A DNA stretch of 64,000 nucleotides from Maylandia zebra (Eukaryota; Chordata; Actinopteri; Cichliformes; Cichlidae), in NCBI RefSeq assembly GCF_041146795.1, contig NC_135176.1, forward strand, positions 15,493,286 through 15,557,285, in the 5' to 3' direction. Below are positions 1-64,000 of this stretch, piece after piece. Both the position numbers and the translations under genes were made by a program. The notes beneath the pieces were generated by a model. It worked only from the letters and a program-made list of their open reading frames with translations. It was not told the DNA's origin and made no database searches. Every line of letters starts with the position of its first letter. Within the stretch, counting starts at the first letter, position 1.

Positions 1-11
1 CATATGTAATG

Positions 12-2380
12 TTAAATATCTTGTGTTTTTGTGCCACGGTCCTTTTTACGCCTGCGCATTGCAGCCATAGGATCGCCTTCTCTTTCCTGTTCTCTCAACA
101 TGCGGTCAAGATCCTCAAGTGGCTTAAGGGCTTCGCGCAGCGCTTCCTTAAGTTTCTGGTGATGCATCTGGATCTGTGCCAACCTATACATACATTTTAA
201 CATAAACCATTGAACCACTTTTATAATTTTTTATGTGGATATAATCACATAAACTGTGATATTTGAAATGATCATGCACATTTACCCTTTTCCCCACTGA
301 GCGTATTTCTCGTCTCTTGCCGCTTTTTCACCAGCTTTCTTTTTCTGTTCATTTCTCTCTGAATTCAGATCCCTCCTTTTGCCACTTTTGTCTCTGAAAA
401 TCGTCTGAGCCTTACGCGATTCATCTGGTCAAAGGGGATGAATGGGTAAGTATGTAGAAACTTCATTATTTAATTTTAGGACTAAATAAAATACGACAAT
501 ATAGATGATAAGCTGAAATGAGATGCAAAGCTGTATGAAGCTCTTCAATCAATGGGTGTAAAAAAATCTTAAGAGAGAAAAGTTGATGAAACCTTCAAGT
601 GGCTGATTGTGTTTTTCTCTGCGTCTGTTCTCCTTTTGCTCTTTCCTTAAAATGTCCACAGAAACCAGGCCTGCCTTTCCACCAGATAGCATCCTTTGGC
701 CCTGGTTATAAAAAAAAAAAAGACAATTGAAAAATATAACATTTGAGTGAAATCAGATTTGACATTAATCTTTGTTCCAACACAGTCTGCTTACCTGTGA
801 CTGGCCTGGCCTACGAGGTGGTGACAAATCTCCATCCGAGTCCCTTCCACTCGGTGGCTGCCCCCTGGGTGGAGACTGGTCAGAGTCTGAGCCCCGTTTA
901 GTTTTTGAGGGCCTCCTTGGGGGAGATTGGTCGGAGTCTGAGGCGTTTCCCTTCAGGGGCCTTTTCCTCGGGGGAGACGGATCCGAGTCTGAATCATGTC
1001 TATTCTAACCCTTCTTAGCCACCGCTGACCGATGAGGATCCGGTGAGCGTTTTTTACTTAACAAGGATGAGCTGAGCTTGCTTTTGTTGGAGGCTGAATC
1101 TGACAAAGACACAGTTAATTTGTTAATTTTCATTTTGTAATGCCTTTTGGACAAAAATTAAAGATTTATTATTAGATCAAGCTATGTCTTTAAAATAAAT
1201 TTCAATTCAAAACTCATGTTAAATGGGTCTCTGCTTTTTACTTTTATTCATATGCCACACCAGATTCCACTTTACAATTTAAATGGATCACTGACCTTTA
1301 CTTTGCATTTTTTCTGACTTTCCTGAACACTGTCTTGGTGGTGACAAGTCTGGGGAGTCATGGCGTCTTCTCCTGGGAGGAGAGACATCTGGAGAGTCAT
1401 GGCGTCTTCTCCTGGGAGGAGAGACATCTGGAGAGTCGTGACGTCTTCTCTTGGGAGGAGAGACATCTGGAGAGTCATGACGTCTTCTCCTGGGAGGAGA
1501 GACATCAGGAGAGTCGTGACGTCTTCTCCTGGGAGGAGAGACATCTGGAGAGTTGTGATGTCTAGTCCTGGGAGGAGAGACATCTGGAGAGTCATGACGT
1601 CTTCTCCTGGGAGGAGAGACATCTGGAGAGTCGTGAGGTCTAGTCCTGTGAGGAGAGACATCAGGAGAGTCGTGACGTCTTCTCCTGGGAGGAGAGACAT
1701 CTGGAGAGTCGTGAGGTCTAGTCCTGTGAGGAGAGACATCTGGAGAGTCATGACGTCTTCTCTTGGGAGGAGAGACAACAGGAGAGTCGTGACGTCTTCT
1801 CTTGGGAGGAGAGACATCTGGAGAGTCATGAGGTCTAGTCCTGGGAGGAGAGACATCTGGAGAGTCATGACGTCTTCTCCTGGGAGGAGAGACATCTGGA
1901 GAGTCGTGAGGTCTAGTCCTGGGAGGAGAGACATCTGGAGAGTCATGACGTCTTCTCCTGGGAGGAGAGACATCTGGAGAGTCGTGAGGTCTAGTCCTGG
2001 GAGGAGAGACATCAGGAGAGTCATGAAGTCTTCTCCTGGGAGGAGAGACATCTGGAGAGTCGTGAGGTCTAGTCCTGGGAGGAGAGACATCTGGAGAGTC
2101 ATGACGTCTTCTCCTGGGAGGAGAGACATCTGGAGAGTCATGAGGTCTAGTCCTGGGAGGAGAGACATCTGGAGAGTCATGACGTCTTCTCCTGGGAGGA
2201 GAGACATCTGGAGAGTCGTGAGGTCTAGTCCTGGGAGGAGAGACATCAGGAGAGTCGTGACGTCTTGTCCTGTGAGGAGAGACATCCGGAGAGTACTTCC
2301 GACTTCTCTTTGGTGGAGAGATGTCTGGAGAGTCATGCCGGGTCTTTTTGACAGGAGAATCCTGTCCTCTTCTCTTTGAG
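12..2380 (-). pseudogene. bud13: bud13 array unit A (leftmost, last copy)
   Basis: Contains, 5'->3' on the minus strand, the minisatellite exon (repeats about 1350–2290, roughly 26 copies of 39 bp), the SDSD/SPPR exon (about 781–1087), the GGKAGLVSVDI exon, the FRDKSGK exon and the REQEREGDPM exon (about 12–183). The SDSD exon carries a premature stop: the CAG codon of the other units is TAG (plus 1005–1007). The final exon also meets TAA at 12–14. Past the array breakpoint the sequence (1–11) is new, so any real last bud13 exons would lie outside the window. No start exon and no acceptor for the repeat exon. Classed as a decayed copy. Confidence 0.75.
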
Positions 2381-4593
2381 TTAAATATCTTGTGTTTTTG
2401 TGCCACGGTCCTTTTTACGCCTGCGCATTGCAGCCATAGGATCGCCTTCTCTTTCCTGTTCTCTCAACATGCGGTCAAGATCCTCAAGTGGCTTAAGGGC
2501 TTCGCGCAGCGCTTCCTTAAGTTTCTGCTGATGCATCTGGATCTGTGCCAACCTATACATACATTTTAACATAAACCATTGAACCACTTTTATAATTTTT
2601 TATGTGGATATAATCACATAAACTGTGATATTTGAAATGATCATGCACATTTACCCTTTTCCCCACTGAGCGTATTTCTCGTCTCTTGCCGCTTTTTCAC
2701 CAGCTTTCTTTTTCTGTTCATTTCTCTCTGAATCCAGATCCCTCCTTTTGCCACTTTTGTCTCTGAAAATCGTCTGAGCCTTACGCGATTCATCTGGTCA
2801 AAGGGGATGAATGGGTAAGTATGTAGAAACTTCATTATTTAATTTTAGGACTAAATAAAATACGACAATATAGATGATAAGCTGAAATGAGATGCAAAGC
2901 TGTATGAAGCTCTTCAATCAATGGGTGTAAAAAAATCTTAAGAGAGAAAAGTTGATGAAATCTTCAAGTGGCTGATTGTGTTTTTCTCTGCGTCTGTTCT
3001 CCTTTTGCTCTTTCCTTAGAATGTCCACAGAAACCAGGCCTGCCTTTCCACCAGATAGCATCCTTTGGCCCTGGTTATAAAAAAAAAAAAGACAATTGAA
3101 AAATATAACATTTGAGTGAAATCAGATTTGACATTAATCTTTGTTCCAACACAGTCTGCTTACCTGTGACTGGCCTGGCCTACGAGGTGGTGACAAATCT
3201 CCATCCGAGTCCCTTCCACTCGGTGGCTGCCCCCTGGGTGGAGACTGGTCAGAGTCTGAGCCCCGTTTAGTTTTTGAGGGCCTCCTTGGGGGAGATTGGT
3301 CGGAGTCTGAGGCGTTTCCCTTCAGGGGCCTTTTCCTCGGGGGAGACGGATCCGAGTCTGAATCATGTCTATTCTGACCCTTCTTAGCCACCGCTGACCG
3401 ATGAGGATCCGGTGAGCGTTTTTTACTTAACAAGGATGAGCTGAGCTTGCTTTTGTTGGAGGCTGAATCTGACAAAGACACAGTTAATTTGTTAATTTTC
3501 ATTTTGTAATGCCTTTTGGACAAAAATTAAAGATTTATTATTAGATCAAGCTATGTCTTTAAAATAAATTTCAATTCAAAACTCATGTTAAATGGGTCTC
3601 TGCTTTTTACTTTTATTCATATGCCACACCAGATTCCACTTTACAATTTAAATGGATCACTGACCTTTACTTTGCATTTTTTCTGACTTTCCTGAACACT
3701 GTCTTGGTGGTGACAAGCCTGGGGAGTCATGGCGTCTTCTCCTGGGAGGAGAGACATCTGGAGAGTCGTGACGTCTTCTCTTGGGAGGAGAGACATCTGG
3801 AGAGTCATGACGTCTTCTCCTGGGAGGAGAGACATCAGGAGAGTCGTGACGTCTTCTCTTGGGAGGAGAGACATCTGGAGAGTTGTGATGTCTAGTCCTG
3901 GGAGGAGAGACATCTGGAGAGTCATGACGTCTTCTCCTGTGAGGAGAGACATCAGGAGAGTCGTGACGTCTTCTCCTGGGAGGAGAGACATCTGGAGAGT
4001 CGTGAGGTCTAGTCCTGTGAGGAGAGACATCTGGAGAGTCATGACGTCTTCTCTTGGGAGGAGAGACAACAGGAGAGTCGTGACGTCTTCTCTTGGGAGG
4101 AGAGACATCTGGAGAGTCATGAGGTCTAGTCCTGGGAGGAGAGACATCTGGAGAGTCATGACGTCTTCTCCTGGGAGGAGAGACATCTGGAGAGTCGTGA
4201 GGTCTAGTCCTGGGAGGAGAGACATCTGGAGAGTCATGACGTCTTCTCCTGGGAGGAGAGACATCTGGAGAGTCGTGAGGTCTAGTCCTGGGAGGAGAGA
4301 CATCAGGAGAGTCATGACGTCTTCTCCTGGGAGGAGAGACATCTGGAGAGTCGTGAGGTCTAGTCCTGGGAGGAGAGACATCTGGAGAGTCATGACGTCT
4401 TCTCCTGGGAGGAGAGACATCTGGAGAGTCGTGAGGTCTAGTCCTGGGAGGAGAGACATCAGGAGAGTCGTGACGTCTTGTCCTGTGAGGAGAGACATCC
4501 GGAGAGTACTTCCGACTTCTCTTTGGTGGAGAGATGTCTGGAGAGTCATGCCGGGTCTTTTTGACAGGAGAATCCTGTCCTCTTCTCTTTGAG
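2381..4593 (-). pseudogene. bud13: bud13 array unit B
   Basis: Same five exons as the other units; minisatellite about 3720–4505 (about 22 copies). The exon with the GGKAGLVSVDI motif has lost its donor: the GT used in other units reads AT here (plus about 2959–2960). The repeat-exon donor is GTCAGT rather than GTGAGT. The last exon runs into the frame-ending TAA at the junction (2381–2383). It carries QMHQQ where most units have QMHHQ, a variant shared with unit C. Confidence 0.75.
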
Positions 4594-6884
4594 TTAAATA
4601 TCTTGTGTTTTTGTGCCACGGTCCTTTTTACGCCTGCGCATTGCAGCCATAGGATCGCCTTCTCTTTCCTGTTCTCTCAACATGCGGTCAAGATCCTCAA
4701 GTGGCTTAAGGGCTTCGCGCAGCGCTTCCTTAAGTTTCTGCTGATGCATCTGGATCTGTGCCAACCTATACATACATTTTAACATAAACCATTGAACCAC
4801 TTTTATAATTTTTTATGTGGATATAATCACATAAACTGTGATATTTGAAATGATCATGCACATTTACCCTTTTCCCCACTGAGCGTATTTCTCGTCTCTT
4901 GCCGCTTTTTCACCAGCTTTCTTTTTCTGTTCATTTCTCTCTGAATCCAGATCCCTCCTTTTGCCACTTTTGTCTCTGAAAATCGTCTGAGCCTTACGCG
5001 ATTCATCTGGTCAAAGGGGATGAATGGGTAAGTATGTAGAAACTTCATTATTTAATTTTAGGACTAAATAAAATACGACAATATAGATGATAAGCTGAAA
5101 TGAGATGCAAAGCTGTATGAAGCTCTTCAATCAATGGGTGTAAAAAAATCTTAAGAGAGAAAAGTTGATGAAACCTTCAAGTGGCTGATTGTGTTTTTCT
5201 CTGCGTCTGTTCTCCTTTTGCTCTTTCCTTAAAATGTCCACAGAAACCAGGCCTGCCTTTCCACCAGATAGCATCCTTTGGCCCTGGTTATAAAAAAAAA
5301 AAAGACAATTGAAAAATATAACATTTGAGTGAAATCAGATTTGACATTAATCTTTGTTCCAACACAGTCTGCTTACCTGTGACTGGCCTGGCCTACGAGG
5401 TGGTGACAAATCTCCATCCGAGTCCCTTCCACTCGGTGGCTGCCCCCTGGGTGGAGACTGGTCAGAGTCTGAGCCCCGTTTAGTTTTTGAGGGCCTCCTT
5501 GGGGGAGATTGGTCGGAGTCTGAGGCGTTTCCCTTCAGGGGCCTTTTCCTCGGGGGAGACGGATCCGAGTCTGAATCATGTCTATTCTGACCCTTCTTAG
5601 CCACCGCTGACCGATGAGGATCCGGTGAGCGTTTTTTACTTAACAAGGATGAGCTGAGCTTGCTTTTGTTGGAGGCTGAATCTGACAAAGACACAGTTAA
5701 TTTGTTAATTTTCATTTTGTAATGCCTTTTGGACAAAAATTAAAGATTTATTATTAGATCAAGCTATGTCTTTAAAATAAATTTCAATTCAAAACTCATG
5801 TTAAATGGGTCTCTGCTTTTTACTTTTATTCATATGCCACACCAGATTCCACTTTACAATTTAAATGGATCACTCACCTTTACTTTGCATTTTTTCTGAC
5901 TTTCCTGAACACTGTCTTGGTGGTGACAAGCCTGGGGAGTCATGGCGTCTTCTCCTGGGAGGAGAGACATCTGGAGAGTCGTGACGTCTTCTCTTGGGAG
6001 GAGAGACATCTGGAGAGTCATGACGTCTTCTCCTGGGAGGAGAGACATCAGGAGAGTCGTGACGTCTTCTCTTGGGAGGAGAGACATCTGGAGAGTTGTG
6101 ATGTCTAGTCCTGGGAGGAGAGACATCTGGAGAGTCATGACGTCTTCTCCTGGGAGGAGAGACATCTGGAGAGTCGTGAGGTCTAGTCCTGTGAGGAGAG
6201 ACATCAGGAGAGTCGTGACGTCTTCTCCTGGGAGGAGAGACATCTGGAGAGTCGTGAGGTCTAGTCCTGTGAGGAGAGACATCTGGAGAGTCATGACGTC
6301 TTCTCTTGGGAGGAGAGACAACAGGAGAGTCGTGACGTCTTCTCTTGGGAGGAGAGACATCTGGAGAGTCATGAGGTCTAGTCCTGGGAGGAGAGACATC
6401 TGGAGAGTCATGACGTCTTCTCCTGGGAGGAGAGACATCTGGAGAGTCATGACGTCTTCTCCTGGGAGGAGAGACATCTGGAGAGTCGTGAGGTCTAGTC
6501 CTGGGAGGAGAGACATCTGGAGAGTCATGACGTCTTCTCCTGGGAGGAGAGACATCTGGAGAGTCGTGAGGTCTAGTCCTGGGAGGAGAGACATCAGGAG
6601 AGTCATGACGTCTTCTCCTGGGAGGAGAGACATCTGGAGAGTCGTGAGGTCTAGTCCTGGGAGGAGAGACATCTGGAGAGTCATGACGTCTTCTCCTGGG
6701 AGGAGAGACATCTGGAGAGTCGTGAGGTCTAGTCCTGGGAGGAGAGACATCAGGAGAGTCGTGACGTCTTGTCCTGTGAGGAGAGACATTCGGAGAGTAC
6801 TTCCGACTTCTCTTTGGTGGAGAGATGTCTGGAGAGTCATGCCGGGTCTTTTTGACAGGAGAATCCTGTCCTCTTCTCTTTGAG
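4594..6884 (-). pseudogene. bud13: bud13 array unit C
   Basis: Minisatellite about 5936–6795 (about 24 copies). Splice signals look usable: the repeat-exon donor is GTGAGT and the third-exon donor GT is kept. The unit still lacks a repeat-exon acceptor because the duplication breakpoint removed it, and the last exon ends in the junction TAA (4594–4596). It shares the QMHQQ variant with unit B. Confidence 0.75.
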
Positions 6885-9019
6885 TTAAATATCTTGTGTT
6901 TTTGTGCCACGGTCCTTTTTACGCCTGCGCATTGCAGCCATAGGATCGCCTTCTCTTTCCTGTTCTCTCAACATGCGGTCAAGATCCTCAAGTGGCTTAA
7001 GGGCTTCGCGCAGCGCTTCCTTAAGTTTCTGGTGATGCATCTGGATCTGTGCCAACCTATACATACATTTTAACATAAACCATTGAACCACTTTTATAAT
7101 TTTTTATGTGGATATAATCACATAAACTGTGATATTTGAAATGATCATGCACATTTACCCTTTTCCCCACTGAGCGTATTTCTCGTCTCTTGCCGCTTTT
7201 TCACCAGCTTTCTTTTTCTGTTCATTTCTCTCTGAATCCAGATCCCTCCTTTTGCCACTTTTGTCTCTGAAAATCGTCTGAGCCTTACGCGATTCATCTG
7301 GTCAAAGGGGATGAATGGGTAAGTATGTAGAAACTTCATTATTTAATTTTAGGACTAAATAAAATACGACAATATAGATGATAAGCTGAAATGAGATGCA
7401 AAGCTGTATGAAGCTCTTCAATCAATGGGTGTAAAAAAATCTTAAGAGAGAAAAGTTGATGAAACCTTCAAGTGGCTGATTGTGTTTTTCTCTGCGTCTG
7501 TTCTCCTTTTGCTCTTTCCTTAGAATGTCCACAGAAACCAGGCCTGCCTTTCCACCAGATAGCATCCTTTGGCCCTGGTTATAAAAAAAAAAAAGACAAT
7601 TGAAAAATATAACATTTGAGTGAAATCAGATTTGACATTAATCTTTGTTCCAACACAGTCTGCTTACCTGTGACTGGCCTGGCCTACGAGGTGGTGACAA
7701 ATCTCCATCCGAGTCCCTTCCACTCGGTGGCTGCCCCCTGGGTGGAGACTGGTCAGAGTCTGAGCCCCGTTTAGTTTTTGAGGGCCTCCTTGGGGGAGAT
7801 TGGTCGGAGTCTGAGGCGTTTCCCTTCAGGGGCCTTTTCCTCGGGGGAGACGGATCCGAGTCTGAATCATGTCTATTCTGACCCTTCTTAGCCACCGCTG
7901 ACCGATGAGGATCCGGTGAGCGTTTTTTACTTAACAAGGATGAGCTGAGCTTGCTTTTGTTGGAGGCTGAATCTGACAAAGACACAGTTAATTTGTTAAT
8001 TTTCATTTTGTAATGCCTTTTGGACAAAAATTAAAGATTTATTATTAGATCAAGCTATGTCTTTAAAATAAATTTCAATTCAAAACTCATGTTAAATGGG
8101 TCTCTGCTTTTTACTTTTATTCATATGCCACACCAGATTCCACTTTACAATTTAAATGGATCACTGACCTTTACTTTGCATTTTTTCTGACTTTCCTGAA
8201 CACTGTCTTGGTGGTGACAAGCCTGGGGAGTCATGGCGTCTTCTCCTGGGAGGAGAGACATCTGGAGAGTCGTGACGTCTTCTCTTGGGAGGAGAGACAT
8301 CTGGAGAGTCATGACGTCTTCTCCTGGGAGGAGAGACATCAGGAGAGTCGTGACGTCTTCTCTTGGGAGGAGAGACATCTGGAGAGTTGTGATGTCTAGT
8401 CCTGGGAGGAGAGACATCTGGAGAGTCATGACGTCTTCTCCTGTGAGGAGAGACATCTGGAGAGTCATGACGTCTTCTCCTGGGAGGAGAGACATCTGGA
8501 GAGTCGTGAGGTCTAGTCCTGTGAGGAGAGACATCAGGAGAGTCGTGACGTCTTCTCCTGGGAGGAGAGACATCTGGAGAGTCGTGAGGTCTAGTCCTGT
8601 GAGGAGAGACATCTGGAGAGTCATGACGTCTTCTCTTGGGAGGAGAGACAACAGGAGAGTCGTGACGTCTTCTCTTGGGAGGAGAGACATCTGGAGAGTC
8701 ATGAGGTCTAGTCCTGGGAGGAGAGACATCTGGAGAGTCATGACGTCTTCTCCTGGGAGGAGAGACATCTGGAGAGTCGTGAGGTCTAGTCCTGGGAGGA
8801 GAGACATCTGGAGAGTCATGACGTCTTCTCCTGGGAGGAGAGACATCTGGAGAGTCGTGAGGTCTAGTCCTGGGAGGAGAGACATCAGGAGAGTCGTGAC
8901 GTCTTGTCCTGTGAGGAGAGTCATCCGGAGAGTACTTCCGACTTCTCTTTGGTGGAGAGATGTCTGGAGAGTCATGCCGGGTCTTTTTGACAGGAGAATC
9001 CTGTCCTCTTCTCTTTGAG
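6885..9019 (-). pseudogene. bud13: bud13 array unit D (shortest)
   Basis: Shortest unit, 2135 bp, minisatellite about 8227–8930 (about 20 copies); all other unit lengths equal this plus multiples of 39. The third-exon donor GT is kept and the repeat-exon donor is GTCAGT. Near the 5' end of the minisatellite exon it carries YSPDDSP in place of YSPDVSP, a variant shared with unit G. The last exon ends at the junction TAA (6885–6887). Confidence 0.75.
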
Positions 9020-11271
9020 TTAAATATCTTGTGTTTTTGTGCCACGGTCCTTTTTACGCCTGCGCATTGCAGCCATAGGATCGCCTTCTCTTTCCTGTTC
9101 TCTCAACATGCGGTCAAGATCCTCAAGTGGCTTAAGGGCTTCGCGCAGCGCTTCCTTAAGTTTCTGGTGATGCATCTGGATCTGTGCCAACCTATACATA
9201 CATTTTAACATAAACCATTGAACCACTTTTATAATTTTTTATGTGGATATAATCACATAAACTGTGATATTTGAAATGATCATGCACATTTACCCTTTTC
9301 CCCACTGAGCGTATTTCTCGTCTGTTGCCGCTTTTTCACCAGCTTTCTTTTTCTGTTCATTTCTCTCTGAATCCAGATCCCTCCTTTTGCCACTTTTGTC
9401 TCTGAAAATCGTCTGAGCCTTACGCGATTCATCTGGTCAAAGGGGATGAATGGGTAAGTATGTAGAAACTTCATTATTTAATTTTAGGACTAAATAAAAT
9501 ACGACAATATAGATGATAAGCTGAAATGAGATGCAAAGCTGTATGAAGCTCTTCAATCAATGGGTGTAAAAAAATCTTAAGAGAGAAAAGTTGATGAAAT
9601 CTTCAAGTGGCTGATTGTGTTTTTCTCTGCGTCTGTTCTCCTTTTGCTCTTTCCTTAAAATGTCCACAGAAACCAGGCCTGCCTTTCCACCAGATAGCAT
9701 CCTTTGGCCCTGGTTATAAAAAAAAAAAAGACAATTGAAAAATATAACATTTGAGTGAAATCAGATTTGACATTAATCTTTGTTCCAACACAGTCTGCTT
9801 ACCTGTGACTGGCCTGGCCTACGAGGTGGTGACAAATCTCCATCCGAGTCCCTTCCACTCGGTGGCTGCCCCCTGGGTGGAGACTGGTCAGAGTCTGAGC
9901 CCCGTTTAGTTTTTGAGGGCCTCCTTGGGGGAGATTGGTCGGAGTCTGAGGCGTTTCCCTTCAGGGGCCTTTTCCTCGGGGGAGACGGATCCGAGTCTGA
10001 ATCATGTCTATTCTGACCCTTCTTAGCCACCGCTGACCGATGAGGATCCGGTGAGCGTTTTTTACTTAACAAGGATGAGCTGAGCTTGCTTTTGTTGGAG
10101 GCTGAATCTGACAAAGACACAGTTAATTTGTTAATTTTCATTTTGTAATGCCTTTTGGACAAAAATTAAAGATTTATTATTAGATCAAGCTATGTCTTTA
10201 AAATAAATTTCAATTCAAAACTCATGTTAAATGGGTCTCTGCTTTTTACTTTTATTCATATGCCACACCAGATTCCACTTTACAATTTAAATGGATCACT
10301 GACCTTTACTTTGCATTTTTTCTGACTTTCCTGAACACTGTCTTGGTGGTGACAAGTCTGGGGAGTCATGGCGTCTTCTCCTGGGAGGAGAGACATCAGG
10401 AGAGTCGTGACGTCTTCTCTTGGGAGGAGAGACATCTGGAGAGTCATGACGTCTTCTCCTGGGAGGAGAGACATCAGGAGAGTCGTGACGTCTTCTCTTG
10501 GGAGGAGAGACATCTGGAGAGTTGTGATGTCTAGTCCTGGGAGGAGAGACATCTGGAGAGTCATGACGTCTTCTCCTGGGAGGAGAGACATCTGGAGAGT
10601 CGTGAGGTCTAGTCCTGTGAGGAGAGACATCAGGAGAGTCGTGACGTCTTCTCCTGGGAGGAGAGACATCTGGAGAGTCGTGAGGTCTAGTCCTGTGAGG
10701 AGAGACATCTGGAGAGTCATGACGTCTTCTCTTGGGAGGAGAGACAACAGGAGAGTCGTGACGTCTTCTCTTGGGAGGAGAGACATCTGGAGAGTCATGA
10801 GGTCTAGTCCTGGGAGGAGAGACATCTGGAGAGTCATGACGTCTTCTCCTGGGAGGAGAGACATCTGGAGAGTCGTGAGGTCTAGTCCTGGGAGGAGAGA
10901 CATCTGGAGAGTCATGACGTCTTCTCCTGGGAGGAGAGACATCTGGAGAGTCGTGAGGTCTAGTCCTGGGAGGAGAGACATCAGGAGAGTCATGACGTCT
11001 TCTCCTGGGAGGAGAGACATCTGGAGAGTCGTGAGGTCTAGTCCTGGGAGGAGAGACATCTGGAGAGTCATGACGTCTTCTCCTGGGAGGAGAGACATCT
11101 GGAGAGTCGTGAGGTCTAGTCCTGGGAGGAGAGACATCTGGAGAGTCGTGACGTCTTGTCCTGTGAGGAGAGACATCCGGAGAGTACTTCCGACTTCTCT
11201 TTGGTGGAGAGATGTCTGGAGAGTCATGCCGGGTCTTTTTGACAGGAGAATCCTGTCCTCTTCTCTTTGAG
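9020..11271 (-). pseudogene. bud13: bud13 array unit E
   Basis: Minisatellite about 10362–11180 (about 23 copies). The third-exon donor GT is mutated to AT (about 9598–9599), as in units B and F. The repeat-exon donor is GTCAGT. The FRDKSGK exon has RQQTRN-type wording on the shadow frame, a one-base change shared with unit H, so variants are distributed in a mosaic across units. The last exon ends at the junction TAA (9020–9022). Confidence 0.75.
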
Positions 11272-13484
11272 TTAAATATCTTGTGTTTTTGTGCCACGGT
11301 CCTTTTTACGCCTGCGCATTGCAGCCATAGGATCGCCTTCTCTTTCCTGTTCTCTCAACATGCGGTCAAGATCCTCAAGTGGCTTAAGGGCTTCGCGCAG
11401 CGCTTCCTTAAGTTTCTGGTGATGCATCTGGATCTGTGCCAACCTATACATACATTTTAACATAAACCATTGAACCACTTTTATAATTTTTTATGTGGAT
11501 ATAATCACATAAACTGTGATATTTGAAATGATCATGCACATTTACCCTTTTCCCCACTGAGCGTATTTCTCGTCTCTTGCCGCTTTTTCACCAGCTTTCT
11601 TTTTCTGTTCATTTCTCTCTGAATCCAGATCCCTCCTTTTGCCACTTTTGTCTCTGAAAATCGTCTGAGCCTTACGCGATTCATCTGGTCAAAGGGGATG
11701 AATGGGTAAGTATGTAGAAACTTCATTATTTAATTTTAGGACTAAATAAAATACGACAATATAGATGATAAGCTGAAATGAGATGCAAAGCTGTATGAAG
11801 CTCTTCAATCAATGGGTGTAAAAAAATCTTAAGAGAGAAAAGTTGATGAAATCTTCAAGTGGCTGATTGTGTTTTTCTCTGCGTCTGTTCTCCTTTTGCT
11901 CTTTCCTTAAAATGTCCACAGAAACCAGGCCTGCCTTTCCACCAGATAGCATCCTTTGGCCCTGGTTATAAAAAAAAAAAAGACAATTGAAAAATATAAC
12001 ATTTGAGTGAAATCAGATTTGACATTAATCTTTGTTCCAACACAGTCTGCTTACCTGTGACTGGCCTGGCCTACGAGGTGGTGACAAATCTCCATCCGAG
12101 TCCCTTCCACTCGGTGGCTGCCCCCTGGGTGGAGACTGGTCAGAGTCTGAGCCCCGTTTAGTTTTTGAGGGCCTCCTTGGGGGAGATTGGTCGGAGTCTG
12201 AGGCGTTTCCCTTCAGGGGCCTTTTCCTCGGGGGAGACGGATCCGAGTCTGAATCATGTCTATTCTGACCCTTCTTAGCCACCGCTGACCGATGAGGATC
12301 CGGTGAGCGTTTTTTACTTAACAAGGATGAGCTGAGCTTGCTTTTGTTGGAGGCTGAATCTGACAAAGACACAGTTAATTTGTTAATTTTCATTTTGTAA
12401 TGCCTTTTGAACAAAAATTAAAGATTTATTATTAGATCAAGCTATGTCTTTAAAATAAATTTCAATTCAAAACTCATGTTAAATGGGTCTCTGCTTTTTA
12501 CTTTTATTCATATGCCACACCAGATTCCACTTTACAATTTAAATGGATCACTCACCTTTACTTTGCATTTTTTCTGACTTTCCTGAACACTGTCTTGGTG
12601 GTGACAAGCCTGGGGAGTCATGGCGTCTTCTCCTGGGAGGAGAGACATCTGGAGAGTCGTGACGTCTTCTCTTGGGAGGAGAGACATCTGGAGAGTCATG
12701 ACGTCTTCTCCTGGGAGGAGAGACATCAGGAGAGTCGTGACGTCTTCTCTTGGGAGGAGAGACATCTGGAGAGTTGTGATGTCTAGTCCTGGGAGGAGAG
12801 ACATCTGGAGAGTCATGACGTCTTCTCCTGGGAGGAGAGACATCTGGAGAGTCGTGAGGTCTAGTCCTGTGAGGAGAGACATCAGGAGAGTCGTGACGTC
12901 TTCTCCTGGGAGGAGAGACATCTGGAGAGTCGTGAGGTCTAGTCCTGTGAGGAGAGACATCTGGAGAGTCATGACGTCTTCTCTTGGGAGGAGAGACAAC
13001 AGGAGAGTCGTGACGTCTTCTCTTGGGAGGAGAGACATCTGGAGAGTCATGAGGTCTAGTCCTGGGAGGAGAGACATCTGGAGAGTCATGACGTCTTCTC
13101 CTGGGAGGAGAGACATCTGGAGAGTCGTGAGGTCTAGTCCTGGGAGGAGAGACATCTGGAGAGTCATGACGTCTTCTCCTGGGAGGAGAGACATCTGGAG
13201 AGTCGTGAGGTCTAGTCCTGGGAGGAGAGACATCAGGAGAGTCATGACGTCTTCTCCTGGGAGGAGAGACATCTGGAGAGTCGTGAGGTCTAGTCCTGGG
13301 AGGAGAGACATCTGGAGAGTCATGACGTCTTCTCCTGGGAGGAGAGACATCTGGAGAGTCGTGAGGTCTAGTCCTGGGAGGAGAGACATTCGGAGAGTAC
13401 TTCCGACTTCTCTTTGGTGGAGAGATGTCTGGAGAGTCATGCCGGGTCTTTTTGACAGGAGAATCCTGTCCTCTTCTCTTTGAG
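11272..13484 (-). pseudogene. bud13: bud13 array unit F
   Basis: Minisatellite about 12614–13390 (about 22 copies); relative to other units two 39-bp repeats are missing at its 5' end, next to YSPNVSP. The third-exon donor is AT (about 11850–11851) instead of GT. The repeat-exon donor is GTGAGT. The last exon ends at the junction TAA (11272–11274). Confidence 0.75.
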
Positions 13485-15736
13485 TTAAATATCTTGTGTT
13501 TTTGTGCCACGGTCCTTTTTACGCCTGCGCATTGCAGCCATAGGATCGCCTTCTCTTTCCTGTTCTCTCAACATGCGGTCAAGATCCTCAAGTGGCTTAA
13601 GGGCTTCGCGCAGCGCTTCCTTAAGTTTCTGGTGATGCATCTGGATCTGTGCCAACCTATACATACATTTTAACATAAACCATTGAACCACTTTTATAAT
13701 TTTTTATGTGGATATAATCACATAAACTGTGATATTTGAAATGATCATGCACATTTACCCTTTTCCCCACTGAGCGTATTTCTCATCTCTTGCCGCTTTT
13801 TCACCAGCTTTCTTTTTCTGTTCATTTCTCTCTGAATCCAGATCCCTCCTTTTGCCACTTTTGTCTCTGAAAATCGTCTGAGCCTTACGCGATTCATCTG
13901 GTCAAAGGGGATGAATGGGTAAGTATGTAGAAACTTCATTATTTAATTTTAGGACTAAATAAAATACGACAATATAGATGATAAGCTGAAATGAGATGCA
14001 AAGCTGTATGAAGCTCTTCAATCAATGGGTGTAAAAAAATCTTAAGAGAGAAAAGTTGATGAAACCTTCAAGTGGCTGATTGTGTTTTTCTCTGCGTCTG
14101 TTCTCCTTTTGCTCTTTCCTTAAAATGTCCACAGAAACCAGGCCTGCCTTTCCACCAGATAGCATCCTTTGGCCCTGGTTATAAAAAAAAAAAAGACAAT
14201 TGAAAAATATAACATTTGAGTGAAATCGGATTTGACATTAATCTTTGTTCCAACACAGTCTGCTTACCTGTGACTGGCCTGGCCTACGAGGTGGTGACAA
14301 ATCTCCATCCGAGTCCCTTCCACTCGGTGGCTGCCCCCTGGGTGGAGACTGGTCAGAGTCTGAGCCCCGTTTAGTTTTTGAGGGCCTCCTTGGGGGAGAT
14401 TGGTCGGAGTCTGAGGCGTTTCCCTTCAGGGGCCTTTTCCTCGGGGGAGACGGATCCGAGTCTGAATCATGTCTATTCTGACCCTTCTTAGCCACCGCTG
14501 ACCGATGAGGATCCGGTGAGCGTTTTTTACTTAACAAGGATGAGCTGAGCTTGCTTTTGTTGGAGGCTGAATCTGACAAAGACACAGTTAATTTGTTAAT
14601 TTTCATTTTGTAATGCCTTTTGGACAAAAATTAAAGATTTATTATTAGATCAAGCTATGTCTTTAAAATAAATTTCAATTCAAAACTCATGTTAAATGGG
14701 TCTCTGCTTTTTACTTTTATTCATATGCCACACCAGATTCCACTTTACAATTTAAATGGATCACTCACCTTTACTTTGCATTTTTTCTGACTTTCCTGAA
14801 CACTGTCTTGGTGGTGACAAGTCTGGGGAGTCATGGCGTCTTCTCCTGGGAGGAGAGACATCTGGAGAGTCGTGACGTCTTCTCTTGGGAGGAGAGACAT
14901 CTGGAGAGTCATGACGTCTTCTCCTGGGAGGAGAGACATCAGGAGAGTCGTGACGTCTTCTCTTGGGAGGAGAGACATCTGGAGAGTTGTGATGTCTAGT
15001 CCTGGGAGGAGAGACATCTGGAGAGTCATGACGTCTTCTCCTGGGAGGAGAGACATCTGGAGAGTCGTGAGGTCTAGTCCTGTGAGGAGAGACATCAGGA
15101 GAGTCGTGACGTCTTCTCCTGGGAGGAGAGACATCTGGAGAGTCGTGAGGTCTAGTCCTGTGAGGAGAGACATCTGGAGAGTCATGACGTCTTCTCTTGG
15201 GAGGAGAGACAACAGGAGAGTCGTGACGTCTTCTCTTGGGAGGAGAGACATCTGGAGAGTCATGAGGTCTAGTCCTGGGAGGAGAGACATCTGGAGAGTC
15301 ATGACGTCTTCTCCTGGGAGGAGAGACATCTGGAGAGTCGTGAGGTCTAGTCCTGGGAGGAGAGACATCTGGAGAGTCATGACGTCTTCTCCTGGGAGGA
15401 GAGACATCTGGAGAGTCGTGAGGTCTAGTCCTGGGAGGAGAGACATCAGGAGAGTCATGACGTCTTCTCCTGGGAGGAGAGACATCTGGAGAGTCGTGAG
15501 GTCTAGTCCTGGGAGGAGAGACATCTGGAGAGTCATGACGTCTTCTCCTGGGAGGAGAGACATCTGGAGAGTCGTGAGGTCTAGTCCTGGGAGGAGAGAC
15601 ATCAGGAGAGTCGTGACGTCTTGTCCTGTGAGGAGAGTCATCCGGAGAGTACTTCCGACTTCTCTTTGGTGGAGAGATGTCTGGAGAGTCATGCCGGGTC
15701 TTTTTGACAGGAGAATCCTGTCCTCTTCTCTTTGAG
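13485..15736 (-). pseudogene. bud13: bud13 array unit G
   Basis: Minisatellite about 14827–15645 (about 23 copies). Splice donors are kept (GTGAGT for the repeat exon, GT for the third exon). It is the first unit downstream of the putatively expressed copy. Its repeat exon is joined directly to the last exon of unit H at the junction near 15736/15737, without an acceptor, and in a different reading frame. Confidence 0.75.
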
Positions 15737-18341
15737 TTAAATATCTTGTGTTTTTGTGCCACGGTCCTTTTTACGCCTGCGCATTGCAGCCATAGGATCG
15801 CCTTCTCTTTCCTGTTCTCTCAACATGCGGTCAAGATCCTCAAGTGGCTTAAGGGCTTCGCGCAGCGCTTCCTTAAGTTTCTGGTGATGCATCTGGATCT
15901 GTGCCAACCTATACATACATTTTAACATAAACCATTGAACCACTTTTATAATTTTTTATGTGGATATAATCACATAAACTGTGATATTTGAAATGATCAT
16001 GCACATTTACCGTTTTCCCCACTGAGCGTATTTCTCGTCTGTTGCCGCTTTTTCACCAGCTTTCTTTTTCTGTTCATTTCTCTCTGAATCCAGATCCCTC
16101 CTTTTGCCACTTTTGTCTCTGAAAATCGTCTGAGCCTTACGCGATTCATCTGGTCAAAGGGGATGAATGGGTAAGTATGTAGAAACTTCATTATTTAATT
16201 TTAGGACTAAATAAAATACGACAATATAGATGATAAGCTGAAATGAGATGCAAAGCTGTATGAAGCTCTTCAATCAATGGGTGTAAAAAAATCTTAAGAG
16301 AGAAAAGTTGATGAAACCTTCAAGTGGCTGATTGTGTTTTTCTCTGCGTCTGTTCTCCTTTTGCTCTTTCCTTAAAATGTCCACAGAAACCAGGCCTGCC
16401 TTTCCACCAGATAGCATCCTTTGGCCCTGGTTATAAAAAAAAAAAAGACAATTGAAAAATATAACATTTGAGTGAAATCAGATTTGACATTAATCTTTGT
16501 TCCAACACAGTCTGCTTACCTGTGACTGGCCTGGCCTACGAGGTGGTGACAAATCTCCATCCGAGTCCCTTCCACTCGGTGGCTGCCCCCTGGGTGGAGA
16601 CTGGTCAGAGTCTGAGCCCCGTTTAGTTTTTGAGGGCCTCCTTGGGGGAGATTGGTCGGAGTCTGAGGCGTTTCCCTTCAGGGGCCTTTTCCTCGGGGGA
16701 GACGGATCCGAGTCTGAATCATGTCTATTCTGACCCTTCTTAGCCACCGCTGACCGATGAGGATCCGGTGAGCGTTTTTTACTTAACAAGGATGAGCTGA
16801 GCTTGCTTTTGTTGGAGGCTGAATCTGACAAAGACACAGTTAATTTGTTAATTTTCATTTTGTAATGCCTTTTGGACAAAAATTAAAGATTTATTATTAG
16901 ATCAAGCTATGTCTTTAAAATAAATTTCAATTCAAAACTCATGTTAAATGGGTCTCTGCTTTTTACTTTTATTCATATGCCACACCAGATTCCACTTTAC
17001 AATTTAAATGGATCACTCACCTTTACTTTGCATTTTTTCTGACTTTCCTGAACACTGTCTTGGTGGTGACAAGTCTGGGGAGTCATGGCGTCTTCTCCTG
17101 GGAGGAGAGACATCTGGAGAGTCATGACGTCTTCTCCTGGGAGGAGAGACATCAGGAGAGTCGTGACGTCTTCTCTTGGGAGGAGAGACATCTGGAGAGT
17201 TGTGATGTCTAGTCCTGGGAGGAGAGACATCTGGAGAGTCATGACGTCTTCTCCTGGGAGGAGAGACATCTGGAGAGTCGTGAGGTCTAGTCCTGTGAGG
17301 AGAGACATCAGGAGAGTCGTGACGTCTTCTCCTGGGAGGAGAGACATCTGGAGAGTCGTGACGTCTTCTCTTGGGAGGAGAGACAACAGGAGAGTCGTGA
17401 CGTCTTCTCTTGGGAGGAGAGACATCTGGAGAGTCGTGAGGTCTAGTCCTGGGAGGAGAGACATCTGGAGAGTCGTGAGGTCTAGTCCTGTGAGGAGAGA
17501 CATCAGGAGAGTCGTGACGTCTTCTCCTGGGAGGAGAGACATCTGGAGAGTCGTGACGTCTTCTCTTGGGAGGAGAGACAACAGGAGAGTCGTGACGTCT
17601 TCTCTTGGGAGGAGAGACATCTGGAGAGTCGTGAGGTCTAGTCCTGGGAGGAGAGACATCTGGAGAGTCGTGAGGTCTAGTCCTGGGAGGAGAGACATCT
17701 GGAGAGTCATGAGGTCTAGTCCTGGGAGGAGAGACATCTGGAGAGTCATGACGTCTTCTCCTGGGAGGAGAGACATCTGGAGAGTCGTGAGGTCTAGTCC
17801 TGGGAGGAGAGACATCTGGAGAGTCATGACGTCTTCTCCTGGGAGGAGAGACATCTGGAGAGTCGTGAGGTCTAGTCCTGGGAGGAGAGACATCTGGAGA
17901 GTCATGACGTCTTCTCCTGGGAGGAGAGACATCAGGAGAGTCGTGACGTCTTGTCCTGTGAGGAGAGACATCCGGAGAGTACTTCCGACTTCTCTTTGGT
18001 GGAGAGATGTCTGGAGAGTCATGCCGGGTCTTTTTGACAGGAGAATCCTGTCCTCTTCTCTTTGAAGACAACTCGGGTGAGTCATGTAGACCTCTGCTTA
18101 ATGAGCCAGCCTCTGTATTTTGATGTTCTTTTCCATTTCCTTCCTCTGTGTCATCATTTTGATCCACTTTTAGGAGAGGAAGTAAAACTATAGTAAACAA
18201 CAGTCTTAACTTAATATTGCACAAATCCCCCCCTACTTCTGTGACTTCTTATTTACCTCCAATTGCTTTCCATCTGTTGCTGGTCCTAAAAACTTCCATC
18301 TGTTTCACTTCCTCAGGTCGATCATCAATCACCTCAGCAAT
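15737..18341 (-). CDS. bud13: bud13-derived segment, 3' part of predicted usp42–bud13 chimera (unit H plus upstream exon)
   Basis: Six exons on the minus strand: 18257–18341 (IAEVIDDRPEEVKQMEVF, the BUD13 N-terminal block), 17021–18166 (minisatellite exon, 382 codons), 16520–16824 (SDSD/SPPR), 16318–16426 (GGKAGLVSVDI), 16011–16149 (FRDKSGK to YAQWGK) and 15737–15908 (LAQIQMH to DRMLREQEREGDPM, then TAA). All phases agree. BUD13 is a RES-complex subunit that aids spliceosome activation (known). The BUD13 start exon is not found between 18342 and 20636. The conserved BUD13 C-terminus (GYRWDGVDRSNGFE region), which contacts RES partners, is absent, so normal RES function is unlikely. The first exon opens in phase 0, as required by the last usp42 exon. 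The donor of exon 16318–16426 (GTTTCA) is weak. Confidence 0.8.
17080..17970 (-). repeat. 39-bp coding minisatellite of unit H
   Basis: About 23–25 copies of a 39-bp (13-codon) repeat, consensus HDSPDVSPPRRRR alternating with HDSPDVSPPRTRP. BUD13 orthologues carry a similar RHDSPD/SPPR region, so an ancestral feature has been amplified. Because 39 is a multiple of 3 and the unit lacks stops in several frames, both strands show long open frames that are not genes. A block of about 195 bp (five repeats, including the distinctive VVSPPK repeat) is present twice here, at about 17,290–17,484 and 17,485–17,679, but once in the other units. Confidence 0.9.
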
Positions 18342-18439
18342 CTGAACAGTCAACAAGAGATTAAGTTTTAAAACAGAACTTGTTGACATAACAAAATTAC
18401 CCAAACTATAAGCATACCCATTTAATACAATAGATTAGA

Positions 18440-18615
18440 TTTCAGCATTAAGTAAATGGCCTGTATTTGTATAGCGCTTTACTTAGTCCCTAAGGACCCC
18501 AAAGCACTTTACACGTTCAGTCATCCACCCATTCACACACACTGGTGATGGCAAGCTAAATTGTAGCCACAGCCGCCCTGAGGCGCACTGACAGAGGCGA
18601 GGCTGCCGGTGTTCC
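18440..18615. repeat. Dispersed teleost repeat fragment
   Basis: Contains the wording GTATAGCGCTTTACTTAG and CAAAGCACTTTACACG, followed by a stretch with CACCCATTCACACACACTGG. I recognise this as a dispersed repeat common in fish genomes, from memory of its wording only; the family name is not certain. It lies in the intron between the usp42 and bud13 exons. Confidence 0.5.
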
Positions 18616-19124
18616 AGATCTACTGGCGTTTAGATCAACTGGCGTTAGTCGAACAGATGTGTGGCAGACTTCTGTTTCAGGAGCTGCTACCTACAGACTA
18701 GCAAAAAAACGCCAAATGTGTCATCTGTGACACTTGTGAGGTTATCTCAAACACACTCCGTCAGTCTTGATGCTGTTGAACAACAAAATGTTTAAAAATG
18801 TGGCGAGTTTACCTAGGGTTATCCTCATGCGCGACGCGATCGCGAAAACAGCAAACAATTAACACCATGCCGATGTTGTTCACAGGACAACAAGAGTAAA
18901 CGATCGGGAGACTCTTGTTGTCGTTATCGTTCCCCTCACACGGTTTGTTTCTCCGAATTCAGCGTTTTTGCTTCACAACTAAAGCGAGCAGTTTACTTTG
19001 TGTGCACTAACATGGACTCGAGTCAACCAGTGCCACCACTGGCCAAGTGCCACAGCCTACAGCCAGATCAACTTGTGACACACATCTGCAGCACGTCTGA
19101 ATTCGTTTCATGCACAAACATTTT

Positions 19125-20264
19125 AGAGTTGGTTGTTATATACAGTCTGTATAAGTGTGGTTAATCTAATAAACATTTGTAAGGAGATGGCAGTTACTGT
19201 GAATGTACAGCAGTTACACAGTGATTAGTAATAAACAGTCAGACAATGACCCTGACTTTCTCATTCAGTCTTGTAGATTGAATGCACCTTCTGTGGAAAG
19301 TGGTACCACACAGTGTGTGTGGACTTCCCCTGTGCAGAAGGCGACTACAAATGTTGTGCATGTTAAATAAACAGAAAAAAGTGATCCCTGTTGTCTTTGC
19401 TTACTGATTGTTTTCAGTGTTGACAAGCCACATTGCTGCCATTGCATCTTTCAACATGTTTGTGGGTAGATTTGGATGTACCAGGGGTAAGTGCAGCCAC
19501 TCAGCCTCTACTCAATGTCATCATAGCAAGTTAATCTAGTAGTAGGCTATGGTAGGCTTGGTACTTGGCCACAGGTGGCAGCAGTGGACTGACCTCCATT
19601 TGAAACTGCTCCAGCTGCTGTGTGATAGTGGATCTGCTACAAATTGAAGATCATATGGAAGTTTTGGAAATTAACCCTTGTATTATGTTGAAAAACAAAA
19701 AAGTGACATTGATTTTGTTGCGGGTCATTTTGACCCATACTGTGTAAATCCACTCAGAATTGTCAAGAAACTGCAATAAAACAATAGCACCTTTATTTTC
19801 CATCAGATAAACATGTAGAACACAGACATACAACAGTGACTTTCCATAACTATTTTAGGAACAATTTGGTTTTTCGTTCTTACAAACACGTATTTTGAAC
19901 TTGCCCAACGTTCTCAGTTTTTCAATGCTCAACATTTTCGATTTTGTCCACATGATGGACAGAATGTAACTGTGTGCTTTCTGCAGATGTACTTCTTGTA
20001 TTTCTCACAAAAAGTGCTTGTTTTCAAACAGGAATCTTCCTAACTAAGATTTAAAACAAAAGATTTCTACGTCTCCTCCAGTCTCACAAACAGAACCAAT
20101 CGACACACCTGAGTCACTGACTTTCTTATATCCACTCACTCTCACTGGCTCTGTTTATTACTAATCACTGTGTAACTGCTGTAAATTCACAGTAACTGCC
20201 ATCTCCTTACAAATCTTCATTGGATTAACCACACTTATACAGACTGCATATAACTACCAACTCT
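19125..20264. mobile_element. Degenerate DNA transposon with about 113-bp inverted arms
   Basis: Arms at 19125–19237 and 20151–20264 are inverted copies at about 90% identity. Between them, at 19277–19366 on the plus strand, is a 29-codon open end with cysteine/histidine spacing CTFCGKWYHTVC then CCAC and a stop, followed by AATAAA; this resembles a PHD-like C-terminal finger of a transposase gene. A GGGTCATTTTGACCCA palindrome (about 19725–19740) is of the kind seen in fish piggyBac elements. Family assignment is tentative. The element sits in the intron that joins the usp42 and bud13 exon blocks. Confidence 0.55.
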
Positions 20265-20636
20265 CCAGCCATGTTGATGGATTGCCTATATTGGCTGGAA
20301 ATATTAATTTCCAGAGAAAGGACACAGACAGACGATGCTTACAGGATGTGATGTGACAACACTAATGAAATATTGACGTGTCATATTTGTCCAAGGCGTA
20401 TTTCATTGTTATGGAAAAAGAGAATATTAAAATCATGATGACCAATTGGAGCAGTGATTTCTATGACTTTGTGTATATAATTTGGAATTTTGTACAAATG
20501 TAGGCCAATAAGGAATATATGATATCATTTCATTCTTTTCAAACAGACACAATTGAAAGGTACAAATGTATTTTGCATGAAACACTGGGTTTAACAAAAA
20601 CAACAACATTATCAGTACCCTCAGGTGAGGAAGTAC

Positions 20637-23600
20637 CTTGTTCATGTGTGGTGGCAGCTGGGGACCTATGAAGCCAACACTGTTGTGAGGCATGGTGGCG
20701 ATGGTGCGTGGGCTCACCACCGGCTGGGGAGATGCCTGACCAGATATGCCAGCGTTATGGTTCAAGTGGCTGTAGTCCCCAGTTTTTCCCACATCTGTGC
20801 ACCTGATGACATGGAAAAAAGAATATTAACCATGACAAAGCATCAACATTATAACATTAGGTTATAATAATACATTTTCTACAAGAAAAGTGAGAATAAA
20901 CATGTCTACATTATTAAATAATGATGGGAAAAGTTCTACTGAAGGAATAAGCCTAGAATGTTTAAAAATACCGATGTTTACTCACTTGATGTAGAAGAGG
21001 ACATAGGCCTGCTGGTTGAGAACAGTGCTAATGTCACTGACTGACACGGACGAGTCATTCATCTGAAACCACTGCTCATTGCTGGCCTGTGAGACAGAAT
21101 GAGAGAGATGTGACACAGCAGATTCAGTTTCTGAATTGAATTTGAGCTAAAAAGAAGAATCTTATGGTTATATAGGGGTCTTTTTTTTCTTTCTTTCAAT
21201 GCATACAAAGTAGTTTTCTGCTGAAATGTGTTGTTTATGGTGTTTGTTTGTTTGTACTACGCAACAGCAGCATTCAAACAGATTCGGGCACAGCCAGTAC
21301 CTTAATATAGCAGAAATAGTGTCCAGTATGACAACTCAATCCAGAGTGAACCAGCACAGCATACAGCCTGTAGAGCTGGGGCTCCCCGTGGGACTGCGAC
21401 ATGAAGGGCCGCAGATCCAGATGCTCCAAATACTTCACATCCTGATGACCACCAAACAAAAAAATTCAAACATTACATGCAAATATCCTGTTTTATAATA
21501 AAACAAAGCATCTGTCATGTATCTTTATGACTTAAGCAGACACTATTGGCCATTTGCCTTTGTGATTTTGCCTCCACTGAAGTCTGCAAAGCGTTTGAGT
21601 GAGATGGTGAGCACATTGGCGCTGCGATGGATTGTAAATCTTTTTGAGGCCGTTACCATTTTGTTGCACCTGAAGGAAACAAACATTCAGCTTGTTGACA
21701 AAAATCACACCTAAACACTAAAACTCATCATGGTTTGGCATCTCTTTGACTTACTTGGTGCATTTATAAGCATTTTCACCACCCAGCTGTTCTGGCTTGA
21801 CAAACTGCTCCAGAGCTTTGGAGACATTTGGAGCAGTCTATATGAACAGAGAGAGAGAGGAAAAACCTCACACTCCATAATGCAGAGAATACATAGTAGC
21901 AACGTCACTTTGAATGTTGTCCAATTACCTTAATTTCCAGAGTGACATCCAGAAAAGGGTCAAATGTATCTGAGACAGCTTTGCAGTTTAAACATTTAAC
22001 TGAAACAGAAATCAGTGCTATGAGTATCACACAAGCTGTAAGACATAAAAAGACAAATAAAAGAAAAATAAATCAAACCTTAAAAAACAGTGACTTACCT
22101 CTGGATCTTAGGTACCCGCCAAACACTTGATGGATGAAAGAGGTTGCCTGCGTTTGCCTGTCCAATCTATAATAAAAAGATAAAGCACAAAAGTTAACTA
22201 ATAAGGACAGTGCAACAATTAACTGACTGACCATTTATTTTTTAGCATTTTGGAACCAGACAATCACTTTACAGTATTCAAGTAGCAGAAAAGACAATAG
22301 GAGGAATTGGAGCACGATTAATTACTTAAGAGGCCATCTGCTGCTACACGGGAAGAATTGATTTGATGAGAATTGACACTTTAGGTTCTTAAAAAAAGAA
22401 ATGAATTAATAAATTATTTTTAGGAGTCTAACAAGAAGCACAACACTCAGCCCAGTGCATCTGTTAAACGTGTAGTTTTGGTTAAATGTGCACATAGACT
22501 TCGAAGCTCTATAGTAACACATAGAAAAACCTGGATTTTCTGAATTTTGCTGCTGCAATAATAGCACTAATGCCATTAGGGTGAATAAGAGATGACCTGA
22601 GGGGTTGAGTGCTCCTGCTCACACTGCTTACCCTGTTGCCTCAGAAGAAATCTATACTAGACACTAAGTCTGGCAGCTCTCTGCCATAATCCCAGACACC
22701 TGTTTTACTACACGTTTAAGCCGCTTCTGATCTTTTCAAGCCCTGTTACCAAAACAAGCTACCACACCCAGTGTAAGAATACTTTCTGTGTTGGAGCAGT
22801 CAAGTTCATTAAAAAACTTGATATAATAATGAGGTATTATATCAAGTGGCTTGCCTAGTATGTAAACTGAGGTGTCAGTCAGGCAAGAGACTGAGGAATC
22901 TGCATTTCTGAAAAATACTCTCAGCAATTGAAGCATTAATAGTTAAAAGGAACTAGTATAAACTGCACTTCCTGAAAAACAGGATAAAGGATTTATTTCA
23001 TATTCTCCTACTGTCACGGTGTTACCTCTACGTAGCTAATTATGGATCTTACTACATAATAAAGTGCAAACACTGTCAAGCCCAAGTAAAAATATTTTTG
23101 TGTGTTTAACTTGTTTAGAATGCATGCAATGTAAAATGACACTCACTTGGTTCCAGGTAAGCAGGACCTTTGCATAGCATCCACTGTGCACCGCAGGAAT
23201 TCATGAGCATCTTCCTGGCTTCCATAGCGGAAGTGGTTTGCAATCCCTGTGTGAGGGGAACGAGGAAAAACAGAACCAAAAAACAAAGCAGGAGGTGAAT
23301 TATTGTAAAGGATACCACAGTTAAATGCAAGTTTACACTTATTTAAAAACAGAATTCAAAATCCCTCCAGATTATTTCCCTCCAAAATTACAAAAGGTAA
23401 ACAGTCACACAGCGCCTCCTATCATTAAAATATAGGTAAACACTTTGCACAGAGCACAGCAACAACAGTCATCCACTTACACCCAAGCTCATTGAGTACA
23501 CCAATGGGCTTAATGACATTCCCAGAGTTGGTAAAAACCTGAATGATGTGGTTTTGCATGGTACACATCATACAGAACCCTGGCTCATGACCTGCAGCAG

Positions 23601-24702
23601 AGACAGAGACAAAATACTGAGTGAGTAAGGAGTGATACAATGTGAGAATCAGCGCAGGACTGCGTAACACCACTGTTGGTGAAATAAACTTACATGTTTT
23701 GGAGTGCTCCCGCGTCAGCATGTAGTTTGCTAAAGGAGGGGTGTAGCTGAGACACTGCAGGGCTGAGTTGAGGAAGCAGGTGTTCCCCATGTTCTGGAGG
23801 CCTGCACCAATGAGGTGAACCTGGGCCCAATTTAGGCTGAGCCGATCTGGTGAGAACAGCACCTTCTGGGGCAAGTCAATTCCATCGCCACTGTTGATCA
23901 CTGACACACAGAGCCACAATTATTACTAAAAATCTGTTTCAATACATTTTAAAAAGGAGATAATTTAATGCCACCTTACTTATACAACCACACACTGGCA
24001 CATGGCAAAGTCATGTCAGGACATCACAGTAATAGCTACAACTATTAACAGTTATATAATGTGATTCTGGCCACTGTGAAAAACTCCTAAACAGCCTCAG
24101 GAAGAAAGATAGGACAATTTGCCTTCTCCTTTGTTTCTGCTAAACAAGTTGGGCTGCCGGTCTTTATATAAAAACAGCAATTGCATCACGAGCTGAAGTG
24201 ACTGATCATGCAAAGCTGGATGCATTACATAACTGGATGAATGAACGGAGAAGGGAAGCAGCAACACAACACCCACAAAAGCAGTTGTCAAACTTGTGTG
24301 AAAGCAGAAGCAAAAAGATTAGCTGTACGTTACTAAAACCAATTCTGACAAATATGGGTAAATAATGGCTAAAAAGTGTGGTTCCATATTTGCTAAAACT
24401 GGTTGGAAAACTATTCTGTCTGACAATAAAAATCTTCAAACAGCTTAAAAAGACATTTTGAAAAAAAGCCAGGCTTTGCTCTGACCTTGGTCCTTGGGCT
24501 GGTCCTCAGAGGAGGGTGTACTCTGAGGACCAGCCCCTTGGTCCTTGGGCTGGTCCTCAGAGGAGGGTGTACTCTGAGGACCAGCCCCTTGGTCCTTGGG
24601 CTGGTCCTCAGAGGAGGGTGTACTGTTGTACACAGCAGCTCCAGGTCCGAGTCCGGCTGACTCGTGGTCAGACTTTTCTGAAGATCTGTCAACTATGGTC
24701 AT
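20637..24702 (-). CDS. usp42: usp42 N-terminus and complete ubiquitin-specific protease domain (5' part of predicted chimera)
   Basis: Cysteine deubiquitinase that removes ubiquitin from substrates; human USP42 is nuclear. Eleven exons: 24486–24702, 23694–23900, 23481–23591, 23147–23246, 22099–22166, 21929–21999, 21755–21837, 21558–21669, 21301–21441, 20986–21086, 20637–20802; phases join to 459 codons. The start [12 protein letters not shown] matches the USP42 start. Cys box GNTCFLN (C114), His box [11 protein letters not shown] (H364), MNDS (N380/D381) and two zinc CxxC pairs (C237/C240, C284/C287) are present, so the domain looks catalytically complete. GFCMMCTMQ and [11 protein letters not shown] separate it from USP36. 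The last exon ends at the usual USP42 boundary after HMNK, in phase 0. The long Lys/Arg/Ser-rich tail of USP42 is not found; bud13 exons follow instead. Intron 8 has a GC donor. A 5'UTR acceptor probably lies at about 24,712. Confidence 0.9.
24486..24643 (-). repeat. 51-bp coding minisatellite in usp42 exon 1
   Basis: A 51-bp unit encoding [17 protein letters not shown] is repeated about 2.7 times. Two units contain a perfect 16-bp inverted repeat with a 9-bp loop (24496–24511 with 24521–24536, and the same 51 bp higher). The length stays a multiple of 3, so the frame is kept. Confidence 0.9.
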
Positions 24703-25484
24703 TGTTCATAGCTGCATTGGGAACATAGACACATACGTTTATGAACTGAAAACAAAACAAAACAAAAAAAACAACAACAACTCATTGTTATTTTGGAAAA
24801 AGGGAAAGGGAAAGAAAACTTAAATACTACATCAATCCTACACTGGTTAGGTAGCAGTACAGTGAGTTTGGACAACAACAACTAAATACAAAAGCCACAT
24901 TAACAGATTATACCCAATTTCGCTGTGCAAAAAACTGCACAATGACAATAAAAAGCTCTAAGTCTCTTATAGCTTATAGTTAAATAACGCTATATTAAAC
25001 ACTGCCCTCATACCATCGCCTAAACTTTCAGCAAACAAGTATCAGAAATTGTGTTAGATTGGATGATTTGTTTACATTCAAAAACAGACTAGCATAAGTG
25101 AGAGCCAAATATTAGTTTTTGACCGTTTGTTTTTATTTGAATCATCTTGTCAGATTCCTTTTAAATAACAAACACCAGTAGACAAGAGTAACTTTCGACA
25201 TCTAATTTAACTCTGTCCAACTAACAAACTTAAAATATCGACAAAAATTAGTGTTTAGAAAACTCAAGAGGGGAAATGCCAGATAACCCACTCGACCGAG
25301 GAAATTTCCAAGTCGGAAGCACGTTTACAACAGAAGCAGCTGTCCCCTCCCACCTGCTCTTACAGAGTGGCTCACATTGGCTAAATGACGGCTGCTAGGC
25401 CTTTAACACGCAGCGTCGCAAAACCTCAAGAAAACACACAAAAAACCCTGATCATATCAGACGGAGAGCAAGTTGAGAGCTTAC

Positions 25485-25540
25485 CAGTCTTGTCCAAATC
25501 CGAGATGGAATGACGCGCACTTAAAGAAGATGCAAAAACC
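25485..25540 (-). other. Possible 5' untranslated exon of usp42
   Basis: A good donor (GACTG then GTAAGC, exon edge 25485) lies on the minus strand upstream of the usp42 start, and a plausible acceptor (AATGCAG, about 24,712) precedes the ATG. The upstream limit of this exon is not visible. Low-certainty call. Confidence 0.3.
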
Positions 25541-25586
25541 ATGGAAACCACATAAACATATTTGTACATTAACATAAAGCTGTTGT

Positions 25587-25624
25587 ACACACACACACAC
25601 ACACATATGAAGAGAGAGAGAGAG
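25587..25624. repeat. (AC)n and (AG)n microsatellites
   Basis: About nine AC units at 25587–25604, followed closely by seven AG units at 25611–25624. Confidence 0.9.
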
Positions 25625-25804
25625 TATGCATAGTATGCAAACGGCTACCAAACAGCCATCATAATTCGTCATACAATGAGAACAGAACAAATCAACAATT
25701 GACAATGACTAATTAATATTAAAATCTGTAATATAATGTATTGTTTGGAGTTTAGTCCGTTACTGTTACTATTTTTACCATTTCTTCTTGGAGCAACTGT
25801 AATC

Positions 25805-25855
25805 CACATAATTTCCTTAGGGATTAATAAAGTATTTTGATTCTGATTGTTTCAG
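25805..25855. repeat. Retroelement-tail-like fragment
   Basis: The wording TTAGGGATTAATAAAGTA resembles the 3' tail of common fish retroposons that end in a run of 'taat/taaagt'. A related tail in the opposite orientation lies near 41,053–41,090. Short, so only a weak call. Confidence 0.35.
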
Positions 25856-25891
25856 GATGACCTGCCATTATCCAATGACACATCTGCTTAC

Positions 25892-25976
25892 CTGTATCTT
25901 TTGCTCGTTTCTCCTCCTCTTCTTTTCTCTTTTTTCTAAACTGAGGACCTGATGGCTTTGAACTTTTCTTGTCCAT
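25892..25976 (-). CDS. hAT/ZMYM-type transposase N-terminal exon remnant
   Basis: An ATG at 25976 opens a short exon reading MDKKSSKPSGPQFRKKRKEE and on to KRAKDTG, ending at a strong donor (G then GTAAGC). A Lys/Arg-rich 'KPSGAQFRKKRKEEEEKRAKDTG' start is typical of hAT-derived and ZMYM-like fish genes (recognised from memory). The following exon was not found. The exon ends in phase 1, the same phase as usp42 exon 1, so it could in principle splice into usp42 exon 2; there is no evidence that it does. Confidence 0.4.
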
Positions 25977-26368
25977 CTTCCATTGGTTTTAATTTTGCAC
26001 TGCAGTATGAACACCCATCCCTCAACCCAAGGATCACCACAACATGATCTAACACACCTTTCACAGATTCACTTTGTCTAGGGTGCATTTCTGAGATTTC
26101 ACACAACCCAGGATTCAAATCATGAATACATAATGGGCTTGGATTTACATCATTATGAATGAAATGCGCTCTATTTGGAAGCAGCCGCCCCCTCCTCCCC
26201 TTTCGGTTGTGTGTGAGACTTTAAATCATCAAACTGTAAATTTTAAATTGTTATTGATCCCTTTATCCCTAGTCCTAAAGTGTATATTTATTTTCTTACT
26301 CTTCTTATATATATTGTTTGTTTACTTGCACTGATGTAACTGGAGCTTAGTCGTCTCCTTGTTCAGTC

Positions 26369-26376
26369 TGACGTCA
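26369..26376. promoter_or_regulatory. Full CRE palindrome TGACGTCA
   Basis: Perfect 8-bp cyclic-AMP response element in the region between the divergent usp42 (minus) and arhgap42 (plus) genes, about 1.7 kb upstream of the usp42 ATG. Position suits a usp42 promoter, but a single 8-bp match is weak evidence. Confidence 0.3.
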
Positions 26377-27334
26377 CTAGCCGTGTCTGGACCTAAACTC
26401 TGCTGCAGGTCCATATATCAAACGTTAACTATGGCATTACTAAGCGTTGAAAAACTGTCTAAAGTCTTTCATCTTTAATAAAATGATCAGCGTTCTGCTC
26501 TACCAGGTGTAACAATTGAGTTTAACATCCAGGCATCCATGAAAACGGAATTTATGACATTTAACGGAGTTAGAAGTTAGCAGGGAGTTAGCTCGCTAGC
26601 TTCTATCTAAATACAATATAGCATGTCCTGACTGCCGGGTTTTGGAAACAAATGAAAACGTACAGCTCTGCTATCACTTCCAACATAAATGAAGACAGAA
26701 AGCTAAACAGCAGTGACGTTTGTAGGGTTACTGAAGTTGGGCTAGCTGGTATATAATGATGTGCTATGTGACCGCTAGCAACACAGCTATGTTAGCATAA
26801 TATAAACAAGCTAACTTTTTTCCCACTCGATAAAAGTTAACGTGAGTGTTCTCGGTGGTCAGGAACAAATGTAATCGCATGGCAGGATGCTGTAAAAGGA
26901 CCAAACTTCAGCCAGGAGAACAACTGAGATAATCCATCCACAATACGAGGTTAGTCATTCATATACTGCTGCATGGGCTGGGCTGCAGTTACATTCTAAG
27001 GTTTTAAAAACTGAGCTTAAATAAATGATTAGCGGTAATAAAAGCCGAGGGAGGTCAACAGTGATCACTGACTGTTTTAGGAGCTTTTTGAGATTAAATA
27101 GAAGAAAATACAAAACATTAAACATGTTAACAACACAAAAGCCATATTAAACGCAGACTACTTTAGGCCCGGAAGTAGGATTTGTCACGTCATCACTTAA
27201 CCATCGGATAGCATGTGAAATAGATGACACTTTCAACAGTTATGTCCAGATTAAGGGGGACTACAGAAGTGTGTATACTAAAAAAAAAGAGAGAGAAAGA
27301 AATTTAAATAAATACAGCATATTTGTGCTTCACA

Positions 27335-27905
27335 GTCAATTCAATTTTATTGATATACCGCCAGATCACAAGAACAACCTCCTCAAGGTGCTTTATACTG
27401 TAAGGTAAGAACCCTACAATAACACATAGAAAACCCCAACAATTAGCACTTGGCGACAGTGGGAAGGAAAAGCTCTCCTTTTACAGGAAGAAACCTCCAG
27501 CAGAACCAAGTTCACGGAGGGGCAGCCACTTGAACTGACCCTGTGTGTGTGTGTGAATGACTGGAGGGAGACAGGACAAAGACAGGCTGTGGGAGAGAGA
27601 CAGAAAGTATTAATATTTAATGATGCAGAGTAGTGTACAAATACAAGGAGAGCGAAAAAAGATGAGTGAAGAAGAAACACTCTGTGTATCATGGAAAGCC
27701 CCCAGAACCATAAACCTATTGCAGGGTAACAAAATCTCCCGAATCCAAACTGGGAGCTGGTTCCATAGAAGAGAGGCTTGAAAGCCAAAGACTCTGCCTC
27801 CCTTTCTACTTTCAAATGCCCAAGGAACCATGAGTAAGCCAGCATTCTGTGACTGAAGTGGTCTGTTGGGGTTATATGGCGATACGGAGTGGTTGATTCT
27901 CAAGC
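27335..27905. repeat. Dispersed teleost repeat (long copy)
   Basis: Opens with TTCAATTTTATTGATATACC, then AAGGTGCTTTATACTGTAAG, GGCGACAGTGGGAAGGAAAA and AAGAAACCTCCAGCAGAACC. This order of blocks is a familiar dispersed repeat of percomorph genomes (recognised from memory, no search). A shorter diverged copy with the same block order lies at about 53,870–54,150. Confidence 0.65.
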
Positions 27906-28884
27906 TTTAGCTTACATATTGTGTGTGTGTTTGAGTCAGATATAGCACATTTTTAACCCATTGCTCAGTACGAGTAACATGTCCATGTCATTCTCCCTTA
28001 TAGTCACTGCACTTTGTCCCACATTTATTTGGTCCTACGTTTATTTGGATCTGGTCACATTAGTTGTCATGCATTGGGGGTACTGAAATACAGTAGGACG
28101 TGTTCTCCTGGAGTCTACCACTGGGATGTTAACAGTGGATTGGTTTCTAGGTCCTGTTGGCTGCCTGGGACCTCCATAGATCAGGTGTGCTCTGGATTCT
28201 CAGTGGGCTTGTTTTGTTGGGGAAAGTAGCTTAATACCTTTGTTGAGCAGTTTTTGTGGTCTGGTTTTCATCCACTTGTAGAGGCTGCTGTTACTGGGGA
28301 GTGTAACTGCGATGGGATGCATGACTGGTCTGCAACAATGTCCAGGTGGGTTGGTAAGTGTCAAAACACCACCCAGTGCCAGCACCCAAAGTATCCCAGA
28401 TGAACACTGCATTGTAACAGGCAATCAGTGTTAGTTACCCTGTAGTTATGTAGTTAATGAGGTGGCTCATCGATGTACAGTACATCTAGGCGTCTCTAGT
28501 TGTCTGTGAGGAAAACGGGGTTTAAAAAAAAGAGAAAAAAAGGGAAAAACGGCAGGGTACTTTTTAATCCTTTAACACATCAGCTGACATACTCAGTTCC
28601 TTGTAACGCTTTCACTTCACCCGGAATATACTGACAATTAGCGCTGAAATGAAACAGATTTTCAGGACTTTAATTTGAGCTGTTGTGTTATTTAAGTATT
28701 TATTCATAGGAAAATAATTTATTTAAAAATTTGCTCGAGTATTTTCTATTATTAAAATTATTGTTGTTGTTGCTGCCGCTGGTGTTCATATTGTTAAAAA
28801 CCTGTGGATCACAGAGTTATCGGCCCATTTGTATTCTTTGCCAAGTTTTCCACCAATTTCAGCACGCGCCAGCAGGAGTCTCCC

Positions 28885-28898
28885 GTTCCCATAGTAAC
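28885..28898 (+). promoter_or_regulatory. RFX X-box-like motif upstream of arhgap42
   Basis: GTTCCCATAGTAAC is close to the RFX X-box palindrome (two GTTNCC half sites in inverted order). It lies about 430 bp upstream of the arhgap42 ATG. Sequence match only. Confidence 0.3.
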
Positions 28899-29327
28899 AA
28901 GACTAGGATCCGTCCGTAGACAAAGTTAGCCAGTCTTTGCCGACTTCTTTCTTTGGTGCGACCAACATTAAGCCCTGTTAGTTACTCTGCACGGCCGTAC
29001 GTCCGCTTTGCTTCACCTAATAAGTAAATAAGAAGTCAGCGCGACGCCTTATATGAAAGTAGCGACAGTAAGAAGGCTGGAGAGAAGCTGCATGGAGCTC
29101 GTTGTATAGCTTAGCCAAGCCTTCTCTATCAGAGACTCTGTTGTGTTCTTGTGTCCGGAAGTTCTGCTGGGAAAAAAGTAAGAAAGGCATGAAAAAGAGT
29201 AGCTGGAGGAAATTTCTGAGAAATTTGCTCGGAGCACACTGAAACACCGTTTGGTGTCTCGCCGAGGAGGCAGAGAAGGCGTCGTGCTGTTGTTCTCTCG
29301 TAATTAGCGGCGTGTATTAATCTAGCG

Positions 29328-32300
29328 ATGGGTCTGCCGACGCTGGAGTTCAGTGATTCTTTCCTGGACAGCCCGGATTTCAGAGAGCGGCTGCAGTGCC
29401 ATGAAATAGAGTTGGAGCGAACCAACAGGTTCATAAAAGACCTCATCAAAGATGGAAACATGCTCATATCTGCCCTTAAAAGTAAGTACGCGCTGATTAA
29501 TAGCTGATTCTTGGGAGCGAATGTGCTTTACAGTTTGCAGTGATTTATGCAACCTGATCCAAAGGGAAGTCCTCTGGGTATCATTCCAAACAGAACCACT
29601 GTAGGGACTTGAACCTTGAGTGTCTCATTTTTCATTTGTGTGTGTAGTATGAGCAGGACAGTTTGGAAGGTAGTTACAGTGTTATGCACAGTGTAGGTCT
29701 GTGATATACACAGCAGCTATTGCGCGAGTTAATAATTAATAATATTTGTTCACCTTAATTTGTTGATGTAGGTCACCGTTACAATATTGTAGTCTGCTGT
29801 TACATACAGGTTTTAACTAGCAGAAAGCAGCAAACAGCTGACAACTGCCTTGAGGGCCCAAAACAGCAGGACCACCGCCTAACCTCCACCCACCAAGCTA
29901 CTATTGGGTGTTACCTGATTTCGGCTAGATTACTGAAAATATATAAAAAGACCATGTCCACATTAACTATATCAGTGATGTTTTTGATTTTTTTTTCTAT
30001 AAACAGTGGGTATTTTTTTTAAAAGTGGCAGAAGAATGTTAATTTAGCTTGTTTTGCTTGGGTATTAGTACTAAACCTAAAGGCACTAAACTCTCAATTT
30101 CTTTAAAACAGAGGAAAACTGGAAATATTCACATTTTTGCACATATGAATCTTTATTATTATCACATTTGGGGTTTTTCCTGAATACAATTTTTTTTAAA
30201 CGCCAGCCCCAGAATACCTTGTATTTATTAAATGGTTGGAAATAACTGGAACACGCAAATGCTATGCAAAGAAAGTCTTAAAGAAGGTTGCTCAGTCTCA
30301 TGGCATTCACCATCAAATAACCTTACATAGTACAGGTCAGCCCCCAAAGATCGCGTTAATGACTGTGTGTTTATTAATTTTGACACCTTCATTTGACAGT
30401 ATAAAGGCACATGGCTGGGTTACTGACTGGGTGCCATATTCTTGTCCTGATGACAGCTTTCAAACAGCATATACCTCCTTGTTGTTTGTAGTGTTTGATT
30501 AAGGTGGGGGGGTGGGGTTTTTGGCTCACCTGTTGGCTGAGGTCATCACCTGCCGCTGCCAGCTGTATACACACAAGGTCAAAACAAGGCAGAGGTTTGT
30601 CAGAAAACCTTACCTACTTCCGAACTGGATGAAGAAGAACATGAAGTCTAAAGAGGCTGAAGCTTCAATTTTATTGTTTGATCACCACATTTCAGCTTGC
30701 AGCTTTCACCAGGGTGAAGCAATAATACCACAAGTGTTGCTGGAGTTTTAACCTCTGTTAAAAGAAGCATGACCAGACTTCAAAAACAGTAAATATAGGA
30801 CAAGAAGTATGCTTGTGAGGGACAATGTGGGACATATTACCAATGCTGAGAGTAAATCAGTGAAAGAGAGATATATTTTATTTGAATGTTTTCCAAATCT
30901 CTTGCTAAGTAAATATGTGTACTTTTTCGCATTAGATGTCTTACTCTCATGCATCCTCTCTCTCTTAAAAAAAAAAATCCCAGCAGCCTTTAAAACTGTT
31001 GTTAACTGTTCAGAGGATGATTTCTCTGATAATAATCTAGGTTTTAGTTCATCCATGAAATGGCACATCTCATTTTGAGCTGAAAAAAAAAACCTCTTGA
31101 GAATCACCTACCACTAGTTTTACACAGTTATTAAGGGTTTTCGAGTCTTTATTGTAGTTGTATATTTTATTGTGTTTATACTTCACAAAAGTCTCCAATG
31201 TTTGTGTTATTGTGGTGATTTCCACATGTTAACTTCAGGAGAACCTTGATGAAATGATGTCTTTTGGTGCAGCCTCTAAGTAAAAAGCCATACTTTGGAA
31301 AAAGTGTGTGCCTAACAGTGTTGAATTGTAAGATTGAGGGAACACAAGGGGGTCACCTTAAACACACAAGGTGTTTGACTGCTCTGTGACCACACAGATG
31401 TGAAATAACCTGAAAACCAGTCAAAAGCAAGTTATTTGACACCAAACAAACCCTCATCAGAATAAGCACATTAAGCACATTTTTCTGCACGAATGCAGTC
31501 TAGGACATAAACAGTCCTGGACACCAAATCGAGTGCAGAATGAAGTGGTTGTTTTGTTGTTTTCATACATTCAACCTGAACAAAGTTTTTGCAGTAATCT
31601 GGTGTACACTGATAGAAATATAAATGACAGTTTAATGGTTTTATTACCAATTTGCAGTGGAGTGGTATGATTAAGATGTTTTCTCAGCGGCTGCCCTGCA
31701 CAACAATCTCAGGGTGTGTTAATGACAGAATGCAGCCAAGTATTTTGTGTGCCTTAGAGAATAAACTGTGGTATTAAACTCTATTATTGGAGTGTTGTTT
31801 GGACACGTAAACACACAGGAGATTGTTGCAGGGTGTGGCACTTCATTTACATCACACTTGAAGAGACTTGTAGGAAAATATATTAATGGTTTATTACAGG
31901 ATGGAATAAGTGATTTTTCCCTGCAACCTGTAGAACAAAGGGAGCATTTCAGGTGGCCGCTGATGGCAACTTGTGCAAAAAGCTAAACAGGCTAAGTTAA
32001 AGATGTTACCCGTAATCCAGCTGTTAACAATGCTTTAGTTGACGTAATGAACTTCTACCTGTCTTCCTCAGGTCTTTCTCTTGCTGTACAGCGATTCTCA
32101 CAGTCTCTGCAGGAGTTTCAGTTTGAATGCATTGGAGATGCAGAGACTGATGATGAGGTCAATATAGGTGAGACAGAAATGCCCCTTTTTACACAAGCTT
32201 GCACAATATTTAAGATATGCAAAGCCTTTTACAGCAGTGGGATGTGTTATTTATTTTGCAGCCCAGTCTTTAAAGGAGTTCTCTCAGCTCTTAAGCACCA

Positions 32301-35300
32301 TGGAAGAGGAGAGAAAACGTCTGGTAAGAAAATGTGTGATTGTATTTGAGTGTGGGTGCGTAGAAATACAGACTTGGTAGCAGTTTGATACATTGATAAC
32401 TAACTGTAGGATGTTTGTTCTTGTAGATATTTATACCTGTCATCTTTCTCTGGCTGACTATGCTCATCTCTTAAAAAAATTAACCAAACTGCTATCATCA
32501 AAGTCTAAACCAACCAGAAATGTGTTCGCACTCTATGTCTCCTGTTGAGCAGCAGAAAGCAGCAAGTGCATCCCATCTTTAAGCACCTGTAATTTTTTTT
32601 TTAATAGTAAGAATTTGAAAATACTGTGGCAGCATGAAAGGGAAAAAATACCACTTGAATCTGAGGCTTCCTTCAGGTCTGCAGAACTTTATCACGAGAG
32701 AACTGAAACTAGCCTGTTTTGGTTCCCTCTCAGTTCTTTCTCAGTGTCATTTTGGCCGAGCTGAAACCATCTCACTGTACATTACCTTACTAACTACTAT
32801 ACACTGACCAAAAAAGGAGTAAATATTAAAAATAGGATCACCAGGAGGCTAGAAAGCAATTTCAAATGAATGCTAATGATCAACCCAATATGTGACTGTA
32901 AATGTGTTCACAACTTTTTCACCAGCCCAAGTGGACAAAAAAAAAACATGTTTATTCACCATTACTGATTAAGATTTAAGTCATTAGTTACTAGGGCTGC
33001 TCGATTATGGCAAAAATGATAATCACGATTATTTTCACTGAAATTGAGATCTCGATTATTTGACGATATTTATTTAACCCTTTAAGACCTACCATAGAAC
33101 TAAGTCCGCCAGAGCTTATATTATTTTTTTACATGTTGTAGTGCCATTTGTGGGAGCATTTCAAGTTGCTATACAACTGATATGGCCCATATTTTAATAA
33201 TATGTATGCATTAAGTCCATAGTAACTACATTAATTGCAAAAAAGTGCAATAAACTACAAAAAAATTGAAAATAGTTTTTGTTTTGTTTTTTACATATAT
33301 TTCTACTTGGAGAAATTTAAGAGGTTTATCCCTTAAAACTTTAAATACAAAAAAGTTGCAAAAAATAGTTTACAACAACAGGAAATTTATTTTGAGTGTC
33401 TTCATAGTTTTATTTTTGAGATACACCAATTTTTATATACACTGCAGAAAAAACAAAAAAACAATCCTATGATGCAAATTTGCAAAGAAAACAGCAGGTG
33501 CATCAAAATAAACTATTTCCAGCAGTGCAATTTGAGTTCTAAGCATCTCAGAAACTATTCAGAAAAGTCAAACATGACCAGTATAGGTTTTTAAGGCCTA
33601 CAAGTAAAAAACTACATTTCCGCGAAAATGACGTCACTTCCGGTTTCGGCCAGGAAATGGCGGACATGCGATAGTTCGCGCTGATGTCTGTTTCACTGTG
33701 GGAAGTGTTACTAACAGCTGATCGGATCGGCAAAGCATGTTTCTGGAATATTATGTTTTTGTTCCTGCAAGCGCTTTTTATGCAATTTTTGCAAAGCTAT
33801 ATGTGGAAGGAAACCGTGACCGAGGACAAGCTGATGGCATAAGATGTAAGTACAACTCCTCCGGTTTCATATACAAAACAAATTATTGCGCTAGCTTACA
33901 CGGTTCAGGTTCTACAGGGATTTAAAAATCGTTACACAAAACGGAGCGTGCTGCTCTGACCGGATTTAAAGGGTTAACAATGAATTTAAAAAATAATATA
34001 AAATAGTGTGCAACACCACTGAAGTTTTTTTTAACCTCTCTTTTCAACCAACGGCAGTCAGTCTCCTCTCCAAATAACTTCTGCTTAGCTTTCCGAGCTT
34101 CCCTCGGGTCCTCTTAATCAGCGGTCTCCAACCTTTTTTGCGCCACGGACCAGTTTATGCCCGACAATACTTTTTACGGACCGGCCTTTAAGGTGTCGCG
34201 GATAAATGAGGGAGGGGCTAATAATCGGCTCAGTCATTTTTAAGGATCGTTGAAAGCCCAGATCGTAATCGTGATTAAAATTCGATTAATTGAGCAGCCC
34301 TATTAGTTACTATGTACAGGATTTCTGTTTAAAAGCTGAACTCATTCTTAGCCACTGTCACTTCCTCGAGCTCCTACTTCAGTCCAGTTCCCACAAGTCT
34401 GATTCACACCTTCTTTTTTTTTAGTGAATACGTTTTACCGACAGCACTTTGTGCACCATGGCAATTTGGGAAATGTCTTTGACTCAGAGAACCTCCATCA
34501 GTCAGAGGTCTTTGTTTCAGGGTGACTCGAGTCTGGCACAGTCTGTGTGAAGGCAAACCTGTGCGCATGTGCAATGTATGTGCATAGTATGCAACCTCAT
34601 GTGTGTGTCTTTGTGGTTGTGAGCACGGTCTGGTTACAGAGGCACCATGTGGAACCTATTCTGCCAATTCCCCTGTGAGCGTGAGCACAGCCCCAGTGCC
34701 TGGGAAAGTCCATATAAGGGTCCTGTGTGTGTGTGTTTGACTGCCCATTTCTCTTTGTGAGTGTGTATGTGTGTGCACGCATTTCGATTGCATGCTTTTC
34801 CACTTAATGTGGCACTACTCCAACCCTTCTAACAACATCATTATTATCATTATTATGTTTAAGGGAAATTCCAGCAAATGAGTTCCTCTGAAATACCTAC
34901 CCGTCCAACCTGAAAAGACCATTATTGTGACCTGACAATGGACTTCAGTCTCTTAGATTCCACTTTCATCCAGCTGAATGTAATAAGAAACCAGATCTCT
35001 TTTGGGGTATTAGGGCAGCACGAAAGTCAAAGTGAAAGTGGAGTCATGATGTGGGAGTGGGGGTATATTTATAGTCTGATGCTTAAATCAACTGAGACAG
35101 AACAAAGTAAGATTTGACCGACATTTGCAATATATAGACTCCTGACTAAAGAGGGCAGAGACCTAATGTAAACACCAGAGTCCTCAGTTCTGATAACCCC
35201 TCTGTACCACAGCCTCTCACTCACAAGTTTCTCATACATACTGCAGCAACTCAACCAGCAGAAATGTTACAGCAGTTTTACTGTAATTTTTCTGATGAAA

Positions 35301-38300
35301 CAGGCCAGTGTTGGCCAATATTTTGTGAAATACTTTGCATCAGAGCTCTTTGGTTTGCAGTATTTCAATGACTACTGGCAAAAAAACAGTTTTATGTCTA
35401 GTGTTTTTAAATAGAGTGATGTGCAAAAGTCTTGAGCCACCCCTCATGTCTTTATCTTTTTCTAGGACAACAGGAATACATTGTATAAAGCAAAAAAAAA
35501 AAAAAAAAAGGGCATTTCTGACAAACCTTATAGTCAAAATTGGATATCACCACCGAGCAACTTTATTCTTCAACAAGACCTGAACTCTCTTTGGCAAGCT
35601 TTCTTTCTTCAAGTAGTCTTCAGGAACAATTCTACAGGCTTCTCGAAGGACAATCAGATTTTTTCTTTTTATCCTTTGGATGTTGGCTGCCTTTTGTTCC
35701 ATTCTAATCTCACACTGTTGTTGTTGATGTTGAAGTCCAGGTTCAACATTATTGTGGGGAGGCCAATCCATGACTAATAGTGTTTCATTGTGTGTTTTCT
35801 ATCCAGGTATGCAGTTTGTTTGGGATAATTGTCATTTTGCAAATGGTCAGATACAAAGACTGGATAGCAAATGTGTGAAAAAGGAGCCGATGTCAAAAGA
35901 AAAGCTTTAAAAGACCTTCAGAAAGTCTGGCTTTGGCACAATATAAAGGAATGTGAGATGGCTTGAGGCTTTGGCAGAGTACTGTATGTGCCAAGCATGA
36001 CGAAATCATAACTAAATGTTTGTGCTGGGTGTTACTGTGATGTTTGAACAGCTCTTCAAGGTGATGAAGCTTAAGCTTTGTTTTTTTTTTTGTTATGTCA
36101 GCAGCAGGTAAAGTGTAGGCATTAAAAGGTGTTTGATTATTCAGATCATTTGCTTTGCTCAAATATACATACCTTGCTACCTCTGTTCTCAATAATTTCC
36201 ATTTAAATAGTTTACAATTGACAAGGTAAATAGAGTAAATCTCAACCAGAAATTTGCTTTTATACAACAATTTGGTGAAGTTTTCGATAGATTGTCTTGT
36301 TAGCATATTGATTTGAAATATTTTGAATTAAATTTTCCTGTTTTAAGGTAAAACTCTCAGAATAATAAAAGGCAAGCCTCTGCTGACCAGTTGATAAAAG
36401 CTATTTTGAGTGAGACGCTAAAGCCCTCATGGGAGCTGTTGCTTTATTTATGTTGCTTGTCTCGATATTTACTCGATATGACACACTGAGCTGACTGCAT
36501 TTTCTGTTTTCATCTCTTAGATCCAAAATGCTGATGATGTTTTGATCTCACCACTCGAGAAGTTTCGGAAGGAACAGATTGGAGCTGTAAAGGTATACCT
36601 CCTCTTCTTATAGTCGAAGGGTCACTGCTGAGTAGATTATGAACATGGATGTTGCTTTCATTTGGTATGCAGCACTCTGGGTGGTGATCAGACAGATCAC
36701 TCTGCTTCTTTCTGGTCCCGCTCGGGTTGTTAGTCAGCGATCAGAGAATCCAATTTGTCGAGATAAATGATGGATCACAGTCCAGTGTCAGCAACAAGGT
36801 CATGGGAACGGACGCTGGGAGGGCAAGAAAAGGAGCACGTCACAGACAGAGGGATGGTTGAACTCAGACAGACAGTGTAAACAAAAAATGAGTTTGGTGT
36901 CTGGTTTCAGCAGCTGTCTCGAGTTGTATAATCCAGTTTTATCTATTTTTTGGTTTCCTCTTTTCTTTTTCAGTGAAAAATAAGGATGTAGATAGCAGCA
37001 TCACGTGGTCGATTACTAGTCCTGAAAATGAAATCAAAGCTCACTTCTTTGTATTACTGGAAGTAACTCCTCAGCCTGAAATGTTGCAGGTGTTTGCGTG
37101 AGAAATGCCAGTAGTCACTTCTCAGAGAATAGAGATACACGTGTGGCATTGAGAGCTACAGCTGTTTTTGTAAAAGAGATGTTATCGTAACTATTTTTAG
37201 TGTGTCTCTTCCAAAAAATGTGCTACTGAAACTCACAGTTCCAGCAGGATAAACTCAAAACTTTAGTGACTGCCTAACTTTTATCTGTAGAATAAAACAA
37301 ATTACATAAGAAGTTAGGACGATGTGAGAAATTGAAACAAAAAATGGAACGCAGTGATTTGCAAATATAACCAGTTAAAGCTGCTCAACAGCCCCATATT
37401 TTTTTATTTCATAATGTCCAAATGTTTTCAGCTGCTGAAAGGTCTGGACTGCAAGACTTTTCTACTGTGAAGCCATACTGGTTGAGTAGTTGGCATTGTC
37501 TTGCTGAAATATCCAAGGCCTTCACTGAAAAGACAATCTGGGAGCACAAGTTGCTGTAAAACCTTCAGCATTGACGGCCCCTTTTAAGATGTGTAAGCTG
37601 TTAATTTCACAGGCACTGACGCACCCCAGGAGATTCAAACTTTTGAGCTGAGCACTGATAACAAACCAGATAAAGGTGTGTCTCCGCTTTAGTCTGACCA
37701 CAGAGCAGTTTTCTGCTTTGCCTCAGTCCATTTCAAATAAGCGTTAGCCCAGAGAAGATGGTGGTGTTTCTGGAATATGTTCATATATAGCTTCTACTTT
37801 GTATGATAAAGTTTTAGCCTGTGGTGTCAAGAGAAAAAGTTTAAATATAATTACAAAAGACTGATTTTTAAAAAAAGGAGATGTGGGGGCCCACCGTAAC
37901 CCTTTGTGTACGGTTTGTCAGAAAGTCCTTAATCCATAGACAGGTGGAATATGGGACTCCTAGGGTTAACAGCTTGCACACCAGCTGTGAGGAAGGATGG
38001 TGTTAAAGGCAGAGCTAAAGTCAATAAAGAGGAGGCGTGTGTAGCTCCCCTGGTGCTCCAGGTGCGACAGGGTAGCATGGAGAGATGTAGATGATGAGAT
38101 ATTTTAAAGCCTCGATTATACACGGACCACTGGAGACCCAACGACTGAGTAATCATTCCAGTTATACTTCTTTAAACTGCACTGCCTACGCGCATATGTA
38201 GTTGGTGCATTGTAATTGAAATTCACAGACACCCAAGAAGATTCGCAGATGTGGAAAGTATAAAACCCACTTAAGTCTGAACAACACTTAAGTCTGTTCA

Positions 38301-41300
38301 GTTCCTCAATTTGAACAACTGAACAGACATTCTTTATTTACATTTTACAGCAAAAAGTCACAAATTACATTGGAAATTACATTTATAAAAAAAACTATAT
38401 TTTAATTACTTGCAAAAAAATAATTTTGCATTATTCTTGTTTCCATTTTGTATGCTGTGTATCAGCTTTATGGCATTTCTGAATTCAGTCAAAAGCGGTG
38501 TATTTGTGCAGTACTTATGCAGTGCATGTGCTTGCTTTTCATGCAGTGTCAGTGGGAATAGGCTCCAGCATCCTTGTGCTGCCGATCTGGATATCTAGCA
38601 AACAGTCTAAACCTCAAAATGACCAAGATAATCTTCTTGTTAACTTTATACAATTATACAATTACAATTAAAATTAATACAATTAAAATAGTAGTTTATG
38701 GTTTAAGTGAAAAAAAACATTAAAAGAATAAAATACTGTAACTTATGCTTGTTTCGTCACTGGCCACGGCACATCTGTTATGTGTTATGTTAAGACTTTC
38801 AGCCCTGCTAACAGAGATGTAAAAGTCCATGTGTGACACATTTGTGTTACCTAAAATGTAAACTGTATGCATTTTATTGGCAGATTTAAATGTATTTATT
38901 TATTTATTTAAGTCTGTGGATCCCTCACTCTTTTCAGGAGGAAAAGAAGCAATTTGACAAAGAAACAGAACGGTACTACTCTGTCCTGGAGAAACACCTC
39001 AGTCTGTCTTCCAAAAAGAAGGAGTCCCAGCTGCAAGAGGTAAAACTCTACATAAGTTGTTACATATAAATAAAGCGTAAACATTAAATACACTAAACAC
39101 TGTGTGGTGTTTCTGCTGTATCTGTTGCAGGCTGACTCACAGATGAGTAAAGACAGGCAGATTTTTTATGATGCGTCTCTCCAGTATGTCTTCAAGATCC
39201 AAGAAGTGCAGGAGAGAAAGAAGTTTGAATTTGTAGAGCCGGTGAGTTCACATAACACAAGTGCCATAGAAATTTCACTTTTCGTAACACGAAACACGAT
39301 GAAATCATTATCAGGTATTTGCTTCCTGTGTCGAGTTGCCAGTTCACACTTTACTTTTTGCTCTGATCAGTAGAGGGAAAACCTAGTCACCAGTGCGACA
39401 TCGCAGGAAAATATTAAGTAATGAGTCTCTTCTGTGTCATAAACATCAAGTAATAAAATTTCAGTTTTAAAGTAAAAAGAAAGTCGTTTTCTGAAAAGTA
39501 TACATTACACGGAGTGTTTGCCCAGTGATAAACATGTTTAATGATACATATCAGTAGAGCCCACTTCCTGTTGCTGTAACAGCACTTCCTGCACTGAGAT
39601 TTTTCTGGCAGACAGAAAAGGAAACTCTTTGTTGTAAGGTAAACAAGGGCAGCAAACCAAACAACAGACAGAGATAGAGAGGTTTTCTCCAGCTGAAGTT
39701 ATTTTGGATTGATTGAGCCGATGACTGACAATCATTCTTTTGTAATCCTCTCATTATACTCTTCACTCCCAAGCCCCCAGCTAACATTTTCCTGTGCCTC
39801 TACTCTCCAGCTTTTAGCCTTCCTTCAGGGGTTGTTTACATTTTACCATGAGGGATACGAGTTGGCCTCTGAGTTTGAACCCTATAAGCAGCAGCTTCAG
39901 TTTAATCTGCAAAATGTAAGTGATTGTTAACTGCATATGTTTTGAATAACATCTGGAGCCTTTAATGCTTACTTGTTTATGATGTGTTTTGTCTGATTTA
40001 TTTACATTTTAGGCATTAATTAAATTATATTACAGACAAGGTTTAGATCCATCTGGCACTATATAACTATTATGAAAGTGAAAGTGATCTAAATAGGCTC
40101 TCTTTAATCAATTATTTCCAGACTGCAAAAATGTACTGGGCCCCGTAAACTTTTTTAGACTTTTAAGTTTGTTTGTAAGGTCTTTTAAATTATATCTACT
40201 GCTACTTCTCTATCAGGTGAAAACCTGTGTGTCTTTTTTATTTTTTAAAGCTGGATTTTTTTTAAATGCAAATATAAAGTCAGTCCACTGCTTTGAATAA
40301 TATATAAGAGAAAATGAGCTCAGATTAACAAAGAAACTCTTGTAGTAATGTAGACTAGATGAAGAAACCATTTCCTGACTACATTGTTTAAAGATTTGTA
40401 TACTTAATGACCATCAAGCAAGTCTCATTCTATTGTGGTTTCCTGTACAAATTATGCATGTGTTTGTTATTAAGGCTCGCAATAACTTTGAAAGTACACG
40501 CGCCGAGGTTGAGAGGTTGATGAAGAGGATCAGATCTGCAGAAGAGGACTTCAAAGCGCCCAGCTGCTTTACCATGGAGGGATATCTGTATATACAGGAG
40601 AAACGTAAGACATGCAACTCTTATACTTTGTCCTCTCCCTTATTCTTAGAAGATCCTAGACTCACATTCAAACTGAAAACATTCACGTTCAGCTCCATGA
40701 AAATGTGTATTCTATCTATTATGTAGGTCCACTGGGAAGTGTGTGGACCAGATACTACTGTACTTATGAAAGGAGCTCCAAGATGTTCACCATGAGCAAC
40801 ACAGAGATCAGACCAGCCAGCAGACAGGTGAGGAAACCCACACCGTGTTTTTACACGTTTTAGCCCATTTACTACCAAACATGGTCATCAGACGCTTCTG
40901 CACTGGGCTCACTTTCCAATTTTGAAACTACTTCGGTGTGGTCTGTGATTTCTGACAGCTCAGCTCTGACATATAAGGTTTAGGCATCACAGCTCTTTAC
41001 TTGAATGTCCACCAGCACTGCTTTGAAAACATCCTTCCTCCTGCACACACCAAGATAAGATATACTTTATTTATCCCAAAAGTTAGGAAATGCCTTTGTT
41101 ATAACAGACAAAAATTAAAAATAAGTGTGTACTAAAATAGCTTAAGTTGAATAAATACAGCCAAAAAGAATGTTAAAAAATTAAAGGAGCCAAATAATTA
41201 AAACGAAATAAAACAAGCAGGGAACTCAATAATTTGAAATCTGTGTAATAAAACTAAAATAATTTGTTACTAAAACATTTACAAAAACATGAAGCTGTGA

Positions 41301-44300
41301 AAGCTACTTATTTGTAGTATTTTGGCAAAGACTGAAAAGTAGGACTTGCAAAAGCACAAATATGGTACTAAAAGGATTGAGCAGTAATATTTATTGACTA
41401 TACCAAAAGCTCAAACTTTGTCAGATGCATTATTAGGCTATAATAGCACATACTGAAAGCACATTTCCTTGTTAACAGAACGGCGTGGTGCACAATACAC
41501 CAGAGATGTTTAGGCTGCGCTCGTGCGTTCGAAGGAAGACCGATTCAATAGACAAACGCTTCTGCTTCGACATCGAGGTGGTGGAGAGGTGAGATGAAAA
41601 CAAAACCAAGAGATTATTTGTGAACTGAATAAACAGAGATTTTGCTGCCGGAGTTTTCTTAGCTAAAATAACCTCCCTTTCACTGCAGACAGGGTGTGAT
41701 CACCCTGCAGGCGCTTTCAGAGGCCAACAGACGGCTGTGGATGGAGGCAATGGATGGGAAGGAGCCTGTATGAAAATATCCACTATTAATAACTTACCAA
41801 TGGAAGGGGTTTCAAGGATAGCTCACCTAGATATATTATTATACTCATATTCTTGCTCTTGCACTAAATAACCTTTTGTCCTTCTTTGTTCAGATATACA
41901 CTCTGCCATCATTGCTCAGTAAAAAAGAAGAGAGTAAGTGCTGAAAAGCTTTGTATTCAATTCTCTGTTTATTACCATCTTAGAGCATGTGTGTCGGAGT
42001 GCCTCAGAGATTTACTTGATCTTGTGTTTGTGATTTACAGCATTTCTAAATGAGGCAGGCTTCAAATTTGTTAAGAAGTGTATCGAGCTGGTTGAAGCGA
42101 GAGGTATTCCTCATCCTTAAAATGTTCATGTGGGAAAAATTGAATTCTTTTGAGAGCTTATTGTGAAATATATGTTAAAACCTGCAGGCATTACAACTCT
42201 TGGACTCTACAGGACAGGAGGAGTGAATTCTAAGGTCCAGCGGTTGATGACGAGTGTGTTTGGTGAGATACGCCCTGTTATTCCTGTGCATAGGGAAGAT
42301 TTATTCCACTCCAAAGATTATCAGGTATATTTAAAAGTCTGTTATTCACAGCTTCTACAGCTGCCTCTGACATGCAGCTGGAGGCAGATGCCTGGGACAC
42401 CAAGACCATAACTAGTGGCCTCAAGGATTACTTCAGGTAGCAAAAAGCTCCTTTTTATTAGTTATGCACCTCATGAATTATACATTTCTCATTTCTATCA
42501 TTCTGTGTGTGCAGGTGCCTGGCAGAACCACTGCTGACTTACAGGCTGCATAAAGACTTCATCAGGGCTGCAAGTAAAATCTTACCGCCTCTTTATATTA
42601 CAGAGTACAGCCTGAGAGACAACATTTTAGAAGTATTTAGATTGAAACTGTCACTTCACGTATTGTATGTGATGTAAACAGAAGCAAATCACATCCCTCC
42701 CTGTGTACCCTGTGCTTGTTTAAAGGATATGATGAGCTGAACCACAGAGTGAGAGCCATTCATGCTCTTGTACACAAGTTACCAGAAAAAAACAGAACAA
42801 TGTTGGACCTCTTAACCAACCATCTCCTTAAGTATGCACATTTTGATTTCATAATGCTTTGTTTGATATTTTTTCTGTTTGTTTGCCATAAATAAAACTG
42901 CCCACTGTTTGCGTGTCTGTGTGTGTGCAGGGTGTCCTCTCACAGCAACGAAAATATGATGACTGTGTCCAACCTGGGAATGATCTTCGGTCCCACTTTG
43001 ATGAGGTCCCAGGAGGAGACAGTGGCTGCTATGATGAACATCAAGTTTCAGAACATTGTGGTGGAGATTATTATTGAAAACCATGACAAGGTGCGCTTAC
43101 AGAGACGTACACCAACGCTTTAATGCACACACACACACAAACACACACACACACTTAATGTAAGTGTATACTCTGCACTTAGATCTTCAGTGAGGCCCCA
43201 GACCTGTCAGTGCCGTTGCCTCAGGCTCCATCCTCTCGGTCGACTCCCCGCAGGAGCAAGGCCATCTGTCTGTCATCTGGAAAGAGACGAGCCCGCCTTT
43301 ACCCTCCTGCTCTCTGCCTGGCAGACAATGACAGTGAGTCTCAGTATCTAAACACATGAAGTCAAACATTTTGCTCAAATACAAATGGAAGCAACTACAT
43401 ATCCATTTTCTGCTGCTTCGAGAGAAGATAATAGAAGAATGCCTCTCATTTTGATGGATCCAATCAGCTGTTTGCAGTGTTTGCAAATTATTTTGTTTTT
43501 AAAAGACCATATCTGTAAGTTGACACCCGTTCTCCTAAAAACTGCATCTCATTAATGCCAAAATATCTCCACAGAATTAAATGTAACCTTTAAAGTCCAA
43601 ATGAAATAATTGCCAGAAAATTGTGCTTTTTTTAAACAAAAAAGGAGTGTTTATTTAAACTTCTGATGAGATAAAAACAAACAGTAATTATTAATTGCAT
43701 ATATGAGTTTTAGTTTGTGTCATATTTGCAGTTTATTTCTTAAAATGTACAGTGCAATTTATTGCTCTTTTTCAGGGGTGGAGGAGTAGTGTCATTGATA
43801 AGTGGGTGACCATCAGTTTCCTCTCACTTTAAATTATAAACCACTTAATATCTCATTTAAAAAGTGCTATATGAATAACATAAATACACACATTATTAAA
43901 TTATGGCTGATGTCGAAAACATTTTGAGCGTTCTTACTGGTAAATCTGGTATTAAAGCATGAACCAAGAAATTTTTTTTCAAAGAGTTTTAGCTGCATTA
44001 CTAGAATAAGTCAGTGAGAAAGTGAGATGACAGGCTAATGCATTAATATTTCGAAAGTCTTATTTGAAGGGTTTGTTTCCATTTCTCCTTCTAGGTGATA
44101 CATTCAGTAGCAGCTCCAGCACGACTCCGATGGGCAGCCAGGAGTCTCTGTCCTCACACTCCTCTGAAAAGAACGGATTGTCTCAAACTTCACCTCCGTC
44201 CTCTCCTGCTGCTGAGCCCAGCTCACCCTCGTCAAAACAATCCTCTCCTGCTGCAGCTTCCTCTTGCTCACTGCCACAAAACGGTAAAGGTCAGAAACCC

Positions 44301-47300
44301 CCGACAGACAGTGCCTCCTCCCCCCACCTCCTGCCTTCTGCATCCTGGACATCCACTCAGCTCACTCCAACTCAGCAGACGTCCTCTGTCTCCTCCTCCA
44401 CATCCTCTTTACTTTCTGCTGTGGAGAAGTCTATCAAAAGGAACTCAGTTGACTCCTTGGCTTCTGGGAAAGAGTCAAGATCTCCCTCCAGAGCCTCCAC
44501 ATCCACCTCCTCCGCCCAGAACTCGTCAGTAGAGCGCGCCTCCTCGCTCAGGGAGGCTGGACCAGTTCAGAGGGTGGCGTCTGTCTCCTCTCTGAAAAGC
44601 ACCCATTCGGTGGATGGAAGAAATGCACCCAGTGTCACTGTCACAGACACCAAAGTGTCCGATTCTACCTCTCCTCGGCAGCTTAGAACTGCTTACAGAA
44701 CTGCCTCCTCCTCATCGTCCTCCTCCTCTTCACTGTTTCCCTACCGGCTTTCCACGTCTTCCTCTCTCACCTCCCTACACATCTCTGAGGGTGCGTAACT
44801 CTGTTCACCTGCTCAGCCTTTTGCAGAAATGCAAAATCGAAGCTGTAGTTTAAAGATAAACTATAAATACGAGTCCCTTGTTTGCTTCTGATTTCTTGTG
44901 TGGCTTGTCGCAGATTACAAAAGCTGTCACGGATCGGTGCAGAGTCTCATGTCGCTGGACCCACAGGAGGCTACGCACATGCGTAAAAGTTCACGCATCC
45001 GCTGTGGCTCTGATCTGACCTCGAAACACTCTGTGTCCAGCAATGGTTATCAGAGACCTGGATCACTGTGAGTGCCTGTAAAATGATTTAATATCAAGGT
45101 GGTCTAACCGCACAGTTTTACCTTTGAACCAAAAGCTCAGGAGAAAATCAGGCTGCATGGCTGACTGAAGAAACAGCTGCTGGCTTAACCCTCCTGCCAT
45201 CCTTTAAAAAACTCACACCCATCACCCTAGGGACCATTCTCAGCCACGCCATAAAAAGACCATATATCCATATTTTATTCCACTTTAAATTAGCCAACCT
45301 TGTAAAACTACTTCTCCCTGAAATATTCATGTAAAGTTTTAATTATATTTTCGTTGTTTTAACCCTTCAAATCCCAGTGTTATTACATGAGCGCCCTGTG
45401 TTATAAGCCCCAAAAACCAAAAAACGAAACTAAATATTTCCACAAAAAACCAGTTGAAGTAATATGTGATTGTCATTATAAGTAGGCCTTTAGATGGACC
45501 AAAGATTGGCACCAACATACATTTTGACCTGCCATTATTTTTTTTGCATTTTTTTTGCAATTTAAAAATTAAAACTTCAAGGCCCTGAGTCTTCATTGAC
45601 ATCCAAGAAAAGAAGAAAAAATAAAATCATATGATGATAATTTGGGGTTGAAAAATAGCGTTTATAATGGAAGTCAATGGGCAGAAAATGGTCCCCAGGG
45701 TGATGGGTGTGGGGATTTCTGCTGCTCAGCCATTTTAGGCTGATTTAAGGAATTCACACTGGAATATTAACATTGACAGGTAAAAACTATCCTGTGGCAA
45801 GTTTGGTTATATTCCACTGAACACAGTGGAAATGGCAGCCATTTAACACATAGCAGTGGCACAAAAAGGTCCCAAGAAGGCAGGAAGGTTAAAGAATATT
45901 TCAAAGTAACAATCAATGCTGTGGATTGCGCTTGTTGGCTTTAAATTAAAGTTTCTTAGAGTATTTTCTTTCTTGTCTGGGCTGAGGAACAGCCTGAATC
46001 ATTTATTAAAATTATTAAAATGACAGTTTAGCTGCTTGTTATTAGATGGTGCTCTCAACCCAGACCTGGTCACTTATTGACCCTCAATTAAAGATGGAAA
46101 TTATCTCAGGAAATGTTTTTCAAGTTACGTACCGCAGATGATAGTTTTGTGTTTGTGTGTGACAGATTATCAGCGAGACTGCCGCAGCGCGAAAGTTCAA
46201 TATTCTCCTCAGCGTTAGACGTGTGTTCCACTGGAAGGTATATTAACTTTGAGGTTTCTCTACTTTTTAAGCTGCCACATCTTTGCACACAAAAACTCCC
46301 CTTTACTGACTTTGACTTTAAATTATTTTTTGTTTTCTTAGGGACGCTAAAGCTCTTTACTCCTGTGAAGCAGAACACAGCCATGAACTCAGTTTTCCAC
46401 AGGGGGCGCTGTTCTCAAATGGTAAGATTAAATCCGCTGAGGGAGCACTGGCTCTGTTTACTACTAGTATAACAATGATATCGGTACCTGGATAACATGT
46501 GGCATCTGCTCCACGGGCCAGCTGGTATTGAGATGTTTTTGTGTTTTCTCGAGTGTGCATACACTGTGATGTCATTTCATGCAACAAATCAGTTAGGTGA
46601 GACTGGGTAAGGCCTAGTTTAAGGTTCATTTATGTGTCTCTTCACCTACACATAGAGAAGGATTATGGCAGGGGTGTCGAACTCCAGGCCTCGAGGGCCG
46701 GTGTCCTGCAGGTTTTAGATATCACCCTAGGTCAACACACCTGAATCAAGTGATCAGTTCATCACCAGGCTTCTGGAGAACTTCAGGACACATTGAGGAG
46801 GTAATTTAGCCATTTAAATCAGCTGTGTTGGATCAAGGAAACATCTAAAACCTGCAGGACACCGGCCCTTGAGGCCTGGAGTTCGACACCTGTGGATTAT
46901 GGGAATCCAACCAACAGGTTGATAAAGCTGTGTTTAGGTCAAAAGCTAAGCAGTTATGTTTGACAGGTACAAGAAGACTGGTTGAAAGACTTGCACGTTA
47001 TTTAAAAAAGCCTGAACAACATTAGCCTCAAGCTTCTTTATACTGCCATCAAATGGCAGCAGGCAGCTTTAACATGTACAGCTACAAAGCTCTGCATAGC
47101 GGCTAGGAACACTTACGTATTACTAAACTTGCCTCTTAAAGGCTCCTGTTCCATTGGCGAGCTAACATCACTGCTTCTACCTGAAGCTTCTGTTGGACTT
47201 GTTCGTTTGTTCTTGCTCATCTCTACACAGACTGAATCTCAGTATCAGGTGTTCAGGGGTGTTTTAAGCTGTGTTTTGTTCATTCATAAAACTAGCTCAG

Positions 47301-47716
47301 ACAATTGACCTACATTACAGCATTGTAGCTCATTGAACTTTAATTACATATCTTTGCTGTTTTGTGAGTATTAAAAAGCATTACTCATTGTTCATTGTTG
47401 AAAGGTTCATTAGAAACGTCATGATCTGGACTAAAATTTAGCATGAGGGTCACTGGATCTTGTAAAGTTTGTGCCATCCTAACATAACAGCAGTTCTTCA
47501 GCTTGAGTTGTAGGTTGTAGAGAGCAAGGTTATGGGTGTCTGTGTAAGTCATCATATGAAATGTGAGTGGTTTACGAGGGTCTTTGTCTCGACTTGCTGA
47601 GTTTAACGGATCTGTTTGTGTCTGCAGTGTGCCCGTCGGTGGAACCAGGATGGCTTCAAGCAACATACAATGGCAGAACAGGCCTGGTACCTGAAAACTA
47701 CATCACGTACATGTGA
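29328..47716 (+). CDS. arhgap42: arhgap42 (GRAF3) Rho GTPase-activating protein
   Basis: Accelerates GTP hydrolysis by RhoA-type GTPases and senses membrane curvature; mammalian GRAF3 limits RhoA in vascular smooth muscle (known). Exons: 29328–29481, 32072–32167, 32262–32323, 36521–36592, 38938–39039, 39131–39241, 39811–39915, 40475–40604, 40727–40827, 41479–41588, 41689–41767, 41894–41933, 42041–42103, 42188–42262, 42361–42436, 42515–42573, 42726–42831, 42931–43090, 43183–43333, 44095–44790, 44914–45067, 46166–46237, 46342–46421, 47628–47716. All phases join to 980 codons plus stop. BAR about 1–234, PH 265–374, RhoGAP 385–567 with arginine finger in [13 protein letters not shown], Ser/Pro-rich 568–925, SH3 926–980 ([11 protein letters not shown] to [11 protein letters not shown]). 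The start [18 protein letters not shown] favours ARHGAP42 over ARHGAP26 and ARHGAP10. Longer than human ARHGAP42 (about 874 aa), mainly through exon 20. Confidence 0.95.
29482..32071 (+). other. arhgap42 intron 1
   Basis: About 2.6 kb, GTAAGT to CAG. AT-rich; I see no conserved exon and no well-bounded mobile element in it. Confidence 0.6.
32992..34302. mobile_element. hAT-type element with 8-bp target duplication, interrupted by piggyBac
   Basis: Inverted ends TAGGGCTGCTCGATTA (from 32992) and TAATTGAGCAGCCCTA (to 34302) are flanked by the 8-bp direct repeat TTAGTTAC (32984–32991 and 34303–34310). The 8-bp duplication and end sequence fit a non-autonomous hAT element. No transposase frame is present. 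A piggyBac-like insertion splits it at 33078–33973, and a fragment of another fish repeat (GCGCCACGGACC wording, about 34,129–34,230) lies in its right part. Confidence 0.8.
33078..33973. mobile_element. piggyBac-like non-autonomous element (nested)
   Basis: Starts CCCTTTAAGACC and ends ATTTAAAGGG, flanked on both sides by TTAA (33074–33077 and 33974–33977), the obligatory piggyBac target site. About 896 bp, with no intact transposase. It lies inside the hAT element, so it inserted later. Confidence 0.8.
35417..35986. mobile_element. Degenerate Tc1/mariner-like element, copy 1
   Basis: Begins with GTGCAAAAGTCTTGAGCCAC and ends with an imperfect inverted copy (GGCTTGAGGCTTTGGCAGAG). The minus strand holds a short open remnant (35547–35771) starting [12 protein letters not shown], reminiscent of the MDWPxQSPDLNP motif of Tc1-type transposases. 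An A17-like run sits near 35491–35508. Lies in arhgap42 intron 3. Two relatives occur in this window (48.4–49.8 kb and 60.2–61.1 kb). Confidence 0.55.
37320..37830. repeat. Dispersed teleost repeat, transposon-derived
   Basis: Contains GGCATTGTCTTGCTGAAATA, AAAACCTTCAGCATTGACGG and GCCCAGAGAAGATGGTGGTG in an order typical of a very common fish interspersed repeat. Lies in arhgap42 intron 4 (36593–38937). Family name not certain; recognised from memory. Confidence 0.55.
37900..38105. repeat. LINE-like fragment
   Basis: Wording such as AAGGCAGAGCTAAAGTCAAT and GGTGCTCCAGGTGCGACAGG recalls a repeat seen in many fish introns. It directly follows the previous repeat. Weakly supported. Confidence 0.35.
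43127..43154. repeat. (AC)n microsatellite
   Basis: Interrupted AC run in arhgap42 intron 18, close after the exon donor. Confidence 0.85.
44095..44790 (+). other. arhgap42: Serine/proline-rich arhgap42 exon 20
   Basis: A 696-bp exon (232 codons) dominated by Ser, Pro and Thr. It contains [17 protein letters not shown], the conserved opening of the linker before the SH3 domain in this family, and ends in a run of serine codons (about 44,700–44,760). The region is probably disordered and phosphorylated (inference). Confidence 0.85.
45189..45888. mobile_element. piggyBac-like MITE
   Basis: Ends CCCTCCTGCCATCC and AAGGCAGGAAGG are imperfect inverted repeats flanked by TTAA at 45185–45188 and 45889–45892. 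Internally it has a second inverted pair (CATCACCCTAGGGACCATT near the left end, and its counterpart near 45,690–45,710). No transposase. In arhgap42 intron 21. Confidence 0.75.
46669..46894. mobile_element. hAT-type MITE with 8-bp target duplication
   Basis: A 226-bp element, starting CAGGGGTGTCGAACTCCAGG and ending in its imperfect inverse, with inverted arms of over 50 bp. It is flanked by the perfect 8-bp direct repeat GATTATGG (46661–46668 and 46895–46902). In arhgap42 intron 23. Confidence 0.85.
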
Positions 47717-48205
47717 TGTTCCTGATCATGTCACCACATCACTGAAACATGGATTTTACTTGGACTTTGCTGATCTCCAGTGCATAAAGTTCTGCTTTGT
47801 GCTGCTGATTAAAGATATAATATATTTATCATGTAACTGTGACTCTTATCACTGACTACTGTGGCAGGATATGAACAATATGTATACTGTATGTAACCAT
47901 GTTATGCTTTATTAACCATCTTATCATACACTAGATGGTAATATTTGACTAATGTCTGATCGTTTCTACTAATCGCCATTATCAGCTCCTTTTTTGAGGA
48001 TGCCACCTTTAGATTAAATGTGTCAAATAGGTACATGGAAACAGTGTTTTTCTATCAGTTTTGGTAATTTATATGTTTAATTAAAACTACGTTAAGATTA
48101 GAAATGAAGTGTTCACACCACTGTGCCTTAAAACTGTATGAACTGCTGGTCTGAATCCTGCCAAAACATCTTTTTTTCCTGCTGGCTCAGTCAGTTTGCT
48201 GTTTT

Positions 48206-48211
48206 AATAAA
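48206..48211 (+). terminator. Polyadenylation signal of arhgap42 (first candidate)
   Basis: AATAAA about 490 bp after the arhgap42 stop. A second AATAAA is at 48363–48368. Either could end the transcript. Confidence 0.5.
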
Positions 48212-48427
48212 TACTTTTGCTAAAAAATAAGGTTTAATCTGTAGATTGAGGTGACACTTATTATTACAATGCATGTTTCTTATTTTGCATTTTCAGTTTA
48301 CCAGGTTTTGATTATGTACTACTTTTAATAACTATTGTCTTGATAGCTTTAAGTATATTTTTAATAAATGTGTAGGAAATAAGAAATGTAAATTATATCG
48401 ACACAAAAGGAAACTTGTGTATCTGCA

Positions 48428-49781
48428 ACACTGTGCAAAAGTCTTGAGCCATCCTTCAGTTCTTTATATTTTACTGGGAAAAATAGGAATAGGTTCGATG
48501 AGATGTGTGCAAACTTGCATGTAAATATTGAGTCATTGGCAAAAACAGAGTTTGTACTAATAAGCTTGAAAGTTAATATTTGGTACAGACACCTTTATTC
48601 TTCAACATAGCCTGACCTCTTGTATTCTTCAGGAATAGAAGACTGCTTAAATAGCCAAAGCTTGTCTTCGGATGTTGCTGCCTTTTGTTCCATTCTCTGT
48701 CATGATGATCCCACAGTAGTTCAATAATGCACCATCACTGATAGTGTTCCATTGTGTGTGTTTTTATTCAAGTATGATTTTTCTGCATTTCTAGTGTGTT
48801 TGTCATGTCATTCTAATCTAGTCAGATGCTTTCCAGATGGTACTGCATTGTGGATCAAATGATGATGATGACCTTTCTGTGTTCATGTTTCAGTCAGTGC
48901 TGACAAGATCTCGAACACCTATGGCTGAAATGCAATCAGAAACCATGACAGAGTATCAACCATGTGCAACAGATGGCTGTAGACACTCAATGGTGTGCCC
49001 CTCTCCTGATATCCTCAAACATAGTGAATCAAAAACTTCCAATTTGAATTCATCACTTCATAAGACCTGTTCCCGCTGATTTTCCGTTCAGTTCTTGTGC
49101 AACTTGGCATACCTCAGCCTTTTCTCCCTTATTTCCCTTCCTTAAGAATGGCTTCTTGACAGCCACCCTTACACTGAGACCATTTTCCTCTACTTCATTG
49201 AACAGTAATAGATTGACTGAAAGGCCAGATGCATCACTCAGGTCCTGTCAGGTCTTTGCTGATTTTATTTTTCATTTGTGCTGTCGATAATTTATAGATC
49301 TGCCACTTCTTCTTTTGACCCTCACCTGTCCGGTTTCCTGCCCATTGGAGATTTTGAGGATATACTGCACACCATGCCAAGATATCCCAGTTTTTTTTAC
49401 GAATATATCTTTTAGGAATCACATTGTTGGTGCAAAAGTACCATTTCATGCCTGTCAAACTGTTATCGTTGGCTTTTTTTGTAGATTTGATTAAGGAAAA
49501 CAATTGACTGCTACTAACAAAATGCCTAAATGTACAATTTAAATGTATTCTTTGCTATGTTGAATTAGATTTATAACTCATAGATCAGGGTTAAATGGCA
49601 TGAAAATGGTCATGTACAAGGACTGGACTGAAAAATTAGTGAAATGAAATGAAAAACTTTGAAAGAGCTTCAGAAAGCTGGAGAACTATTGATTAAGACC
49701 AGCTTAAAAATTACAATAAGGTCTGACCACCTGGAAGCAAAATATGAAGAAATGATAGGTAGTGAGTTTTGGACAGTACTC
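48428..49781. mobile_element. Degenerate Tc1/mariner-like element, copy 2
   Basis: Opens with TGTGCAAAAGTCTTGAGCCA, the same end as copy 1, and closes near GTGAGTTTTGGACAGTACT, an imperfect inverse. Full-length-like (about 1.35 kb) but with no intact reading frame. It fills most of the space between the converging arhgap42 and trpc6 genes. A (GT)11 run (49783–49804) abuts its end. Confidence 0.55.
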
Positions 49782-49782
49782 C

Positions 49783-49804
49783 GTGTGTGTGTGTGTGTGT
49801 GTGT
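49783..49804. repeat. (GT)11 microsatellite
   Basis: Uninterrupted GT run next to the right end of Tc1-like copy 2. Confidence 0.9.
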
Positions 49805-50021
49805 GCAGATAAGTATAGAATATTTAAATTGAGTCTGTACTTTACAAAAAAATGTGTATCACACTGTCGGTCACATACATTTGACCTTTTATATTTAATG
49901 TTTATATTCACATACGTGCATTGTCATTTATCGTTAGTAATGTTGTGTCACTATGTATACAGCATCTTTTGACAATGAATAGGCACTTAATCTTTGCGCT
50001 CTTCACTTATGACAGACATTG

Positions 50022-53000
50022 CTATGATGAAGGCGTACTGATCTCTCCCAGCCTCTTCAGCAGCCCATCGAGCGTCTCCAGGTTTTGTGCTTTTTCTTCT
50101 AGCAGCTCATATCGCAAACTGGAAATGTCCTGCTTGATTTCTTTCAGCTCTCCTGGATTAAAAAAAAAAATAGATGCAAAGCTATCAAAGAAAATGTTGA
50201 TGCCAGCATGGGAGGACAAATGGTGCTCTTTATTATTTTACCTTCAGTGATCTCATCGCTCTCTCTGTCTGCTTGTGCTTTGATGATGTACCGCTTTATT
50301 AGCCGCTTCATGATCTTCTGTAACCAGTAAAGGGAAAGGGGTTCGAATTATGAACAAAATGTTCTGTGCAAAAATAACACATTAAAACAAGTAATAAAAT
50401 TATGTTTTAAAACAGTGAAATACACAAACACGTGCCTGATATCTGGTTCGGCTGGTAGAAGCACCATATCCTGAGTTTTTGCTTACTCCAAGCTGGAAAA
50501 TTGAGCTCAAATTAGCTGAACAGAATTGTGACATTTCTGTGGTGTGGCAGTAATACCACTGGGAGGTGCTAAGGCTCTGCCACTAACGCTGAACTATCAT
50601 GTTACCTTTCAAGCTGCGTAAGGATAAACATTGGATATATTAGGGAATTAATCGCCATACTGTGTGGTACCTGGTTGAGTTGTGTCTCATTTTTCTCTTT
50701 GCTGTGTCCTTCAACTAACTGCAGGAGCAAGGACTTGATGCCTGTGGCCAGTCCGAGCATAGATTTTGGGCTGGGGACTAGGTTGAAGGGCACAGGGAGT
50801 GTCCTTCCCTCCTCAAAGTAGGAGAACCAAAGTTTTGCACGAGCAAACTTCCACTCGACGTCAGCATCATCCTAAAAAAAATTAAAAATCACGACGAAAA
50901 CGGGGAAATGTATCAGGGAAGGGAAATATACATGTTTGACAGTACAGAAGGGGGAAAAGCCTGTGGTGCATTACAACCACCACTTGGTATGAAGTGTGGA
51001 CCAGCCACTCCTTTATTCACAAGGGGTCTCCACATATTGACATAGCAGATTCTAACAACAGTCCTTCCTCACACAACTCCAAATACATTTATGTCTCCTC
51101 CCAAAGTTAAAACCAAGGATCTCTTGCTTGTTAAGCAAACATGTCAATTACTATGGAGCCACTTGCCCTCAAAGAAAAAAAAGAAGGAAAACTCAAATCC
51201 TAACTCCGGTTAATACTACCTCTGACAAAGTAATAAAATATGTTCAACAGTTTCGTCTTCTCCACAATAATCACGTTTCCCTATATAGGCTCGCCTTTTT
51301 ATAAACAATGTGTCAGCAAACATACCCGCATGGGCACACAGTGGGTAGGTATGGGTGAAGTGTGGACCTGAGTAAGCAGTGAGCAGGGTAAATTCACTAT
51401 GGGTTACCCACAGAAAACACCTATGGGTTAGCCCAGGGGGTAAAACTAATGTGGGGCCTTAATGGGCTAACCCATAGGTGTTTTAGTGAGGGTTTTCTAT
51501 GGGTAAGCTCACTATATGAAAATCCTCACAGGAATCCAAAAGGAAAAAATTACTATGGGCACTACATTAGATGCATCCACTGTGGAGCACCCACAGAATT
51601 ACTTCTTGGGAGGGCAAAGGGATAAAACTGCTATGGGCCCCTCATGGGCTAGCCTACATGGGGCTCACGTAGGTTTTCTGTGGGCAACCCACAGCGGCTT
51701 ACAGAAAACTCTTATAGAGACTCCAAGGCCAACACTGCTGTCAACCCTGTGTGGGCTCACCTAATTGGGGCTCAGATGGGATAAGTGGGGGTTTACCAAG
51801 TCCACACAGCAGGACACTTTACCCACAGGTGGGTCTATACAGGCATAATTGCTGGGTAAAGGAAAAGGCCCTGATTTAATTTAGTTGTATTCACATTCTG
51901 TGACACAAATAAATTAAAGTAATTTGCTTCTCTTTATATCTTAATTTAAATGACATTATTTCTCTTTATGAATGTGTGTGTGCTTGGGTGAATGAACCTT
52001 GTAGTGAATCTTTGTTAGAGTTAGTGCTATATAAGTACCAGTTCAACGTGCGCTACATGTGGGGCTGCTTTTTCAGCCCATGCTTCATATTTTCAAGCAT
52101 GCATCTGGGGCACAGAATGATTTACCGTCTTAATGACCTACCTCAATCTCCTGGAAGGAACTATTAATCATGGCAATGAGCATGTTGAGCAGCACTATCA
52201 CCATGGTAACATTGTAAACTCCGTACAGGACGTAACCAGTGTTCTCGATGAATTTGTGTCCGTTGTTGATCACTACGGATCTGACCTCAGACAGTCCAAA
52301 TATAGCCCAGAACAATGTCTTGAAGCTCTCCTCCAGGCTGGACGGATGCACAGACGAATAAAGGGACAGAGGGAGAACAGAGGGAAGTTATTTTTGAATT
52401 CAAACCAGCCGTACACCATCAACGTCAGAGATACTCTTTTAGTAAATCAACAGAAGGACAAAATGTTTTTTGGAGTTAAAATTACAGAATAATTCAGAAT
52501 AGTGTTGACATTATTGCACAAACATGCAAGTTTAGCATGAATTTATTTGGCACAATGAATCTGATTTTGAGGCAACATGTCATATTTTTATAATACTCTA
52601 TTATGACTGTGTAAAGGTTTAGCTGTAACTATTTGTGCTAATGGGTCCCAAGATAAATGCAAGATTCTTTTCATTGCTGCCACATAATTTTGCTCTTTGT
52701 TTTGAAATCCAAGATACTTTAACTTTTTCTGGACTCAAAACTTCTTCAGCTGTAGGGAGATCAAATCCCTCCTGGGTGCACTGATGATAAGTTTTGCCCA
52801 CACTATAACCACAACCAGTGATAAGGGTCCCAAGGGCTTGGTTTTAAATGGTGACAAGCCACAAAAATGTTGGGGCTTCTTTTAACTGTAATAACCACAA
52901 AATGAGTGGGTCTACCAAAGAAACAGCTCTCAGATCTTGGATAAGAATAGTTAGAAAGGATCAGGATATAAAATATCTGTGAACCCTTGTGGTGATATCC

Positions 53001-56000
53001 TTGGTTTGGATTGGTAATCCATTGTTGATCAAGAATTGAATCAAGTTTCATGATGAATTCGTCTGTGCAAGTTGATGAAAAAAATAAATAGATAAAAAAA
53101 CAAATTCAGATGTTCACTGGTATTGACTTACGTTGTGAAGGCATCATTTTGTTTTGCACCCAGGTAATAAGAGTACAGGTTGAACATGCCGATCATGAAC
53201 GCCAGAAAGACCAAGATGAAAATGACCATGAACTTAAAAATGTCCTTTACTGTCCTTCCCAAAGAGATTTGCAGGGGACCGAAGCTTTCGTTGGCCGGGA
53301 GGATATAAGCAATCCGAGAGAAGCTCAGCACCACTGCGACCGCGTACAGGCCCTCTGATACCAACTGGGGATCTGACGCCACCCACTCGATACGAGCTAC
53401 AAAAGAACACAAGCGTAAGTCAGAAAATCACCTTTGATTAAAGCTTGCAATTATTGTTTTAAGGCACACTGAAGATTATTTTGATAAATGAGCACAAGCC
53501 GGGCACTAAAAAGGCTATTTAACAAAGGATGTGTTAGCCACGCGGCTTAATTTCATCTTGTTCTCTTTAAAGAGAAGGAAAAAACAAAAGTTAATTTGCC
53601 AATAAGCACAGGAAAATCTAGGGCGACAGTGATACTTTTTACTTTTTACATCTATAGACTGACAGCTACAACAGATACAACATTAAAGCCATGAACAAGT
53701 GAAGTGAATCTTTTCCTTATAAATCAATCTTCAGCTCTGAAACCTTGGGTTCTGGCATTTCTGCCGATGTTACTTTGATGCTTGCAACCTGCCTAAAAGT
53801 TGTTTCCAGCCAATCACATCACCTCATGGCAGTGTCTCCCAGCAGGAAGGAAACATGTGTCTTTTGTTCTGTTTCAATTCAATCTTATGTATACAGTGCC
53901 AAATTACAACAACGGTCACTTCAAGGTGCTTAATATTGTAAAGTAAAGGCTCTACTATAACACAGATTGTCCTGTAAAGACTCTCCCCTCACCCCCAATC
54001 GGTCATGGCGCATGGCTACCCCTCTCTGCTAGAGGTTTCTTCCTGTTAGAAAGGAGTCTTTACTTCCCACTGTCACCAAGTACTTGTTTATAGGGGGTTG
54101 TCTGGTTGTTGGGGGTTCTTTTCAAGTGATTTGCTGCTGTATAAATCAAGCACATCATGGTATTTGAATTAGTTCATGCGATGTGTGAAAATGTGAAACT
54201 GCTCACCCATAGTGAAGTAGCGTATCTCCTTAGGCAGTGTGACATTAATCAGCGTTGTGTATTTTGCATACACAGAGGTCTGTGCTAAGTTAGCATGTCT
54301 CAGCGCAGAGAAGCGGCAGCTAAAGGAAGCCAGGAAGATGGCGAGCATCCCAAAATCCAAGAAGTTCCACGGCTCAACCAGGTACTCCCCTGGTCCTTGA
54401 CTCCAGATCTCCTTTACCTCTGCCCAAATCATACCTGCAGCAGGAGCACAAGAACACAAATGACATGATTCGGCAGATGTTCAGTTGTTTTTTTAATTGT
54501 TTGCTTTTTTATTATCTATCATCATCTTATGCTCACCTATGACCCATGAGATGATAAGGATCTCCATCCAAGTGAAGGGTGTTGTAGTCATGCGGTAGAG
54601 CAGCAGAGGGTCAGAGCTGCCCGGGAGCTGATGGTGTGTCATGTTTGGCAGCAGGGTGGTGCCTGCAAAGCGGTCAGCAGCATTCAGGATGAGAAGACCC
54701 AGGAAAATTGTAAAGGATGAGGCATGAGCCACAAACTTCATGAAGGGGCTACGCATCACTTTTCCCACCTGAGAATGAGAGATGGAATAACGGAAGGGTG
54801 AGAGGAAAGCTTGTACTGTGAATGATCTTTATGGATGTAAATATTACTTACTCTGGTGCATGGGGCAATCCAGTAAGCCACAGCCAGTCCAGGCAGTCCT
54901 ATAGCCACCGCCAGCACCACCAGCAGTTTGATGGCAGTGGTTTGTTGTCTCAGGCCAGGCAGGTTCTCATACCAGATACTCAGCAGCTGCTGCTGGCAGT
55001 TAGGATGAGCCACAAACTGAAAGGCACAGATGAAAGAAGTAGGACAGAAGAGTTAAGGAGAAGGAAACGGGAAAATAAAGTGTCATGGTCCTGCGACCAT
55101 GACTCAGTGACTTTATGTTTATGTTCTTTATTGTTATTACTTTCATTATTATTCATGGCTGTTTTGGGATGGTTTGTGTTTGGGATTTTAGACACTGGGT
55201 TCTGGGTTTGTGCTCCCTCTGTTGGTCCCTGGTGTTAGTGTTCCCCTGTCTCGTCAGGTTAATCAGGTCCAGCTGTTTCCCCCACCTGTGTGTGATTTCC
55301 CAGTGTCTCTTTGTGTATTTATAGTGTGTGATTTCCTCTGCTCCTCGTCGCGTCGTCTGTGTTCATACCCTGTGAAATCCCCTGCGTGCTCTCCCTGCTG
55401 TTCTCCCTTCATGTTCAGGTTTGCCACTCCTTTGTGTAGTTTCACCCAGTTTAGTTCATCCTTAGTTCTGTTTTGCCATCTCCACTTTATGTTTGATATT
55501 GTCAATAAATCGCCTTTACATCTGAGTAAGTGCTGCATTTGAGTCCTCCTTTCCACTCTTCACACGGCCGCTGCCCCGGACCGTGACATAAAGGCTACTG
55601 GAAGCTTAAGGTAGAATCCTTAAAGTGTGATTCTATTTTTATTTATTTGACACAGAGAAAAGCAGAAATCCATTACACCTGAGAGCTGAAACTAGAGCAG
55701 ATTTATTTTTGTTTTTATTGATCTGAACATTTAATCGATTTATGAAGAGTAATTTTCTGGCATTTTACAAACTGATTAATGATTTAAACCACACAAATTG
55801 GCTTCTAAAACGATTACATCAGACAGCTGCAATTAGAAATGAAGACAGATGAGTTCAGACTCAGCTCAACGTGACTAAGTGCTACAAATATCTTTATATT
55901 AAAAACACTTGTCGACAGCATTTTGATGTTTCACACTATAAATTCCATTTTTCATTTCTATTTTTTTAAATTGATCTTAAAATTAGGCATTGTTTCCCAG

Positions 56001-59000
56001 CATCCATAGCTGTTGTTGTTGTTGTTGTTTTTTTTCTCACCTTTGGATATTTGTCTGATTTTAAAAGTTTGTTACCCTCATGCAGTAATGTTACGGACAG
56101 TCCAACTCATATAGAATTTTTTAGACAGACACCATTACTGATATTTGGTGATTTAAAAATCTGATATATTAGCCGATTTTTTTTTTTTTCTTTCAGGCAC
56201 ACTAGAAAAAAAAATTCCCCAAAATGTGTTATGTGTAGTTACTTTTTACTAAGATAGTATAACAAAGCAGTTTAAAAATAAACTTGTTTTATTGTCACAT
56301 GACTCGTTTACACTCTGCCCAACTCTGCTCAGATCAGCTGGTTGTTCTGAATACTTTTCCAACACGGGAGCTGCAGAGCACCTTCTAGTGGAAAACTTAT
56401 GTAATAACCTTCGCAACACAGTTGAGCGATGTTTCTTCGTTCTCTTCTTTAGTTTTCATTTATCAACCTAAAAATGGAAATTATTTGCCAATACTGATAT
56501 ATCGGCAAATAGCTGTTATCGGCCAACATATCAGTTTGGCTCTATGTCGTCCACAACTGGAATGACAATGACAGTTTTTAGTAGGATATCAATCTAAATG
56601 GGTTATGCTGCTCCCATAGCACAGATAAATGTTTGCAATACTTCTAACTTGCTCAGAAAACCCATGTTTTATCCTGCTGCTGTGTCATTGCCTGTTTGAG
56701 AACACACTGACCTTTTTGAGCTCGTATTTGATGGCTAATTTGAGCCGTGTGAGGGAGGGGCGACCTGGTACATCATAGCTATCGTCCGAGTCAGTTTCTC
56801 CATTTAATATGGCCTCAACTTCCTCCGTGCTGCGACACAGGTCCAGAAGGCCCACCACGTAATCCTTGCACTGGCTCGAAAGGCGGGAGTAGTCATTCTA
56901 GAAACATGATGGAGGAAATGTGCATCAGGAGTGAAACATTTGAGATGATTTGGTAAGATGCTAGTAAGATGCAAGTAAATGCAAAAGGTAGTTTTTAAAT
57001 GATGTTTTCATTTATTGAGAGCAAAAAGCTATCCACACTTGCCCCTAAACCTAATAACTGTTTGTGCTATTTCTAGTAGCAAAAACAGCAATCATGCATT
57101 TCTGAAAGCTGACAGTGAGTCTTTCACAACGCTGTGGAGGAATTTTTAGCCTACTCTTCCATGCAGTATTGTTGTCATTCAGTCACATTGGAGGGTGTTT
57201 GAGCCTGAACAGTCTGTTTACGGTGATGTCAAAGCATCTCCGTCTAGTCAAAGTCAAAGTCTGAGACCAGACTTTGACTAGGCCACTCCATGTCATTGCT
57301 GCTTAACCTGAGTGCTCTTGAGCTTCAGGGAATGAATGGACATTCTCCTTCAGGATTTCCTGTTAGAGAGCAGAATTCATGAATATATCAAGTCAACAGC
57401 AAGTCATCCAGGTCTTGAAGCAGCAAAGCAGCCTCTGACCATCACACTACATCACCACCACCGTGTTTGGCTGTTGTCATGTTTTCGTTATGGAATGCTT
57501 TGCTAGTTTTATGCCACATGTAACAGGATACAAAGCTTCTAAAAAGTTCAACTTCTGTCTCATCAGCCCACAGAATATTTCCCAAAAGTCTTGGCAATGT
57601 TAGCAAGCCTTTGTGTTCTTCCACGTGTGACAAATATGGAAACGAATAAGAAATCGGGAAGGGGGCAAATACTTTTCACAGCATGAACATCAAGAAAAAA
57701 ATGTGTAGGCTGTATTTGGACATCTCTGCTCAGGCATCCTGTTGTTTATTTATTGTACAGTACCCACAGCATACTTTGGTACTCTGAGCCCAGCAATAAT
57801 TACAGCTGTTGTTTATGTGTCAAACCAAAAATCTGAACAGTGACCACAGGATCTAGACCCTCGTCTGTTCTTCTCTTAAGGTTTATAAAATGTTCATGGG
57901 TATGTTTTAGGGTATGTGTACAGCAGTGATAACAGACAGTGCACATTAGTTCTGCCGGACTTGTGTTTGCATTTTTGTTCTTGTCGTTGTATTTGTACCT
58001 TAAATTCTTTCTCAATATTAGCTAGCATGGCCAGTTCATTGCTGAGCTCCAGTGCTGCCAGCACTGGATCCTCATTAGACAAGGAGAGGTAAGCAGGACT
58101 GGCGAGTCCTCTGTAGGCATTGATCCTCGATCGGGAGTGGCTGAAGGAGTCAAACTGCTGCTGGTAGTTGCACGAGTCACAGCCACAGAAGTAGTCATGA
58201 GGCGGATCGATGCGAGCCCCTTTACTTAGCAGGGTGTAAACAATTTCATATTCCTGACAGTGTGCAGCCAGTATCACTGGAGTCACGTCATGAGAAAACC
58301 TGCAGGAATTTACACACAGAGAAACATGCAGATAGTACGCAGTATCAGCATTCGCCTTAGCTTCGTTTCTGCAAACGAGGTTTAAGTTTCAACATTTTTA
58401 TGAATGTTATGAATTTATTTAATGAACTTTTCTGCAAACTAACTGCAAAAAAGCAAAAAAAATAAAAAAATAGCAGCAGCTGGAGCAGTCAGTGCATCCA
58501 TCATAGTTACATTGCGTCACCAAGCATGGACATTTCCATTTATACCTCACTACCCCCCTATTGTCAGCTTCTTGTTGTTGACTCGTGTGAGACTATGACA
58601 GTTGTGGAACATATTTAACTGCTTTCTTGTTCAGAGATAGATTAGATATAATATCTCCAATCAGCACATATGAAGCTACTGCCAGAACTAGCTTAGCTTA
58701 GCACAAAGACTGTAAACAGGAAAATGATTTGCTGCTAAATCCATCTGCCAGGACTTCTAAACTTAGTTTCTTTAATGCAAACAAACTTAGTTGCCAGTGG
58801 AAAAAAAAAAAAAGCTGCATGTAGCTGCATGATGAAAGCAAAAACGAGCCTTGAAACCAAATATTAAGGAGAGATCTGCATGTCAGGAACTTGTTTTTAT
58901 AAAACACAAGTTTTGCTATTTTATTTATTGAAGCTTTAATTTGCAAACTTCACACAACAGCTTTATGAAGCAGCAATAGCAAAAGAAAGAGTCTGCTGCT

Positions 59001-62000
59001 GCTGATAAGCCACACCTTGCTCATAACATGCTCATCCCCCACCCCACTTCCTTCTTTCCATCAGCACCCATGTTCATGATTATCGCATAAATACACTACC
59101 CACACTTCTCTTAACCACACAATAACTGGATACATTTGTGGCTAATACTGTCTCTTTATCTTACAGCATCTGCCCACCATAAACTGAGTAGCTGCTCAAG
59201 TGTCTGAAAGACAGAATCACACAAACCATTGAGGTGTTTAATAAATACTCAATACATATCTAAAAAAGTTTCATGTTTATGCATGTTCCAAATGTTTTCC
59301 TGAAATGCAAATGTGCCTAATAAAGTGTCCGCTATTACCTTAAACAAATATACAAATGTAAGTAATGAAACACCTCTTCCTCACACATACCTTGTCCCGT
59401 CCTCATCATAAGCATAGAAGTCATCCAACATGTCTGCCTGAACGGGGCTTGCTGTTAGACGACGGGCGTCTCTAAATGAAGGGTGGCCCAGCAAAGTCTC
59501 TGTGATGCGAACATAACCTTTACCTAAAACAAAAACGGAGCAAACTTGTTGGTGGTACAACTTCATTTACACTGCTGTTGCTAAAATTGCTGAATCTTAA
59601 CGATAACTCTAAAATGTTAGCTTACATAGCATTTGGTAGTTTGCTGGAGTTTGTGATCATTATTGCAGTTTTTTGGGGGGGCTGGTTTAAAGTATTTTTA
59701 ACCATTACTGAAGTAGTTGTTAAATTTCCTAATCATTTGTTAGCATGCCATAATGGCTCAAACAGAATAGCTCAACTTGAAAGAAAATGGTCCTTTGAAC
59801 TCATATTTTACTACCTTAAAACATAAACTGTGGAGAAATTAAATGTATATTTTCCTTCCAATGCCTGCAGTGCATAATAGATTTTGATAAGGACCGCCGT
59901 TATCCCACAGGCCATACTTGGAGAACCCCTGATATAGGCTATCTACTCAGGTTGGTCACAGTTTTTCAATACTACATCGCCTGTATTTTTTTTTTTTTTA
60001 AATGATGACTTACTAAAGAAGAAAACATACATCCTCAGCCTTCCTGAACAATGGAACCAACCTTTAATATTGTCTTTTTTAAAGCAACAATCTTTTAAAT
60101 CTTGTAACTGCTAACAGAAGAGGCTAAAAGTCTAGTCTTTTGTACTCGTGCTAAATTAGCATGTTGGCAACTTAGCTAGACAGGATTTTGCAAAAGCCAA
60201 AGTTTAGTCGTCTTGGGCAGTAGTTCTCCAGGATTTCTCAGGGCCTTTCAAAGGTTTTTCTTTAGGCATTGGCTTCTTTTCCCCTCATTTTTAGTCCAGA
60301 CCTGAGAGACGCATCTGAACCTTCAGCTGATCCATTTACTGTTCACTGGCCTCATTGGAAGGGTGGCTGTCAAGAAGACCTTCTTAAAGAAGGAAAACAG
60401 GAAAACTGAGGTTTGCCAAATTTCCCAATAAGTGGACTGAAAATCTCTAGCAACAGGTCATATTGAGCACTGAATCCAAATATGAACATTCTGGTTCAAA
60501 TCATCATTATTATATATGAAGGAGGTCAGCAGAGACGTACAACAGTAAGTTGGTGGAGAGTCTTTAAAGGTTTCAGGCATCATAGACAGTGGTGTTGAAG
60601 ATGTTGTTAAAACCAATGAAATTACGAACACAGAAAAGTAAACTTTTTAATTTTGATCCGTCGTGCAATACCATCTGAAAAGCATCTGATTGTCAGTGGC
60701 TTCATTATTCAGCATGACAGTCATCCCAAACACACTGCCAATGATTAGTAAAAGCATACCTGTATAGAAAAACACACACTTGCATACTATCAGTGATGGA
60801 CTGGCCTCCCCAGAGCTCGGACATCAGCATTATTTAAGCAGTATGAGATCTTGACGAGAACAGAAGGCAGCCAACATCCAAAGTAAAACTTTGAATTTCC
60901 TTCAACAGACCAGAGAATGAAGCTACAAGAGCTGAAACTATGTTAAAGAATAAAGGTGGTGATACCAAACATTGATTTTGAAGTTTGTTAGAATTGCACT
61001 CTTTTTGCTTTATACACTACATTCCCATTGTCCTAGCAAAATATAAAGAAATAAGTAAAATGTAAAAACGTAGTCATCAACAATCTCCTCAAACTAAACA
61101 CAAAGTATTTCACCAGAAATGGTCCAAGTCTGGCCCGTTTGAGCAGAAAAATGCCAATGCAACTGTGGTAACATTTTTGCAGGCGGCTGAGTGGCTGCAG
61201 GATGTATGAGAAACTTGACTCAGAGGCTGTGGTACAGAGGGGTTAACAGTACTGAGGCAATTAATCATTATTATTAAGCAATGTCACTAGACTCATAAAG
61301 AGACACAGCTATGTAAGGACACAGATTAACGGATAAACGGTTACATAACTGTGGTTCCATCCAGTCAAGCAATGTGTTGTGTCTGACATCTTTGGAACTT
61401 TTGAGTGATATAGAGATTTTGCCATATTATGTGTTTTTGGCCATACATAAATAATCAGGTCTTACTGATGGCTAAAAGGAGAGCGTCGCCCACTCTGGCC
61501 AAGTCTGCCCTCCCCAGCAGCAGCTCTGTCACCTCCAGATGTTCGTTGGCCACTGCCAGCTGCAGTGCATTTTGGCCCATGTAGTCAACAGCGTTGACGT
61601 TCAAGTTGGGTACATGCAGCAGCATACGCCGCACCTCTGGTATGTTCCCGTATTCAGCTGCTTCCAGGAAACGCTGCTCAACCTCTGACAGGCTGACTGA
61701 GGGAGCTGAGAACATGTAGGCAGGTCCACGGAGAGCCTGGCGTCGTTTAGCAGCAGTGAGACGAGCCATAAGCTGTCGCTCAGAGTTACTGTGGCTGCCA
61801 GAAACACAAAAAACACTCGGTGTATGGTCCACACATGAATTTACACACAATGTAGTTCTCAACCAGAACGGTGCAGGTGTGCTATCCACACAAGTAATGA
61901 GAGAGAGACCCACACACCTGTGAGAGAGCACTGAATCACAGTTAACCTCATTCATATACTTGCCTACCATAATCTGCAATTAGTAGATGTAAGTTAACTT

Positions 62001-62802
62001 TTACCTAGAGAACAGATGAAATAGTATCAAGTTACAACATTTTCCTGGTTCTGTATTTCTTTCTTAATATTCTTTTAAGATGCATTATCTAACATTCTGT
62101 TCTGCTACATCATATGAGGTTTGTTGTTTATGCCATGATGGCTTACAAGGTTTGCACATAAAAACGAAGTACTCAGTGCATCAGAACGACCAAAAAGATT
62201 CCCAAGCAGGCATCAGTGTGTGACGAGAGGAGTATAAGAAGAGGTTGAGAAATCCTGTAGCACTGAGCACTGAGGCTAATGTAAATAACGAGGCAGGAAA
62301 TGCAAAAAAAATGGTTTACATTATAAGCATTATGTTACTCATAAGTTAAATTACGTTTACTAATGGATCATGGGTTCTGAAGTACACTCTCTAATGTACA
62401 TCAGTCTCCCTCCCTCCATCCCAGAGCGCTGACCTAGAGTTAAACCCAATGAGCACCTGTGGCTGTTTTGCTGGTTCCAAGTTAAAGAATGCAAACTGAA
62501 GAACATTGTGCTTGCAATATTTAGTGAAAATTACCATCAGGCGTCCAAATACGTTTTATCTTCTCCTTCAAACTTTTTAAAATCTGTCAGTCTTATCCAT
62601 GATTTTAACAAAAAGATGCAGAGGATGAGCATATATGCCTGCTACACCTCTGGCAGACTTACCCAAGGCATCGTCCGGAGCAACACGTTTCCTCTCCAAA
62701 ATCATCGTACATGAGCAGGTTATCACGGCTCCTGGCTCTGGGGCTGTCGCTGTAACCTGCAGTCCGGCTGGCATGATGAACTGCAAGCGGTCTGTGGTTC
62801 AT
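50022..62802 (-). CDS. trpc6: trpc6 receptor-operated cation channel
   Basis: Diacylglycerol-activated, non-selective calcium-permeable plasma-membrane channel. Fourteen exons: 62663–62802, 61466–61794, 59391–59523, 57999–58299, 56712–56897, 54852–55016, 54537–54768, 54207–54434, 53132–53396, 52142–52337, 50671–50871, 50436–50492, 50242–50317, 50022–50152; phases join to 879 codons plus TAG. Ankyrin repeats are in exons 2–4 ([17 protein letters not shown]), S1–S6 in exons 6–10, pore LFW in [15 protein letters not shown] box EWKFAR (about 731–736), calmodulin/IP3R-binding region [15 protein letters not shown], and a C-terminal coiled coil [20 protein letters not shown]. The exact SYYLGAKQN and [12 protein letters not shown] wording fits TRPC6 rather than TRPC3/7. 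The start is uncertain: ATG at 62802 or, in the same frame, 62859 (19 residues longer). Human TRPC6 is 931 aa. Intron 12 has a GC donor. I cannot tell whether this is the a or b paralogue. Confidence 0.95.
51290..51845. repeat. Degenerate repeat with TGGGCTAACCCATAGG motifs
   Basis: About 550 bp of trpc6 intron 10 made of loosely repeated words such as CTATGGGTTACCCACAG, ATGGGCTAACCCATAGG, ATGGGCTAGCC and GTGGGCAACCCACAG. A perfect 22-bp inverted repeat lies at 51414–51435 and 51463–51484. Not assignable to a family by eye. Confidence 0.6.
52600..53090 (-). other. Unidentified open-frame remnants in trpc6 intron 9
   Basis: Two abutting minus-strand open stretches (52803–53051 and 52619–52801) contain phrases such as [20 protein letters not shown] and [17 protein letters not shown], which read like real protein, possibly a dead mobile element. 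I do not recognise a family. They lie between trpc6 exons 9 and 10. Confidence 0.3.
53870..54150. repeat. Dispersed teleost repeat (short copy)
   Basis: Shares the block order of the 27.3-kb repeat (AAGGTGCTTAATATTGTAAA, then GAGGTTTCTTCCTGTTA and CCCACTGTCACCAAGTACTT). Lies in trpc6 intron 8, between exons at 53,396 and 54,207. Confidence 0.6.
55081..55588. mobile_element. Solo LTR with 5-bp target duplication
   Basis: A 508-bp segment begins TGTCATGGTCC and ends GGACCGTGACA (TG…CA ends) and is flanked by the perfect 5-bp repeat TAAAG (55076–55080 and 55589–55593). It contains a TATA-like TATTTATAG near 55,316 and CAATAAATCG near 55,503, as an LTR promoter and poly(A) signal would. No internal retroviral genes; read as a recombined solo LTR in trpc6 intron 5. 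Superfamily not determined. Confidence 0.75.
57040..57690 (-). mobile_element. Tc1-like transposase fragment
   Basis: The minus strand encodes, over 57442–57633, [13 protein letters not shown] and then [11 protein letters not shown], the second catalytic-Asp region and KHGGG block of Tc1-type DDE transposases. The flanks continue the same element (ACAACGCTGTGGAGGAATTT). Truncated and frame-broken. Lies in trpc6 intron 4. Confidence 0.7.
60190..61065. mobile_element. Degenerate Tc1/mariner-like element, copy 3 (inverted)
   Basis: Related in reverse orientation to the 35.4-kb and 48.4-kb copies: it ends with CCATTGTCCTAGCAAAATAT, the inverse of the start region of copy 1, and shares the 'GGGTGGCTGTCAAGAAGACC' segment with copy 2. 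Stops break all frames. Lies in trpc6 intron 2–3 space (59524–61465). Confidence 0.5.
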
Positions 62803-62859
62803 CCTGGAGGTGATCGACAGCAGAGGCTGCGCTCCCGTTTCATGTGAAAGACTAATCAA

Positions 62860-64000
62860 GTGTCTGTGGCACGTCTCTCTCTCTCCGTCTCTCTGTCGCC
62901 CTCCCCCTCTGGTTTTTTCTGTGTTCTTGAGAAAGAATGCATCCTTCTGGGTCCCACAACACTTTTCCTTACGTGACGCATTGAACTTTACAGATGTGGG
63001 AGGAAGCTCAGGGTTGCGACTGAACAGGCTCAGAGTTACTACAGATGTAGGTTCATATTTGTCTCAGCGGTTTCACCAAGTCCTTCATCTCTTTCTTTGA
63101 TATTACTCAGTATTAGTCGTGGCAATAAAGGTGGATTTGTTACAAAAATAATAGGAGTAAAGAAATGAAATATTCTCATGATATAGTGTCTTACCAATAG
63201 TTGTATTTTTGACTCGTAAGATGCTATTTTAAACTGCATTGTTTAGAGTACGTGTTGAGAGTTTTAGTGTGTGTGTACATGCGTGCAGAAGTGACTGATG
63301 GCTGATGAACAGCAGATGAGATTCCTCAGGGTTTAAATTCCCTGTAGACTTTGCTTCCTGTGTGCTCCCACTCTCAGCTGATCCTGGTCCAGTGTGGGAA
63401 AACTCTGTACCCAATCACATGTGTTCATGTGTTTACAACTGTCCAGCTTTTAGTAGCTCTTTGCAGTAATATTGTGATCATCTTCTGCTTTATTGTCCCA
63501 TAATTCTTTTATTTGTTTTGTTGCTACCTATGTCAGCTGAGAGCACTTTTTGTCTGCTTTCAAGCTGAATTTCACATGAAAAAACCCCTTACAGTCTGTA
63601 AAAAGTCTCAGCGTGAAATCAGCCTGATAAAGCAGGATCTCCAATGCACAATTGTGGCAGAGAGAATTGCCTTTTAAGGACCTGATTGCTGAAGATTAGC
63701 CAGTTTGGATGTGTCGTGGCGTAGGGGCGTCACATTTCAGTGGCAATGGGGGTAAAGTCTGACAAATGTCACCATTGTGGGTTTTTGTTAAGATTTGCTC
63801 GTCTGAACAGAACAGACCTGAGATCTGGATGTAAACACTGTCAGCCTAAACATACACACTCTTACTGAGGGGCACTGAGTGGACAAGTACCTGGACAGTC
63901 CTTTGTGTGTCCTCCTCATGTGTGGGTGTGCGTATTGATTAACTGCGGTGATATGTAGGCATACCAGACCACACATAGAGCAGGCGCTCCTTCAGTGTTA
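62860..64000. other. trpc6 upstream flank
   Basis: Probable 5'UTR/promoter of trpc6 next to 62,860, with a CT-rich run at about 62,875–62,915. Beyond this I see no coding exon, RNA gene or bounded mobile element up to the window end. Confidence 0.5.

What the first reader, a model, noticed from the sequence alone, without database searches (positions are those of the whole stretch)
15737..24702. Predicted in-frame usp42–bud13 chimeric gene
Seen: eleven usp42 exons and six bud13-type exons lie in one direction with consensus-type splice sites, and the cumulative phase is correct at every one of 17 exons, ending at 3,333 nt (1,110 aa plus stop). Usp42 stops at a natural exon boundary in phase 0, and the next bud13 exon starts in phase 0. 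Known: USP42 and BUD13 are separate genes in vertebrates; USP42 has a long basic tail and BUD13 a conserved C-terminus, and both are missing here. Inference: a deubiquitinase domain has been placed on a Ser/Pro/Arg-rich splicing-factor scaffold, which would be a new protein.
Basis: partly seen in the sequence, partly recalled or inferred. Interest (0 to 1): 0.88.

Follow-up and report, generated by a model that had tools for sequence, protein, structure and literature searches.

The report
Cichlid USP42–BUD13 fusion gene family
A cichlid fish genome carries five open copies of a fusion gene that joins the front of a ubiquitin-removing enzyme (USP42) to the middle of a splicing protein (BUD13), and the predicted protein would likely bring ubiquitin removal to the splicing machinery, though no RNA or protein has been checked.

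Summary
In detail: 17 minus-strand exons (24702–15737) give an open 1,110-residue USP42–BUD13 frame. It is identical to NCBI 'uncharacterized protein LOC112435439' of Maylandia zebra; a Simochromis diagramma protein has the same junction, so an assembly error is very unlikely. Five open copies of the chimera lie within 154 kb of this contig, starting 11 kb downstream of native bud13; native usp42 is on another contig. Each copy ends in 2–8 partial bud13 units. Breakpoints lie about 57 bp into usp42 intron 11 and in bud13 intron 2. BUD13's last two exons still follow the array in four copies but are cut off: the exon-17 donor is AT in 20 of 20 chimeric units, GT in native bud13. In exons 2–11, 21 of 26 amino-acid differences fall on the chimera lineage; nonsynonymous divergence from usp42 (3.1%) exceeds intron divergence (1.35%, P=0.001), though dN/dS is not separable from 1. 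Most likely reading: a young, amplified deubiquitinase whose speckle-targeting tail was swapped for BUD13's basic repeats plus its spliceosome-anchor stretch. Transcription, protein and function are untested.

The parts
24703..25548 (-). 5' flank matching the ~850 bp upstream of native usp42 on contig C8 (94.8% over an alignment that also enters exon 1); would carry the usp42 promoter region
   Evidence: blastn against C8:11371201-11373700
24486..24702 (-). exon 1 (usp42-like), ATG at 24702; lacks part of native usp42 exon 1 and holds a 51-bp tandem repeat
23694..23900 (-). exon 2 (usp42-like); codes catalytic Cys114
23481..23591 (-). exon 3 (usp42-like)
23147..23246 (-). exon 4 (usp42-like)
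22099..22166 (-). exon 5 (usp42-like)
21929..21999 (-). exon 6 (usp42-like)
21755..21837 (-). exon 7 (usp42-like)
21558..21669 (-). exon 8 (usp42-like); donor GC instead of the native GT
21301..21441 (-). exon 9 (usp42-like); codes catalytic His364
20986..21086 (-). exon 10 (usp42-like); codes Asn380/Asp381
20637..20802 (-). exon 11 (usp42-like), last usp42 exon, ends in phase 0
20580..20636 (-). start of the fusion intron: 57 bp of usp42 intron 11, then the usp42 breakpoint
   Evidence: alignment to native usp42
18610..20579 (.). DNA of other origin in the fusion intron, with a 114-nt foldback (arms 19125-19238 and 20151-20264)
18342..18609 (-). end of the fusion intron, matching native bud13 intron 2
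18257..18341 (-). exon 12 = bud13 exon 3; present once in the window, phase 0 entry
17021..18166 (-). exon 13 = bud13 exon 4, expanded 39-bp (13-aa) repeat
16520..16824 (-). exon 14 = bud13 exon 5
16318..16426 (-). exon 15 = bud13 exon 6
16011..16149 (-). exon 16 = bud13 exon 7
15737..15908 (-). exon 17 = bud13 exon 8 with an 18-bp deletion, lost donor (native CACAAG|GTGTTTAA, here CACAAGATATTTAA) and read-through to TAA at 15737
15735..18064 (-). bud13 array unit 1 (part of the chimera)
13483..15734 (-). bud13 array unit 2; checked sites intact, would lie in the 3' UTR
11270..13482 (-). bud13 array unit 3; exon-15 donor GT to AT
9018..11269 (-). bud13 array unit 4; exon-15 donor GT to AT
6883..9017 (-). 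bud13 array unit 5; checked sites intact
4592..6882 (-). bud13 array unit 6; checked sites intact
2379..4591 (-). bud13 array unit 7; exon-15 donor GT to AT
1..2378 (-). bud13 array unit 8, last unit; nonsense codon in exon 14; bud13 exons 9 and 10 follow outside the window

Best explanation
This is a real chimeric gene, one of five open copies on one contig, in which exons 1-11 of a duplicated usp42 are joined in frame to exons 3-8 of a duplicated bud13, and it is predicted to make a nuclear deubiquitinase whose own basic tail has been swapped for BUD13's basic repeat tail and anchor stretch, which would likely dock it on the splicing machinery. Origin: a usp42 copy that kept about 850 bp of its 5' flank came to lie next to a partial bud13 copy near native bud13 (parental loci and breakpoints shown; order of events inferred). 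Matching phase-0 introns would let splicing run from usp42 exon 11 to bud13 exon 3 (sites shown, splicing untested). The exon-17 donor changed from GT to AT, which cuts off the RBMX2-binding C-terminus (sequence shown), and the partial bud13 unit and the whole locus were amplified (shown). Mechanism: Cys114, His364 and Asn380/Asp381 are kept (shown), so the enzyme is likely active. The BUD13 half is strongly basic (+53 over 651 residues) and SP/R-rich (shown) and likely disordered; it would replace the USP42 tail that targets speckles, and it keeps the first 17 residues of the stretch matching human BUD13 530-557, which contacts CWC22, PRP8 and PRP2. Without the RBMX2-binding end, it would act as a spliceosome-associated deubiquitinase outside the RES complex, beside native USP42 and BUD13 (inferred).
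For: Intact 17-exon frame; identical NCBI protein. Second cichlid protein with the same junction; the USP halves of the two chimeras are monophyletic, 100/99 support, with 11 shared derived residues. Five of five copies in this genome are open with the same splice dinucleotides, in a 257-kb stretch without N. Both parents located: native bud13 C10:15349865-15353290, with matches to all parts of the A. calliptera protein; native usp42 on C8. Breakpoints. usp42 5' flank retained. Catalytic residues kept; best PDB match a USP36 catalytic domain, 8bs3, E 1.4e-161. Exons 2-11: 21 of 26 aa differences on the chimera lineage, 3 on the native lineage, 2 unresolved. Nonsynonymous 28/905.5 sites vs introns 36/2673, P=0.0012; without CpG sites 24 of about 866 (denominator estimated) vs 29/2627, P=0.0011. 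Tail charge and composition. Anchor stretch kept, lying mostly in predicted helices 1027-1088 and 1092-1100 (pLDDT 84-95 for 1021-1090, 72 for 1091-1100, 52 for 1101-1110). Passages of papers: USP42's basic C-terminal disordered region and its activity place it in speckles (PMC8329168); BUD13 530-557 anchors to CWC22/PRP8/PRP2 (PMC10208982); USP6 as precedent for retargeting a deubiquitinase by fusion (PMC6913916).
Against: No RNA or protein evidence could be examined. dN (0.0316) is not separable from dS (0.0241): P=0.68. All exonic sites together exceed introns (34/1158 vs 36/2673, P=0.0014), so part of the excess may be a local mutation-rate effect. The copies are young (cp1 vs cp5 introns 3/2689), and only about 1.2 nonsense changes would be expected under neutrality (P of none 0.32), so open frames are weak evidence of constraint. 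The stop is followed by further spliceable array exons, so the mRNA might be a target of nonsense-mediated decay. Intron 8 has a GC donor where native usp42 has GT. The two halves disagree on history: the M. zebra BUD13 half groups with A. calliptera native BUD13 (91/90), not with the Simochromis chimera, so gene conversion or repeated local duplication must be assumed. Only 11 of the 28 anchor residues' far end is conserved poorly: after the first 17 the stretch diverges. The full-length structure prediction was poor (mean pLDDT 47.9), also over the catalytic region (ten-residue blocks 24-79 between residues 101 and 410). A C19 usp42 duplicate shares derived sites with the chimera, so some changes predate the fusion.
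Confidence: 0.58

Rival explanations
1. A young, selectively neutral segmental-duplication family: the chimeric frames are open only because they are recent, and the gene is silent or makes RNA without function.
For: Copies nearly identical; dN and dS not separable; few nonsense changes expected; array units 3, 4, 7 and 8 already carry damaged sites; GC donor; the BUD13 part lost its conserved C-terminus, and exon 17 diverged fast from A. calliptera native BUD13, 7/57 vs 5/212 codons, P=0.0045.
Against: Five of five copies keep the frame and every splice dinucleotide; nonsynonymous change exceeds intron divergence; catalytic residues untouched; the same junction is predicted in another genus; usp42 5' flank retained.
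Confidence: 0.3
2. Two transcription units annotated as one: a truncated usp42-like gene ending in intron 11 and a separate bud13 fragment; gene predictors joined them because the phases happen to match.
For: Matching phase-0 introns are not rare (general knowledge); a UniRef M. zebra model of the USP part (P0242, 371 aa) ends without bud13; the fusion intron is 2.3 kb in the window and 11 kb in copy 2.
Against: Two NCBI predictions in two genera use the same junction; no bud13 exons 1-2 were found in the window.
Confidence: 0.1
3. Assembly artefact placing usp42 and bud13 sequences side by side.
For: Tandem 2.2-kb units and 39-bp repeats are hard to assemble.
Against: Separate Simochromis protein with the same junction; five copies differing in unit number, intron length and point changes with no N in 257 kb.
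Confidence: 0.02

Closest known systems
USP42 (native, here contig C8:11373722-11380632)
   Same: Catalytic domain, exon structure 1-11, start MTIVD, catalytic residues, about 850 bp of 5' flank
   Different: The chimera lacks the exons after 11 (the C-terminal tail) and part of exon 1, and has 26 aa differences in exons 2-11; its intron 8 donor is GC, not GT
BUD13 (native, C10:15349865-15353290)
   Same: Exons 3-8, including the basic 13-aa repeat and most of the stretch matching human 530-557
   Different: Lacks exons 1-2 and 9-10 (RBMX2-binding end); repeat expanded to about 25 units against 5-9 in the four other proteins counted; exon 8 has lost its donor
BUD13 homolog of Simochromis diagramma (P0002, 878 aa)
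   Same: USP42 part joined to BUD13 at the same residues; shared derived USP residues
   Different: Keeps the complete BUD13 C-terminus; its BUD13 half is closer to Sarotherodon native BUD13
USP6/TRE17, hominoid fusion of TBC1D3 and USP32 parts
   Same: Lineage-specific deubiquitinase joined to part of another gene; the partner domain is needed for the new binding target (PMC6913916 passages)
   Different: Partner at the N-terminus; unrelated partner; USP6 is experimentally characterised

Membership tests
USP deubiquitinase family (Pfam PF00443) | Complete UCH domain | tested here: met
   Profile 1-254 of 254, E 4.4e-62
USP deubiquitinase family (Pfam PF00443) | Catalytic Cys, His, Asn/Asp | tested here: met
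   Cys114, His364, Asn380/Asp381, aligned to USP36; their catalytic role is recalled for the family
USP deubiquitinase family (Pfam PF00443) | Ubiquitin-cleaving activity | not testable with these tools
   needs protein
USP42 subfamily | Groups with USP42 by sequence | tested here: met
   Sister to A. calliptera usp42, 99/95, in a tree of 10 rows
USP42 subfamily | Long basic disordered C-terminal tail of USP42 | tested here: not met
   No tail exon found in the window; usp42 homology stops 57 bp into intron 11
BUD13 / RES complex subunit | Complete Bud13 domain | tested here: not met
   Profile 1-100 of 144
BUD13 / RES complex subunit | C-terminal RBMX2/Snu17-binding segment (around the invariant Trp) | tested here: not met
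   Stop before it; donor lost; segment defined in PMC4515762 and PMC4192513 passages
BUD13 / RES complex subunit | CWC22/PRP8 anchor stretch, human 530-557 | tested here: inconclusive
   First 17 of 28 residues identical, the rest diverges; binding not tested
Chimeric gene by exon shuffling | Two separate parental loci with breakpoints in introns and an in-frame product | tested here: met
Chimeric gene by exon shuffling | Transcript crossing the junction | not testable with these tools
   no RNA data available

The most novel reading that the evidence does not exclude
Haplochromine cichlids have evolved a new, positively selected, copy-number-variable deubiquitinase family that docks on the activating spliceosome through BUD13's CWC22/PRP8 anchor and strips ubiquitin from its components, a lineage-specific layer of splicing control that arose during the radiation.
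Probability: 0.17. Interest if true: 0.85.

Novelty: new variant of a known kind. Interest (0 to 1): 0.64.

Why it matters
It is a fully mapped case of exon shuffling in cichlids, a model adaptive radiation (general knowledge): parents, breakpoints, splice-site changes and amplification can all be read from one assembly. If expressed, it links ubiquitin removal to the spliceosome by a tail swap between two splicing-associated proteins, and it offers a five-copy, fast-changing candidate for functional and copy-number studies. USP6 in hominoids is a precedent for such a fusion giving a deubiquitinase a new target.

Tried and rejected
Assembly artefact: rejected. Truncation of BUD13 by the array junction: rejected, because the same ATATTTAA is present in the terminal unit of each of the five copies, before native-like downstream sequence. 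bud13 exons 1-2, bud13 C-terminus or the usp42 tail hidden in the window: none found by tblastn. Usp42-like gene inserted into the native bud13 locus: not the case for the window copy, since native bud13 lies about 140 kb from the window with its exons 1-2; left open for Simochromis, where only a protein was seen. Nonsense-count test of constraint: no power. Rfam on window 1-26000: no match.

Paper searches: usp42 with bud13 gave 3 papers, judged by title and abstract listing only, none about a fusion by that listing; usp42 with cichlid 0; bud13 with cichlid 0; LOC112435439 0; cichlid/chimeric-gene terms showed nothing on this gene among the 12 listed of 1,056; the usp42/paralog/fish search showed nothing relevant among the 8 listed of 4,073. 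The library is open-licence papers only.

Rows seen and dropped: only the best 120 rows of 3,231, 1,404 and 2,236 hits were listed; 2 of 120 carry both domains (P0001, P0002), and the length limits exclude such proteins. The members of the P0001 cluster (19) could not be listed. In the USP tree one intended outgroup (P0024) was skipped because a motif was not found and P0242 was left out, leaving 10 rows; in the BUD13 tree three of four extra outgroups (P0125, P0126, P0129) fell out for the same reason, leaving 6 rows. In one search the end of exon 13 was set at a fixed distance before exon 14 in each copy. Splice sites of native bud13 and the full frame of native usp42 were not each checked. 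bud13 exons 18-19 of copy 3 were not found by the exact pattern used.
Full report
CHECK OF THE OBSERVATION. On the minus strand of the window, 17 exons from 24702 to 15737 splice to 3,333 nt with correct phases throughout, giving 1,110 residues and a stop. Fifteen of 16 introns are GT-AG; intron 8 is GC-AG. Pfam finds a complete UCH domain in the first half and a truncated Bud13 domain in the second. The product is letter-identical to P0001, NCBI's 'uncharacterized protein LOC112435439' of Maylandia zebra, whose cluster holds 19 member sequences. The contig holding the window (C10, 34,949,860 bp) has the same length as the contig listed for P0001.

INDEPENDENT SUPPORT. P0002 of Simochromis diagramma (878 aa, called 'BUD13 homolog') also carries UCH and Bud13 and passes from one to the other at the same residues, MNK|IAEV. 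A tree of the catalytic region (10 rows) joins the two chimeras with 100/99 support, sister to Astatotilapia calliptera usp42 (99/95) and apart from Neolamprologus brichardi; they share 11 derived residues. NCBI taxonomy puts Simochromis in Tropheini and Maylandia in Haplochromini. Barring gene flow, the usp42 duplicate and its fusion are at least as old as the split of these two lineages, and an assembly error is very unlikely.

THE WIDER LOCUS. When genome search finally answered, it showed that the window is C10:15493286-15557285 and that native bud13 lies on the same contig at 15349865-15353290, with matches to all parts of the A. calliptera protein. Native usp42 is on C8, with further usp42 pieces on C19, C9, C1 and C11. 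Between 15364639 and 15517987 there are five complete copies of the chimera, three on the plus strand and two on the minus strand; the window copy is the fifth. All five have the same 17 exons, the same splice dinucleotides and open frames of 1,136, 1,136, 1,136, 1,032 and 1,110 residues. Their bud13 ends are repeated in tandem 3, 2, 2, 5 and 8 times. In the window the eight units are 2.1-2.4 kb long and differ pairwise at 2-6 of 1,329 non-repeat positions. Units 3, 4 and 7 have lost an exon-15 donor and unit 8 has a nonsense codon, while units 1, 2, 5 and 6 show no such damage. Introns of copies 1 and 5 differ at 3 of 2,689 sites, and the four longest self-matches, 14-17 kb, are 98.9-99.5% identical, so the amplification is recent.

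HOW IT WAS BUILT. Homology to native usp42 starts about 850 bp upstream of the ATG and ends 57 bp into intron 11. Homology to native bud13 starts in its intron 2, about 268 bp before exon 3. Between them lie about 2 kb of other DNA with a 114-nt foldback. Both flanking introns are phase 0, so the join is in frame. In native bud13, exon 8 ends CACAAG|GTGTTTAA; in 20 of 20 chimeric units it reads CACAAGATATTTAA, so the donor is gone and translation runs into TAA, while native bud13 and a lone fragment at 15475292 keep GT. The two C-terminal exons still follow the array in four copies (1, 2, 4 and 5; copy 3's were not found by the exact pattern used); in the window copy the last one also carries a 7-nt deletion. 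Truncation therefore predates amplification. Against A. calliptera native BUD13, exon 17 has 7 amino-acid changes in 57 codons plus an 18-bp deletion, against 5 in 212 for exons 12 and 14-16 (P=0.0045).

THE TWO HALVES DISAGREE. In the BUD13 half (6 rows), the M. zebra chimera groups with A. calliptera native BUD13 (91/90) and the Simochromis chimera lies outside. With native bud13 only 11 kb from the nearest chimera, gene conversion or renewed local duplication is a natural explanation, but it is inferred. Alternatively, the Simochromis fusion may sit at its native bud13 locus; only its protein was seen.

SELECTION. Against native usp42, exons 2-11 show 28 nonsynonymous and 6 synonymous differences (dN 0.0316, dS 0.0241; a site-by-site count gives 29 and 5). 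Introns of the same stretch differ by 1.35% (36 of 2,673). The nonsynonymous rate exceeds the intron rate (P=0.0012; without CpG sites 24 of about 866 against 29 of 2,627, P=0.0011, the 866 being an estimate). Of 26 amino-acid differences, 21 fall on the chimera lineage (13 shared with Simochromis), 3 on the native lineage and 2 are unresolved. On the other side, dN and dS cannot be told apart (P=0.68), all exonic changes together also exceed introns (P=0.0014; synonymous alone P=0.17), the nonsense test has no power, and a C19 usp42 duplicate shares derived sites such as N315D and F358L, so some change came before the fusion. I read this as accelerated evolution, adaptive or relaxed.

LIKELY FUNCTION. 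The catalytic residues are kept, and the closest solved structures are USP36 catalytic domains. Passages of PMC8329168 say that human USP42 reaches nuclear speckles through its positively charged, disordered C-terminus, with enzymatic activity also needed. The chimera loses that tail and gains a BUD13 half with net charge +53 over 651 residues, 57 SP dipeptides and about 25 copies of the 13-residue repeat, against +31 over 738 residues for the usp42 tail of the cichlid Archocentrus, +25 over 737 for that of the unnamed P0013, and 5-9 repeats in the four other proteins counted. Passages of PMC10208982 say that BUD13 530-557 is bound to PRP2, PRP8 and CWC22 and anchors the RES complex; this stretch maps to chimera residues 1078-1105, the first 17 identical and the rest diverged, mostly inside predicted helices (pLDDT 84-95 for 1021-1090, then 72 and 52). 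The same model was poor over the catalytic region and the repeats. The RBMX2-binding end (PMC4515762 and PMC4192513 passages) is lost. The proposed mechanism, a deubiquitinase docked on the spliceosome but outside the RES complex, follows from these parts but is inference. The array gives a caution: in the RNA, further spliceable exons follow the stop, which could trigger decay unless polyadenylation comes first; AATAAA motifs lie in intron 13 of every unit.

NOVELTY. In the held open-licence library no paper holds usp42 or bud13 together with cichlid or names LOC112435439; by their listing, none of the three papers with both gene names is about a fusion. Chimeric genes formed by exon shuffling are a known kind; USP6 is a deubiquitinase precedent (PMC6913916 passages). 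This is a new architecture of that kind, notable for its amplification and fast change. Transcription, protein and function remain to be shown.

Noticed in passing
window 24485-24624: 51-bp tandem repeat (2.7 copies, 100% matches) inside coding exon 1; the Simochromis chimera has one copy of the coded unit.
   Followed up: partly
window 18610-20579: Two-kilobase insert in the fusion intron with a 114-nt foldback (95% complementary, 912 nt apart); origin not identified. In copy 2 the fusion intron is about 11 kb.
   Followed up: partly
G000 C19:27969119-27998680, C9:15569655-15572288, C1:26780375-26788076, C11:23179396-23195259: Further usp42 duplicates or pieces, several covering the C-terminal tail, on four other contigs; the C19 one shares derived sites with the chimera and has a changed exon-8 donor.
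   Followed up: partly
G000 C10:15475133-15475700: Lone native-like bud13 fragment (exon 8 onward) with the GT donor intact, between chimera copies 4 and 5.
   Followed up: no
proteins P0004-P0006 and P0009-P0012: USP36/42-type catalytic domains joined to unrelated domains in bird predictions (Cuculus canorus with PF01873; Columba livia with PF21047, PF02985 and PF23227): other possible USP fusions.
   Followed up: no
protein P0121: Sarotherodon galilaeus BUD13 protein is named 'cohesin complex subunit SA-1/2' by its source, probably a naming error.
   Followed up: no
window 31996-32349 (+), 57894-58388 and 61455-61979 (-): Neighbouring genes: an exon with a weak BAR_3 match, below Pfam's cut-off (arhgap42-like, name recalled), and a TRP_2/ankyrin channel gene (TRPC-like, name recalled).
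   Followed up: no
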